Part shown: piece after piece, positions 1-44,796 of the stretch | Layout of the letters: each line of letters opens with the position of its first letter | How positions within the stretch are numbered: the first letter of the stretch is position 1 | From: Nitrococcus mobilis | GTDB taxonomy: Bacteria; Pseudomonadota; Gammaproteobacteria; Nitrococcales; Nitrococcaceae | Length of the DNA: 44,796 bases | Direction of reading: 5' to 3' | NCBI GenBank assembly: GCA_024102725.1 | Contig: JAGFJL010000142.1 | Span: 1-44,796 of the forward strand | The notes under the pieces: generated by a model | What the model saw: the letters and a program-made list of their open reading frames with translations, nothing else | The model's database searches: none | Told to the model about the DNA's origin: nothing | Made by a program: the position numbers and the translations under genes

Positions 1-1011
1 CGCCTCGATGTAGAACAAAAACAGCAGCCGGTACATGTAGCGCAGGCACTCCAGGCTCAGCTCGCCCGGGTCCAGTGCCTCGCTGCCGGAGTAAACGCTC
101 TTGCTCTGGCGCCGGGCTCGCGCTTCGAGCTGCCGCGCCGCTTCGTTGCCGAGCAGCTCGATGCACTCGCGCAGCGCGTATTTGAGGTCTTCGGAGACGC
201 CGTAGGCGTGTTTGTGGGCGTTCTCGTCGAGCGTGTCGAGCAGGCTCTGGCCTTGGCCGTCGAGCAGCGCCTCCCGGTGCAGCAGCACGCTCACAGCCTT
301 GAGCGATTCGCTCTCCCGGCGGCTGAGCAGCTCCACCCAGTCAAAGCGCAGCAGCCGGTGCTGAGCGAACTTGGCGCGGTCGAGCAGCAGCCATTGGCGG
401 GGGCCGGCCAGCAAAACCCAACGCGGCGGCCGGCCCTGGCTGAAGACCTGCTGGCTGAGGCGCTTCTGCCAGTCCGGGGAATCGGGTGCGGTAAGATCCT
501 TGGGCAGCGGATCGTCGGCAAGGCTTGCGAGCTGCTCCGGCTGGATTGGGCAGGCGAGCGGATCCTGGTCCGGCTCTTCGCCGAGGCCGGGTAGCGCTTC
601 CAGAATCCAAAGCAACGGCTCGCCGCGGCCGGAGTGCAGCTCGCCTAGTAGCGGCAGCTCGGTACCGTCTTCCAGAATATGCCGCTGTGGGTTGCAAGGC
701 AGCGCGAAGACCTCCAGCAGCCGGCGGCTCACGACTCGGGCGGCGCGAATACGCTCGTTGGCCTGGCGCTGGCGCTCGCCGGCCTCGATGCGTTGCAGCA
801 GCTCCCGCGCCAGCCCGTGCAAGCGATTGGCCGGGGTGCGATAGCCAGTGTACTTTGCGCTGCCCTCGCCGCTTGTCCTGGCGGCTTCCCGCGCTGCGCT
901 CTCGCGGGCCTGCCAACCCTCCAGCACACCACGGATGTCGGTCGTGAAGATCTCGGCCAGGTAATGATCGGAGTAGAACTCGTTTTCGTTGCTGAGCCCC
1001 AGTAGCGTCAT
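1..1011 (-). CDS. Eco57I-like DNA methyltransferase, N-terminal part (DISARM DrmMI-like), runs off left edge
   Basis: An uninterrupted frame of 337 codons reads from an ATG at 1011 down to base 1 and continues outside the window. It begins MTLLGLSNENEFYSDHYL and is rich in Leu, Arg and Glu. This start is characteristic, from memory, of large class I SAM-dependent adenine methylases of restriction or DISARM systems. The catalytic NPPY-type motif would lie further in and is not visible here. The ATG lies 2 bases beyond the stop of the helicase gene, so the two are translationally coupled. Helicase followed by methylase is the order of drmD-drmMI in class 1 DISARM phage defence. A stand-alone helicase/methylase pair is also possible, because drmA, drmB and drmC cannot be seen. 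Confidence 0.7.
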   Translation of the reverse strand, partial: MTLLGLSNENEFYSDHYLAEIFTTDIRGVLEGWQARESAAREAARTSGEGSAKYTGYRTPANRLHGLARELLQRIEAGERQRQANERIRAARVVSRRLLEVFALPCNPQRHILEDGTELPLLGELHSGRGEPLLWILEALPGLGEEPDQDPLACPIQPEQLASLADDPLPKDLTAPDSPDWQKRLSQQVFSQGRPPRWVLLAGPRQWLLLDRAKFAQHRLLRFDWVELLSRRESESLKAVSVLLHREALLDGQGQSLLDTLDENAHKHAYGVSEDLKYALRECIELLGNEAARQLEARARRQSKSVYSGSEALDPGELSLECLRYMYRLLFLFYIEA

Positions 1012-1013
1012 TG

Positions 1014-3861
1014 TCACGCCCCCTGACCGGTGAAAACGGCGACGACCTCCAGATAGGGGTCATCCTCGGTGGCCTGGGTGTTGTCGAGCCAGTCCTGGTA
1101 GTCACGAAAGACCCGGTCGATGCGCCGTCGGCGCTCTTCGAGCCGTCGAACCTTGAATGCTTCCGGCTGGTCGGAGCGGTCGAGCTCCAGCTCGAGCTGG
1201 GCCTCGTGCTGACGCCTGAGCTGCGCCATCCGCTCGTGCTGAGCCGCGAGCGCGGCCCGGCCGCTGGCCTCGAAGGCGTCTTTCAGAGCTTTGAGGCGGG
1301 TACCGGCCGCTGCTATGGCTGCGGGCAGCAGCGCGCGCAAGGCGCCGGTCGCGCCGGCCTGGCCCGGGTTGGACAGCTTGCCGGGACGCAGATCGAGCCG
1401 GTCCTGCAATGCGGGCCAGCTCAGCTGCTCCACTACCCGCTCGCCGTCAAGTCGGACGCCGACCCAGTCCTGTATCAGGATGTGGCCGCGCCGATTGGGG
1501 AAACCGCCGCGGATAAGGACGATGTGCTCGTCTGCGGCGAGCTTACTCGGCAGCCGCAGAACGGCCGCGGCGTGGCGGCCAAAGGCATTGAGCGCGCGGT
1601 CGGATAGCCACTCCATGACCGGATGCAGCGGCCAGAGGTAGTGCAAAGTTGGCCAGGCAGTGTCCTCCTCCTGCCGGGTCCGACGGATCTCGCGATAGAT
1701 GGCCTCTTTGTCCGGCGTGAGGGTGAAGTGATCGTGCTCCGGGCGGGCTTCCTTGGGCAGATAGCTCAGCCGCTGTTTCAGATCGGCCGGGGCGGTGAGA
1801 TAGAAGGTCCGCTCCTCGATACCACCATCGAGCTTCTCGCCCCGCTCGGCGAACCAGCGCAGGGCGGCGCGGGCGTAGTCGAGACCGCCGGGGAACACGC
1901 GGGGCAGCGGGCTGACAGCGTCGTCCTGCCCGGCGCGGTCGGGCTCGGGCATGAAGCCGGCGAGCGGGCTCTCGCTGGCGCGGACCTGGCCATCCATCAG
2001 CGCCTCGAAGGCTTGCCAGAGGTCATGGCCGGGTTCGTCACCCTCGATGACCTCTGCGACCTTGTCTTCCTCCGCCTTTTGATCATAGAGGCTCAGGAAT
2101 TCGGACGCATCGCCGATGTTCTTGCTGGCCTGCTCGTCCTTGGTGATCAGCACTTCCAGAATGCGCTGGTCGCCGCGCACTTTCGGATGGGTGCTCTCGG
2201 TGAGCAGATAACGGATCTGCGGCTCGCGGATCTGGCCGTAGCGATCAATGCGGCCATTGCGCTGCTGGAAGATCATCAGCGACCACGGAATATCGAAATG
2301 CACGAGCCGGTGGCTCAGGTGATGCAGGTTGATGCCTTCGGCCGCCACGTCGGAGCAAAGCAGCACCCGGATAGGGCTCTCCCGGCGGTTGAACCGGTCG
2401 ACGATGTCCATCAGCTCCTGGTCGCGCAGGTCGCCGCGTAGGACGGCCCACTGGTCTTTAGTGAGCTTCAGATCTTTCGGCAGCTGCTCGGCCAGGAAGT
2501 CCAGCGTGACCAGGCTTTCGGTAAAGATCACCAGGCGGTCTTCCGGGTCGTCCGGCGTCCAGCCCAGCGCTTGCGTGAGCTGCTGGCGGAGCAGCTGGTA
2601 TTTGCTGAACTGCATCGGCGTGATGGCTTCCAGCGCCTGCGCCAGCTCGCGCAGGGTGTCGAGGTCCTCCACCAGCACCGTCTGCCGCTCGCTGTCCCGC
2701 TCCTTCTGCAGTCGCCGCTGCAGGCGGCCCATGCGATTCTGCACGGTGGAGAGACAGGCCATGGGACTCGAAAACAACGCCTTCTCTAGGGTGGTGCGAA
2801 AAAGCTGTCCGGCGCCTTGGCCGCGGCCGTCCAAGGTGTGAAAGGAGACGTCCATCAGACAGGCGTAGGCCGCCTCCTCCGCCACGCTGGCCTGGACTTT
2901 CTCCACCTCGATGACCCGTTCGGGGAAATGCCCTTTGAGCTGGTCGCGAACGTCTTTCTTGAAGCGGCGGATGACCAGGCCCTTGTCCCGGTAATCCTCC
3001 TGGGCATAGTCGCTGGGGTTGGCGATGGCGGTCGGGTCCAGCATGTTCACCAGGCTGGCGAAGCTCTCGGCCCGGCCGTCGTGAGGCGTGGCGGAGAGCA
3101 TGATAAGCGTATCGGATCGGGTCGCCAGGAGCCTCGCCAGCCGGGAGCGCTGGGAGTTGCCGCCCCGCTCGGCAACATTGTGCGCCTCGTCGATGATGAT
3201 GATGTCCCAGTAGGCGCGCTCCAGGTGGTGACGGTACTCGATGTCCTGCTTGAGGGTGTCGATGGAGATGATGGCCCGGTCGAAATGATGGAACGGGTTG
3301 TGGTTCGCCGGAATGCGATTGCGCACCCGCTGCAGGCCCACGGAATCCAGCCGCACCAGGGGAATGGTGAACCGGTTCCAGAGCTCCTGCTGGAACTGGG
3401 TGAGCATGGACTTGACCGCCAGCACGAGGATGCGCTTGCCGCGCCCGCGAGCAACGAGCTCGCTGACGAGAATGCCGGCCTCCAGGGTCTTGCCCAGACC
3501 GACGGCATCGGCGATCAAGATGCGCTGACGGGGCTGTTTCAGCGCCTGCAGCGTGGGCTCGAGCTGATAGGGAAGCTCGTCGATGGCGGCACGATGGCCG
3601 AGGTGGATGCGCTCGTCCGACGGGGCCGTCTTGCGCAGCAGCGAGTCGATGTAGAGCAGACTGGCGCCGAAGTTGCTGGAGGTGTCGTCGACCAGCTCAG
3701 TGTCGTTCGGGTCCAGGACGCGGATGTCGTCCAGCTTGTTTAAAAAAAGCCCCTCTCTGCCCTGGACAAGCTCAGAGAGCCCTTCGCAAGTTCACTCGTT
3801 TGATACGCCATTCGGCGTCACGGATCTCCACCCGCATGCCCGGTGCGAACTGCGCCCCCAT
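1014..3861 (-). pseudogene. drmD: SNF2/DEAH-box helicase (DISARM DrmD-like), frame broken near N-terminus
   Basis: The main frame encodes a superfamily 2 helicase: motif I DAVGLGKT (near 3500), DEAH box in IIIIDEAHNV, motif III LSATPHDG, motif VI QRNGRIDRYGQ and a long charged C-terminal region. This is the architecture of the DISARM helicase DrmD, thought to act on invading DNA. The in-frame sequence can be read upstream of motif I to about 3789, where an in-frame TGA occurs at 3794-3792. A different frame then gives a plausible N-terminus, MGAQFAPGMRVEIRDAEW, starting at ATG 3861 behind AAGGGA. The two halves meet near 3795 with residues missing between WRIKRV and TCEGLSELV, so a small out-of-frame deletion is likely. 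A sequencing error is the alternative. No good internal start precedes motif I except a TTG at 3518, inside the ATPase domain. Confidence 0.75.
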
Positions 3862-4220
3862 CAGGTCCCTTATGATTGCTTATGGCTGCATTGCTTTCGC
3901 TCGGCATCTTGCGTTGAGCCTTCCCTTCCGTTCAGAGACCGAGGGCACGACAAGGCTCGTAACATCCCCTCAAACGATGCTGTCACGAAACGATTTAGTC
4001 AGCGTAACGGACCATATTGCCGAATCTGTGATGGTGTTACCAATGTGGCGTCGTGATGACTGGATTCCGAAGAAAATCGCTAGCGCAATGGCTTATCAGC
4101 TAAGACGAAAACGCGCCATTGATAAGGAGTTCAAGCCGCTTCTCCCGGCGGTGTACCCTTGGCCGCAGGCCTTATGACACGTATCATTTTGGGTGAATTT
4201 CTGACCTGGACAATTCCGTC
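3862..4220. other. Gene-free upstream region between helicase and first globin
   Basis: About 360 bases between two divergent genes. The segment from roughly 3880 to 4140 is visibly richer in A and T than the flanks. Open frames crossing it have no recognisable protein features. It should hold promoters for both the minus-strand helicase and the plus-strand globin, but I see no clear operator. Confidence 0.4.
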
Positions 4221-4619
4221 ATGAACCCGCGCACGCACCAACCCATCGACCACGAGACCGTCTGTCGGGTCGTGGATGATTTCTACGGCCGCGTACAAAG
4301 CCACCCCACCCTTGCCGAGCCATTCAAGCGCGTCAAAGACTGGCCCGAGCATATCGCTCGTCTGAGCCATTTCTGGTGGATCACAATGGGCGGCGAGCGC
4401 TATCGCAACGATCAATACCATGTGATCGCCAAGCATATGCCTATCGGGGTCACCGACGCGCTGGTGGACGATTGGCTGGCTCTGTTCCATACCACGCTCG
4501 AGGATCACCTCACCCCGGAGCAGACTGAGTTTTGGTATGGTTATGCCGAGCAATTGGGCCAGTCCATCCGCATGCTCGCCCAAATGAGAGTGGGCGGGCA
4601 AGCGACACCTCCACGGTAA
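4221..4619 (+). CDS. Group III truncated haemoglobin (copy 1)
   Basis: A 132-residue protein of the group III truncated globin family. These are small haem proteins linked to oxygen, nitric oxide or peroxide chemistry in the cytoplasm; the family function is not settled. Visible hallmarks are the helix A/B segment DDFYGRVQSHPTLAEPF, the conserved WPEHIARLSHFWW around residues 41-53, and a candidate proximal histidine at His72 in the segment KHMPIG, followed by DWLALF. The length is normal for the family. The start ATG lacks a strong Shine-Dalgarno sequence. A second, clearly paralogous globin follows in the same orientation 223 bases downstream, indicating tandem duplication. Confidence 0.88.
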   Translation: MNPRTHQPIDHETVCRVVDDFYGRVQSHPTLAEPFKRVKDWPEHIARLSHFWWITMGGERYRNDQYHVIAKHMPIGVTDALVDDWLALFHTTLEDHLTPEQTEFWYGYAEQLGQSIRMLAQMRVGGQATPPR

Positions 4620-4687
4620 TTTGCTGCCTCGTATCAGCGCCTCGCCCGTTACGGGCTTGTAACAGGGGAGGTAGTTGCACCACCGTC

Positions 4688-4722
4688 GCGATGCCGGAGC
4701 AGCTATGTCCCGCCGGCATCGC
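4688..4722. repeat. Perfect 10-bp inverted repeat between the two globin genes
   Basis: GCGATGCCGG (4688-4697) and CCGGCATCGC (4713-4722) are exact inverse complements around a 15-base spacer. A/T-rich sequence but no run of T follows, so it is either a weak terminator of the first globin or an mRNA or regulatory hairpin. A shorter hairpin GCCCG-TTA-CGGGC lies upstream near 4646. Confidence 0.55.
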
Positions 4723-4790
4723 CCCTAAAAATAAATTAGGACGCCGCCGATGCGAACGGCCTATAGGCGGCTTGGTCATGCATCCTGTTC

Positions 4791-4836
4791 GAAGTATTAT
4801 GAAGTATATTTTTTCTATCTTTATTGGATGAAGTAT
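4791..4836 (+). promoter_or_regulatory. Three GAAGTAT direct repeats upstream of globin copy 2
   Basis: GAAGTAT occurs at 4791-4797, 4801-4807 and 4830-4836. The first two are exactly 10 bases (one helical turn) apart, and the three surround an A/T-rich tract. The arrangement suggests a regulator binding site, possibly for a nitrosative-stress or redox sensor given the gene it precedes. The identity of the regulator is speculation. The last copy sits only 6 bases before the preferred ATG, so it could also be chance or part of the leader. Confidence 0.35.
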
Positions 4837-4842
4837 TCCACC

Positions 4843-5250
4843 ATGCGCCAGCGCGACACGCACGCCGCTATCGGGCTCGAGGCCATCCGGAGCGTCGTGG
4901 ATGATTTCTACAATCGCATACAGCGCCATCCCACTCTGGCCGAGCCCTTCGGTCGCGTTAAGGACTGGCCCGAGCATAAAGCCCGCCTGAGTCATTTCTG
5001 GTGGATCAGCTTGGGTGGTGAGCGCTATCGGGATGACCGCTACCGGGTCGCCGCCACGCACCTGCCGATTGGGATCAGCGATGCGCTGGTGGACGATTGG
5101 CTCGCTTTGTTCCGCACCACCCTCGCGGATCATCTGGAAGCGGATTTGGCGGCCCAGTGGTATCAACGCGCCGAACACATGGGCCGCTCCATCCGCATGC
5201 TCGCCGAATGGCAGCCGGGTGCCCACGGTGGCCTCGCACGGCCGGCCTGA
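4843..5250 (+). CDS. Group III truncated haemoglobin (copy 2)
   Basis: A 135-residue paralogue of the preceding globin. It shares long blocks such as VKDWPEH, ARLSHFWWI and DALVDDWLALF, and the candidate proximal histidine in ATHLPIG (about residue 73). It therefore probably binds haem and has the same oxygen/NO-related chemistry. The start is taken as ATG 4843, preceded by GGATGAAG; an ATG five codons earlier (4828) is equally possible. Differences lie mainly in the N-terminal leader, the segment after DHL and the C-terminal tail, so the copies have diverged after duplication. Direct repeats upstream may regulate this copy separately. Confidence 0.88.
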   Translation: MRQRDTHAAIGLEAIRSVVDDFYNRIQRHPTLAEPFGRVKDWPEHKARLSHFWWISLGGERYRDDRYRVAATHLPIGISDALVDDWLALFRTTLADHLEADLAAQWYQRAEHMGRSIRMLAEWQPGAHGGLARPA

Positions 5251-5407
5251 GCGTTCCGACCGCTTGTATTGGGATACGGTTGTGAGCAGCAAATAACCCG
5301 TCGGTCCTGCGGTAATGGGTGCGATTTGACCCCGCCCAAGGTCTGGTTAAAGTAGCTGTTATGGACCTGGGCGATGCATCCTGACACACCCGGACGCGGA
5401 GGTTTTC

Positions 5408-6409
5408 ATGGAAAAGACGATCCTCGCCGATACCGGCATCGAGGTCTCGAGAATCGGACTGGGGACCTGGGCGATCGGGGGCTGGATGTGGGGCGGCAGC
5501 GACGAGCGGGCCGCCATCGCGACCATCCAGCATGCGATCGATAAGGGCATCACACTCATCGATACGGCGCCCGTCTATGGTTTCGGCCGCTCCGAGGAAA
5601 TCGTCGGGCGCGCACTGGCGCACGGTAATCGCCGCGCGCGGGTCGTTCTCGCCACCAAGGTTGCGCTGGAATGGTCGCCGGACGGCCGCAGAATTCGACG
5701 CAACGCGAGCCCCCAGCGCATCATGCGGGAAATCGACGATTCGCTGCGACGCCTGCAAACGGACTGTATCGATCTCTATCAGATCCATTGGCCGGATCCG
5801 ACGACTCCAATCGAGGAGACGGCGCATGCCATGGAGACACTTTATCGAGCCGGTAAAATTCGCGCGATCGGCGTTTCCAACTTCTCGCCCGAGCAGATGG
5901 ATCTGTTCCGCGCCAGCGCGCCGCTGCATGCCAATCAGCCACCCTACAACCTCTTCGAGCGCGGGATCGAGCAAGATGTGCTGCCGTACTGTCGACGCCA
6001 GGGGCTCGCCACGATCACCTATGGTGCGCTCTGCCGCGGCCTGCTCAGCGGCAAAATGACCCGTGAGCGGGTCTTCCACGGCGACGACTTGCGCCAGACC
6101 GATCCCAAATTCCAACCGCCACGCTTCGATCAGTATCTCGCTGCCGTGCAGGCGCTCGACGAGCTCGCCGAACAGCGCTATGGCAAGGATGTCATGGCTT
6201 TGGCGCTGCGTTGGCTGCTCGATCAACCGGGTTTGACGGTTGCGCTTTGGGGCGCGCGGCGACCCGATCAGCTCGACCCGGTGGCCGACGTGCTGGGTTG
6301 GCAGCTCGAACACGAGGTGATGACAGCCATAGACGAAATTCTGGCACGGCACATCACCACCCCGATCGGACCGGAATTCATGGCGCCGCCGGACCGAACC
6401 GAAGCCTAA
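5408..6409 (+). CDS. Aldo/keto reductase
   Basis: A 333-residue NADPH-dependent oxidoreductase of the aldo/keto reductase superfamily with a TIM-barrel fold. The catalytic tetrad can be placed: Asp52 and Tyr57 in IDTAPVYGFGRSEE, Lys84 in LATKVALEW, and His127 in LYQIHWPDP. GVSNFSPEQM and the later ALRWLLDQPGLT segment, typical of the family, are also present. Such enzymes reduce aldehydes and ketones; the substrate cannot be told from sequence. GGAGG lies 6 bases before the ATG. The stop is only 3 bases from the stop of the convergent methyltransferase gene, so the two probably share a transcription end. Confidence 0.92.
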   Translation: MEKTILADTGIEVSRIGLGTWAIGGWMWGGSDERAAIATIQHAIDKGITLIDTAPVYGFGRSEEIVGRALAHGNRRARVVLATKVALEWSPDGRRIRRNASPQRIMREIDDSLRRLQTDCIDLYQIHWPDPTTPIEETAHAMETLYRAGKIRAIGVSNFSPEQMDLFRASAPLHANQPPYNLFERGIEQDVLPYCRRQGLATITYGALCRGLLSGKMTRERVFHGDDLRQTDPKFQPPRFDQYLAAVQALDELAEQRYGKDVMALALRWLLDQPGLTVALWGARRPDQLDPVADVLGWQLEHEVMTAIDEILARHITTPIGPEFMAPPDRTEA

Positions 6410-6412
6410 CCG

Positions 6413-7471
6413 CTACGGCCGGGCCTCGAAGATCAGATTGAACGGCGTCTGTGCCACCCGCTGAAAGGTACGGAAGCCGCCTTCGTTCACCACTTCACGC
6501 AGGCGCGCCTCACCGGCTTGAGCACCCAGCCCGAGCCCGACCTCCTGGGCGAGCGAGCACGGAGTGCAGACCATGGTTGATATCGAATAAAAGGCCCGCC
6601 CGACCAGATTCAGGTTGTCCTCGACTCGATCGTTGGCGAAGGGCTCGACGATCATCCAGCAGCCCTCGGGTCCGAGTGTCTCGAACACATGAGCGGCGAC
6701 GCCGACTGGATCGCCCATGTCGTGCAGGCAGTCGAAGGCGGTGACCAGGTCGTAGTCACGGCCGCGGTAGGTCTTGGCACCGGCCACTTCGAAGTGCACT
6801 CGATCGGCTACTCCTGCGCCTTGAGCACGTTCGGTGGCGATCCGGATCGAGTTTTCATGGTAATCGTAGCCGGTGAAGCGCGAAGCGGGAAACGCCTGCG
6901 CCATCAGTATGGTCGAGGCACCGAAGCCACAACCGATGTCGGCTACACGCGCTCCGCTTGCGAGTCTATCCGCCACCCCATCCAAGGCGGGAATCCAGTC
7001 GCGGACCAAGTACTCAGCGTAGCCAGGGCGGAACAACCGTTCGGTGGCATGGAACAGCTCCGCATCGTGCTCGTCCCAGCCGACCCCGGCGCCGCTGCGG
7101 AAGGCGGCCTCGATCTTCGGCGTTGCGAGCAGTCCGGCCACGGCCCCCTGGAACGCCCCGACCAGGAACACGGGGCTGTCCTCATTCGCCAGCACCATGC
7201 TCTGCTCTGCGCTCATGTAGTAGCGCTCGGCTTGGGAATCGTAGCTTACATATCCCCCGGCGGCCTGCGCGCGCAGCCACTCGCGCACGTAGCGCTCATG
7301 AGTTTGCGTGCGAGCGGCCAGCTCCGTCGAATTCAGCGGACCGTTCTCGGCCAGCGCCCGGTAAAGGCCCAGCCGATCACCGATTACGACCAGGGGGGCA
7401 TGCCAGGCGGCGCCGAAATCGCTAACAGCCCGTTCCAGCAATTGGTTCAGTCGTTCTTCGTCTACGCGCAT
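6413..7471 (-). CDS. Class I SAM-dependent methyltransferase with N-terminal winged-helix-like domain
   Basis: A 352-residue protein. The N-terminal ~95 residues (DRLGLYRALAENGPLNSTEL, then TQTHERYVREWLRA) resemble the dimerising winged-helix part of O-methyltransferase-like proteins such as Rv2258c. A Rossmann methyltransferase domain follows with motif I VADIGCGFGAS, then GYDYHENSI and FDCLHDMGDP. The role is transfer of methyl from SAM to an unknown small molecule or protein. ATG 7471 was chosen over a further-upstream start because GGAGGTGG lies just ahead of it. It is an isolated gene with no obvious functional neighbour. Confidence 0.85.
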   Translation of the reverse strand: MRVDEERLNQLLERAVSDFGAAWHAPLVVIGDRLGLYRALAENGPLNSTELAARTQTHERYVREWLRAQAAGGYVSYDSQAERYYMSAEQSMVLANEDSPVFLVGAFQGAVAGLLATPKIEAAFRSGAGVGWDEHDAELFHATERLFRPGYAEYLVRDWIPALDGVADRLASGARVADIGCGFGASTILMAQAFPASRFTGYDYHENSIRIATERAQGAGVADRVHFEVAGAKTYRGRDYDLVTAFDCLHDMGDPVGVAAHVFETLGPEGCWMIVEPFANDRVEDNLNLVGRAFYSISTMVCTPCSLAQEVGLGLGAQAGEARLREVVNEGGFRTFQRVAQTPFNLIFEARP

Positions 7472-7580
7472 GATCAACCACCTCCGTATCGATCGGCGGG
7501 TTGCCAAACTGCGCTGGTTTTACCCAGCCGGCAATGTTCCCGATGCACCGACCCAAGCCACCAGATACACTACCCGGCAC

Positions 7581-7664
7581 ACGAACCGGATTGAGTTCAA
7601 TATAGCGCACGCCGGTCAGGAGGTAGCTTTCTATATCGATCGGGTTTGCCCGCTGGCGGCCCCC
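7581..7664 (-). pseudogene. Remnant of a REP-associated tyrosine transposase (Y1/RAYT)
   Basis: Reading the minus strand from 7664 gives a short peptide whose core, ANPIDIESYLLTGVRYIEL followed by NPVR, matches the highly conserved C-terminal block of RAYT transposases (consensus about ID.E.YLL...RYIELNPVRA). It is flanked upstream by a stop (7667-7665), and homology ends right after NPVR. No HUH motif or remaining transposase is visible, so this is a fragment of about 25 residues. RAYTs mobilise REP palindromes; a REP-like palindrome is present at 42198. Confidence 0.65.
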
Positions 7665-8084
7665 TCAACGGAACATCAATACCAACCGGCAGCCCGTCCA
7701 TCTCAGCTTGACTAGCTTCTGCTTATCAGAAAATCGTGAGCAGGCTCTTAGAGAAACTAACCCACGCCGGCGACTTAGGACGGTAAGGAGAAGCATTAAA
7801 AGTTGGATTTTGTCGCCGATTTCTGCTGCCACAACGACAAACGCAGAATAAACAGCGACGCCACGACGCGCCCCCGTGAGGCCGGCACCATTGAACTACG
7901 CGAACGCGCACCCGGCCAACTCTGAAACTGGAACGACGCGCCGCAGCGCTTGCCATGCCGCACTCGACGTATGCGCCAAGGTTGTCAGCACATACCCCGC
8001 ACGCGATTCCTTCTTATGAAGCAATCCCTATCGCTACGCTGAAGCTCGGTAAAATCTATGTATAATATTCACCTGCGCCGGGTG
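7665..8084. other. Gene-free intergenic region
   Basis: About 420 bases between the transposase remnant and the end of the H-NS-like gene. I see no convincing coding sequence, no strong hairpin and no recognisable RNA. Confidence 0.4.
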
Positions 8085-8405
8085 CTATGCGGCCCTCAAA
8101 TCGTCGATGGAACATCCGGCAGCCTCCCATTCCTTCACCCAATTCGGTTTGCGACCTCGCCCAGTCCATGTCTTGGTTGGGTCTTCAGGGTGTTGAAACT
8201 TACCCTGAGCTTTGCTCTGTGAGCGCCCTTTTGGTATGGATATACCGCCTACCAGTTCATTCAAGGTAAACCCATATTTAGCCGCCACCTCCTTGATCTC
8301 TTCACGCGCCTGCCTTTCCTCATGCTTACGTCGGGAAGCGATTTCTTTATCTATATCCTTCTTAAGTCTCTCCAGATCCTTAATGGTGTATTTCGACAGA
8401 TCCAT
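8085..8405 (-). CDS. H-NS/HvrA-family nucleoid-associated protein
   Basis: A 106-residue protein: N-terminal coiled-coil oligomerisation segment (DLERLKKDIDKEIASRRKHE), linker, and the C-terminal AT-hook-like DNA-binding motif FQHPEDPTKTWTGRGRKPNW, which is diagnostic for the H-NS/HvrA/Bv3F group. Family members bind A/T-rich, often horizontally acquired, DNA and silence it. ATG 8405 is preferred over ATG 8408 because GAGGG is 5 bases before it. The gene lies next to a gene-poor, accessory-looking region and not far from a defence island and a glycan island, which would be natural silencing targets. That link is inference. Confidence 0.92.
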   Translation of the reverse strand: MDLSKYTIKDLERLKKDIDKEIASRRKHEERQAREEIKEVAAKYGFTLNELVGGISIPKGRSQSKAQGKFQHPEDPTKTWTGRGRKPNWVKEWEAAGCSIDDLRAA

Positions 8406-8753
8406 CATATCCCTCAACTAAGCGTGTTCAGCGAATTTAATACTCCCAAATGCAGTATATAGCTCACTTGCCCCCTGCTCAATTCCTTCTAACAAGATTT
8501 TAGATTGGAATTAACTATCGCTATACGTCGCACCTCCGACCAACTCGACAAATAAGGCCGATGGAAGCTTTTATTTTGAGTTAGCGGCCCCGCTGCCTGC
8601 CATAATGTCGATTGACAGGCTACAAATCAGTTGTACGGATGGCATACAGCGATCGTCGGCAACCGCACACGTCCGCCGATAGTGTTCCCAAAAAGCCATA
8701 CACCGCCAAAGTAGTACCCCCCCAGTCACGACCCGCACTTAACAAAGCCAGTC

Positions 8754-8861
8754 CTAGCAAGGTTTGAATTGTTGGTGAATAAATTCAAGCGCCGCCACAA
8801 TCCCGAGCAGACCGAGCGCCTGAATCGCGGCACGGCGTTCAGCATGCGAAATCTCTCTCAT
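8754..8861 (-). CDS. Small hydrophobic protein, 35 residues (paralogue A)
   Basis: ATG 8861 is preceded by a purine-rich GGGAGGGAGAGGG tract. The predicted peptide starts MREISHAERRAAIQALG and continues LLGIVAALEFIHQQFKPC, so it has one short hydrophobic segment and a charged N-terminus. Support for it being real comes from the second locus at 9219-9395: 17 of 25 C-terminal residues are identical (pattern R-x-AAI-x-ALG-xx-GIVAA-x-E-x-I-xx-QFK), and both have Shine-Dalgarno sequences and a shared upstream element. The function is unknown; a small membrane-associated peptide is the simplest description. Confidence 0.55.
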   Translation of the reverse strand: MREISHAERRAAIQALGLLGIVAALEFIHQQFKPC

Positions 8862-9218
8862 TGGGCCCCCTCTCCCTCCCAAACTGCTTACTTATCCAAA
8901 TACATGCTTCCCTGTCGGTAGCGTATCGCCAACCACCCGCAAACTTCGAACAGCAGTTCCCACTGCACGAGTTGCCTCGATTGAGGACTGCTGGGGCTCG
9001 ACCGCCGGTTCAAATGATAAAGGCGTACATCGACAAGTACCGCGAGCTCTATCGGGCCGCGCCGAACTGCAAAGTGCCGCCGGTCGACCGATTATCGAGC
9101 AAGCCGATCCCCCCGTGGCAGCCGACGCATAAATCCGCCGCGGAGCACACGGATCAACCGCGGCATCGGCAAGGGCAACGCAACCCTCACGCACCGCAGG
9201 CTTTCGGACGCCCTTTTT
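8862..9218. other. Spacer between two paralogous small genes
   Basis: About 360 bases with open frames but no recognised protein. The part next to the first small gene carries CTTATCCAAATACA (8890-8903), which recurs with two changes upstream of the second small gene (9446-9459). The spacer ends at a run of seven T (9214-9220) next to the stop of the second small gene. Confidence 0.35.
8890..8903 (-). promoter_or_regulatory. Conserved element upstream of small gene A
   Basis: On the minus strand this reads TGTATTTGGATAAG. The element upstream of small gene B at 9446-9459 reads TGTATTCAGATAAG. They lie 29 and 51 bases before the respective start codons, so they could be promoter or operator sequence duplicated with the genes. 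Confidence 0.35.
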
Positions 9219-9395
9219 TTAAGCCTTGAATTGGTGGCGAATCGGCTCGATCGCCGCTACGATTCCGAACGGACCGAGTGCATGGATTGCCGCGCAACGC
9301 TTCGCGTTCGTGCGCGGCGCAAGGAAAAGCGTGCCGATACAGATCGAATTACCGAAGAAAAGCCAGACCAGCACGAAAAGTATGGCATTCAACAT
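9219..9395 (-). CDS. Small membrane protein, 58 residues (paralogue B)
   Basis: ATG 9395 has GAGGGA 6 bases upstream. The protein has an N-terminal transmembrane segment (MLNAILFVLVWLFFG, then NSICIGTLFLAP), a basic stretch (RTNAKRC) and a C-terminal hydrophobic segment, ending QFKA. The C-terminal half matches paralogue A, whose N-terminal membrane segment is missing or replaced. Stop and ATG are in the same frame with no interruption over 59 codons. I do not recognise the family. Two copies with conserved protein but diverged DNA suggest selection at the protein level. Confidence 0.55.
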   Translation of the reverse strand: MLNAILFVLVWLFFGNSICIGTLFLAPRTNAKRCAAIHALGPFGIVAAIEPIRHQFKA

Positions 9396-9805
9396 AAGAA
9401 ATCCCTCTCTCTGCGGCTAATCCGCGCAGCACCGGGAAGCACTCGCTTATCTGAATACAGTGAACTCCCACTCCATGACGTACCGCGCATCAAACTTTCC
9501 AACTCGAAGTACCCGTCCTTACGACAAGGACTGTTACGATCGATTTAAATGATTGGACCATACATACACCGCTGTTACTCCCAAGCCTCGGTGATGAAAT
9601 GGCCTCGCGAACCACATGCGGCTCTCGTAGTGGGCGGAGGCATGCAAGCAATCTTCGCCCGGTTGCACGGGTGCTCTAAATTATTAAAGGGGACAATGGG
9701 GCCGTCAGGCAGGAAGGGGCCAGCAACAGTGCGGCTATTCCGTCGGCTCGCTACCCTTTCAAAGCTCATCGAGCTTATATCGATGCCAATGCAAGAGAAG
9801 CTGCC
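9396..9805. other. Gene-free region before DUF6164 gene
   Basis: About 410 bases. Apart from the element at 9446-9459 shared with 8890-8903, I see no coding sequence or structure that I can support. Confidence 0.35.
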
Positions 9806-10171
9806 ATGGCCATCGTCCTACTGAACCTCCGGGACGTACCCGAGGAAGAGGCCCAGGAGGTTCGAGAGCTTTTGACAGAGCACAAAATTCTCTTCTATGA
9901 GACACCTCCCAGCCGCTGGGGGATATCGATGGGGGCGATCTGGCTCAGAGATAAACGCCAAGAGGAAGAGGCGAGGCAGCTTATCGCCCAGTACCAACGG
10001 AAGCGCCGGGCGAAAACGCGCGCCCACTATGAGCGGCTAAAGCGGGCAGGGAATGCCGAGACGCTTCTGGGCAACATCCGGAATCGACCTTTCAAAGTGC
10101 TGCTCTACTTCGCTGCCGCTGTGCTTATTCTCTATTTCTCCATTCGACCGTTTTTCAATCTCGGTAACTGA
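9806..10171 (+). CDS. DUF6164 family protein
   Basis: A 121-residue protein. Its N-terminal ~60 residues form a small alpha/beta domain (LLNLRDVPEEEAQEVRELL, then YETPPSRWGISMGAIWL) recognised as the DUF6164 type found in many gammaproteobacteria. A highly basic helix follows (QYQRKRRAKTRAHYERLKR), and the protein ends with one transmembrane segment (FKVLLYFAAAVLILYFSI). The predicted topology is a cytoplasmic domain anchored at the C-terminus. The function is unknown. It is the first gene of a plus-strand series but is separated from the DoxX gene by 192 bases. Confidence 0.8.
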   Translation: MAIVLLNLRDVPEEEAQEVRELLTEHKILFYETPPSRWGISMGAIWLRDKRQEEEARQLIAQYQRKRRAKTRAHYERLKRAGNAETLLGNIRNRPFKVLLYFAAAVLILYFSIRPFFNLGN

Positions 10172-10363
10172 ACCCAGGCCAATTACAGGGGTATTTCGTG
10201 ATGAAGTGACCGGGCGACATTCGCAAGTAGGCGAACGGATGCTCCTGAGGCAAACCACCTACGCGCGGCGGCGCCTGCCCAAAATCCTACGGCATCCGCA
10301 CCACGTTACCTGTACTATGTGCCGACAGCTAAAATAGGCAGAATGAGAGAAGGAGTTGCAGAC

Positions 10364-10756
10364 ATGGATCACGTTATGACCAATGCTGGAAAGTTGATCC
10401 TGCGCGTGACGCTTGGTCTACTCGTGCTCTTGCACGGGATACACAAATTACTAAACGGGGTCGGTGGAGTCGAAGACATGGTGGTGAATGCCGGCCTGCC
10501 GTGGATCTTGGCTTATGGCGTTTTCCTCGGCGAGATAGTCGGTCCCATTCTGCTGATCATCGGTTGGTATGCCCGGATTGGCGCATTGCTGATCGTCATG
10601 AATATGATTTTCGCATTCGCCCTGGCCCACATGAATATGCTATTCCAATTGAACGCCCAGGGTGGCTGGGTGCTCGAGCTCCAAGGGATGTATCTTTTTA
10701 CTGCGATAACGCTTGCGCTCATAGGCCCGGGGCGATTCAGCATCAACGGTCGGTGA
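10364..10756 (+). CDS. DoxX family membrane protein
   Basis: A 130-residue integral membrane protein with four predicted helices. The start GKLILRVTLGLLVLLHGIHK and the YGVFLGEIVGPILLIIGWYA segment are typical of the DoxX/YqjF family, whose members are associated with thiol or quinone redox and oxidative-stress responses. ATG 10364 was preferred to an upstream in-frame start because GAAGGAG lies 8 bases before it. It lies in a block of redox-like genes (MBL-fold hydrolase and DUF302 downstream), though the spacings are too large to claim one operon. Confidence 0.85.
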   Translation: MDHVMTNAGKLILRVTLGLLVLLHGIHKLLNGVGGVEDMVVNAGLPWILAYGVFLGEIVGPILLIIGWYARIGALLIVMNMIFAFALAHMNMLFQLNAQGGWVLELQGMYLFTAITLALIGPGRFSINGR

Positions 10757-10915
10757 GCGAGCCCCGCGGCCAAGTATTCCAAGTCCACAGCGCCGATCTT
10801 TTACCATGGAATTCTCTAGTAAAGGGCGCCGGGCGTTGAAATCGTCGCCGGAAGTGGTGCGAATTTCGCATTTTCTATGCATCCGCTCTAAGCTTGATAC
10901 TAGGCTGCTAAGCAA

Positions 10916-11473
10916 ATGAGCACACATCACCTCAACGATACCGGCCCAAGAGTGCAATGCATCCCCGAGGGCGACGACCGGTGCCGTCTGATCTGCCCGG
11001 AGTGTGGCTATATTGCTTATGAAAACCCAAGAATTGTAATCGGCGCGGTATGCCGTTGGAATGCCTGTATCCTACTCTGCCGGCGGGCGATCGAACCGCG
11101 CCGCGGCTATTGGACCCTGCCGGCGGGCTATCTGGAGCTGAACGAATCGGTCGAGGACGGTGTGCGACGCGAGGCTTGGGAGGAGGCCCGAGCTGAGCTT
11201 ACGTTAGGACCGCTGCTCGCCGTCTACAGCATCACCCGAATCAATCTGGTACAGATCATCTTTCGCGCCCGGCTGTTGCGCGCCGATGTGCGTCCGGGCC
11301 CCGAGTCCAGCGAGGTTTGCTTGTTCCGATGGGATGAAATCCCCTTCGCCGAGCTGGCTTTTCCCTCGGTGCGTTGGGCCCTCGAACACGATCGCCGCGC
11401 CGAGGAAGGCGCGGCCCCGGTGGCCGCGTCCAACCCCGAACCGGAGGTGCCGCGCAAGCATCCACCGCTCTAG
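10916..11473 (+). CDS. Nudix hydrolase with zinc-ribbon-like N-terminus
   Basis: A 185-residue protein. Near the N-terminus RLICPECGYIAYENP is the CxxCG.YxNP segment of the zinc-ribbon Nudix proteins often annotated as ADP-ribose pyrophosphatase-like. The Nudix box runs from Gly71 to about residue 93 (GYLELNE, then REAWEEARAEL), with the metal-binding REAWEE intact, although the final conserved glycine is Arg. It probably hydrolyses a nucleoside diphosphate linked to another moiety in the cytoplasm. The proline-rich C-terminal tail is not conserved. A Shine-Dalgarno sequence is not obvious. Confidence 0.88.
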   Translation: MSTHHLNDTGPRVQCIPEGDDRCRLICPECGYIAYENPRIVIGAVCRWNACILLCRRAIEPRRGYWTLPAGYLELNESVEDGVRREAWEEARAELTLGPLLAVYSITRINLVQIIFRARLLRADVRPGPESSEVCLFRWDEIPFAELAFPSVRWALEHDRRAEEGAAPVAASNPEPEVPRKHPPL

Positions 11474-11588
11474 CCCGCCGGCCGCGAAGCAGAAAATAAG
11501 CCTCTCGGCGCGTGTCGATTTTCACTTGCGCCCAGTGCACGCTGGGGCAGCGAGCCGGCAGAACGTCGATGAAATGCAGGAGAATGCA

Positions 11589-12455
11589 GTGAAACCCGAT
11601 GTAAAAGCCTTCTTCGACAAGATTACGAAGACGGTAAGCTACGTCGTCACCGATCCCGAGACTCGGACCTGCGCTGTGATCGACTCGGTGCTCGATTTCG
11701 ACTCGGCGGCCGCGCGCACCAAAACCGACTCTGCCGACGCCATAATCGGCTATGTGCGCCGGCAAGGCCTTGCTTGCGCGTGGGTGCTCGAAACTCATGC
11801 CCACGCCGACCACCTCTCCGCCGCGCCCCACGTCCAGGAGGCACTCGGCGGCAAGCTTGGTATCGGTGTGGAGATTGTCACCGTGCAGGAGGTTTTCGGC
11901 AAGGTGTTCAATGCCGGCACCGAGTTCGAGCGCAACGGCAGCCAGTTCGACCATCTTTTCAAGGATGGCGAGGCTTTCCGCATCGGCAATCTCACGGCCC
12001 GCGCAATTCACACGCCGGGCCATACACCGGCCTGCATGACCTATCTGATCGGCGATGATGCGGCGTTTGTCGGCGACACGCTGTTCATGCCGGACTACGG
12101 TACGGCTCGAGCCGACTTTCCCGGCGGCAATGCGCGCACACTCTACCGCTCCATACAAAAGCTCTTCGCCCTGCCCGACGACACGCGCTTGTTCATGTGC
12201 CACGATTACCTTCCCGAAGGCCGCAACGAACATCGCTGGGAGAGCACGGTCGGTGAGCAGAGGCGCTCGAATGCGCACGTCCATGAGGGTGTGAGCGAGG
12301 ATGCCTTCGTGACCATGCGCGAGGCGCGCGATGCCACGCTTGCCATGCCCCAGCTCATCCTACCTTCGATCCAGATAAACATGCGTGCCGGACGCCTGCC
12401 GCCGCCCGAGAACAACGGCACCCACTATCTGAAACTACCCATGAACACGTTTTAG
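11589..12455 (+). CDS. MBL-fold metallohydrolase (persulfide dioxygenase/Blh-like)
   Basis: A 288-residue metallo-beta-lactamase-fold protein. The metal motif THAHADH (residues 69-75), the later HTPGHTPACM and the FVGDTLFMPDYGTARADFPGG segment place it with the ETHE1/Blh-type hydrolases linked to sulfide, persulfide or glutathione chemistry. The start is taken as GTG 11589 because AGGAG lies 6 bases upstream; ATG codons shortly before it are in frame but lack such a site. The C-terminal end (QINMRAGRLPPPENNG, then YLKLP) is also typical of this subgroup. It probably acts in the cytoplasm on a thiol-derived substrate. Confidence 0.9.
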   Translation: MKPDVKAFFDKITKTVSYVVTDPETRTCAVIDSVLDFDSAAARTKTDSADAIIGYVRRQGLACAWVLETHAHADHLSAAPHVQEALGGKLGIGVEIVTVQEVFGKVFNAGTEFERNGSQFDHLFKDGEAFRIGNLTARAIHTPGHTPACMTYLIGDDAAFVGDTLFMPDYGTARADFPGGNARTLYRSIQKLFALPDDTRLFMCHDYLPEGRNEHRWESTVGEQRRSNAHVHEGVSEDAFVTMREARDATLAMPQLILPSIQINMRAGRLPPPENNGTHYLKLPMNTF

Positions 12456-12554
12456 CGTCGGGACCCAGGCGGATGGGAGCTGGGCCTTCGCCGCAAACGC
12501 GCGCTATTGCGTAGCCGTTTCTCAGCAACCCATAGGCCAGTGTAGGATTGTTCG

Positions 12555-12575
12555 GCCCGTTACGCGGGTTTTTAT
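12555..12575 (+). terminator. Weak terminator-like hairpin after MBL-fold gene
   Basis: GCCCG-TTACG-CGGGT followed immediately by TTTT and an A/T-rich tract. The stem is only about 4-5 pairs. It lies 100 bases after the MBL stop and 27 bases before the next start, so attenuation is as likely as termination. Confidence 0.35.
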
Positions 12576-12601
12576 TATTTTTATTATTGTGGGGATTATC
12601 G

Positions 12602-13384
12602 ATGCTGCTCCAGGTACTACTGACTGTGCAAGTGGTTGCGATGGCGGGGTTGATTGTCATCGGCGGCCTGGTCGAGGGCTACGGCTACGGGTTATCGCTC
12701 GGCACCCGCTGGCCGTATCACGAAAAGATGCTTACTCGCGCCATATGGCATGACCCCGAAATCTGGCACCGCATGCTCGCGACGATTCTGGGGTTGAACG
12801 CGATCGTCATTCTGGTACTTGCTCCCACCGCCAACACAATTGCCGGCCTGGTGCTCATCGCTGCCACGGCGCTTCTCGGCATAGCCACGCTGCATGTGCT
12901 GGCCGGCAAAGCACCGGCCTTTCTGCACGGGTTGCACGGATTGCTGGCCTACACTACTTACATTACCTATCTGCTGGCGCTGCATCCGGACTCGTTGGCC
13001 ATCTGGACCTACCTCGCTGTGATGGTGCCGCTGCACCCGTTTTTGCTGATGATTTTCCTCGGCGGTATGACGACCGGACAACGAGGTTACCAGCGCCCGA
13101 TCGGTGCCTTCGTGCTGCCGCGTACGAAAGGCCAGTGGGCCTTCGCGCTGCACTACCTGGGCGGGCTGTTGTTTCTGCTTGCACTGGGCTACTACGCACG
13201 GTCCTACAGCGGCGCCCTGATTCTTGCGCTAACCCAGTTTATGGTTGGTTTCATGCTCTTTCATGCAGTCAACGACAACCCGAAACGCCCCGGTATTTTG
13301 GTCGCCTTTCACCAGATAATGGCCCTGCTGATCCTGTTGGCGATCGTCTATACGTGGCAAGTGCATATTCCCGGTTTGGGTTAA
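12602..13384 (+). CDS. Polytopic membrane protein of unknown family
   Basis: A 260-residue, very hydrophobic protein with about seven to eight membrane helices. Histidines recur at helix ends (HDPEIWHRMLA, HVLAGKAPAFLHGLHG, VPLHPFLLM, FHAVNDNPKRPG, FHQIMALL), which would allow haem or metal ligation; this is inference. I do not recognise the family. ATG 12602 is preceded by GGGGAT; an upstream in-frame start would add a hydrophobic segment within the terminator-like sequence and was not chosen. The exported DUF302 protein follows 33 bases later, suggesting co-expression and perhaps a joint envelope function. Confidence 0.75.
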   Translation: MLLQVLLTVQVVAMAGLIVIGGLVEGYGYGLSLGTRWPYHEKMLTRAIWHDPEIWHRMLATILGLNAIVILVLAPTANTIAGLVLIAATALLGIATLHVLAGKAPAFLHGLHGLLAYTTYITYLLALHPDSLAIWTYLAVMVPLHPFLLMIFLGGMTTGQRGYQRPIGAFVLPRTKGQWAFALHYLGGLLFLLALGYYARSYSGALILALTQFMVGFMLFHAVNDNPKRPGILVAFHQIMALLILLAIVYTWQVHIPGLG

Positions 13385-13417
13385 CCGCCCGCAGGAATTC
13401 GGGAAGGAAAGAAAGGT

Positions 13418-13885
13418 ATGCGAAGAATGGGAAGAATGGTTTTCGGGATGGCGGCGGCAATCGTTGTTGCGGCGCTGCCCATAGCGGCCACGGCGGCTGA
13501 GCTTACTACGAAGCGAAGCCCCTATTCGGTCGCCGAGACCCTCGACCGTCTGGAGAATATCCTCGCCGAGCAAGGCATCGCGGTGATGGCGCGGGTCGAT
13601 CACGCCAAGAATGCGGAAAAGGTCGATCTGGATTTACGTCCGACCCAGCTGTTGATCTTCGGCAAGCCCGAGATCGGCACGAAGCTGCTGCAACAAGACC
13701 AAATCATCGGAATCGATCTACCGTTGAAGGTGCTCGCCTGGCAGGACGCATCCGCTCAGGTGTGGATCGGCTATGAAGATCCGCGGTCGATCGCGGCGGA
13801 ACGGGGTCTCACCGGAGCAAAAGACACCCTCCAAAAGATGGCGGAAGGGCTCGACAACCTAACCGACGCAGCGGTCGGGCAATAA
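13418..13885 (+). CDS. Exported DUF302 family protein
   Basis: A 155-residue protein with a clear signal peptide (basic MRRMGR, hydrophobic core to ALPIAATAAE, cleavage likely near residue 27). The mature part (YSVAETLDRLENILAEQGI, then VDHAKNAEKVDLDLRPTQL, FGKPEIGT, LPLKVLAWQD) matches DUF302, a small periplasmic or cytoplasmic domain frequently next to redox genes. GGAAAGAAAGG lies directly upstream of the ATG. It probably works with the preceding membrane protein. The biochemical role of DUF302 is not established. Confidence 0.88.
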   Translation: MRRMGRMVFGMAAAIVVAALPIAATAAELTTKRSPYSVAETLDRLENILAEQGIAVMARVDHAKNAEKVDLDLRPTQLLIFGKPEIGTKLLQQDQIIGIDLPLKVLAWQDASAQVWIGYEDPRSIAAERGLTGAKDTLQKMAEGLDNLTDAAVGQ

Positions 13886-14064
13886 AGGGCGATTCTGTGA
13901 TCCAGCTGGCCTGCCCTTACTATTTCAGGCGATGGCAGCCGGTGGGGCGCGTGCGGGTTAGGAAAAGGTAGGCTACTCGTCGAAGCCGCCGAGCTGGACG
14001 CTTGATTTCCGCGAGCGTCTCACAATCGATCACTACGTTGATTTTTGCAGGAGGCAGTACAGCT

Positions 14065-16032
14065 TTGTGCGGGATCGTGGGCTTGTGGCGCCTAAACCCT
14101 GACACGACGATTCGCGGGCCGATAGGGCCTTACGCCGAACGCATGGCGGCCGCGTTGACACACCGGGGTCCCGACGATGCGGGGCTATGGGAGGATGCAA
14201 CCGCCGACATGGCTCTGTCCCACCGGCGCTTGTCGATTATCGACCTCTCGCCTGAAGGCCATCAACCGATGGCTTCTCCATGCGGACGTTACGTGATCGT
14301 TTTCAACGGGGAAATCTACAATTTTCGGGCTCTTCGAAGGGAATTGGCCAAGCTGGGCTGTCTCTTCCGGGGTCATTCCGATACGGAGGTGCTGCTCGCG
14401 GCCATCGTCCAATGGGGGCTGGACAACGCCTTGCGTCGCCTCAACGGTATGTTCGCCTTCGCCCTGTGGGACCGCCGGATGCATTGTCTTCACCTGGCGC
14501 GTGACCGACTGGGTAAAAAACCGCTGTACTTCGGTTGGATCGGCGGGACATTCGCTTTCGCCTCGGAGCTTAAAGCCTTCCGGGTACTCGATGCATTCCC
14601 GGGAAAGCTCAACCGCGACGCCATAAGCCTTTATTTGCGCTTCGGCTATATCCCGGCGCCATGGTGCATTTACCAGGGATTCTACAAACTCCGCCAAGGC
14701 AGCATCCTTAGCTTCGACCGGCAGCAGGGCCGGGCGCCATTCAATCCGGCGCAATGCGTTCGAGCTTATTGGTCCGCAGCGGAGATCGCCCAGGCGGGAA
14801 TAGACAATCCGCTCGACAGTAACGAACAGCACACCATCGACCTCCTCCAGCAGCTACTGGAAGACGCCACGGCCCAGCGCATGGCGGCGGATGTACCGAT
14901 CGGCGCGTTTCTCTCGGGCGGCGTTGACTCGTCTTTAATCGTCTCTCTCATGCAAGCGCAAAGCGCCACGCCGGTTAAAACTTACGCGCTGGGGTTCGGT
15001 GACGGCACAAACAGTGAAACACCTTACGCACGGGCCATTGCCAGCTATTTGGGCACGGACCATACGGAACTGCACCTCACGGGGAAAGACGCCATCGACA
15101 CGGTGCCCGAACTGCCGGACATCGTCGACGAGCCCTTGGCGGACTTCGCCCAAGTACCCAATTACCTCATCGCTCGAATGGCGCGTCCGCACGCCAAGGT
15201 CGTACTCACAGGCGATGGCGGGGACGAGCTGTTCTGCGGTTACTCGCGGTTCAACGCCACCGCCCATCAGTGGCGCAACTTGCAACGGGTACCGCGGCCC
15301 GTGCGCAAGCTCGCCGCAGTTGTGCTCTCCTGCCGTTCCTGGCCGGCAGGAGAGCAAAATAAGTGGATGAAATCCGCGCTGCGCATCGGTGCTCGGTCAG
15401 TGGACGCGCTGTATTTCCAGAAGGTCTCTCAGTGGCTTTACCCGAGCGCGCTCCTCATCGGCGCGCGAGAGCCCTCGACCACCTTCCCCGATGGCGGCAA
15501 ATGGCCTGGCATAACCGACCCTGTGCTACGCACTCTGCTGCTCGATCTGACTCACTATCTGGCCGAAGTGATCCTGGTGAAGGTGGACCGGACCAGCATG
15601 GCCAACGGCTTGGAGGTCCGCAGCCCGCTGCTCGATTACCGGGTGGTGGAATGGTCCTGGCACCTGCCACGGCATATGAAAACCCGCGACCGGCAAGGCA
15701 AGTGGATTCTGCGCGAGCTGCTCGCCCGTTACCTCCCACGGCCCCTTTTCGAGCGGCCCAAGCAAGGCTTCGGCGCGCCCATCGGGCAATGGCTGGCCGG
15801 TCCGCTGCGCGGTTGGGCAGAAGACTTGCTGGCGCCCGAGCGGCTGCGCCGCCAAGGTCTCTTTAATCCCGAGCCGGTGCGGCGAGTGTGGACAACACGA
15901 TCCAGCGACAGCCGTCAGTGGCAGCACCGCATTTGGAATCTGCTCATGCTGCAAGCATGGCTGGACCGGGAGGCGTCGTCAGTGCCACGTAGCTCAGGCG
16001 ATGCCGAACATCGGGTGAGCGACGCCGTCTGA
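14065..16032 (+). CDS. asnB: Asparagine synthetase B-type glutamine amidotransferase
   Basis: A 655-residue protein. The start is a TTG at 14065 behind AGGAGG, so after initiator removal Cys2 of MCGIVGLW is the N-terminal nucleophile of the class II glutaminase. Glutaminase landmarks are HRGPDD (33-38) and NGEIYNF (81-87). The synthetase half has the PP-loop SGGVDSS (284-290) and VKVDRTSMANGLEVRSPLLD. It transfers glutamine-derived ammonia to an adenylated carboxylate. The product may be asparagine, but in polysaccharide loci such proteins also amidate sugar acids or amino-acyl substituents. It opens the glycan block, and a decayed second copy lies at 26098. Confidence 0.9.
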   Translation: MCGIVGLWRLNPDTTIRGPIGPYAERMAAALTHRGPDDAGLWEDATADMALSHRRLSIIDLSPEGHQPMASPCGRYVIVFNGEIYNFRALRRELAKLGCLFRGHSDTEVLLAAIVQWGLDNALRRLNGMFAFALWDRRMHCLHLARDRLGKKPLYFGWIGGTFAFASELKAFRVLDAFPGKLNRDAISLYLRFGYIPAPWCIYQGFYKLRQGSILSFDRQQGRAPFNPAQCVRAYWSAAEIAQAGIDNPLDSNEQHTIDLLQQLLEDATAQRMAADVPIGAFLSGGVDSSLIVSLMQAQSATPVKTYALGFGDGTNSETPYARAIASYLGTDHTELHLTGKDAIDTVPELPDIVDEPLADFAQVPNYLIARMARPHAKVVLTGDGGDELFCGYSRFNATAHQWRNLQRVPRPVRKLAAVVLSCRSWPAGEQNKWMKSALRIGARSVDALYFQKVSQWLYPSALLIGAREPSTTFPDGGKWPGITDPVLRTLLLDLTHYLAEVILVKVDRTSMANGLEVRSPLLDYRVVEWSWHLPRHMKTRDRQGKWILRELLARYLPRPLFERPKQGFGAPIGQWLAGPLRGWAEDLLAPERLRRQGLFNPEPVRRVWTTRSSDSRQWQHRIWNLLMLQAWLDREASSVPRSSGDAEHRVSDAV

Positions 16033-16065
16033 CAATAAGCTACATCTGTAGCGGTGTACCGACGC

Positions 16066-17082
16066 TTAAAAGGAAGAAGGCCGCTTCACTGCCCCCCTGG
16101 TTCCGCCCGTGGCCGGCTCCTTGCTGGTGGCACCGGGATAACCATAGGCGGCGAGCGGCAGCCCGGTCTCATCAGCTAACCGTCGATTGCTCTCGGCGAA
16201 ATACTCTTGAATGAAGGCGACGATGTCGCTGCCAAGCAACTCACGCGACGATAACACGCGCCCGGCAAGGCGAGTCGCGTTAAACCGTTCGAGTTGACGC
16301 ATCAGGCTCTTAAATCGAAAGATCGGAATCCCGCTGCACCTGTCAACAACGTCACCACGATAGCTTATATGATGCAGAAGTCGAGCTAGCCGCAGCGTCC
16401 GGTGCCGGTAGCTGGCATTGAGCGAGTCGAAATCGACCCGGTCCAAATCCAGGGCCACACCCATCTGCGCAATATAGTCCGCAAGAAAGGCACGAGCATC
16501 GCGGCGAAATGATTCGTAAGCGAAAACGTGCACGTTTTCTACGCCGAACAGGGCTCGATAGTGGCGGATCAGCCCGAGATACGCAAAATGATCGAAAAGA
16601 AACAACGGCTTAGTATATGGTTTCCAGCCGTTGTATTGCTGCAAGCCCTTCCGGTAGCGGGCGGGAAAGAGAAACCGCCTAGGTCCATGTGTGCCGCCCC
16701 GCTTAATATACTGCGCGTATGCTGAGGCGATCATATCCAGCTGATTGCGGATGAAAATGACGATCGCGGCCCGCGGTAACACACTATGGATGCGCCCGGC
16801 AATATCCTTGGACAATGCGCCCAGGTGCCCGCCCGTTTGAAAATTACCGCTTAGCTCCTCCTCACAAAGGATCGGCGGCAGCCCACCGTCTAGCTCCAAC
16901 CACGCGCGCACGGTCTGCGGATCGAACACGAAGGTATGATCATAAAGAAAGGCATTTCTAACTTTGGCTGGCTGAAGATAGCGGTAGTTTTCCACGAAGG
17001 GGTACAGGCGGCGTTGAAACCACGTCGTGGCGGTTTTATGGTAACCAATATGGACAATACCGTTACCGCAATCACCGCCCAA
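16066..17082 (-). CDS. Sulfotransferase family protein A
   Basis: About 338 residues. The N-terminal HIGYHKTATTWFQRRLYP is the PAPS 5'-phosphosulfate-binding loop, and IVIFIRNQLDMIASAYAQY is the 3'-phosphate-binding R...S region. It therefore transfers sulfate from PAPS to an acceptor, here most likely a glycan. The start is uncertain: a TTG at 17082 follows a GGGGGGAT tract and starts just before the P-loop, while the frame stays open to 17178. It is the last gene of the minus-strand run beginning with the fusion gene at 22683. Confidence 0.8.
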   Translation of the reverse strand: MGGDCGNGIVHIGYHKTATTWFQRRLYPFVENYRYLQPAKVRNAFLYDHTFVFDPQTVRAWLELDGGLPPILCEEELSGNFQTGGHLGALSKDIAGRIHSVLPRAAIVIFIRNQLDMIASAYAQYIKRGGTHGPRRFLFPARYRKGLQQYNGWKPYTKPLFLFDHFAYLGLIRHYRALFGVENVHVFAYESFRRDARAFLADYIAQMGVALDLDRVDFDSLNASYRHRTLRLARLLHHISYRGDVVDRCSGIPIFRFKSLMRQLERFNATRLAGRVLSSRELLGSDIVAFIQEYFAESNRRLADETGLPLAAYGYPGATSKEPATGGTRGAVKRPSSF

Positions 17083-17178
17083 CGTTACATCCCCCCCACT
17101 CTCTAACCGAGATATACACACTACGCGAGAATAAGCGGGTGCGACGCGTATGAGCCGCGTTGGGCGGCAACAAACCAC

Positions 17179-18138
17179 CTACCGCCCACGCAGGAAGCGC
17201 AGCAATTCCGGCAGCGCCTGCAATGGTCCCCGCGGATCACGCCGTGCCCGGCGCAAATCGTCGAGCAAAGTATCAATATATCTCAACACCGGTGCCCGCA
17301 CCGTCAGCTCCTGCTCGATCCGCTGCCAGTCCTTCCATAACGCCGCGGAGTCCGGGGCGATCTCATCGTGCGCGAGCCGATGCAGCCAACGATAGGCGTC
17401 GCGCACCAATGGGTCGAGTTCCTGACTGGCCTGGAGATCCTCGATCGTAAACTGGCTGTGGCGCAGACCAAGCACCAGGAAGTCGGTCGCGAATTCTTTG
17501 ATCGCAGCCCGGGTCTGCGCCGTCAGTGCAATCCGCAAATGCCGAGCCACGCGCTCGAGCTGGCCGGTCGGGTTTGCGATCACGGCATCGTAGTCGACCA
17601 CGACGAAACTTCGCTGAGCCACCGTGCGAAAATAGGGAACGACGTTTACCAGCCACTCCAGGTCGCTTTTGACCTGCATGCCCCGCCGCGGATTCAGCTG
17701 GGTACGCGAGCGCGCCACACTGAGCGGGTTGCGCAACGCCACGACATAGCGCACATCGAGATCGAGCTCGCGGAAAACCGCCTCCCAGAACGGCAGCATA
17801 CGCAGAGTCCGGGCGTATTTAAAACCCCACAACCGGCTCGCGCCGAACCGCCGTTCGATCGTTTGCACGGCGCGGCGTCGCAGCAGCTGGACCTTGGGAT
17901 TGTCCCATTGCGAAGGCGGAATGAGGCGCACGCTCTCACCGGTGATCCCGAGTGCGCGCTTCAAGCGCTTGTTGAGCGCCAGCAGATCGCGGTCCTCGAA
18001 AAAACCGGTGGGGTTCTTACCGCGCCCGCGGCGCAGCCGGTTACCCAAATCCACCCCCAGCGCCTGCACGCCGCGGGTGAGCGCGCTGGTGCCGCTGCGC
18101 CCGGCGCCGAGCACGACGATGGCCCTGTTCCGGGACAT
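17179..18138 (-). CDS. Sulfotransferase family protein B
   Basis: About 319 residues. VVLGAGRSGTSALTRGVQAL is a P-loop of the sulfotransferase superfamily of the GAGRSGTS type. VRYVVALRNPLSVARS carries the second, R...S-containing PAPS-contacting segment. It is a different subfamily from sulfotransferases A and C. ATG 18138 is the simplest start; a GTG at 18189 overlapping the end of the upstream oxygenase gene would add 17 residues. The neighbouring oxygenase and other sulfotransferases suggest modification of the same glycan or glycolipid. Confidence 0.78.
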   Translation of the reverse strand: MSRNRAIVVLGAGRSGTSALTRGVQALGVDLGNRLRRGRGKNPTGFFEDRDLLALNKRLKRALGITGESVRLIPPSQWDNPKVQLLRRRAVQTIERRFGASRLWGFKYARTLRMLPFWEAVFRELDLDVRYVVALRNPLSVARSRTQLNPRRGMQVKSDLEWLVNVVPYFRTVAQRSFVVVDYDAVIANPTGQLERVARHLRIALTAQTRAAIKEFATDFLVLGLRHSQFTIEDLQASQELDPLVRDAYRWLHRLAHDEIAPDSAALWKDWQRIEQELTVRAPVLRYIDTLLDDLRRARRDPRGPLQALPELLRFLRGR

Positions 18139-18178
18139 TACCCCGTGGCCGAGTCCATCATCCGCACCTCCCGAAGGC

Positions 18179-18901
18179 TCAGTAATCACGGATCGACTCG
18201 CCCCTGAGGCGCGCGCTGATCCGCCGCAGACCCGCTCGCAGACGATCGTTGATTACGACGATGAACACCTTGCGATAATACCCCTCGGGGGCACGGATCT
18301 CGCGCACCCCATGCCAGGAGTTGCCCTGGCGCTGAAACAGCAGGCTGCGGTTACCGAGGCTCTCACCGGCCAGCGCTTGGTCGAAATCGGCGAAATCCGG
18401 CGCCGAGCTGCGCTTGAACCGCCCCCCATCGTCGAGAATGAGGGTTTCACCACCCCACGCGGGGTCCCAATCGTCCGCGGTATTGAAGTAGAAAATATGC
18501 GAGCCCAGCTTACGCATCGCATCGCAGTGGGGCGATACCGAGCAACCTCGGGGAGTGTAATGCCAATGGAAGTTGAGCTGGATCCGGCCGCGGCCGAACA
18601 GGCGCCGCAGAAACCGGCCGTACTCCGCACCGCGCAGCTCCTCGACGAAAGCATGCCAGGGCTCGGCCACGGGAAGGTCCGTGCGGTATTCCAAAGCGAG
18701 CCGATCGTGGGGTTTCTGGCCATGCGAACGCCGGATACCGAACATGCGGGCAAACAGCGCGGGATCCGGCAGAGTCTGCAACAATCGGCGATAGCCCGGC
18801 TCCGTCAACAAGCCTTGCGGGTTACACCAAGGATAAGGCGCACGTGTGCGAAAGGCCTCCGCATCCAATGCCGCCAAGCGTTCGTAATCCAGGTAGGTCA
18901 T
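18179..18901 (-). CDS. 2-oxoglutarate/Fe(II)-dependent oxygenase
   Basis: A 240-residue protein with the double-stranded beta-helix signature. The iron ligands can be read as His125 and Asp127 in SPHCDAMRK and His197 in SWHGVR; Arg210 in EGYYRKVFIV is a candidate 2-oxoglutarate contact. It resembles small prolyl-hydroxylase-like oxygenases found in polysaccharide loci. It hydroxylates an unknown substrate, and hydroxylation could create a site for the adjacent sulfotransferases (inference). ATG 18901 has no strong Shine-Dalgarno sequence. Confidence 0.8.
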   Translation of the reverse strand: MTYLDYERLAALDAEAFRTRAPYPWCNPQGLLTEPGYRRLLQTLPDPALFARMFGIRRSHGQKPHDRLALEYRTDLPVAEPWHAFVEELRGAEYGRFLRRLFGRGRIQLNFHWHYTPRGCSVSPHCDAMRKLGSHIFYFNTADDWDPAWGGETLILDDGGRFKRSSAPDFADFDQALAGESLGNRSLLFQRQGNSWHGVREIRAPEGYYRKVFIVVINDRLRAGLRRISARLRGESIRDY

Positions 18902-18982
18902 AGGCTCCCATGAGATAGCTGTGCAAGGTGATCGCAGCGCGTGGTCGAGCGGCGCGCTGGGCGCCGAGCGAACCGGGCGATG

Positions 18983-20152
18983 CTAATTTTCGCCGGCCTC
19001 ATCAACGGCAATCGGCCTGCGCGACATCATTTGGCGAATATGCGCCACGGCGCGCGCCATATCATCCGGCGGCGCCCGGACCGCCCCTCCCCGCTCTTCA
19101 CCGAAGGCGGTGACCAGGCCCTGCGCCTCGAGCGCTCGGTGATAGGCGGCGAAATCGCGCGCCGGCTTGATCAGGCCCCAATATACGAGCCCGTCGAAGA
19201 CCCACCGACCCCATCGGGGCCTTGCCGAGCGCGGCGGCCCGCCGCTGGGATGATCAGCGCGCTGCCCTCTGCGCCGGCGCGTGGGCCAGTGGAACACCGC
19301 CACCGGCTTGCCGGTGGCGCAGGCTTCGATCGCCAGAGAGGCACTGTCGGCCGTAACGATAAAGCGATCGGCCAGCCGCAGGAAACCCAAATACGGGTTA
19401 TCCGGGTCTCCCGCGCGCCAGGCATAGCGATAAGCGGGACAATCCACGGCCTCGAAAAGTTCCCGCACCACCTCCGGTGGGGTCCGCGGGCTGGTGGTGA
19501 GTAACAGCGCCCCACCCGCTGCCTGCACATAACGGCTTACCTCCCCACCCAGCCGGCGTGCCGTAACCGGGTCCAGTATATAACTGGAGCTATTGCCGCC
19601 GACCAGCAATGCGACCAGTGGTCGCGGCAAATGGCGCAGGCGTGATGCCCAACGTGCCGCGGCCTGCTCCAGGCGGTGCGGGTCAATCCGGTTGAGCGGC
19701 GTAGTCAGCTGAAGCACGTTGGGCCGGGCGGGCAGCCGATACTGCGGCAAGGTAATGATCAAATCGAAACGATGCAGCGGAGCTTGGGCGTGCAGCAAAT
19801 GCACCAGCCGAGTATGCCCGCGGGAGCGTTTCTTGATCCATTGGGCGATCGGCGCGCTACGGCGTGACGCCGCGATCACCAGATCCGGCCACGGCGGGCG
19901 CAACGGGCTGCATTGCTTGCGCTTGAGGCTGACCGAGGTGCTGCCCAGAACGAGGTTGGGGCATAGATTGAGCATGTTATAGGCGAGGTGTTTGCTCTCG
20001 TAGGGCCAGCCAAGCGCCTCGGCAAGCGCAAGCAGCTGCGCGTTACCGCCGGCGCCTTTACCGAGCAAAACCCACACGCGCGGCGCGCGAACCGCGGGTA
20101 TATTAGCCGTCGCCAAACCGGCTGCGGCCGGTAGTTGCGCGGCGCCGGTCAT
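18983..20152 (-). CDS. ELM1-like (DUF1022) putative glycosyltransferase
   Basis: A 389-residue protein of the mitochondrial-fission-ELM1 family, named after a plant protein. The bacterial members look like GT-B-type sugar-nucleotide-binding proteins found near LPS genes. Key segments are VWVLLGKGAGGNAQLLALAE (N-terminal Gly-rich), PWPDLVIAASRRSAP, VALLVGGNSSSY and the C-terminal DNPYLGFLRLADRFIVTADS followed by SLAIEACATGKP. Its ATG overlaps the TGA of the upstream fusion gene (ATGA), so translation is coupled. It is a paralogue of the fusion's C-terminal part. The cellular role in bacteria is not established. Confidence 0.8.
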   Translation of the reverse strand: MTGAAQLPAAAGLATANIPAVRAPRVWVLLGKGAGGNAQLLALAEALGWPYESKHLAYNMLNLCPNLVLGSTSVSLKRKQCSPLRPPWPDLVIAASRRSAPIAQWIKKRSRGHTRLVHLLHAQAPLHRFDLIITLPQYRLPARPNVLQLTTPLNRIDPHRLEQAAARWASRLRHLPRPLVALLVGGNSSSYILDPVTARRLGGEVSRYVQAAGGALLLTTSPRTPPEVVRELFEAVDCPAYRYAWRAGDPDNPYLGFLRLADRFIVTADSASLAIEACATGKPVAVFHWPTRRRRGQRADHPSGGPPRSARPRWGRWVFDGLVYWGLIKPARDFAAYHRALEAQGLVTAFGEERGGAVRAPPDDMARAVAHIRQMMSRRPIAVDEAGEN

Positions 20153-22683
20153 GACACCGACTCCGCGCGCTCTTCGAGAGCATAGTCCCGATCGGTCGGG
20201 CGCCCTGGCGGCGAGCTTTCAGCCGCGCGCCGCAGATCGTGGTCATAAAAGCCCAATTGCTCACGCACGCGCTCAGCGAGCTCCGTGCTCTCCCGAAACG
20301 GCACGCGGGATCGCAACTCCAATGGAGCGCCGAACATCTGTGCCACGCCGCGTTCGATCAAAGCCCGATACAGCGCGGGCGTATCGCGGGGCGGCAGCAC
20401 CCAGGCCCGGTCGATCAAGCGGGCGCACAGGTATTGCAGACCGCGCTGAGGCCGCACGCTGCCGCGTTTGTTCCGCAGCGGGGCTTGGGCCTGACGGGTC
20501 ACCCAGCGGGCGAAGCGGTCCCATAACCTGACTCGCTCCGCAATCGGATAGATATAAAGCGGTTTATCGGTAGCGGCCGCTTCCGCCAGCATCGACTCGC
20601 TGTCCCCCGTTACCACGAGCACATCCGCAGCGCCCAAATAGGCAAAGTAAGGATTATCCGACTCCTCCCGACGCCACTCGTGCACGTATTCGGCGCCGCC
20701 GATCCCGAGCTTGAGCGCGGCGCTCGCGCGGGCACCGGTGCGCCGGCTAGTGATGGCAAGTGCCACCCCACCCGCCGCTCGGGCGAACGCCTGTAAATCT
20801 TTACCCAAACGGTACGCGCCCGCCGTATCGAGCACGGAATGCTTGCTGTCACCGCCCACCAGCGCCACCACGCGGGGACGGGGCAGCCCGGCGAAGCGCT
20901 CTGCTCGACGCTCGACCGCGTCCCGAAGCCGTTCCAGGCTCACCGGATGCACGGGCAGCAACGTCTCGATCCGGTTCGCCGCCAAGGGCAAGGCGAAGTG
21001 GGCGCAGCCGATCAGCAAATCGGACGACCCGCTCGGACCGTTTTTGCGCCCCAACAGCACGGCGCGCAGAGCCGGATTCTCGCAGCGCAGCCAGCGCGCC
21101 ACTCGGGTGGAGAACCAGCCGGAGGCGATCACCACATCGGGCCACGGTGGCCGCAACTCGCCGCCTTTGCCTAGCCCGGGCGACCAGCCCGGCCAGCCAA
21201 GCCGCTGCGCTGCCCACCGCGCCAGAAGCGCCCAGGGCAGCGTTCGTAGTAACTTGATCTCGTAAGGCCAGCCAAGCGCCTCGGCCAACCCCACAGCCTG
21301 GCTGGTATGCCCTGGTTTGCGGTGTGCCAAAACCCAAACGCGCGGCACACCGCCCACCAGCCGCCCGCCTACCCGCGTCGCCCGAATCCGCCGCCCGGTG
21401 GCATCGCGGGTGTTCAACACCAACTGGTAGTGCACGCGCGGGTGACGGCGGCTCGCCTGCTCGAAGCAGGCAAACCAACGGGCCGGTTGGCGCGGCGCGA
21501 TCTCCAGCGTACTGCCGTCCGGTAACCGTTTGAGCGGCGCGGCATCGTCCACCTCCACGTGCAGCAGGCGATCGCTCAATGCGAACAGCTCGTCGATCAA
21601 CCACGGCAAATCCTCATCCGGGAAGTACTCCAAGGCCCGTCGGCACAGCACGGCATCGAAAGACCGCGCAGCCTCTCCCTTCTCCCAGGGCGGCTCGCCC
21701 GGTGCGCGGCGCTCAACCGTCCACTCGGGCATCCGCCGATCGCGCTCACCGGTTGGTTGCCCGTGGGCCGAGGCGAAACCGAACTCCAAGACCGTGCGCG
21801 GCTTGGATCGTTGTAGCAAACGTCGGAGTGCCGGCCACTCCGAAAATCCGGCGTCGGCCACGGCGGCTGCCGGCAGGTCGCGGAAACGCCGCTGCAGAGC
21901 GCGGTAGCCGGCGCTGGGGGTAGCCGCATCGAAGAGCCGATAACCGGCTTGATCGGCCGAGCGCTCCAGTTCCAACCAAAGAGCACCGACCGGATTGCGC
22001 CAATAAACATAGTCATCGGGAAACGGCAGCCACGGCTGGGTCTGCAAGGTGGTGAAATGCACCAGCCGGGACCGGCCCGGGGTGTACTCGCCGTCACGCG
22101 CGTTCCAGGCGCCATCCAATCGGCCCCATATCCCCGAAACCGCCAGTGCCTTGGCTTCGAGCTGCCTACGGCGCAGGCGGCGCGCGCGCGCCAAGGTCCA
22201 AACGCGGGCCATGCGCGCGCAGTCGAGCAGCATCACCGAGGTATCCCGCGGGTGGATGGAGAGGAACCCATGCCCCTGCATCGGCGTATCGAACAACTCG
22301 GCGGGATCGGCGAGATAAATCTGGTCGGTGTCGTTATAGATCGCCCGCCCTGCACCGCCCGCAAGCTCCGGTATGGCAAAGCGATAGGCGGTGAAGCCGG
22401 TCAACCACCAGCGCCGATCGAAACCGGGCAGATCCTTCAACAGATAAATCTCGTAGCGGCGCGCCGGATCTCTTACCTTGACAATGGACCACACGAACAC
22501 CCGCTCCGCGCGGAACTGAGCCGCCTCGGTGCCAAGAAAGATCCGAACCGGGGGTTTATGGCTCTTCCCGGCCCCCGGCTCTGCCGGCAACACCACACAC
22601 TCCAGCTCGGGCCAGCGTCTGCGGCTTCTGGCCGGATCCTTCTGCGCGAGGCCCACAAACACGCGTTTGATCAGAAATGCCAT
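20149..22683 (-). CDS. Three-part fusion: GT8-like, methyltransferase-like and ELM1-like domains
   Basis: An 844-residue protein. Residues about 45-240 resemble a GT8-like glycosyltransferase, with the metal-binding DTD at 118-120 (AIYNDTDQIYL) and SVMLLDCARM. They match the stand-alone protein at 26542. Residues about 285-430 resemble a degenerate SAM methyltransferase (PRTVLEFGFASAHG, then SFDAVLCRRALEYFPDEDLP, VEVDD). Residues about 447-800 are an ELM1/DUF1022 domain (VWVLAHRKPGHTSQAVGLAE; GDSKHSV; DNPYFAYLGAADVLVVTGDS). The frame is continuous, so this is a genuine fusion. Two transferase-like ends suggest sequential sugar additions. It is the first gene of the minus-strand operon. The central assignment is the least certain. 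Confidence 0.75.
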   Translation of the reverse strand: MAFLIKRVFVGLAQKDPARSRRRWPELECVVLPAEPGAGKSHKPPVRIFLGTEAAQFRAERVFVWSIVKVRDPARRYEIYLLKDLPGFDRRWWLTGFTAYRFAIPELAGGAGRAIYNDTDQIYLADPAELFDTPMQGHGFLSIHPRDTSVMLLDCARMARVWTLARARRLRRRQLEAKALAVSGIWGRLDGAWNARDGEYTPGRSRLVHFTTLQTQPWLPFPDDYVYWRNPVGALWLELERSADQAGYRLFDAATPSAGYRALQRRFRDLPAAAVADAGFSEWPALRRLLQRSKPRTVLEFGFASAHGQPTGERDRRMPEWTVERRAPGEPPWEKGEAARSFDAVLCRRALEYFPDEDLPWLIDELFALSDRLLHVEVDDAAPLKRLPDGSTLEIAPRQPARWFACFEQASRRHPRVHYQLVLNTRDATGRRIRATRVGGRLVGGVPRVWVLAHRKPGHTSQAVGLAEALGWPYEIKLLRTLPWALLARWAAQRLGWPGWSPGLGKGGELRPPWPDVVIASGWFSTRVARWLRCENPALRAVLLGRKNGPSGSSDLLIGCAHFALPLAANRIETLLPVHPVSLERLRDAVERRAERFAGLPRPRVVALVGGDSKHSVLDTAGAYRLGKDLQAFARAAGGVALAITSRRTGARASAALKLGIGGAEYVHEWRREESDNPYFAYLGAADVLVVTGDSESMLAEAAATDKPLYIYPIAERVRLWDRFARWVTRQAQAPLRNKRGSVRPQRGLQYLCARLIDRAWVLPPRDTPALYRALIERGVAQMFGAPLELRSRVPFRESTELAERVREQLGFYDHDLRRAAESSPPGRPTDRDYALEERAESVS

Positions 22684-22907
22684 GCGGTTGGCTCCAAGCT
22701 GCAGCGAAACCCGAAGATCACGACGCGGCCGTCATGGTTGGGTCATCGTATTGGGTTTGACCGGCTCGTGCACTACGCGCACGGCCATCCCCATGCCAGT
22801 TTCATCCGTTCGGCCCCGGAGGCGAGGCCGCGCCCACCCGCTCGCCCGGTAGGTGCACGCGGCCGACGTGGCATATAATGGCCGCGGCAGACAACGAGAG
22901 GAATGAC

Positions 22908-23861
22908 ATGGCGCAACTACCCGATCGGTACCGGCGCGCCGCCGTAATCGGCGGCACGGCCTGGCTCCCCGCGACATTGCGCGTGCGTGCCCGACGCACG
23001 CTGCTCGGCGCGCTGCAGCGCCACCAGGCACGCAAAGCCAACGTGGTGATCATCGTCCACCCCAAAAGTGGCGGCACCTGGCTGCGGGTCATGCTCTTTC
23101 GCCTGTTCCAACGCAAATACGCTCTCCCGGCACGGCGGGTGATGAAAACCGACGAGCTCCAGCACTACAACCAAACCTTGCCGCGGTTCATCGTCAGCAA
23201 CGGGCATTACAGTTACGAGGCCGCCGTTCGCGAGGTTTTGACCAACGAACCCGCCGATGACAAGCAGCTGATCTTCCTCGCTCGCCACCCTTGCGACATC
23301 GCCGTATCCTGGCACCTTCAGTTCACCCGCCGGATTTCTGCAGCCAAGCGTGAGCTCATCCTGCACGAATTGCACCAGCCTATCGATTATAAAACCATCC
23401 CATTGTGGGAGTTTGTGATGCACCCCGAACTCGGGCTGCCGGGGCTGATCGATTACCATAACCAATGGGCCGAGTTCTGCGCCGGCCGTGACAACGGCCT
23501 CATCGTGCGCTACGAGGATTTGCGGGCCGATACCCGTGCCACGCTGCAACGCATCACGGCCCGTTTGGGCGAGACATTCAGCGACGCGGAACTTGATGAG
23601 GCGGTCGAATTCGCCTCCTTCGACAACCTGCGCCGGCTCGAGGAGGCCAACTACTTCCACAACGCCAGCCTGCGCCTGCAGGACCGCAACGATCCCAGCC
23701 GCTATAAGGTGCGGCGAGGCAAGGTGGGCGGTTTCCGCGACGACTTCGAACCGGCGCAGGCAGAGGAGATGGAAGCGCTCGTGCGCGCCCACCTGAGCCC
23801 GATTTTGGGCTATAGCGGGCCTGTCACCCCAGGCGCGGTAGCCGCCAACCAACGGCCTTAG
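22908..23861 (+). CDS. Sulfotransferase family protein C (cytosolic-type domain)
   Basis: A 317-residue protein with the Sulfotransfer_1 layout: 5'-PSB loop HPKSGGTWLR (51-60), 3'-PB segment FLARHPCDIAVSWH (around 138-151), and the C-terminal RRGKVGGFRDDF corresponding to the RxGxxGxW element. It uses PAPS to sulfate an alcohol or sugar. ATG 22908 is preferred to an earlier in-frame start because GAGAGGAA lies 5 bases upstream. It is divergently transcribed from the fusion gene, whose start is 224 bases away, so the two probably share a regulatory region. Confidence 0.88.
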   Translation: MAQLPDRYRRAAVIGGTAWLPATLRVRARRTLLGALQRHQARKANVVIIVHPKSGGTWLRVMLFRLFQRKYALPARRVMKTDELQHYNQTLPRFIVSNGHYSYEAAVREVLTNEPADDKQLIFLARHPCDIAVSWHLQFTRRISAAKRELILHELHQPIDYKTIPLWEFVMHPELGLPGLIDYHNQWAEFCAGRDNGLIVRYEDLRADTRATLQRITARLGETFSDAELDEAVEFASFDNLRRLEEANYFHNASLRLQDRNDPSRYKVRRGKVGGFRDDFEPAQAEEMEALVRAHLSPILGYSGPVTPGAVAANQRP

Positions 23862-23949
23862 CGCGCCAGGCAATGGTGATGTATCCGAGGTGCAGTGCAG
23901 ACTCTGTAACGGCGCTTGGAGATAGCGAACGCCCGCGGTTCGCCGATGA

Positions 23950-24144
23950 TCATGGAGTGAATCCCCTGGTGGCTAGTTTCAGTTGCGGTTCGATCCTTGC
24001 GAGACACAGGTAGTCATCCTGATAAATCACGCCGGTGATTCCGTAAGGCAGGCGTTGATCAAGCAATGCGCGCAACATTCTGGCGGGGCTGGTATCGCGT
24101 TGGCGGAAGAGATCGATCCATACTGAGGTATCAACCAGATACAT
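23950..24144 (-). pseudogene. vapC: VapC toxin remnant with internal deletion
   Basis: A 64-residue product starting MYLVDTSVWIDLFRQRD, the classic N-terminus of PIN-domain VapC toxins. It reads normally to GITGVIYQ and then jumps to DDYLCLARIEPQLKLA, which corresponds to the C-terminal strand of full-length (~130-residue) VapC. Roughly half of the PIN domain, including the middle acidic residues, is missing although the frame is kept. The protein is therefore very unlikely to be an active ribonuclease. It overlaps the antitoxin gene by 14 bases, as in functional vapBC pairs. Confidence 0.8.
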
Positions 24145-24352
24145 CGCCGTCCCGATCTTGCCGCAACCACTTGTGGTTGTAATCAGGATCGATTCGCACT
24201 TTGCCCACCAACTCCAGAACATCCTTACGCTGATGGTTCTCCACAAACTCCTTGAGCGCGAGGTGCACCACTTCCCGTTTGCTCCGGACCTTGGCGAGAC
24301 GCAATGCCTGCGTGATCAGCTCATCATCCAGCTCGATATTGGTGCGCGCCAT
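24131..24352 (-). CDS. vapB: VapB-type antitoxin
   Basis: A 73-residue protein with the ribbon-helix-helix-like N-terminus MARTNIELDDELITQALRLA followed by SKREVVHLALKEFVE, typical of VapB antitoxins paired with PIN toxins. The C-terminal half (KDVLELVGKVRIDPDY) is the expected toxin-neutralising tail. It binds its own operator and neutralises VapC. Here the toxin partner is internally deleted, so the antitoxin is orphaned unless it acts on other copies. ATG 24352 is immediately downstream of a palindrome that may be the operator. Confidence 0.85.
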   Translation of the reverse strand: MARTNIELDDELITQALRLAKVRSKREVVHLALKEFVENHQRKDVLELVGKVRIDPDYNHKWLRQDRDGDVSG

Positions 24353-24367
24353 TCAATACTCTTTAAT

Positions 24368-24385
24368 TACACCATTAAAAGTGTA
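24368..24385. promoter_or_regulatory. Palindrome upstream of vapB, candidate operator
   Basis: TACAC (24368-24372) and GTGTA (24381-24385) are inverse complements around an 8-base A/T-rich centre, 16 bases upstream of the vapB start. Antitoxin autoregulation makes an operator here plausible. No experimental or comparative support is available from the sequence alone. Confidence 0.4.
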
Positions 24386-24478
24386 CGTTATTGTGTATTG
24401 GTTTACGTAATCAAGCTGACTGCAATCCAGTAGAACTCGGCAAGTGCAAGGCGTCGTCGGGAATGGAGCTACTACGGC

Positions 24479-25783
24479 ATGGCAGCGATTGAAGAGGCGA
24501 TGGCAACCCCATTCATTGCCGCAAAACGCACCAGCGAGACATCCGGTGCAAGCCTGGACAAAGCCCATATCGCCTTGCTCATGCGGGACCTCGAGGGCGG
24601 CGGGATCCAGAAAAACCTGCTGCGGTTGGCGGAGAGTTTCAGTCACCGCGGTCATACGGTCGATTTGGTGGTCTACAAGGCCAAGGGGCCACACCTTGCG
24701 CGTATTCCACCCGGCGTCAATCTCGTTGCCCTGGAATGCATGGCATTCAAACCCGCTGCGCGGGGGTTGGCGTTTGGCTACCTGCTCGCGGCCGACCCAC
24801 CGGCATTATGGCCGTTGCTGCCACCGCTGCGGCAGGCGTGGGAAGTATCGCCCTGGCTCAAACGCCTGCCGGCGTTGACGCGGTATCTTCGCCAAACACG
24901 GCCGCAAGCCCTGCTCTGCGCGGGTAGCATCCTGAGCTGTACGGCTGTGTTGGCCCGACGGCTGGCTAACACCACGACCCGGCTGGTAGTGAGCGAACGC
25001 AATCATCTATCGAGCTGTATCTCGTCCAATATCAAAAGAAAACCACACCAATGGCGTCAGCGTTACCTCGCCGAGCTGATGGCGCGAACCTATCCTTGGG
25101 CCGATGCCATCGTTGCCGTCTCCAACGGCGTGGCGGATAACCTCGCTGCCACCGTCAGACTGCCACGCGAGCGGATTACCACTGTTTACAACCCGATCGT
25201 TTCGGCCGAGCTGTTTGAACAGGCCAAGGCGCCGCTGAGCCACGCCTGGTTCGGCCCCGATGCTCCGCCAGTAGTGCTGGGGGCGGGTCGATTGGACGAT
25301 CAAAAGAGCTTTCCAACCTTGCTGCGCGCCTTCGCGCTTGTCAGAGCACAACGGTCGGTACGGCTCATGATACTGGGCGAAGGCAAAGGGCGATCACAGC
25401 TGGAGGCTCTAACCCAGGAGCTCGGGATCGCCAGCGACGTGCTCCTGCCCGGCTTTGCGGCCAATCCGGTCGCCTATATAGCGCGCGCCGCCGTGTTCGT
25501 GCTCTCTTCGGCCTATGAAGGATTGCCGACCGTGCTTATCGAGGCGCTTGCTTGTGGTTGCCCGGTCGTGTCGACCGACTGCCCGAGTGGTCCGCGTGAA
25601 ATCCTGCAAGACGGGCGCTATGGCCCATTGGTGGCGGTAGGCGATGATCGAGCCCTGGCTCGAGCCATTCTCGCCGTGCTGGATAACCCGCCGAATCGAG
25701 AACGGCTGCGGCGACGCGCCACCGAGTTTTCGATCGAACGTGGCACGGAGCGGTATTTGGAGATACTTCTGGGAACCTCGTAA
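24479..25783 (+). CDS. Glycosyltransferase family 4 (GT-B fold)
   Basis: A 434-residue protein. The N-terminal acceptor half has HIALLMRDLEGGGIQKNLLR (Gly-rich loop). The C-terminal half has the donor-binding signature AYEGLPTVLIEALACGCPVV (EX7E) and ends STDCPSGPREIL. Retaining GT4 enzymes add hexoses or similar sugars from nucleotide donors on the cytoplasmic side of the membrane. It closely resembles the GT4 at 28498, with the same CPSGPREIL block. ATG 24479 has GGAG about 10 bases upstream. It probably builds the glycan made by this locus. Confidence 0.92.
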   Translation: MAAIEEAMATPFIAAKRTSETSGASLDKAHIALLMRDLEGGGIQKNLLRLAESFSHRGHTVDLVVYKAKGPHLARIPPGVNLVALECMAFKPAARGLAFGYLLAADPPALWPLLPPLRQAWEVSPWLKRLPALTRYLRQTRPQALLCAGSILSCTAVLARRLANTTTRLVVSERNHLSSCISSNIKRKPHQWRQRYLAELMARTYPWADAIVAVSNGVADNLAATVRLPRERITTVYNPIVSAELFEQAKAPLSHAWFGPDAPPVVLGAGRLDDQKSFPTLLRAFALVRAQRSVRLMILGEGKGRSQLEALTQELGIASDVLLPGFAANPVAYIARAAVFVLSSAYEGLPTVLIEALACGCPVVSTDCPSGPREILQDGRYGPLVAVGDDRALARAILAVLDNPPNRERLRRRATEFSIERGTERYLEILLGTS

Positions 25784-25794
25784 CTCCAAATTTC

Positions 25795-26080
25795 AATAGG
25801 GTCTGGAACGGCGTGCACCGTCCCTGCCCTCCGAACCGTGCGCGCGGTTTTGCCGCACACAGCTCTCCGGTCGGTCGCTTCTTCATCGGAACTGGCTTGC
25901 CAATGCATGGGCTTCGGTTAAGGCGAAGCGCCCCAAATTAGCAAGATAGGCATTTTTGCCTGCCCGAACTCCGTTGTCCAGAACCGCCAACATACGCGCC
26001 GTCCAGGCGGCAGGCTCGACCCAGGTCCGCTCGGCCGGAGCCGAGATTCCTCGTTTAACCGTTACCGGCACCTACGGAAC
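25795..26080 (-). mobile_element. Decayed group II intron (3' RNA part plus deleted reverse transcriptase)
   Basis: On the minus strand, bases 25882-25800 contain GGAGAGCTGTGTGCGG and CACGGTTCGGAGGGCAGGG, the hallmark structured sequence just after the intron-encoded protein in bacterial group II introns. A truncated reverse transcriptase frame lies directly upstream. The exact boundaries were not determined. The element is surely inactive because most of the reverse transcriptase is lost. It lies next to a decayed asnB copy of opposite orientation. Confidence 0.65.
25883..26071 (-). pseudogene. Group II intron reverse transcriptase/maturase, internally deleted
   Basis: A 62-residue frame. 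Its first part (RGISAPAERTWVEPAAWTAR, then MLAVLDNGVRAGK) matches the N-terminal motif of group II intron reverse transcriptases. It then continues directly with NAYLANLGRFALTEAHALAS and QFR, the usual C-terminal end. The full protein is 400 residues or more; the polymerase domain, with its YADD motif, is absent. The frame is preserved across the deletion. Confidence 0.65.
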
Positions 26081-26097
26081 ACCCACGCGGATTCCTT

Positions 26098-26419
26098 CCG
26101 CTGTGCATGGCGTTGAACCGCACCAGTATGACCTGTGGTCTGAAGGTGCGTAGCTCCCTGCTTGACTACAAGGTGGCCGAATGGTCCTGGCACCTGCCGC
26201 TGGCAATGAAGCACCGCGATGGGCAAGCGGGAATTGTTGGCCCACTGCGCCGGGGGACCGAAGGTCTTCTGTCGAGGGATTGGCTGGCTCGTCAAGGTCC
26301 TGCTCAACGCCGATGCGGTGCGGCGAGCCTGGACCCTCTAGGCCACGGACGAGCACCGTTGGCAACAACCGGTGTGGTCGGTGCTGATGCTGCAGGCATG
26401 GCTGAAGGCACAGACCTGA
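26098..26419 (+). pseudogene. Remnant of a second asparagine synthetase (asnB)
   Basis: The plus strand gives LNRTSMTCGLKVRSSLLDYK followed by VAEWSWHLP, closely matching the C-terminal region of the intact AsnB at 14065 (VDRTSMANGLEVRSPLLDYR, EWSWHLP). After about residue 40 the frame shifts. A later frame has LLNADAVRRAWTL, a stop (TAG), then WSVLMLQAWLKAQT, matching VRRVWTT and LLMLQAWLDRE at the end of the intact copy. It is therefore a shortened, frameshifted and stop-containing fragment. Confidence 0.75.
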
Positions 26420-26541
26420 CCGGCCGCGCCGCGGATTCCTCGATCCGGCGAAACAATTAAAGACAGCCTCATTGCGGGGCGGCGGCCATGCTAAGCTAAA
26501 GTATGTAACAATTCCTCTGGACTATATAAAGCGAGCCTGCG

Positions 26542-27393
26542 ATGGACGAGATACAAATCTACATCGGCTGCACGCCGGCGCAGGAGGTAGTTGCCAAAGT
26601 TTTGGCATGGTCTGTACTCGAACACACACGAGATCCCGTACAATTTCATCGCTTGCACGAGTGCGCGGTCGAATTCGAGATGCCCCGTCAGCCGGAGAAT
26701 CGTCCCGGTACGCCGTTTTCGTTCCAGCGCTTCATGATCCCAGAAATCGCTGGATTCAAGGGCCGGGCGATTTACATGGACTCGGATCAGATCGTATTCA
26801 AGGATATCGCCAAGGTGTTCGAGCGCCCAATGGGCGGCGCTCCGTTATTGTGCTGCGATACTCATAAGAAGAACAAACCACGGCCAATGCTGCGCTCGAG
26901 CTTCATGCTACTCGACTGTGCCCGCCTGGACTGGAAAATGCGCGATATCGTCTCGGATCTGGACGCGGAACGCTATAGTTATCAGTCGCTATTCTCCCTG
27001 GAGGGCTACGACACCTCGCTGCCACGCTCCTGGAACTCGCTGGACCAATACCGCTGGCCGATCACGGCGTTGCTGCATTACACAGGTAAAGAGAATCAGC
27101 CTTGGATTCACCATCACCACAAGCTGGCACGGTTATGGTTTGGCTACCTCTTTTCAGCATTAGATGCTGACTTCATTTCCGAGCATGAGGTGTATGTTTC
27201 GGCAGAGAATGGTCTGGTACGGCCGTCAATTAAGTATCAACTCGAGCACCGGCTGATCGATCCGCGCCGCATGCCCGATCACGTCAAGGCCTGGGACGAT
27301 GAGTTCATCGACGCCTGCGCACAGCGCGAATTCAATACTGTGCCGGGCGAATACCGGCCGCCGTCCAAGACCGCTGCAGCGCGCACGGCCTAG
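26542..27393 (+). CDS. GT8-like glycosyltransferase
   Basis: A 283-residue GT-A-type protein. It starts with IQIYIGCTPAQEVVAKVLAW, the nucleotide-sugar-binding strand. The metal motif DSD is in GRAIYMDSDQIVF (around residue 80), and SFMLLDCARL and HYTGKENQPWIHHHHKLARL follow. The arrangement equals the N-terminal domain of the fusion at 20149 (AIYNDTDQIYL; MLLDCARM). It probably transfers a sugar from a UDP donor with retention, in the cytoplasm. The stop is 12 bases before the next gene, so the two form an operon. Confidence 0.85.
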   Translation: MDEIQIYIGCTPAQEVVAKVLAWSVLEHTRDPVQFHRLHECAVEFEMPRQPENRPGTPFSFQRFMIPEIAGFKGRAIYMDSDQIVFKDIAKVFERPMGGAPLLCCDTHKKNKPRPMLRSSFMLLDCARLDWKMRDIVSDLDAERYSYQSLFSLEGYDTSLPRSWNSLDQYRWPITALLHYTGKENQPWIHHHHKLARLWFGYLFSALDADFISEHEVYVSAENGLVRPSIKYQLEHRLIDPRRMPDHVKAWDDEFIDACAQREFNTVPGEYRPPSKTAAARTA

Positions 27394-27405
27394 TCCAGCA
27401 CCGCC

Positions 27406-28476
27406 GTGAGCCACTACCTGGTGCCGGGACAGCACCCACCCGCTGCGGACAATCTGTTCGTGGCAGCCACCGCCTACCACGTGATTCTGGCGCATGTGTT
27501 AGCCGCCAATGCGGTGCCAGACACATCGGTCCTGCTGATGAAACGGCAGCTACAGGTCGGCTTTCGAGGTCTGTTCGACTCCATCCGCGCCGATACCGCA
27601 ACCCCTTTTTGCGCCGTGTATCTGTTGGACCGGCCGCAGACAAAATACAAACAACGCTGGCGCACCGTCATCGACCGGCTGCGGGTGTCAGCCCTGCGGC
27701 AGCTGGTGGACGCCGTGCATCCAGATCGTCTGTTCTTGTTCAACGAGGACAACCCGGATCAATATCTGGCACGGCGGGTGAAAGCTTATGGCGGCACGGT
27801 ACACGCGGTGGAGGACGGTGCGGTTGCCTATACCGATATGACCATGACAGCCACCTATTTCGAGCGACTGCAGAGCAAGCTGCTGTTCGGACCAGCCGCA
27901 CTCTCGGTAACGGTGGAGGGCAGCTCGCCGCACATCGACAGTTTCTACGCCCGCTACCCAAACCAGCTACGACGCGAACTGCGCAGCCGTCCGGTCGCCG
28001 CCTTGCCGAGCGGTGGCCTGCATTTGTTCGATCGACTAGCGTGGCCAGCCACGTATGTGCAGCGCTTGGAGATCGACCCGGAGTGCCTGCACTGCGATAC
28101 GGTCATGCTGCTGGCCCACAGCTCTAATTTCAAACGACGACCTGATTACGGCCAACGCCTGCGCGAAATCGTGGCGCAACTCGTCGCGACCGAGGGCCGC
28201 CTAGCCGTGAGCTATCATCCCCGCGAAAAACGCCCGGATTGGCTGGGCCTGGGATCACTAAGCGCCACCTTGATTCCACAAGCTGTACCGGCAGAATTGG
28301 TCTATCTGTTCAACCGCGGTAACTTGCAAGCCGTTTATGGAGATATTGGTACGTCGCTGATGACCGCGCGCTGGCTACTTCCCCAGGCATCGACCATATC
28401 TCTGATGGACACGCTGCAGGTCCGCCAGCCCGCAATGCGGCGCATGTTGCGCGCCCTGGACATCAAGGTGCGATGA
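27406..28476 (+). CDS. Sialyltransferase-like (GT38/GT52/GT80-type motifs) glycosyltransferase
   Basis: A 356-residue protein. LFVAATAYHVILAHVLAAN at the N-terminus, the D/E-D/E-G motif in HAVEDGAVAYTD and the H-P motif in VSYHPREKRP are the two signatures of bacterial sialyltransferases and their relatives. The donor is probably a CMP-linked acidic sugar. No sialic-acid synthesis genes (neuA/B/C) are visible nearby, so the donor could be a different nonulosonate or Kdo, or be supplied from elsewhere. The start is a GTG at 27406, 12 bases after the preceding stop. It is an operon partner of the GT8-like gene. Confidence 0.68.
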   Translation: MSHYLVPGQHPPAADNLFVAATAYHVILAHVLAANAVPDTSVLLMKRQLQVGFRGLFDSIRADTATPFCAVYLLDRPQTKYKQRWRTVIDRLRVSALRQLVDAVHPDRLFLFNEDNPDQYLARRVKAYGGTVHAVEDGAVAYTDMTMTATYFERLQSKLLFGPAALSVTVEGSSPHIDSFYARYPNQLRRELRSRPVAALPSGGLHLFDRLAWPATYVQRLEIDPECLHCDTVMLLAHSSNFKRRPDYGQRLREIVAQLVATEGRLAVSYHPREKRPDWLGLGSLSATLIPQAVPAELVYLFNRGNLQAVYGDIGTSLMTARWLLPQASTISLMDTLQVRQPAMRRMLRALDIKVR

Positions 28477-28497
28477 AAGCGCTGCTGCGTGCCTGGC

Positions 28498-29772
28498 TTA
28501 GGCGCTGGCGAGAACCCGCAAATACTCAACCGTGGCTTTTTCGGGGCTGAATTCATCGGCCCTGGCGGCAAGCCGCTGCGCATCTGCCGGCCGGTCCAGG
28601 GTTCGCCCTATGGCCGCGGCCAAGGCCGCCGCATCGCCCACGGGCACCAGTTCACCGTAGCGACCGTCCGCCAGGATTTCGCGCGGACCGCTTGGGCAGT
28701 CCGTACTCACCACAGGACAACCACAGGCCATGGCTTCGATCAAGACCGTAGGCAGACCCTCGAACTTCGAGGAGAGGACGAATACGTCGGCCGCCGCCAT
28801 ATAGGCAAACGGATTTTCGACGAAGCCGGCGAAGTGTACGATGTCGGCAATGCCCAGGCGCACCGTCTGCCGCGCGAGTTCATTGCGCCTCTCGCCATCG
28901 CCAAGGATCGCCAGCCGCACCGGGCGCCGGCTGCGCAACTGTGCTATGGCTAGCAACAGGGTGGGAAAATCCTTTTGTGGGTCGACGCGCCCTGCGGTCA
29001 CGATCAGCGGAGTCGAATCGCCCGTTACCCAGGCATCCCGCATTGGCTGTCGCGCCATTGTCCGTAGCCGCGGTGTGACCACCGGATTATAGATGATATG
29101 CGCAGCGCTGGCCGGCAGACCGCAGAATGCCTCCAAACCCCGAGCGACGCCCTCTGATACGGCCACAACGGAGTCGGCCTGAGCGTAGCAGCGCTTGAGC
29201 AGTGGCGGCAAAAAATGCCAGCGCCAGCGACCTTTGTCGCCCGCCTGTAGTTGTTGCCGGGCGTGTTCGGCGACGCTGCGGTGGGCGCTGAGCACAAGCC
29301 GCGTCGGCGATTTCGCCAAGCGCCGGGCCCATACCGCGATGAGGTTGCAGTCGGTGTCGGCGGCCAGCAGCGCCGGCGGACGATTGTCCGCGAGATAACA
29401 TGCCAGGGGCCGTACGAACTTCAAGCGTGCTACCGCCCTGTAGGCCAGCAGCACCGGCCGCAGCAGAGCGGCGAATCCCCCGGGGTCGGCACGCAGAACC
29501 CAATACCGCCCCGCCAGTTTGGAAGCGCGCGGCAGCGCGACCACCCGGATCCCGGGCGGGACCTGGGCGGCCAGGTTGCCGTCAGCATGGCAGACCAGCA
29601 GGTCCACGCGCAAACCAGCCGCATTGAGGCCTTCGCATAAATTGAAGATCACTCGCTGCACCCCACCAAGCCGCATGTCGGTCATGAAGATGGCGACGTC
29701 CGCCCTACCGGACACCGCTCGCCGGCGCAACAATGCGACGTATTCGGCCGTGCCCGGCTGGGTCTCTAACAT
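28498..29772 (-). CDS. Glycosyltransferase family 4 (second copy)
   Basis: About 424 residues. It has the N-terminal Gly-rich MTDMRLGGVQRVIFNL and the C-terminal EX7E segment FEGLPTVLIEAMACGCPVVS followed by TDCPSGPREIL, as in the GT4 at 24479. The two are clear paralogues. It adds a sugar from a nucleotide donor to the growing glycan. The start is ATG 29772 or the GTG at 29790; neither has a good ribosome-binding site. It is convergent with the sialyltransferase-like gene, with 21 bases between stops. Confidence 0.9.
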   Translation of the reverse strand: MLETQPGTAEYVALLRRRAVSGRADVAIFMTDMRLGGVQRVIFNLCEGLNAAGLRVDLLVCHADGNLAAQVPPGIRVVALPRASKLAGRYWVLRADPGGFAALLRPVLLAYRAVARLKFVRPLACYLADNRPPALLAADTDCNLIAVWARRLAKSPTRLVLSAHRSVAEHARQQLQAGDKGRWRWHFLPPLLKRCYAQADSVVAVSEGVARGLEAFCGLPASAAHIIYNPVVTPRLRTMARQPMRDAWVTGDSTPLIVTAGRVDPQKDFPTLLLAIAQLRSRRPVRLAILGDGERRNELARQTVRLGIADIVHFAGFVENPFAYMAAADVFVLSSKFEGLPTVLIEAMACGCPVVSTDCPSGPREILADGRYGELVPVGDAAALAAAIGRTLDRPADAQRLAARADEFSPEKATVEYLRVLASA

Positions 29773-30046
29773 CGGATTAACCGTTGTCACACGCCGATCG
29801 GATAGTGCGACGCACCCGAACGCCGCGTTTCGGCAGCGTCGGCGGACGCGATTCCTGCGAGGCTTGAAACATCAGGATACCTCATCGCGACGACAAGCCC
29901 CAGTTGGGGCCGCCGCTGCCCATGGGGGGATTAATATTGCCACATGGCACGCATTGAGCGCGCCGGATAGGTTCACGAACGAGGACGGCTCGGGATATCT
30001 GCTGGATTTGCTGGAAAAATCTGCCAAGCTCACCATTGCGTCGCCT

Positions 30047-31171
30047 TCAGGGGTTCGTGCCATTAAGGATCTGAGCGTAAGCGCCAGCAGTAGCGTCGGC
30101 GATGCGAGGCCACTCATACTCGGCCAAATCCGGCCGGCGATCGTCCAAAGCGGCTGCTGCCAGCAGCGCATCTTCTAGCAACGCCGGGGTGAGCTCGCCG
30201 TGGAACAGTCGCACCCATTCCGAGCCGACGCTCTGCGCCAGCTCCAGCAGGGCGCCTTTAGCCGGGACCAGCACTGGTCGGTCGAAAGACAATGCGAGCA
30301 GCGCGGTGCCGGAATTGAGCACTTCATCGTAGGGCAGCACAACCAGATCGGCCGACCTCAAATAAAGCTGCATCTCCTCCTCGGGCACTTGTGCCAGACA
30401 CGCACGCACCCGAGGATCGGCAGCAACCCGGAGGGTAATGGCGCGGTGCAACTTTTGGGTCCGCACCCGGCCAGCAACGATGAGCACGGCATTGCTGTCC
30501 CCCATTTGCGCGAACACATCGATGAGCCGAGGCACATTCTTATAAGGACGGATCTGGCCGACAAACACGGCCACACGCGCATCGACCGGCAGCCCCAGTC
30601 GGGCGCGCGCGCCAGCCCGGGTGACAATGTCGGGATAGAGGTCGCGATAATGCCCGTGGGGGATAACGAACCCAGGCGTCCGGGCGAGTGCCGGAAACTT
30701 GTCCATGGCGAGCTGGCGGCCAGTCTCGGTGAGGCTGATGTAGGCGTCCACCCGGGGAATGAACATGCGCCAGAACCAGTTCTCAAGCCACGGATGCCGC
30801 TTCTCGTGGGCGTGGGAGCCCAGGTTGTGCACCGTCCACACAATGCGGGTGCCCCGCAGGCGGGCCCAGCACAGCAACGCGGCGAGAATCTGCATCTTAA
30901 CTACCACCTTGACGGGCATGGGCGAAACCAACACACCGTCCGGCCAGTGCAGATGCCAAATGTCCACATGCGGCCCGATCAGGAGCTCGCGGCGGGAGAA
31001 CTCCACCACCTGCACGCCGCGCCGGCAAAGCTGCTCGGCCAGGAACCAGGTATAGGGGTTGGACGCGCGACCTTTGAACGCGGGTGACGCCATGATCTTC
31101 AATGATGATTTGTGGCTGGCGTTGGTGCAGTGTTCGGCCGTACGAGAATTCTTAGGCAACCTGGTGTTCAT
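30047..31171 (-). CDS. Glycosyltransferase family 4/GT-B type
   Basis: A 374-residue protein. Early NPYTWFLAEQL, HLHWPDG and VWTVHNLGSHAHEKRHPWLE and the later GFVIPHGHYRDLYPD followed by VAVFVGQIRPYKNVP show a GT-B glycosyltransferase, similar to beta-type GT4 enzymes of exopolysaccharide loci. The donor-binding half includes VVLPYDEVLNSGTALLALSF. ATG 31171 overlaps the TGA of the upstream GT2 gene in an ATGA, implying coupled translation. Protein homology starts near a TTG at 31102, so that is the alternative start. The gene is the last of its two-gene unit. Confidence 0.82.
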   Translation of the reverse strand: MNTRLPKNSRTAEHCTNASHKSSLKIMASPAFKGRASNPYTWFLAEQLCRRGVQVVEFSRRELLIGPHVDIWHLHWPDGVLVSPMPVKVVVKMQILAALLCWARLRGTRIVWTVHNLGSHAHEKRHPWLENWFWRMFIPRVDAYISLTETGRQLAMDKFPALARTPGFVIPHGHYRDLYPDIVTRAGARARLGLPVDARVAVFVGQIRPYKNVPRLIDVFAQMGDSNAVLIVAGRVRTQKLHRAITLRVAADPRVRACLAQVPEEEMQLYLRSADLVVLPYDEVLNSGTALLALSFDRPVLVPAKGALLELAQSVGSEWVRLFHGELTPALLEDALLAAAALDDRRPDLAEYEWPRIADATAGAYAQILNGTNP

Positions 31172-32214
31172 GGCCGCCACGGTGGTATTAGGCCGGCTCC
31201 CAGGCGGGTGCGCGCAAACTGTACGAGTCCACCCCAGGCGGTACTGGCGAGGGGCGAGCGCCAAAATCGGGCCCAGGCGGCCGGTCCGATCTCGCCGGTT
31301 GCGTACCAACAGGTTTTGAGCCAGAAGCTGCTCAATACACGTGAAAACGCGGGTTCGGGATACAGCGGGGCGTTTTGGTTGGCCGCCTGCATTCGTCGCA
31401 GCCAATCGTCGGCCCAAGCGAGGTAGGGGCGGTCTGGGCGATAGCTGAGTTTGCCCATACGTCGTAGCAAGTAGTGGCCCTCCAAATCATCTTCCGTGAA
31501 GGAAAGTCCCAACGCTTCGAGCTGTTCGGCATAGATCCCGAGGCGCCAGGCCTTGATGCGCTCCGATTGCCCTCTGGTGGTACGCCCGCCGTGAGCGCGA
31601 CGGTAGACCAGGATCTGCGGCAGACAGGCGAGCTTGTGATCAGCGGCGACGCGCGTCCACAAATCGTAATCCGAACCAAGCTTGATGTGCTCACGATGGC
31701 GGTAGGCTCTGAGAAGAGCGGTGCGCGCCATGGCAGCAGAATTCTCCAGACACGAGCGGAACAACCGCTCCGCGGCGATTTGATCCCAGGTGGTGGCCTT
31801 GCGCTTCACCTGCCCGAGCGGGCGGCCAGCCTCATCCATCCATTCGATCCAACTGCCCACCGCGGCATAATCCGGATGATCGCGTAAAAAAGCCACCTGG
31901 CACGCCAGTCGCTCCGGCCGGGCGCGATCGTCGCTATCGAGAAAGGCCAGGAATTCGCCGCGTGCCTCATCGACGCCCCGGTTGCGGCTGCCGGGGATGC
32001 CGAGCTGAGTCTCGTTGCGAAGCAGCCGCAGCCGCCGATCCCGGTAGGAGGCGGCTGACTCGGCGCTGCCATCGCTCGAGGCATCATCGATGATCAGCAG
32101 TTCGAAATCCGCGAACGTCTGCGCCAAAACGCTATCGATCGCATCCCGGATATAACCCACGCGATTGTGGACTGGAATCAAGACGGTAACCGTTGGTGTG
32201 CTATACGCTGTCAT
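31168..32214 (-). CDS. Glycosyltransferase family 2 (GT-A)
   Basis: About 348 residues. VTVLIPVHNRVGYIRDAIDS, then LLIIDDASSDGS and the acidic FLDSDDRARPERL are the GT2 nucleotide-binding and DXD motifs; the LGSDYDLWTRVA segment follows. Inverting GT2 enzymes transfer sugars from nucleotide donors, typically in surface polysaccharide assembly. ATG 32214 fits the family; an ATG at 32253 has GAGG nearby and would add 13 residues. The C-terminal ~80 residues are less conserved. The ATGA overlap couples it to the following GT. Confidence 0.88.
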   Translation of the reverse strand: MTAYSTPTVTVLIPVHNRVGYIRDAIDSVLAQTFADFELLIIDDASSDGSAESAASYRDRRLRLLRNETQLGIPGSRNRGVDEARGEFLAFLDSDDRARPERLACQVAFLRDHPDYAAVGSWIEWMDEAGRPLGQVKRKATTWDQIAAERLFRSCLENSAAMARTALLRAYRHREHIKLGSDYDLWTRVAADHKLACLPQILVYRRAHGGRTTRGQSERIKAWRLGIYAEQLEALGLSFTEDDLEGHYLLRRMGKLSYRPDRPYLAWADDWLRRMQAANQNAPLYPEPAFSRVLSSFWLKTCWYATGEIGPAAWARFWRSPLASTAWGGLVQFARTRLGAGLIPPWRP

Positions 32215-32475
32215 TGGCAATAGGGCTGGAAAACCGCCTCCGATGATGCGCATGATACCTCGCCGAGCCAACCTGCCCCGGGCGCTCGGCCAAGCCGCCG
32301 GTAGCATGGTCGTGCCGCCGCAGCTTGAATTTAGAATAAGATATCATGGTGATTTTTATCCGGACACGGTGCGGGCACACCCCATCGGGCCGCGATAGGG
32401 GCGATCGACTCCGGGTCCATCGCAACAGGCACGTCCTGCGCAGCCGCGGCGCACTCAGCGCAAGAGGCAAACGTA

Positions 32476-33426
32476 ATGTTAAGAACCAACCCAATGATTT
32501 ACAAAGAAAAACCCGCTTACGGCGTAACGAAACGATTCCGGCGCAGATTGCTATCCGTCTTTAATCTGTGGAATCGCGAAGGCTACGATGTCCGCTATGT
32601 CTATATCAACAAAAAACGATACAAAAAAGTCATTTTTCACAGCGAGTCCAAGACAAACCGCGTGCATGGAGATCTGACGGCATTCGGACCCAGCCTGCAT
32701 TTTCCCGCTGTGATCGGTCAGCATCGGAACACGGTTTGGGTGGAATTCGTCCAGGGTCCGGCCATTCGCAGCGTCGATACGGGCAACTTGACACGGCTGG
32801 CCGACTTCTACGCCGCTGTCTACAGGCGCCGGCACCGATTGGTAGCGCTTTGCGATACGATCGAAGGGCACGATTTTTACCGAGATTTGGAATTTCTACA
32901 CGATACGGAGCTTTTGAGCGATCGGCTTTATCGAGATCTGGTCGATCATCGCGATGAAATCGTGCCGGCCATGGTGTGGGTAGGTTTCGACTATACGGAT
33001 CCCATTACCGCGAATCTCGTCCTCCGGAAGGATACAAACGTCATCTGCGCGATCGACATCAAAAACCTCTACTCGGAGACCCTGATCGGCCGAGGTATTG
33101 CCAAGGCGCGCTCCCGCTGGCTTTCCGACGGGCTCACCGAACCCTTTTTCGAGCAGTTGCTGGCAAAAGGCGCGCCGGATTTTCAAGGCTATCTGCCCTT
33201 TCTCGAGGTGCTGTATCAGGTGAGACGCACCAAGACCATGGTACTACAAGGGCAAATCAAATCATTGCGGCCGGCCGAACTCAACCAACGCCTCGAGGGG
33301 TCGATCCAGCAAGCAAGGGCTGCGTCCCGCCGACAGCAGGCACGATGCTCAGCCGAACCCCATTCGAAGCAGGGTAATCCCAGCCGCATGGGCACCGCCG
33401 CCGGCCAGCCCGCACACCGGCTATGA
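32476..33426 (+). CDS. Kinase-like protein (aminoglycoside/LPS-kinase fold, uncertain)
   Basis: A 316-residue protein. GFDYTDPITANLVL fits the D-x4-N catalytic loop of protein-kinase-like phosphotransferases (DPITAN), and VICAIDIKNLY fits the following metal-binding Asp segment. The N-terminus is very basic (YINKKRYKKVIFHSE). It could phosphorylate a sugar or LPS core residue, as do WaaP/InaA-like kinases, but full kinase motifs such as the ATP-binding lysine are not certain. AGAGG is upstream of ATG 32476. It closes the glycan block and is divergent from the GT2 gene. Confidence 0.45.
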   Translation: MLRTNPMIYKEKPAYGVTKRFRRRLLSVFNLWNREGYDVRYVYINKKRYKKVIFHSESKTNRVHGDLTAFGPSLHFPAVIGQHRNTVWVEFVQGPAIRSVDTGNLTRLADFYAAVYRRRHRLVALCDTIEGHDFYRDLEFLHDTELLSDRLYRDLVDHRDEIVPAMVWVGFDYTDPITANLVLRKDTNVICAIDIKNLYSETLIGRGIAKARSRWLSDGLTEPFFEQLLAKGAPDFQGYLPFLEVLYQVRRTKTMVLQGQIKSLRPAELNQRLEGSIQQARAASRRQQARCSAEPHSKQGNPSRMGTAAGQPAHRL

Positions 33427-33786
33427 ACCCTACACAACCCGACATACCCCACAACGTAGCCGGTAAAAGTGCGCGGCAAGAATACCGCGAATACAGTCCT
33501 TACTATGGATTCGTACGGTTTGCGCCGGAATGAGCGGAGCGCACTTGCCCCGCTTCCATCAGAGGTCGAATTTGAAGTTATTCACAGCTTGGCCCGGCCC
33601 GCCCATGGCCTGTCCACGACCCAGCCCTTACGGCATGGGCAAGCAGTATGTTGTTATTTTTCGCTATCCATGAAGCCCGTCACAGTACGCCACTACCTGT
33701 GCATAGCCTCAGCACGAACGCGGCGCGGTGATTATAGCGAAATTTTACCCACAGACTTATCCACAGCTTTTACCCGCTGTTTTGGC
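33427..33786. other. Noncoding region with DnaA-box-like sites
   Basis: About 360 bases without a supportable gene. It holds TTATTCACA at 33578-33586 and a perfect TTATCCACA at 33757-33765, plus a near-match TTACCCACA at 33745-33753. A perfect 7-base inverted repeat GCCCATG/CATGGGC (33601-33607 and 33634-33640) lies between. The A/T-rich segment near 33730-33770 stands out from the GC-rich surroundings. Confidence 0.5.
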
Positions 33787-34128
33787 TCAGCCCGCTATTC
33801 CGATGAGCAGCAACGCAAGCCCGACCAATGCGACGCCACCGTGTAAAATGACCATGAACGCGGGCGGCGGCTCACGCTGCAATCGAAATAACAAGTTGAA
33901 CACCCCGCCGACCACCGCCAAGCTGAACAACAGCAAGGCCGAATTGACGGGCATCCCCTGCGAGTGGGCAAACACGGCGATCGCCAGCAAAACAACGCCA
34001 CCCAAACCCACCGCGCCATGAAGATAGCCCACAGAGGCGGGAAAGGGTCGCCGCCTGATAAGGGCAACAGCCAACGTCACACCACCGATAGCGGCCACCG
34101 CCAAAACAGCAAGGGCGATCCAAAGCAT
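33787..34128 (-). CDS. Small four-helix membrane protein
   Basis: A 113-residue protein with about four hydrophobic helices: LWIALAVLAVAAIGGVTLAV, a second around GAVGLGGVVLLAIAVFAHSQ, a third in LLLFSLAVVGGVFNLLF, and a C-terminal GGVALVGLALLLIGIAG. ATG 34128 was chosen because AAGGTG and AAGAG lie just ahead; a longer frame upstream lacks this. I do not recognise a specific family and suggest no function. It is divergent from the leucine dehydrogenase gene. Confidence 0.75.
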   Translation of the reverse strand: MLWIALAVLAVAAIGGVTLAVALIRRRPFPASVGYLHGAVGLGGVVLLAIAVFAHSQGMPVNSALLLFSLAVVGGVFNLLFRLQREPPPAFMVILHGGVALVGLALLLIGIAG

Positions 34129-34236
34129 TCTCTTGGCACCTTCTAAACAGTGGGCATGGACATTTGCACCGCCGCGGCTCAAAAACGCCCCGCTATCGAC
34201 ATCCAGCCGTGCCGCGGTACACTGAATGCTAGGCGC

Positions 34237-34253
34237 GGTCCTCAAAAGGGACC
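34237..34253 (+). promoter_or_regulatory. Short hairpin in leader of leucine dehydrogenase
   Basis: GGTCC (34237-34241) and GGACC (34249-34253) pair around a 7-base loop, within a GC-rich segment containing CCCGGTAACCGAAG and CGGCAACCCTGCG. It may be part of a structured 5' leader. I compared it from memory with common riboswitch classes and could not assign it. Confidence 0.25.
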
Positions 34254-34485
34254 CCCGGTAACCGAAGCGGCAACCCTGCGACGGAGGCCCTCATGACACG
34301 GCAAGATCAAAACCCGGCCGTTTGGCATTGTACCCTCTCCCGCCGCAGCACCTCCAGGTTATCGACAGTTGCGCCCCGAGGGCCGGTTGTCGAATGATTT
34401 CGCGCGTGCGTTGCTTCGGAAAACCAACAGGACAGGCGCGCCTTCGCGATCGGTCCGCTTTTCGAGGCATGGAGGAAGATTCACC

Positions 34486-35559
34486 ATGAGCGTGTTCAAT
34501 AACGTCCATTTGCGCGACCACAAAGCCGTCGTCTACGGCTTCGATCCCGATGCAGGCTTACGGGCGATAATCGCGCTGCACAACACCAGCCGCGGCCCGG
34601 CGCTCGGCGGTTGTCGCATGTGGGCGTACGAAAACGAGGAGCAAGCCCTCGCCGACGTGCTCCGCCTCTCCCGCAGCATGACCTACAAATCGGCCATGGC
34701 TGGGCTGCGGTTCGGCGGCGGCAAGGCCGTGATCATCGGCGATCCGCGGCGTGACAAAACAGAAGCTCTGCTGCGTGCCATGGGTCGCTTTATCGACAGT
34801 CTGGGCGGGCGCTACATCACGGCCGAAGACGCCGGCATGGGGGTCGAAGATCTCAAAATCATGGCCAAGGAAACGAACCATGTGGCCGGAATTGCCGACC
34901 GGCAGGATATAGACGGCAAATGGCGCAGCGGCGATCCGTCGCCGGCCACGGCCTATGGCGTGTTGATAGGCATTCAGGCCAGCGTGCGGGAGCGCCTGGG
35001 CCGCAGCGATCTCGAAGATACGCGCATCGCGATCCAAGGTCTCGGGCATGTAGGCTGGTGTTTGGCGCATTATTTGCAGCGTGCCGGTGCCCGGCTATGG
35101 GTCACGGACATCCGGCCCGAAGCATGCGAGCGCGCGGCCGCCGAGCTCGACGCCACAGTAGTCGAGCCTAACGCCATCTACGCTCAACCGGTGGATGTAT
35201 TCACCCCCTGCGCGCTCGGCGCCGTGCTCAACGATCAGAGCATTCCCCAGTTACAGGCACGGGTCGTGGCGGGCTCGGCCAATAATCAGCTGGCAGAAGA
35301 GCGTCACGGCGAAATGCTGCGGCGGCGGGAAATCTTGTATGCGCCCGATTACGTAATCAACGCTGGGGGCGTCATCGACATAGCCCATGGATTCGACGGC
35401 TACGATCCCCGGCAGGCTCGGCTCCATATCGAGCGCATCGCCGAGACATTGGCCGAAATTTATCGCCGTGCCCGACGCAGCGCCAACCCGACCAATCGGG
35501 TGGCGGATCTCATCGCCGAAGAACGGTTTCAGCTGCGCCGCCCGGTCGCGGCCGCCTGA
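34486..35559 (+). CDS. Leucine (branched-chain amino acid) dehydrogenase
   Basis: A 357-residue Glu/Leu/Phe/Val dehydrogenase of the leucine dehydrogenase type. Lys68 (MTYKSAMAGL) and Lys80 (RFGGGKAVI) sit at the positions of the catalytic lysines in Bacillus leucine dehydrogenase. GLGHVG is the NAD-binding glycine motif, and ACT-like regulatory parts are absent. It catalyses reversible oxidative deamination of leucine, valine or isoleucine to 2-oxo acids, in the cytoplasm. GGAGGAAG lies 8 bases before ATG 34486. Next to threonine dehydratase and a peptidase, it points to amino-acid catabolism. Confidence 0.92.
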   Translation: MSVFNNVHLRDHKAVVYGFDPDAGLRAIIALHNTSRGPALGGCRMWAYENEEQALADVLRLSRSMTYKSAMAGLRFGGGKAVIIGDPRRDKTEALLRAMGRFIDSLGGRYITAEDAGMGVEDLKIMAKETNHVAGIADRQDIDGKWRSGDPSPATAYGVLIGIQASVRERLGRSDLEDTRIAIQGLGHVGWCLAHYLQRAGARLWVTDIRPEACERAAAELDATVVEPNAIYAQPVDVFTPCALGAVLNDQSIPQLQARVVAGSANNQLAEERHGEMLRRREILYAPDYVINAGGVIDIAHGFDGYDPRQARLHIERIAETLAEIYRRARRSANPTNRVADLIAEERFQLRRPVAAA

Positions 35560-35636
35560 CGCCGGCCGCCGAAGGTGTCGGCACGGCGATTCAATTCGGC
35601 TTAGGAATCGGCCGGCAAATTGTTAGAGGGCCGAAC

Positions 35637-36956
35637 ATGACCGCGGACACGCCGTTTCATAAACGATCGACCTCCTCCGAGCGTCCGCCACGCACAGCGA
35701 GAGGGTCGTGCGGCGTGACCATCAGCATCGACGACATTCGGCACGCGGCGCTGGCGATCGAGCCGAGCATCGTGCGCACGCCCTGTGCACACTCACGTAC
35801 GCTATCCGCTATCAGCGGCGCTCAGCTTTACCTGAAATTCGAGAATCACCAGTTTACCGCCGCTTTCAAGGAGCGTGGCGCCCTCAACAAGCTGCTCAGC
35901 CTCACGCCGGAGGAGCGCCGGCGCGGGGTGATCTCCATGTCGGCCGGCAATCATGCGCAAGCGATCGCCTATCATGCCCAGCGCCTGGGCATCGAGGCGA
36001 CGATTGTCATGCCGATCCACACGCCGAACATGAAAATCTGCAACACACGAGCTTTCGGCGCGGCGGTGCGCCTGGAAGGCGAGGGCATAGCCGAGGCGGG
36101 AGAGGTCGCCGTTCGGCTGGCCAAGGACAACGGCTACGTTTTCATTCATCCTTACGACGACGCCGCCGTCATCGCAGGCCAAGGGACCATAGCCCTGGAA
36201 ATGCTCGATGACTATCCGGATCTCGAAGTCCTGGTCGTACCCATCGGTGGTGGCGGATTGATCGCAGGCAGTGCCATTGCCGCCAAGGCCCTTAATCCAT
36301 CCATCGAGGTGGTCGGCGTACAATGCCGCCGCTTCCCTTCGATGCAGAGCGCCCTGCTCGGCGAACCCACCTCGTTTGAGCTGGCGAGCATCGCCGAAGG
36401 CATTGCCGTCAAGCAGCCGGGACACATCACCTTGCCGCTGGTCCGACAACACGTCAGCCGGATCGTCCTCGTCGATGAACCAGAGATCGAGGAAGCCATC
36501 CTGATGCTGCTCGAGATCGAGAAAACCGTTGCAGAAGGAGCCGGCGCAGTCGGCCTGGCCGCGATACTAACCGAACCCGAGCGGTACCGCGCCCGCAAGG
36601 TCGGGCTGATCATCAGCGGTGGCAATATCGATCTGCTGCCCTTGTCCTCGGTTATCCAGCGCGGCCTGGTGCGCTCGGGCCGGATCGTGCGCCTACGGGT
36701 CGGCGTCCCCGATGTTCCCGGGGCGCTTGCGGATCTGACCCGGCTGCTCGCTGCGCACAGCACCAATATCATTCAAATCGCCCACCAACGGGCTTTTACC
36801 GACCTATCACTGCGCGCGGTGGAGGTGGAGGTCACCATCGAGACCCGCGGAAGGGGGCACACACACGAGGTGCTCGCGGCGCTGCGCGCGGAGGGCTACG
36901 ATCCTCTGCTGCCCAATGCCGAGCCGCATCCCGACGAGCGGCGCACCAACCGATAG
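35637..36956 (+). CDS. ilvA: Threonine ammonia-lyase (dehydratase) with ACT domain
   Basis: A 439-residue fold-type II PLP enzyme. The PLP lysine is Lys78 in TAAFKERGALNKL. SAGNHAQA is the phosphate/substrate loop, and VPIGGGGLIAGSAIA is the glycine-rich PLP-phosphate binder. From about residue 350 an ACT domain follows (VRLRVGVPDVPGALADLTRL, ending near 430). It deaminates threonine (and serine) to 2-oxobutyrate (pyruvate) and ammonia. The catabolic form is likely, given the neighbouring leucine dehydrogenase. ATG 35637 has AGAGGG upstream; an in-frame GTG at 35716 is possible. The M14 peptidase gene follows after 15 bases. Confidence 0.9.
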   Translation: MTADTPFHKRSTSSERPPRTARGSCGVTISIDDIRHAALAIEPSIVRTPCAHSRTLSAISGAQLYLKFENHQFTAAFKERGALNKLLSLTPEERRRGVISMSAGNHAQAIAYHAQRLGIEATIVMPIHTPNMKICNTRAFGAAVRLEGEGIAEAGEVAVRLAKDNGYVFIHPYDDAAVIAGQGTIALEMLDDYPDLEVLVVPIGGGGLIAGSAIAAKALNPSIEVVGVQCRRFPSMQSALLGEPTSFELASIAEGIAVKQPGHITLPLVRQHVSRIVLVDEPEIEEAILMLLEIEKTVAEGAGAVGLAAILTEPERYRARKVGLIISGGNIDLLPLSSVIQRGLVRSGRIVRLRVGVPDVPGALADLTRLLAAHSTNIIQIAHQRAFTDLSLRAVEVEVTIETRGRGHTHEVLAALRAEGYDPLLPNAEPHPDERRTNR

Positions 36957-36971
36957 ATCCAACGCGGCGTT

Positions 36972-38714
36972 ATGGCGCAAAACAAACGGCTGTCCAATCT
37001 GGAGGCACTATCCGAGGGATTCCGGCACCGTTATCTCGACTACGCGGCACTCTCGCGGCAGCTACAGAGCTGGGCCCGCTGCTACCCTGACCTCGCGCAT
37101 CTCGCTAGTTTGGGGCAAACACCGGAGGGCCGAGAACTCTGGCTGCTCACGGTGGGGCCGGAAGCGGCGCACCGACGCCCGGCGGTCTGGGTCGACGGCA
37201 ACCTCCATGCCATAGAACTCGCCGGCTCCAGCGTGGCGCTGGCTATTGCCGAGGACGTGCTGCGGCTGCATCTGGCCGCCGACGCGGCGCTACACGGTCT
37301 GCCAGAAGCCGTCCGCCAAAGCATTTCGAGCGTACCGTTTTATATCATGCCGCGGATCTCGCCGGACGGCGCCGAAGCGGTGCTGACCGGCGGACACTAC
37401 GTGCGCTCCGTGCCGCGCCGCGATCCGCAACGCCGCGCCGCCCACTGGCGAGCCGCGGACGTGGATGGCGACGGCTTGGCGCTGCTCATGCGCCAGGAGG
37501 ATCCTGCGGGGGACTTTGTCGAAGCCACAGCCGTGCCCGGGATGATGCTGCCCCGCGAGCTCGACGATCAAGGACCCTTCTATCGGATCTACCCGGAGGG
37601 GTTCATCGAAGGCTTCGATGGGCGGCAGATCCCCATTCCCGCTTTGCTAGCGGATTACGCACCGGATCTCAACCGTAACTTCCCCCATGCCTGGGCTCCG
37701 GAGCATCAGCAGAGCGGCGCCGGCCGCTATCCGACCAGCGAACCTGAATCCCGGGCGATCGTCGAGTTCGCCGTACAACACCCGAACCTGTTCGCCTGGT
37801 TGAACCTACACACCTTCGGTGGGGTTTTCATCAGGCCGCTGGGTGAAGCCGCTGATGCCGAAATGGATCGCTCCGATCTATCCCTATACGCTCAGGTGGC
37901 GGCCTGGGCCGAGCAGCTGACGGGCTATCCCACCGTCAGCGGCTACGAGGAGTTCACTTATGAACCGGGCAAGCCGTTACATGGCGATCTTACGGACTTT
38001 GCCTACCATCACCGCAGCTGCCTGGCGCTGGTCTGTGAGCTGTGGGATCTTTTCGCTCGCCTCGGCATCGAGCGCAAGGTTCCATTCGTCGATCATTACA
38101 CCCACTTGACCCGAGCGCAGCTGATCAATTTGGCCCATTGGGATGCCCGCCACAATGCATCGCGCATGCTGCGGCCCTGGCGAAAAGTCCACCATCCACA
38201 GCTCGGCACCGTGGAAGTCGGCGGTTTCGATCCGCGCGTCGGCCTCGCCAATCCCCCCTACGAGAGGCTCGCCGAGCTGTGCGCCGCGCAAAGCGCTTTG
38301 TGGCTGCGCGTCGCCGCACTGGCGCCACGGCTGAGCATCGAGCGTCTGGAAGCCATACCACTGGGCGAGAACACGTACCGATTGCAGCTAACCGTTGCCA
38401 ATCACGGCTATCTGCCCACCTACATCCTCGCTTCGGCACGCCACCTGCCTTGGAATGAGCCGCCGTATGCCGAGCTTGCCACCAGCAACGGCTGCGCGCT
38501 GGCCGACCACCACGAGCGACGCCAGCAGGTGGGCCATCTCGGCGGTTGGGGGCGGGGGCTTTTCGGCGCCGCCACCGTGGTACCCTACCCTCACAGCCAA
38601 GGCGATGCGCCACGACGCAGCCTGAGTTGGACACTGCAGGGTCAAGGCCACGCCACGGTGCAGGTCGGATCTTGCCGCGCGGGTTGGCTGACCGCGTCGG
38701 TGCAAGTCGGTTAG
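36972..38714 (+). CDS. M14 family zinc carboxypeptidase
   Basis: A 580-residue protein. The zinc-binding HxxE is His79/Glu82 in VDGNLHAIELAGSS. A later His in WLNLHTFGG is the third metal ligand, and the CELWDL segment carries the likely catalytic Glu. The first half is a carboxypeptidase A-like domain with several insertions; the C-terminal ~120 residues (about 460-580) are a probable beta-rich extension. It removes C-terminal residues from peptides. No signal peptide is seen, so it is probably cytoplasmic. It lies directly after threonine dehydratase, forming a peptide-to-amino-acid catabolic unit. Confidence 0.87.
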   Translation: MAQNKRLSNLEALSEGFRHRYLDYAALSRQLQSWARCYPDLAHLASLGQTPEGRELWLLTVGPEAAHRRPAVWVDGNLHAIELAGSSVALAIAEDVLRLHLAADAALHGLPEAVRQSISSVPFYIMPRISPDGAEAVLTGGHYVRSVPRRDPQRRAAHWRAADVDGDGLALLMRQEDPAGDFVEATAVPGMMLPRELDDQGPFYRIYPEGFIEGFDGRQIPIPALLADYAPDLNRNFPHAWAPEHQQSGAGRYPTSEPESRAIVEFAVQHPNLFAWLNLHTFGGVFIRPLGEAADAEMDRSDLSLYAQVAAWAEQLTGYPTVSGYEEFTYEPGKPLHGDLTDFAYHHRSCLALVCELWDLFARLGIERKVPFVDHYTHLTRAQLINLAHWDARHNASRMLRPWRKVHHPQLGTVEVGGFDPRVGLANPPYERLAELCAAQSALWLRVAALAPRLSIERLEAIPLGENTYRLQLTVANHGYLPTYILASARHLPWNEPPYAELATSNGCALADHHERRQQVGHLGGWGRGLFGAATVVPYPHSQGDAPRRSLSWTLQGQGHATVQVGSCRAGWLTASVQVG

Positions 38715-38770
38715 CGCAGCTCATGCGGCGAGTTCGGCAATGGCCGTGGGTAGGAGAAGGAGCTCATCCA

Positions 38771-39445
38771 TTGGAGCCATTGAGCGCGCTCGTATCGACC
38801 ATTGCCCTGACCCTCGGTGTCGGCTGGGCCAGTGGCATCAATCTATATGCCACCATCCTGACCTTGGGATTTCTTCACAATGCCGGCTACATGAGCCTGC
38901 CAACGGGCCTCGCGATCTGCGCCGACCCCCTGGTCATGGCCGCTGCCGGAGCCATGTATTGCATCGAGTTCTTTGCCGATAAGATCCCGGGGGTCGATAG
39001 CGGCTGGGATACACTACACACCTTCATTCGCATCCCGGCCGGCGCCGCACTCGCAGCCGGTGCCGCGGGTGAGGTGGCACCGGCCGTTCAGGTGGCCGCC
39101 GGCCTGGTGGGAGGCACTCTGGCCGCCGGCAGCCATACACTCAAAGCCGGTGGGCGTGTGTTGATCAACACTTCGCCGGAGCCGTTTACCAACTGGACCG
39201 CCTCCGTACTGGAGGACGTCGCGGTCATTGCGGGGCTGTGGGTGGCGTTGCAACATCCATGGTTTTTTCTGGTCGCTTTGGCGGCCTTCCTGCTGCTCAT
39301 GGCCTGGCTGTTACCCAGAATCTGGCGCGGCATATGCGGACTCTTGCACACCCTCGCCGGGCTTTTCCGGCGCGTCCAGCATCGGGAGGCGAACGACGCC
39401 ACACCGAGCCTGCCGCCACCAAGGCGCAAGCGCCTACCACCCTAA
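38771..39445 (+). CDS. DUF4126 family membrane protein
   Basis: About 224 residues. ALVSTIALTLGVGWASGINL and YATILTLGFLHNAGYMSLP, then ADKIPGVDSGWDTLHTFIR and AVIAGLWVALQHPWFFLVAL, are typical of the DUF4126 family of polytopic membrane proteins. The start chosen is a TTG at 38771 with GAAGGAG 8 bases upstream; an ATG at 38723 would add 16 residues. The C-terminus is basic and proline-rich (LPPPRRKRLPP). Function unknown. It is followed by the Nudix gene after 12 bases. Confidence 0.8.
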   Translation: MEPLSALVSTIALTLGVGWASGINLYATILTLGFLHNAGYMSLPTGLAICADPLVMAAAGAMYCIEFFADKIPGVDSGWDTLHTFIRIPAGAALAAGAAGEVAPAVQVAAGLVGGTLAAGSHTLKAGGRVLINTSPEPFTNWTASVLEDVAVIAGLWVALQHPWFFLVALAAFLLLMAWLLPRIWRGICGLLHTLAGLFRRVQHREANDATPSLPPPRRKRLPP

Positions 39446-39457
39446 CGGAACGGCCTC

Positions 39458-39958
39458 ATGACGATCGAACGCTTTCAATGCGGCGTCGCCGCAGTGATCC
39501 GCTCAGCCGTGGATGGGAGCTATTTATTGTTGCGCCGCGCGGATAACAAAGATTACGCGGCCGGCGCATGGGAGTGTGTCACCGGACGGCTCGAGCAGGG
39601 CGAGGGTTTCGAACAGGCCCTGCACCGCGAGGTGGCCGAGGAGATCGGCACATCAGTGCGGCTGCAATGCCTACTCGGCACGACGCACTTCCATCGCGGC
39701 GCACCAGAGCCCGGCAATGAAACGGTGGGCGTGGTCTACGGTTGCGTTCTGGACAATCCCGATGCCGTCGTGCGCAGCAGCGAGCACAAAGAGCACCGTT
39801 GGGTCACCGCTCCGGAGGCTTTGGCACTGTTGACGGCCAACGACCCGAGTACCGCCTGGATGCGCGTTATCATTGCACGCTCCGAGGTACTCTGGTGTCA
39901 TCTGCCCCAACCCTGGGTGGCATTCGCCGAACGACTTGGGCTGGAAACGGATGCTTGA
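39458..39958 (+). CDS. Nudix hydrolase
   Basis: A 166-residue protein. The Nudix box GRLEQGEGFEQALHREVAEE (residues 43-62), followed by IG, is intact, with Gly43, Glu49, Arg57-Glu58 and Glu61-Glu62. It probably cleaves a nucleotide-sugar or other nucleoside diphosphate derivative. It is the last gene of the plus-strand run beginning with leucine dehydrogenase. The product is close in size to small dNTP- or NDP-sugar-hydrolysing Nudix proteins. The substrate cannot be predicted. Confidence 0.87.
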   Translation: MTIERFQCGVAAVIRSAVDGSYLLLRRADNKDYAAGAWECVTGRLEQGEGFEQALHREVAEEIGTSVRLQCLLGTTHFHRGAPEPGNETVGVVYGCVLDNPDAVVRSSEHKEHRWVTAPEALALLTANDPSTAWMRVIIARSEVLWCHLPQPWVAFAERLGLETDA

Positions 39959-40216
39959 TATGGATCCCACACCCGCATTGATACGGGCGTTGTTCCGCTA
40001 TCGCCAAGGCTCGTCTCATTCTTGCCGGATCGGCCATCAAACAACGGCGTTGCGTTTTTTGGAACTCAGGCGCCAAAATGCTCGCTGGCAAAGCGACTCC
40101 TTCACCACATCCCGCTCCGGTAACCAGCGCCCAACGGCATTGTCCATGTGCCACTCGCCTCATCCCGGGGAGCACCGCCGCAAAAACCTTTGACTTCAAG
40201 CCTTGATGGCGCGATC
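39959..40216. other. Gene-free region upstream of iron permease
   Basis: About 258 bases with no convincing gene. The 3' end becomes strongly A/T-rich and contains the candidate Fur box described separately. Confidence 0.4.
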
Positions 40217-40241
40217 ATTAATGATAATTATTCGTTATAAT
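40217..40241 (+). promoter_or_regulatory. Fur-box-like site and -10 element upstream of iron permease
   Basis: ATTAATGATAATTATTCGT (40217-40235) agrees at about 13 of 19 positions with the Fur consensus GATAATGATAATCATTATC, and the core ATGATAATTATT is nearly perfect. A TATAAT -10 box follows at 40236-40241, 27 bases before the start codon. The site overlaps the promoter, as expected for repression by Fur under iron-replete conditions. Confidence 0.75.
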
Positions 40242-40267
40242 ACTTAGTTAAGCTTAGTTGGGTTGCT

Positions 40268-42175
40268 ATGGCGAATTCACTGCTGCGTGCGTTGAGCGTC
40301 TTTTTTTTGCTCTCCTTGCTGAGTCTGAGCGCCCAGGCCAATCAAGCTTCCCTGGTGCAATTGGTCGAATACATCGGCGCCGATTACGTCAACGCCGTGG
40401 CCGATGGCGAGGTCGTCAGTTCGGCGGAATACGCGGAGATGCAAGAGTTTGCCGGCTTGCTGGCAAAAGGGGTGGCGGCCTTGCCCTCGGCCGATGGCAA
40501 AGCGGAGCTGCTCGATCAGGCCGAGGCTCTGCAACGGGCGGTGGCCAATAAGGCCGGCGAGCCGCGCGTCAAGGAGCTGGCGCGCAACATTCGCACCACG
40601 TTGGTGAACGTCTACGGCGTGCCGATATTGCCTAAACACGCACCGGATTTGGCGCGCGCCGCCACGCTCTACCAGAGCCAATGCGCCGCCTGCCACGGCG
40701 CGGAAGGTCGCGGCGATGGCCCGGCGGGCGTAGGGCTCGACCCGGCACCGACGGATTTCCATTCACTGGAGCGCTATGACAGCCGCTCGCTGCTGGGTCT
40801 GTACACCACCATCACCCAAGGCGTGAACGGTACCGACATGGCCGCCTATGGCGACACCCTGAGTCAGGCCGATCGTTGGGCGCTGGCATTTTACGTAGGT
40901 GGCAAAGCCGTTACCGACGAAGTGGCCCAAGAGGGTAAAACGGCCTTTAACACCCTCCCCGGCCTGAAGGCTCAGCTTCCCCTGAACGCTGTAGTGGCCA
41001 AAGCCCCAGCCGATGTGCTCAAGGAACAAGGCCCGAAAGCCTATGCGGCGCTGGGGTATCTGCGCACCGAACCCGATGCCGTGTTCAACAAAAACCGCTT
41101 CATCGAGCTGAGCGCCCACAAACTCACGCAAGCGGAGCAAGCTTACCAGGCCGGGGATTTGACAACGGCCAGAGCGGCGGCCCTAGCCGCCTATTTGGAC
41201 GGCTTCGAGATGATCGAGCGGCAGCTGGCCGCCGTGGACGAGAACCTGATGCGCGATGCGGAGCACCGCTTCATGGCCGTACGCGAAGCCATCGAGCATG
41301 ACCGGGGCCAGGCCGAGGTAGACGATGCGGTTGCCGCCGCTCGAGCCCAGCTGAATCGCGCCAGCGCCGCCCTCGATACGGATGGTTTGGGACCCGTGGC
41401 GGCCTTCTCGGCCAGCTTCTTTATTCTGTTCCGCGAAGGCCTGGAAGCGCTGCTGATCGTCACCGTCCTGCTCGCCTTCACCCGCAAAGCCAATGCCGCA
41501 ACGGCCACCCGCCAAATTCATCTTGGCTGGCTCACGGCGCTGGCCGCTGGGATGGCTACTTGGTATGCGGCCTCCAATCTGATCAGCTTCAGCGGCGCCA
41601 CCCGCGAGCTCACCGAAGGAGTGGCAGGCCTTCTGGCGGCTCTGATCCTGTTCTACGTGGGTTTCTGGATGCACAACCACAGCCAGAGCCAGAAGTGGCT
41701 GGGTTACATAAAAAACAAAGTTCATAATGCCTTAGACGGCGGAACCGTCTGGACACTTGCCTTCGTAGCCTTTATCTCCGTCTACCGGGAAATTTTTGAA
41801 ACCATCCTGTTCTATGAGGCCTTGTGGGCTCAGGTAACCGAAGCCACCTACCTGCTCTACGGTATTGCAGCCGCCGTGATCGCCTTAGCCATTGTCTCTA
41901 CGCTGATCTTCCGCATCGGCATGAAGTTGCCGTTGAGTCTGTTCTTCCGGGCCACCAGCGTCGTACTGCTGGTGCTGTCGGTGATTCTGCTCGGCAAGGG
42001 CATCGCCGCCCTGCAGGAAGCCGGCACCATCGGTGCCTTCTACTTAGGTGTGCCGACAATCGACTGGCTGGGCATTTACCCGACCATGCAAGGCATAGCG
42101 GCTCAACTACTGACCGTGGCACTGGCATTTTTCCTGTGGTGGAAGGGGAACCGGAAAATACCGGCTGCTTCTTAA
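40268..42175 (+). CDS. FTR1 iron permease fused to cytochrome c domain
   Basis: A 635-residue protein. There is a signal-like N-terminus (to about residue 24), an alpha-helical segment, then a class I cytochrome c domain with CAACH (139-143) and a candidate axial Met191 (GTDMAAYG). After a helical linker, an FTR1/EfeU-type permease begins near 375 with the REGLE (389-393) and REIFE (507-511) iron-binding motifs and about seven helices. The cytochrome c domain may oxidise or pass electrons for ferrous iron uptake in the periplasm. The fusion is known in proteobacteria. The Fur box supports iron control. Confidence 0.93.
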   Translation: MANSLLRALSVFFLLSLLSLSAQANQASLVQLVEYIGADYVNAVADGEVVSSAEYAEMQEFAGLLAKGVAALPSADGKAELLDQAEALQRAVANKAGEPRVKELARNIRTTLVNVYGVPILPKHAPDLARAATLYQSQCAACHGAEGRGDGPAGVGLDPAPTDFHSLERYDSRSLLGLYTTITQGVNGTDMAAYGDTLSQADRWALAFYVGGKAVTDEVAQEGKTAFNTLPGLKAQLPLNAVVAKAPADVLKEQGPKAYAALGYLRTEPDAVFNKNRFIELSAHKLTQAEQAYQAGDLTTARAAALAAYLDGFEMIERQLAAVDENLMRDAEHRFMAVREAIEHDRGQAEVDDAVAAARAQLNRASAALDTDGLGPVAAFSASFFILFREGLEALLIVTVLLAFTRKANAATATRQIHLGWLTALAAGMATWYAASNLISFSGATRELTEGVAGLLAALILFYVGFWMHNHSQSQKWLGYIKNKVHNALDGGTVWTLAFVAFISVYREIFETILFYEALWAQVTEATYLLYGIAAAVIALAIVSTLIFRIGMKLPLSLFFRATSVVLLVLSVILLGKGIAALQEAGTIGAFYLGVPTIDWLGIYPTMQGIAAQLLTVALAFFLWWKGNRKIPAAS

Positions 42176-42197
42176 GGCAGCATCTGATTTAGTCGTC

Positions 42198-42217
42198 ACG
42201 CCGGCAAAGGCCGGCGT
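42198..42217. repeat. REP-like palindrome ACGCCGGC/GCCGGCGT
   Basis: An 8-bp perfect stem around the 4-base loop AAAG. It lies between convergent genes and resembles the GC-rich repetitive extragenic palindromes that RAYT transposases act on. A transposase remnant is at 7581. Confidence 0.6.
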
Positions 42218-42242
42218 TCAGGCGCTTGATTTTACCGGATTA

Positions 42243-42264
42243 CGCAAACCCTCCCTGGTTTGCG
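42243..42264. repeat. 8-bp inverted repeat CGCAAACC/GGTTTGCG
   Basis: A perfect stem around CTCCCT, directly after the first palindrome. No T-run follows, so it is a structured repeat rather than a clear terminator. Confidence 0.5.
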
Positions 42265-42327
42265 GCCGCCGGAATGAGGAGAAGGTAATTGGTCGGAGTT
42301 TCCTTAAAAGCGGCTTCTCTGAAAATT

Positions 42328-42394
42328 TCCGTTCATGCCGAACCCTCCGCCTGTGCTCAGGAGAACTTTACCGAAGCATGAACGGAGTTTTTAT
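42328..42394. terminator. Inverted repeat with T-run between convergent permease genes
   Basis: TCCGTTCATGC (42328-42338) and GCATGAACGGA (42376-42386) are exact inverse complements separated by 37 bases, followed by GTTTTTAT. It can terminate the plus-strand iron permease transcript, and may serve both directions. Its sequence (GTTCATGC ... GAAGCATGAAC) resembles palindromic repeats widely dispersed in proteobacterial genomes. Confidence 0.55.
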
Positions 42395-42491
42395 ACGGCA
42401 ATTTCGATACCTTAAAGAACGCCCTTCGACAGGGTTCTCCCGAGGACGAACAGATCAATTAAATCAGATCTCTTAGCCACAGGCCCTCGAC

Positions 42492-44177
42492 TCAGTCAGG
42501 CGAATTTTGCTCGCCGTCGGACCCTTGCAGGTGCGCCTCGACCTGTGCTCCGGACAAGCGCACCGCGATCGCCAGCCACATGATCAGAGCGGAGAACAAA
42601 GCGAGCACAATGACAGACCAGCCAGAATCGAGCACACCCAAATTACCAGCGCCTTTGGACGGATCCGGATACGCCCCCAACCAGCTGATGGTGGTCAGAC
42701 CTATAAGCCATGCCAACATCCACGAGCCGGAACGCCATTCGAGGCGCGGCGTGCTCGCGTGGTAACGGATTTCATGGATAGCCAACACGATGTAGCCGAT
42801 CATGACGGCGAACATGAGCTTCCATATCGTGGTCCAGCCGGACCAGTACACAATCAGGTTGGAAGATAGAAAAGCAAGGTAAGCCAACAGGTGGACCGCC
42901 GGCAATCGAAACGGCCGCGAATGGTGCGGTAGCTGCCGACGCATCGCCAACAGCGTTGGCGGGCCGGAGCCAAACGAAAGCACGGCCGCCGAGGTGACAA
43001 AGCCCACTAATTTCTGCCAACCGGGAAACGGCAACAAGAAGATGATGCCGGCGATGAAGGTGACGATTAGGCTGACCCAGGGCACACCGTGCTGGTTGAC
43101 TTTGGCCAGTGACCGCGGGGCGTTGCCGTTGCGACCCATCGCATAGGAAATACGCGTCGTAACCGTCGCGTAGATCAACCCCGTATCGGCCGGTGAGATA
43201 ACCGCGTCGATGTAGAGCAGCACCGCCAGCCAGGTCAGCCCCATCACGCTGGCCAGCACGGCCAGCGGGCCGTAGGTGGCCGCGATCTGGCTAAGCCCTC
43301 CGGTGAAGCTGGTACCGATGCCGGCCCAGCCGCTGGCCAATGCTTGCGGCGGCAGTGCACCGATGAAAGCCAGTTGCAGGGCGACGTAAATTACGCCGGT
43401 AATCAATACGGAACCGATGATGGCGATCGGCACATTGCGCTGCGGATTGTGGGTCTCGCCGGCCAGCTCGATCCCCTGGCGAAAGCCGAGGAAGGAGAAC
43501 ACGATACCGGCGGTGGCGATGGACGAGAACACGCCCGACCAACCAAACGGCATGAACCCGCCCTCGACCGTGTGAGTAAGGTTAGCGCCATGAAAGGTGG
43601 TGACCATAAACATAACGATCACCAGTACGATGACGATGAGCTTCCACCATACCAACGCATTGTTCAGCCGCGCGAACCAACGGATACCGATCGCGTTGAT
43701 AAGGCTGAACAGCGCCAACATCCCCACCGCCACGGCAAATCCAGCACCGGTCAATACCGGCACGCCCTGATCCAGACGCTGCAGCCATGGCAGGTAATTG
43801 GTCGAATATTGCAGCGCCGCCAGCACCTCGATCGAGGTGGTCGAAGCCAATGCCAGCCAAGTGATCCAACCCAGCGTATAGCTGGCGAACGAGCCGAAGG
43901 CGTAATGCGGGAAGCGCACGACCCCGCCGGATACGGGAAACATCGTACCAAGCTCGGCATAGCAAAGACCGATCAGCAAGATCATCAGCCCACCGATGCC
44001 CCAGGCCAGAATCGCTGCAGGCCCGGCAATCTGGGCGGCGCTGAGCGCACCGAACAGCCAGCCCGAACCGATGATCGAACCCACCGCAGTGAACAGCAAG
44101 CCAACGACGCCTACGTCGCGGCGCAAACGGCCATCATCGGCCGCCGAGCTGGATCTGGCTATGGTGGAATTTTGCAT
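42492..44177 (-). CDS. APC family amino acid permease
   Basis: A 561-residue membrane transporter with about 12 helices. The start GVVGLLFTAVGSIIGSGWLF carries the APC-family substrate-binding glycines. GLCYAELGTMFPVSGGVVRF and SFLGFRQGIELAGETHNPQR are also typical of amino acid/polyamine permeases. It imports an amino acid or related compound with a cation. ATG 44177 was chosen over an upstream start because GGGGAGGG lies just ahead. The C-terminus is acidic. With the catabolic operon upstream of the iron gene it could feed amino acids in, but that link is inference. Confidence 0.9.
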   Translation of the reverse strand: MQNSTIARSSSAADDGRLRRDVGVVGLLFTAVGSIIGSGWLFGALSAAQIAGPAAILAWGIGGLMILLIGLCYAELGTMFPVSGGVVRFPHYAFGSFASYTLGWITWLALASTTSIEVLAALQYSTNYLPWLQRLDQGVPVLTGAGFAVAVGMLALFSLINAIGIRWFARLNNALVWWKLIVIVLVIVMFMVTTFHGANLTHTVEGGFMPFGWSGVFSSIATAGIVFSFLGFRQGIELAGETHNPQRNVPIAIIGSVLITGVIYVALQLAFIGALPPQALASGWAGIGTSFTGGLSQIAATYGPLAVLASVMGLTWLAVLLYIDAVISPADTGLIYATVTTRISYAMGRNGNAPRSLAKVNQHGVPWVSLIVTFIAGIIFLLPFPGWQKLVGFVTSAAVLSFGSGPPTLLAMRRQLPHHSRPFRLPAVHLLAYLAFLSSNLIVYWSGWTTIWKLMFAVMIGYIVLAIHEIRYHASTPRLEWRSGSWMLAWLIGLTTISWLGAYPDPSKGAGNLGVLDSGWSVIVLALFSALIMWLAIAVRLSGAQVEAHLQGSDGEQNSPD

Positions 44178-44429
44178 GAATCCCTCCCCAATTAATTCGT
44201 GATGCCGCGATCCGAACCCAAAAGACCACCGCGCGCCGTTGCCAGGACACGACAAATAAGCTCCCTGCCGCTTTCCCGCCGCCGGCCACCAAAACCACGC
44301 CGGATACCGTAATAGGTTATGCTCCATAAGGGGTCGGTCTCGAGCGGCGACCCTTAAAGGCGCTTGAAACATGAAACGTGAGAGATCCCAAACGCTCCAG
44401 CGACCGGCGCTTCAGAAGTGCCTCTTAAG
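44178..44429. other. Intergenic region between CorA and APC permease genes
   Basis: About 250 bases on the 5' side of the permease and downstream of CorA. No gene or structure recognised; it presumably holds the permease promoter. Confidence 0.35.
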
Positions 44430-44796
44430 TTAGAGCCAGCCTTTGCGCTTGAAGTAAACGTACGGCGCCACTCCCGAGAGGAGCATCAGGAGGATGGCAA
44501 GCGGATAGCCCCACTTCCAATCGAGCTCGGGCATGAAATGGAAGTTCATGCCATAGATGCTCGCCACTAGGGTCGGTGGCAGGAACACCACGGCGGCAAT
44601 GGAGAAAATCTTGATGATTTGAGCCTGCTCGATGTTGCTGAAGCCCATCGCCGCATCCATCAGAAAGTTCACCTTTTCGAACAAAAAGGTGTTGTGCGGC
44701 AACAGTGAGTCCAGGTCGTGCAGCTGCTCGCGAACCCATTCCCGGTTATCGGCACCCAGACGCCCCTTGCGGAGCAAAAAAGTGAGCGCCCGTTGC
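44430..44796 (-). CDS. corA: CorA-type magnesium transporter, C-terminal part, runs off right edge
   Basis: At least 121 residues in frame to the right edge. The signature [10 protein letters not shown] is present, between the two C-terminal transmembrane helices of CorA ([20 protein letters not shown] before and [19 protein letters not shown] after). The long helical neck ([20 protein letters not shown]) precedes it. CorA forms a pentameric Mg2+/Co2+ channel in the inner membrane. The missing N-terminal portion lies beyond base 44796. The basic tail KRKGWL ends the protein. Confidence 0.9.

Follow-up and report, generated by a model that had tools for sequence, protein, structure and literature searches.

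A GT8-like/ELM1 fusion protein of Nitrococcus and its association with ceramide-type genes

What is made by a bacterial protein that joins a GT8-like domain, a methyltransferase-like region and an ELM1 domain in a single reading frame? Such a gene lies in the window, by which we mean the whole 44,796-nucleotide stretch of Nitrococcus DNA that was analysed. A preliminary description of the locus took the fusion as direct evidence that ELM1 proteins, said to have no established bacterial function, act in glycan assembly. The statement about function is outdated: KdoT of Acinetobacter baumannii (A1S_2903), an ELM1 protein, has been purified as a CMP-Kdo transferase, according to the consulted sections of PMC12856342. 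The fusion by itself counts as association only. The features of the gene and its downstream neighbor are as follows.

20149..22683, minus strand: fusion gene, 844 aa; GT-A/GT8-like, degenerate methyltransferase-like and ELM1 (GT-B) parts
21937..22557, minus strand: GT-A fold, GT8-like, residues 43-249; best-conserved part
22324..22332, minus strand: DTD, residues 118-120, predicted metal/nucleotide site
21352..21936, minus strand: class I SAM-methyltransferase fold without motif I (LEFGFAS), residues 250-444
20236..21351, minus strand: ELM1 domain, GT-B fold, residues 445-816
20737..20748, minus strand: SRRT, residues 646-649; the second Arg is R180 in KdoT
18983..20152, minus strand: second, stand-alone ELM1 gene, 389 aa, SPRT motif (PF06258, E = 7.2e-67)

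Architecture and conservation of the fusion protein

The three-part architecture proposed earlier is borne out by the open reading frame of 844 codons, a PF06258 (ELM1) match and the predicted folds. Structure prediction (pLDDT 88) yields a GT-A/GT8-like fold for residues 43-249, followed by a class I methyltransferase fold; residues 445-816 take a GT-B fold. PF06258 is the sole Pfam match of the whole protein at E <= 0.1; no NCBIfam model matches it or three of its relatives (P0004, P0014, P0020), and a comparison of the whole protein with the sequences of solved structures returned nothing at E <= 10. The frame reads on the minus strand, which the preliminary description left unmentioned.

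An assembly error or chimera, the artifact that the preliminary description had allowed for, is excluded by the recurrence of the fusion in independent genomes, other phyla among them. Nitrococcus mobilis Nb-231 carries the fusion at 86% identity on a 3.6-Mb contig, and the fusion was found in five genomes of the window's genus (its own included), with relatives in several phyla. Scoring of 7998 candidates gave 1198 relatives at E <= 0.001. The same domain order, which had been suggested as something to look for elsewhere, does recur: among the 120 matches listed, most align across about 90% or more of the fusion's length. Carriers of the fusion or of related ELM1 loci include Nitrococcus, Nitrospirota, Binatia, Salinisphaera, Wenzhouxiangella and others, and some of the relatives are publicly named "ELM1/GtrOC1 family putative glycosyltransferase".

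Conservation is highest in the GT-A part (0.71, versus 0.52 and 0.33 for the other parts). The conservation counts cover 75 rows, that is 74 genome loci plus the window, because only 74 of 80 loci yielded a fusion ORF in clustering. The DTD motif is present as described, in the context N117-D118-T119-D120, with D118 and D120 kept in all 75 rows, and its metal role is predicted. Structure prediction gives this part the GT-A fold with DxD that characterizes CAZy GT8. At the level of sequence the assignment falls short, as the GT8 profile (PF01501) scores 13.1 bits against the GT-A piece searched alone (E = 0.07; cut-off 24.3), and we therefore use the label GT8-like rather than GT8.

The methyltransferase-like center fared similarly: the predicted fold, that of a class I SAM methyltransferase, upholds the term, and the profile match (E about 0.08) is under the cut-off. 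SAM motif I (D/E-x-G-x-G) is absent in 73 of the 75 rows, the window's protein among them, and is kept in two (L036, L080); the middle-domain alignment and model drew on 53 of the 74 loci, mostly those with longer ORFs. Judging from the sequence, the middle part is probably no active methyltransferase. Such an activity in the window's protein was considered and judged unlikely, since motif I is missing.

PF06258 matches residues 457-726 of the fusion (E = 1.8e-52) with 178.8 bits and the second ELM1 protein with 226.1 bits, against a cut-off of 27, and in both the match stops at profile position 264 of 304. Structure prediction, named earlier as the check on whether the ELM1 region has a GT-type fold at all, gave a GT-B fold. 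The fusion reads TSRRT at 645-649 and thus contains the KdoT-type SRRT with its critical second Arg. This residue, R648, is invariant in the 115 rows of alignment A1 and kept in 68 of the 75 genome-locus rows; it is replaced in six, and one further row is truncated. Because of the replacements, some members may have an inactive ELM1 module. The second ELM1 gene directly follows the fusion, as had been noted, and the overlap between the two reads ATGA. A second ELM1 gene occupies this position in 11 of the loci examined, with overlaps of 4-11 nt when the start codon closest to the stop is taken.

Linkage and co-occurrence with ceramide-type genes

The genes that surround the pair include the following.

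14002..16032, plus strand: asparagine-synthase-type amidotransferase of the glycan locus (PF00733, E = 5.4e-110)
16066..17178, minus strand: weak sulfotransferase-like gene (PF13469, 14.2 bits, under the cut-off of 27)
17179..18189, minus strand: sulfotransferase-like gene (PF13469, 27.5 bits, cut-off 27)
18179..18901, minus strand: 2OG-Fe(II) oxygenase-like gene, recurrent neighbor (PF13640, 26.6 bits, cut-off 27)
22878..23861, plus strand: sulfotransferase, divergent from the fusion (PF00685, E = 2.9e-19)
24479..25783, plus strand: GT4-type glycosyltransferase (PF00534, E = 8e-36)
26542..27393, plus strand: stand-alone GT8-like gene (PF01501, 22.6 bits, just below the cut-off of 24.3)
28498..29790, minus strand: GT4-type glycosyltransferase (PF13692, E = 3.2e-39)
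31168..32307, minus strand: GT2-type glycosyltransferase (PF00535, E = 3.3e-30)

The stand-alone GT8-like gene and the first part of the fusion are paralogues with 37% identity, and the oxygenase cluster has relatives in 28 of the 80 loci. Relatives of the divergent sulfotransferase occur in stretches of five genomes with serine palmitoyltransferase, SPT (L122, L124, L125, L126, L097), and the amidotransferase has a 43% relative in another SPT locus (L123). Ceramide genes were not found within the window itself; SPT is on another contig of the same genome, whose ceramide-type locus lies on contig C60.

Several lines of evidence tie the fusion to ceramide-type genes. SPT lies within about 10 kb, accompanied by other ceramide-type genes, in 28 of the 80 related loci; of four core ceramide-type genes, 31 of the 80 loci contain one or more and 28 contain two or more. 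The names CerS-, CerR- and AasR-like denote family and gene order only, and the CerS-like gene is under every Pfam cut-off. Among 369 evenly drawn Gammaproteobacteria, SPT was found in 5/5 fusion genomes versus 16/364 others, and in a second class draw in 7/8 versus 8/188, comparisons for which Fisher values overstate the effect because genomes of one clade are not independent. The co-occurrence is genome-wide and extends to genes on separate contigs (G000, G348, G027). A convincing SPT match is absent from four of 50 fusion genomes, one a fragmented Nitrococcus, and 17 further genomes have an SPT-like match only, under the curated cut-off; in the seven of these that were typed, the Bacteroidetes-type SPT model scores best, again below its cut-off.

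In the tree of ELM1 domains, the fusion's type clusters with stand-alone ELM1 genes from genomes that have SPT. SPT is present in 12/12 genomes of this group versus 9/357 others, counts assigned partly by profile because 49 long matches were placed outside the group by profile alone (the tree took in 26 of 75, from 20 of 66 long-only genomes). Conventional ELM1, of about KdoT size, lies outside the group and shows no SPT link. A "short" ELM1 was defined as a profile match ending at or before position 280 of 304, a split chosen after seeing the data. The tree, which is the better definition of the group, excludes two short matches (G384, and one from G182, which has several) and includes two long ones (G306, G229). 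No root was assigned, the midpoint serving for display, and the program flagged long branches (L128, L127, L133, L136) and odd composition in eight rows; N. mobilis (L003) stands in for the window's two ELM1 domains. The fusions are split in the tree (12 rows together, five elsewhere), and the fusion may therefore have arisen or re-formed more than once.

Proposed role and competing explanations

Because the gene accompanies ceramide-making genes in several phyla, the fusion likely glycosylates bacterial sphingolipids. We give a probability of roughly 0.6 to its being a two-module glycosyltransferase that assembles the sugar head group on an outer-membrane lipid with a ceramide base.

KdoT, the sole ELM1 protein for which a report of activity was found, adds a third Kdo to Kdo2-lipid IVA (consulted sections of PMC12856342; genetics in PMC10936431, also seen in part). 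The fusion could likewise serve the LPS/LOS core, its GT-A part adding a hexose and its ELM1 part Kdo or a similar ulosonate to the inner core, with the sphingolipid company coincidental. Such a role fits too because WaaA is present in 49 of the 50 fusion genomes, and it would suit the CMP-sugar synthetase genes (15/80 loci), NeuB-like genes (8/80), LpxL-like acyltransferases and LptF/LptG near the fusion. Loss of WaaA from fusion genomes might have separated the two readings, but its near-constant presence does not discriminate between them. We nonetheless consider it unlikely: the fusion-type ELM1 group tracks SPT and the conventional KdoT-size group does not, in a tree that lacks KdoT, and several ceramide-type genes recur jointly beside the fusion, among neighbor clusters typed in part.

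The glycosyltransferases, sulfotransferases and amidotransferase of the window, with a surface-polysaccharide cluster (TIGR04396) in 14/80 loci, would also be expected of a capsule, exopolysaccharide or other surface-glycan locus whose ceramide link is a shared island. Co-occurrence across contigs and the joint recurrence of the core ceramide-type genes make this quite improbable. It is also doubtful that the GT-A part is the sole enzymatic module and the other two parts a non-catalytic scaffold or substrate-binding region, an arrangement compatible with a sphingolipid role. The GT-A part is the most conserved, and its motifs persist in 75/75 rows versus 68/75 for the ELM1 Arg; that Arg is still conserved in most rows, however, and the tandem stand-alone ELM1 gene suggests function without a GT-A part.

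Under the preferred sphingolipid reading, the predicted GT8-like site would use a nucleotide donor to add one sugar. The degenerate middle would be a scaffold joining both modules, SAM binding probably having been lost in most members. If the analogy with KdoT holds, the ELM1 module would attach a second sugar, taken from a donor that is nucleotide-activated (perhaps CMP-linked) and steadied by the conserved Arg of SRRT, and the tandem ELM1 enzyme would extend the chain. Neighboring GT4, GT8-like, sulfotransferase and oxygenase genes may complete a sulfated glycan, and MsbA-like and extra LptF/LptG transporters may take it outward. The resulting glycolipid would likely be anchored by ceramide and may be sulfated. 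What the data show is the architecture, the predicted folds, the conserved motifs, and the linkage and co-occurrence with ceramide-type genes; catalysis, donors, acceptor, sequence of steps, export and sulfation are inferred.

LgtC and other GT8 enzymes differ from the fusion, which is under the Pfam GT8 cut-off and is joined to two further domains. WbbM-type glycosyltransferases have a role in O-antigen polymer synthesis, and we know of none with an ELM1 part; the bifunctional WbbM-type enzymes (6u4b) are among the closest known systems. KdoT shares the ELM1 family, the GT-B model, SRRT with its critical second Arg and envelope glycolipid assembly (PMC12856342, PMC10936431), but is about 35 kDa and has no GT-A part; the likeness drawn here is one of family, fold and motif. 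In the consulted parts of PMC6445935, Sgt1/Sgt2 of Caulobacter crescentus glycosylate ceramide stepwise, a role similar to that predicted here; they are GT-4 enzymes, with no GT-A or ELM1 module mentioned there, whereas a GT4-type domain is not among the fusion's Pfam matches at E <= 0.1. The Caulobacter phosphosphingolipid locus CC_1152-CC_1168 (CpgA-D, CerS, CerR, AcpR, AasR, LptC2/F2/G2; consulted parts of PMC11324152, PMC12275187, PMC9386255) resembles the ceramide, kinase, nucleotidyltransferase and LptF/G genes on C60 and near the fusion in relatives in its gene set, and its head group is phosphoglycerate. The word ELM1 is absent from the main text of PMC11324152 and PMC12275187.

No tie between ELM1 and bacterial sphingolipids was found in the literature searched, which covers a minority of subscription papers and no bioRxiv preprints. 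Among the matches listed for ELM1 with sphingolipid, titles were yeast, fungal or unrelated; the search on Nitrococcus with sphingolipid gave nothing relevant, that on sulfotransferases an unrelated paper, and that on DUF1022 no match. In the literature consulted, the bacterial ceramide glycosyltransferases reported are Sgt1/Sgt2. The sphingolipid link is a new point, beyond the reach of the preliminary description.

A broader proposal, which we hold tentatively and at somewhat less than even odds, is that one bacterial ELM1 group, alone or GT8-like-fused, is an unrecognised family of sphingolipid glycosyltransferases. Its loci would encode a second outer-membrane glycolipid resembling LPS, in which ceramide replaces lipid A and which has MsbA and LptF/G exporters and a core of its own, the core sulfated in some cases. 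It would occur in Nitrococcus, Nitrospirota, Binatia, Salinisphaera, Wenzhouxiangella and others. If this is true, the family that databases still label "mitochondrial fission" comprises two parts, one KdoT-like and one concerned with sphingolipids, and a ceramide-based surface glycolipid is predicted for large groups of environmental bacteria, nitrite oxidisers included. Under the sphingolipid reading, the function of bacterial ELM1 would become experimentally testable.

The fusion gene and its relatives

Translation of the window yielded the single 844-residue frame claimed in the preliminary description, and the ATGA coupling it proposed was also borne out: the start of the second ELM1 gene sits within the fusion's stop codon.

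20149-22683, minus strand: fusion gene, open for 844 codons, with GT-A/GT8-like, methyltransferase-like and ELM1 parts
18983-20152, minus strand: second ELM1 gene, 389 aa, with a PF06258-type ELM1 match at residues 34-298 (E 7.2e-67)
26542-27393, plus strand: stand-alone GT8-like gene of the same glycan locus, sharing 37% identity with the GT-A part of the fusion

The sole confident Pfam match on the fusion is ELM1 (residues 457-726, E 1.8e-52); in this sequence search GT8 (E 0.07) and methyltransferase (E ~0.08) both fell under threshold. A protein search returned 1198 relatives at E <= 0.001 among 7998 candidates scored. A genome scan, limited to one representative of each species, located 180 stretches encoding a relative, the best 80 of which were retained as loci; hosts among these best 80 are Nitrococcus, Salinisphaera, Wenzhouxiangella and other Gammaproteobacteria, as well as Nitrospirota, Binatia, Myxococcota, Planctomycetota, and Alpha- and Betaproteobacteria. 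D118, D120, H209 and W218 are identical in all 75 aligned rows. The SAM motif (LDYGAGK) is intact in only two rows (loci L036 and L080), whose middle domain may still be in its ancestral, active form.

The premise that ELM1 domains lack an established bacterial function is outdated, because both genetics and activity have been published for KdoT, the ELM1-like protein 2903 of A. baumannii. The third Kdo depends on 2903 (PMC10936431); the purified protein acts as a CMP-Kdo transferase, is modelled as GT-B with no single essential base, and has a conserved SRRT motif in which R180 is important (PMC12856342). SRRT is common to KdoT and the fusion (TSRRT, residues 645-649), whereas its counterpart in the second ELM1 gene is SPRT.

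Ceramide-type genes around the fusion

Open reading frames of the 80 loci were clustered, and many but not all recurrent clusters were typed. Serine palmitoyltransferase (SPT) exceeded its NCBIfam cut-off, and a fatty acyl-AMP ligase exceeded its own cut-off. Other neighbours were a CerR-like epimerase, MobA-like and other nucleotidyltransferases, a DAGK-type kinase, CDP-alcohol transferase, fatty acid hydroxylase, LpxL-like acyltransferases, MsbA-like ABC transporters, LptF/LptG, and a GNAT-like protein that falls short of the Pfam cut-off and sits where bacterial ceramide synthase would. A similar gene set makes up the Caulobacter ceramide/phosphosphingolipid locus as described in PMC11324152, PMC9386255 and PMC12275187, the comparison being one of gene content.

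A tblastn recount, using the window genome's own ceramide-type genes as queries and bit thresholds that we set, found SPT in 28 of the 80 loci, CerS-like genes in 27, ACP in 26, CerR-like genes and acyl-AMP ligase in 24 each, MobA-like genes in 37 and the kinase in 21; 31 loci carry at least one of SPT, CerR, ligase and CerS, and 28 at least two. By chance, SPT at such closeness would be expected in about 0.45 of 80 loci, assuming 4-Mb genomes and an independence of loci that related genomes break. In Nitrospirota, SPT lies directly upstream of the fusion, behind ligase and CerR, in 10 of 13 loci; in two of the remaining three the contig starts just ahead of the fusion.

The window's genome has its own ceramide-type locus:

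Contig C60, L087:1308-11684: kinase, LptF, LptG, NTP transferase, CerS-, AasR- and CerR-like genes, ACP and SPT

It resembles the Caulobacter ceramide locus, LptF/LptG and DAGK-type kinase included. A literature search for Nitrococcus and sphingolipids returned nothing on the topic, only unrelated work. Two further loci, L122 and L123, both hold LptF, LptG, MsbA, ELM1, separate GT8-like genes and GT4, with sulfotransferases and ACP added in L122 and an amidotransferase in L123. The window's locus carries relatives of their glycan genes and so resembles the glycan part of such a locus, the ceramide part being on C60 of the same genome.

Two relatives, P0068 (1091 aa) and P0097 (1087 aa), have a nucleotidyltransferase fused N-terminal to the whole GT-A/methyltransferase/ELM1 protein. 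In Nitrospirota loci a nucleotidyltransferase 47-56% identical to it adjoins the MobA-like and CerS-like genes; the same type also lies close to the fusion in Binatia loci. By position it recalls CpgD, the Caulobacter enzyme identified as phosphoglycerate cytidylyltransferase (PMC12275187). L128:6458-8812 encodes another, distant GT8-like/ELM1 fusion (784 aa), on a long tree branch, in a genome that carries SPT. At L100:5946-8402 a CerR-like epimerase and SPT share one 818-aa frame, in which two predicted ceramide enzymes are naturally fused; comparably long SPT frames also occur in other Salinisphaera genomes. An LpxL-like acyltransferase gene immediately precedes the fusion in L049, L033 and others (Wenzhouxiangella, Salinisphaera), a hint that the lipid carries an additional acyl chain. 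Nitrospirota loci (for instance L015:13902-18316) have Gfo/Idh, NeuB-cupin, HAD phosphatase and CMP-sugar synthetase genes next to the fusion, a set that suggests the donor is a CMP-linked acid sugar.

Co-occurrence with SPT and the ELM1 subfamily

Among 50 fusion genomes hand-picked from the 80 loci, 29 have SPT over cut-off, 17 a 376-427-bit match and four neither. Seven of the 17 intermediate matches were typed, and all best fit the Bacteroidetes-type SPT model, at 502-553 bits, missing its cut-off of 640. Across 54 genomes of the window's order, the GT-A part occurs in five, every one of the window's genus, and SPT exceeds cut-off in four of these vs two of the other 49. An even draw of 369 Gammaproteobacteria contained five genomes with the fusion, 21 with SPT over cut-off and five with both (Fisher 3.7e-7, inflated, like all these statistics, by kinship among genomes). 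In a 196-genome draw from the class of the Nitrospirota genome G014 the numbers were 8, 15 and 7; both draws include their centre genome, a known fusion carrier, and excluding it leaves 4/4 and 6/7, respectively. The eighth Nitrospirota fusion genome has a shorter SPT match adjoining the fusion, and the gap between SPT and GT-A matches is 132-585 bp in seven of the eight.

The 369 Gammaproteobacteria gave 101 ELM1 matches, spread over 80 genomes. Thirteen genomes have a match that stops early in the profile, and 12 of these have SPT; genomes with long conventional ELM1 only showed no SPT link (3/66 vs 6/290 genomes, p 0.38). A tree was built because this short/long cut was picked post hoc, after the match list had been seen. 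Of its 66 ELM1 domains, 40, including 19 chosen from fusion loci, are separated from the rest by a supported branch (97/87): all 17 fusions, seven tandem copies, 14 short stand-alone genes and two long genes, each of the latter <=13 kb from SPT. SPT exceeds cut-off in the genomes behind 39 of the 40; the genome of L008 has the Bacteroidetes-like type. In the 369-genome draw, SPT is present in 12/12 genomes with the tree-defined group vs 9/357 others, a comparison that the window entered via N. mobilis and in which the tree placed 26 of the 75 long matches, the other 49 being assigned by profile. In three genomes a stand-alone ELM1 gene is 432-466 bp away from SPT. A small, highly divergent ELM1 group (L129:1665-2837, L135, L136:2208-3287) lies outside both main tree sets.

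A possible role in LPS core or in sphingolipid glycosylation

A role for the fusion in the LPS core is the main alternative, because WaaA was found in 49 of 50 fusion genomes and CMP-sugar genes in 15 of 80 loci. The reading that the fusion glycosylates a ceramide-type lipid has its own counter-evidence in the loss of the ELM1 arginine from some members: R648 is kept in 68 of 75 aligned rows, and of the other seven one is truncated and the rest carry G, H, P, K, E and G. SPT without the fusion is common (16/21 in the 369-genome draw, 8/15 in the 196-genome draw) and the fusion without SPT is rare, a distribution typical of an accessory head-group enzyme.

As a predicted glycosyltransferase the fusion is ordinary. 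The link of this ELM1 group to sphingolipids, drawn from genomic context and co-occurrence, is new and testable.
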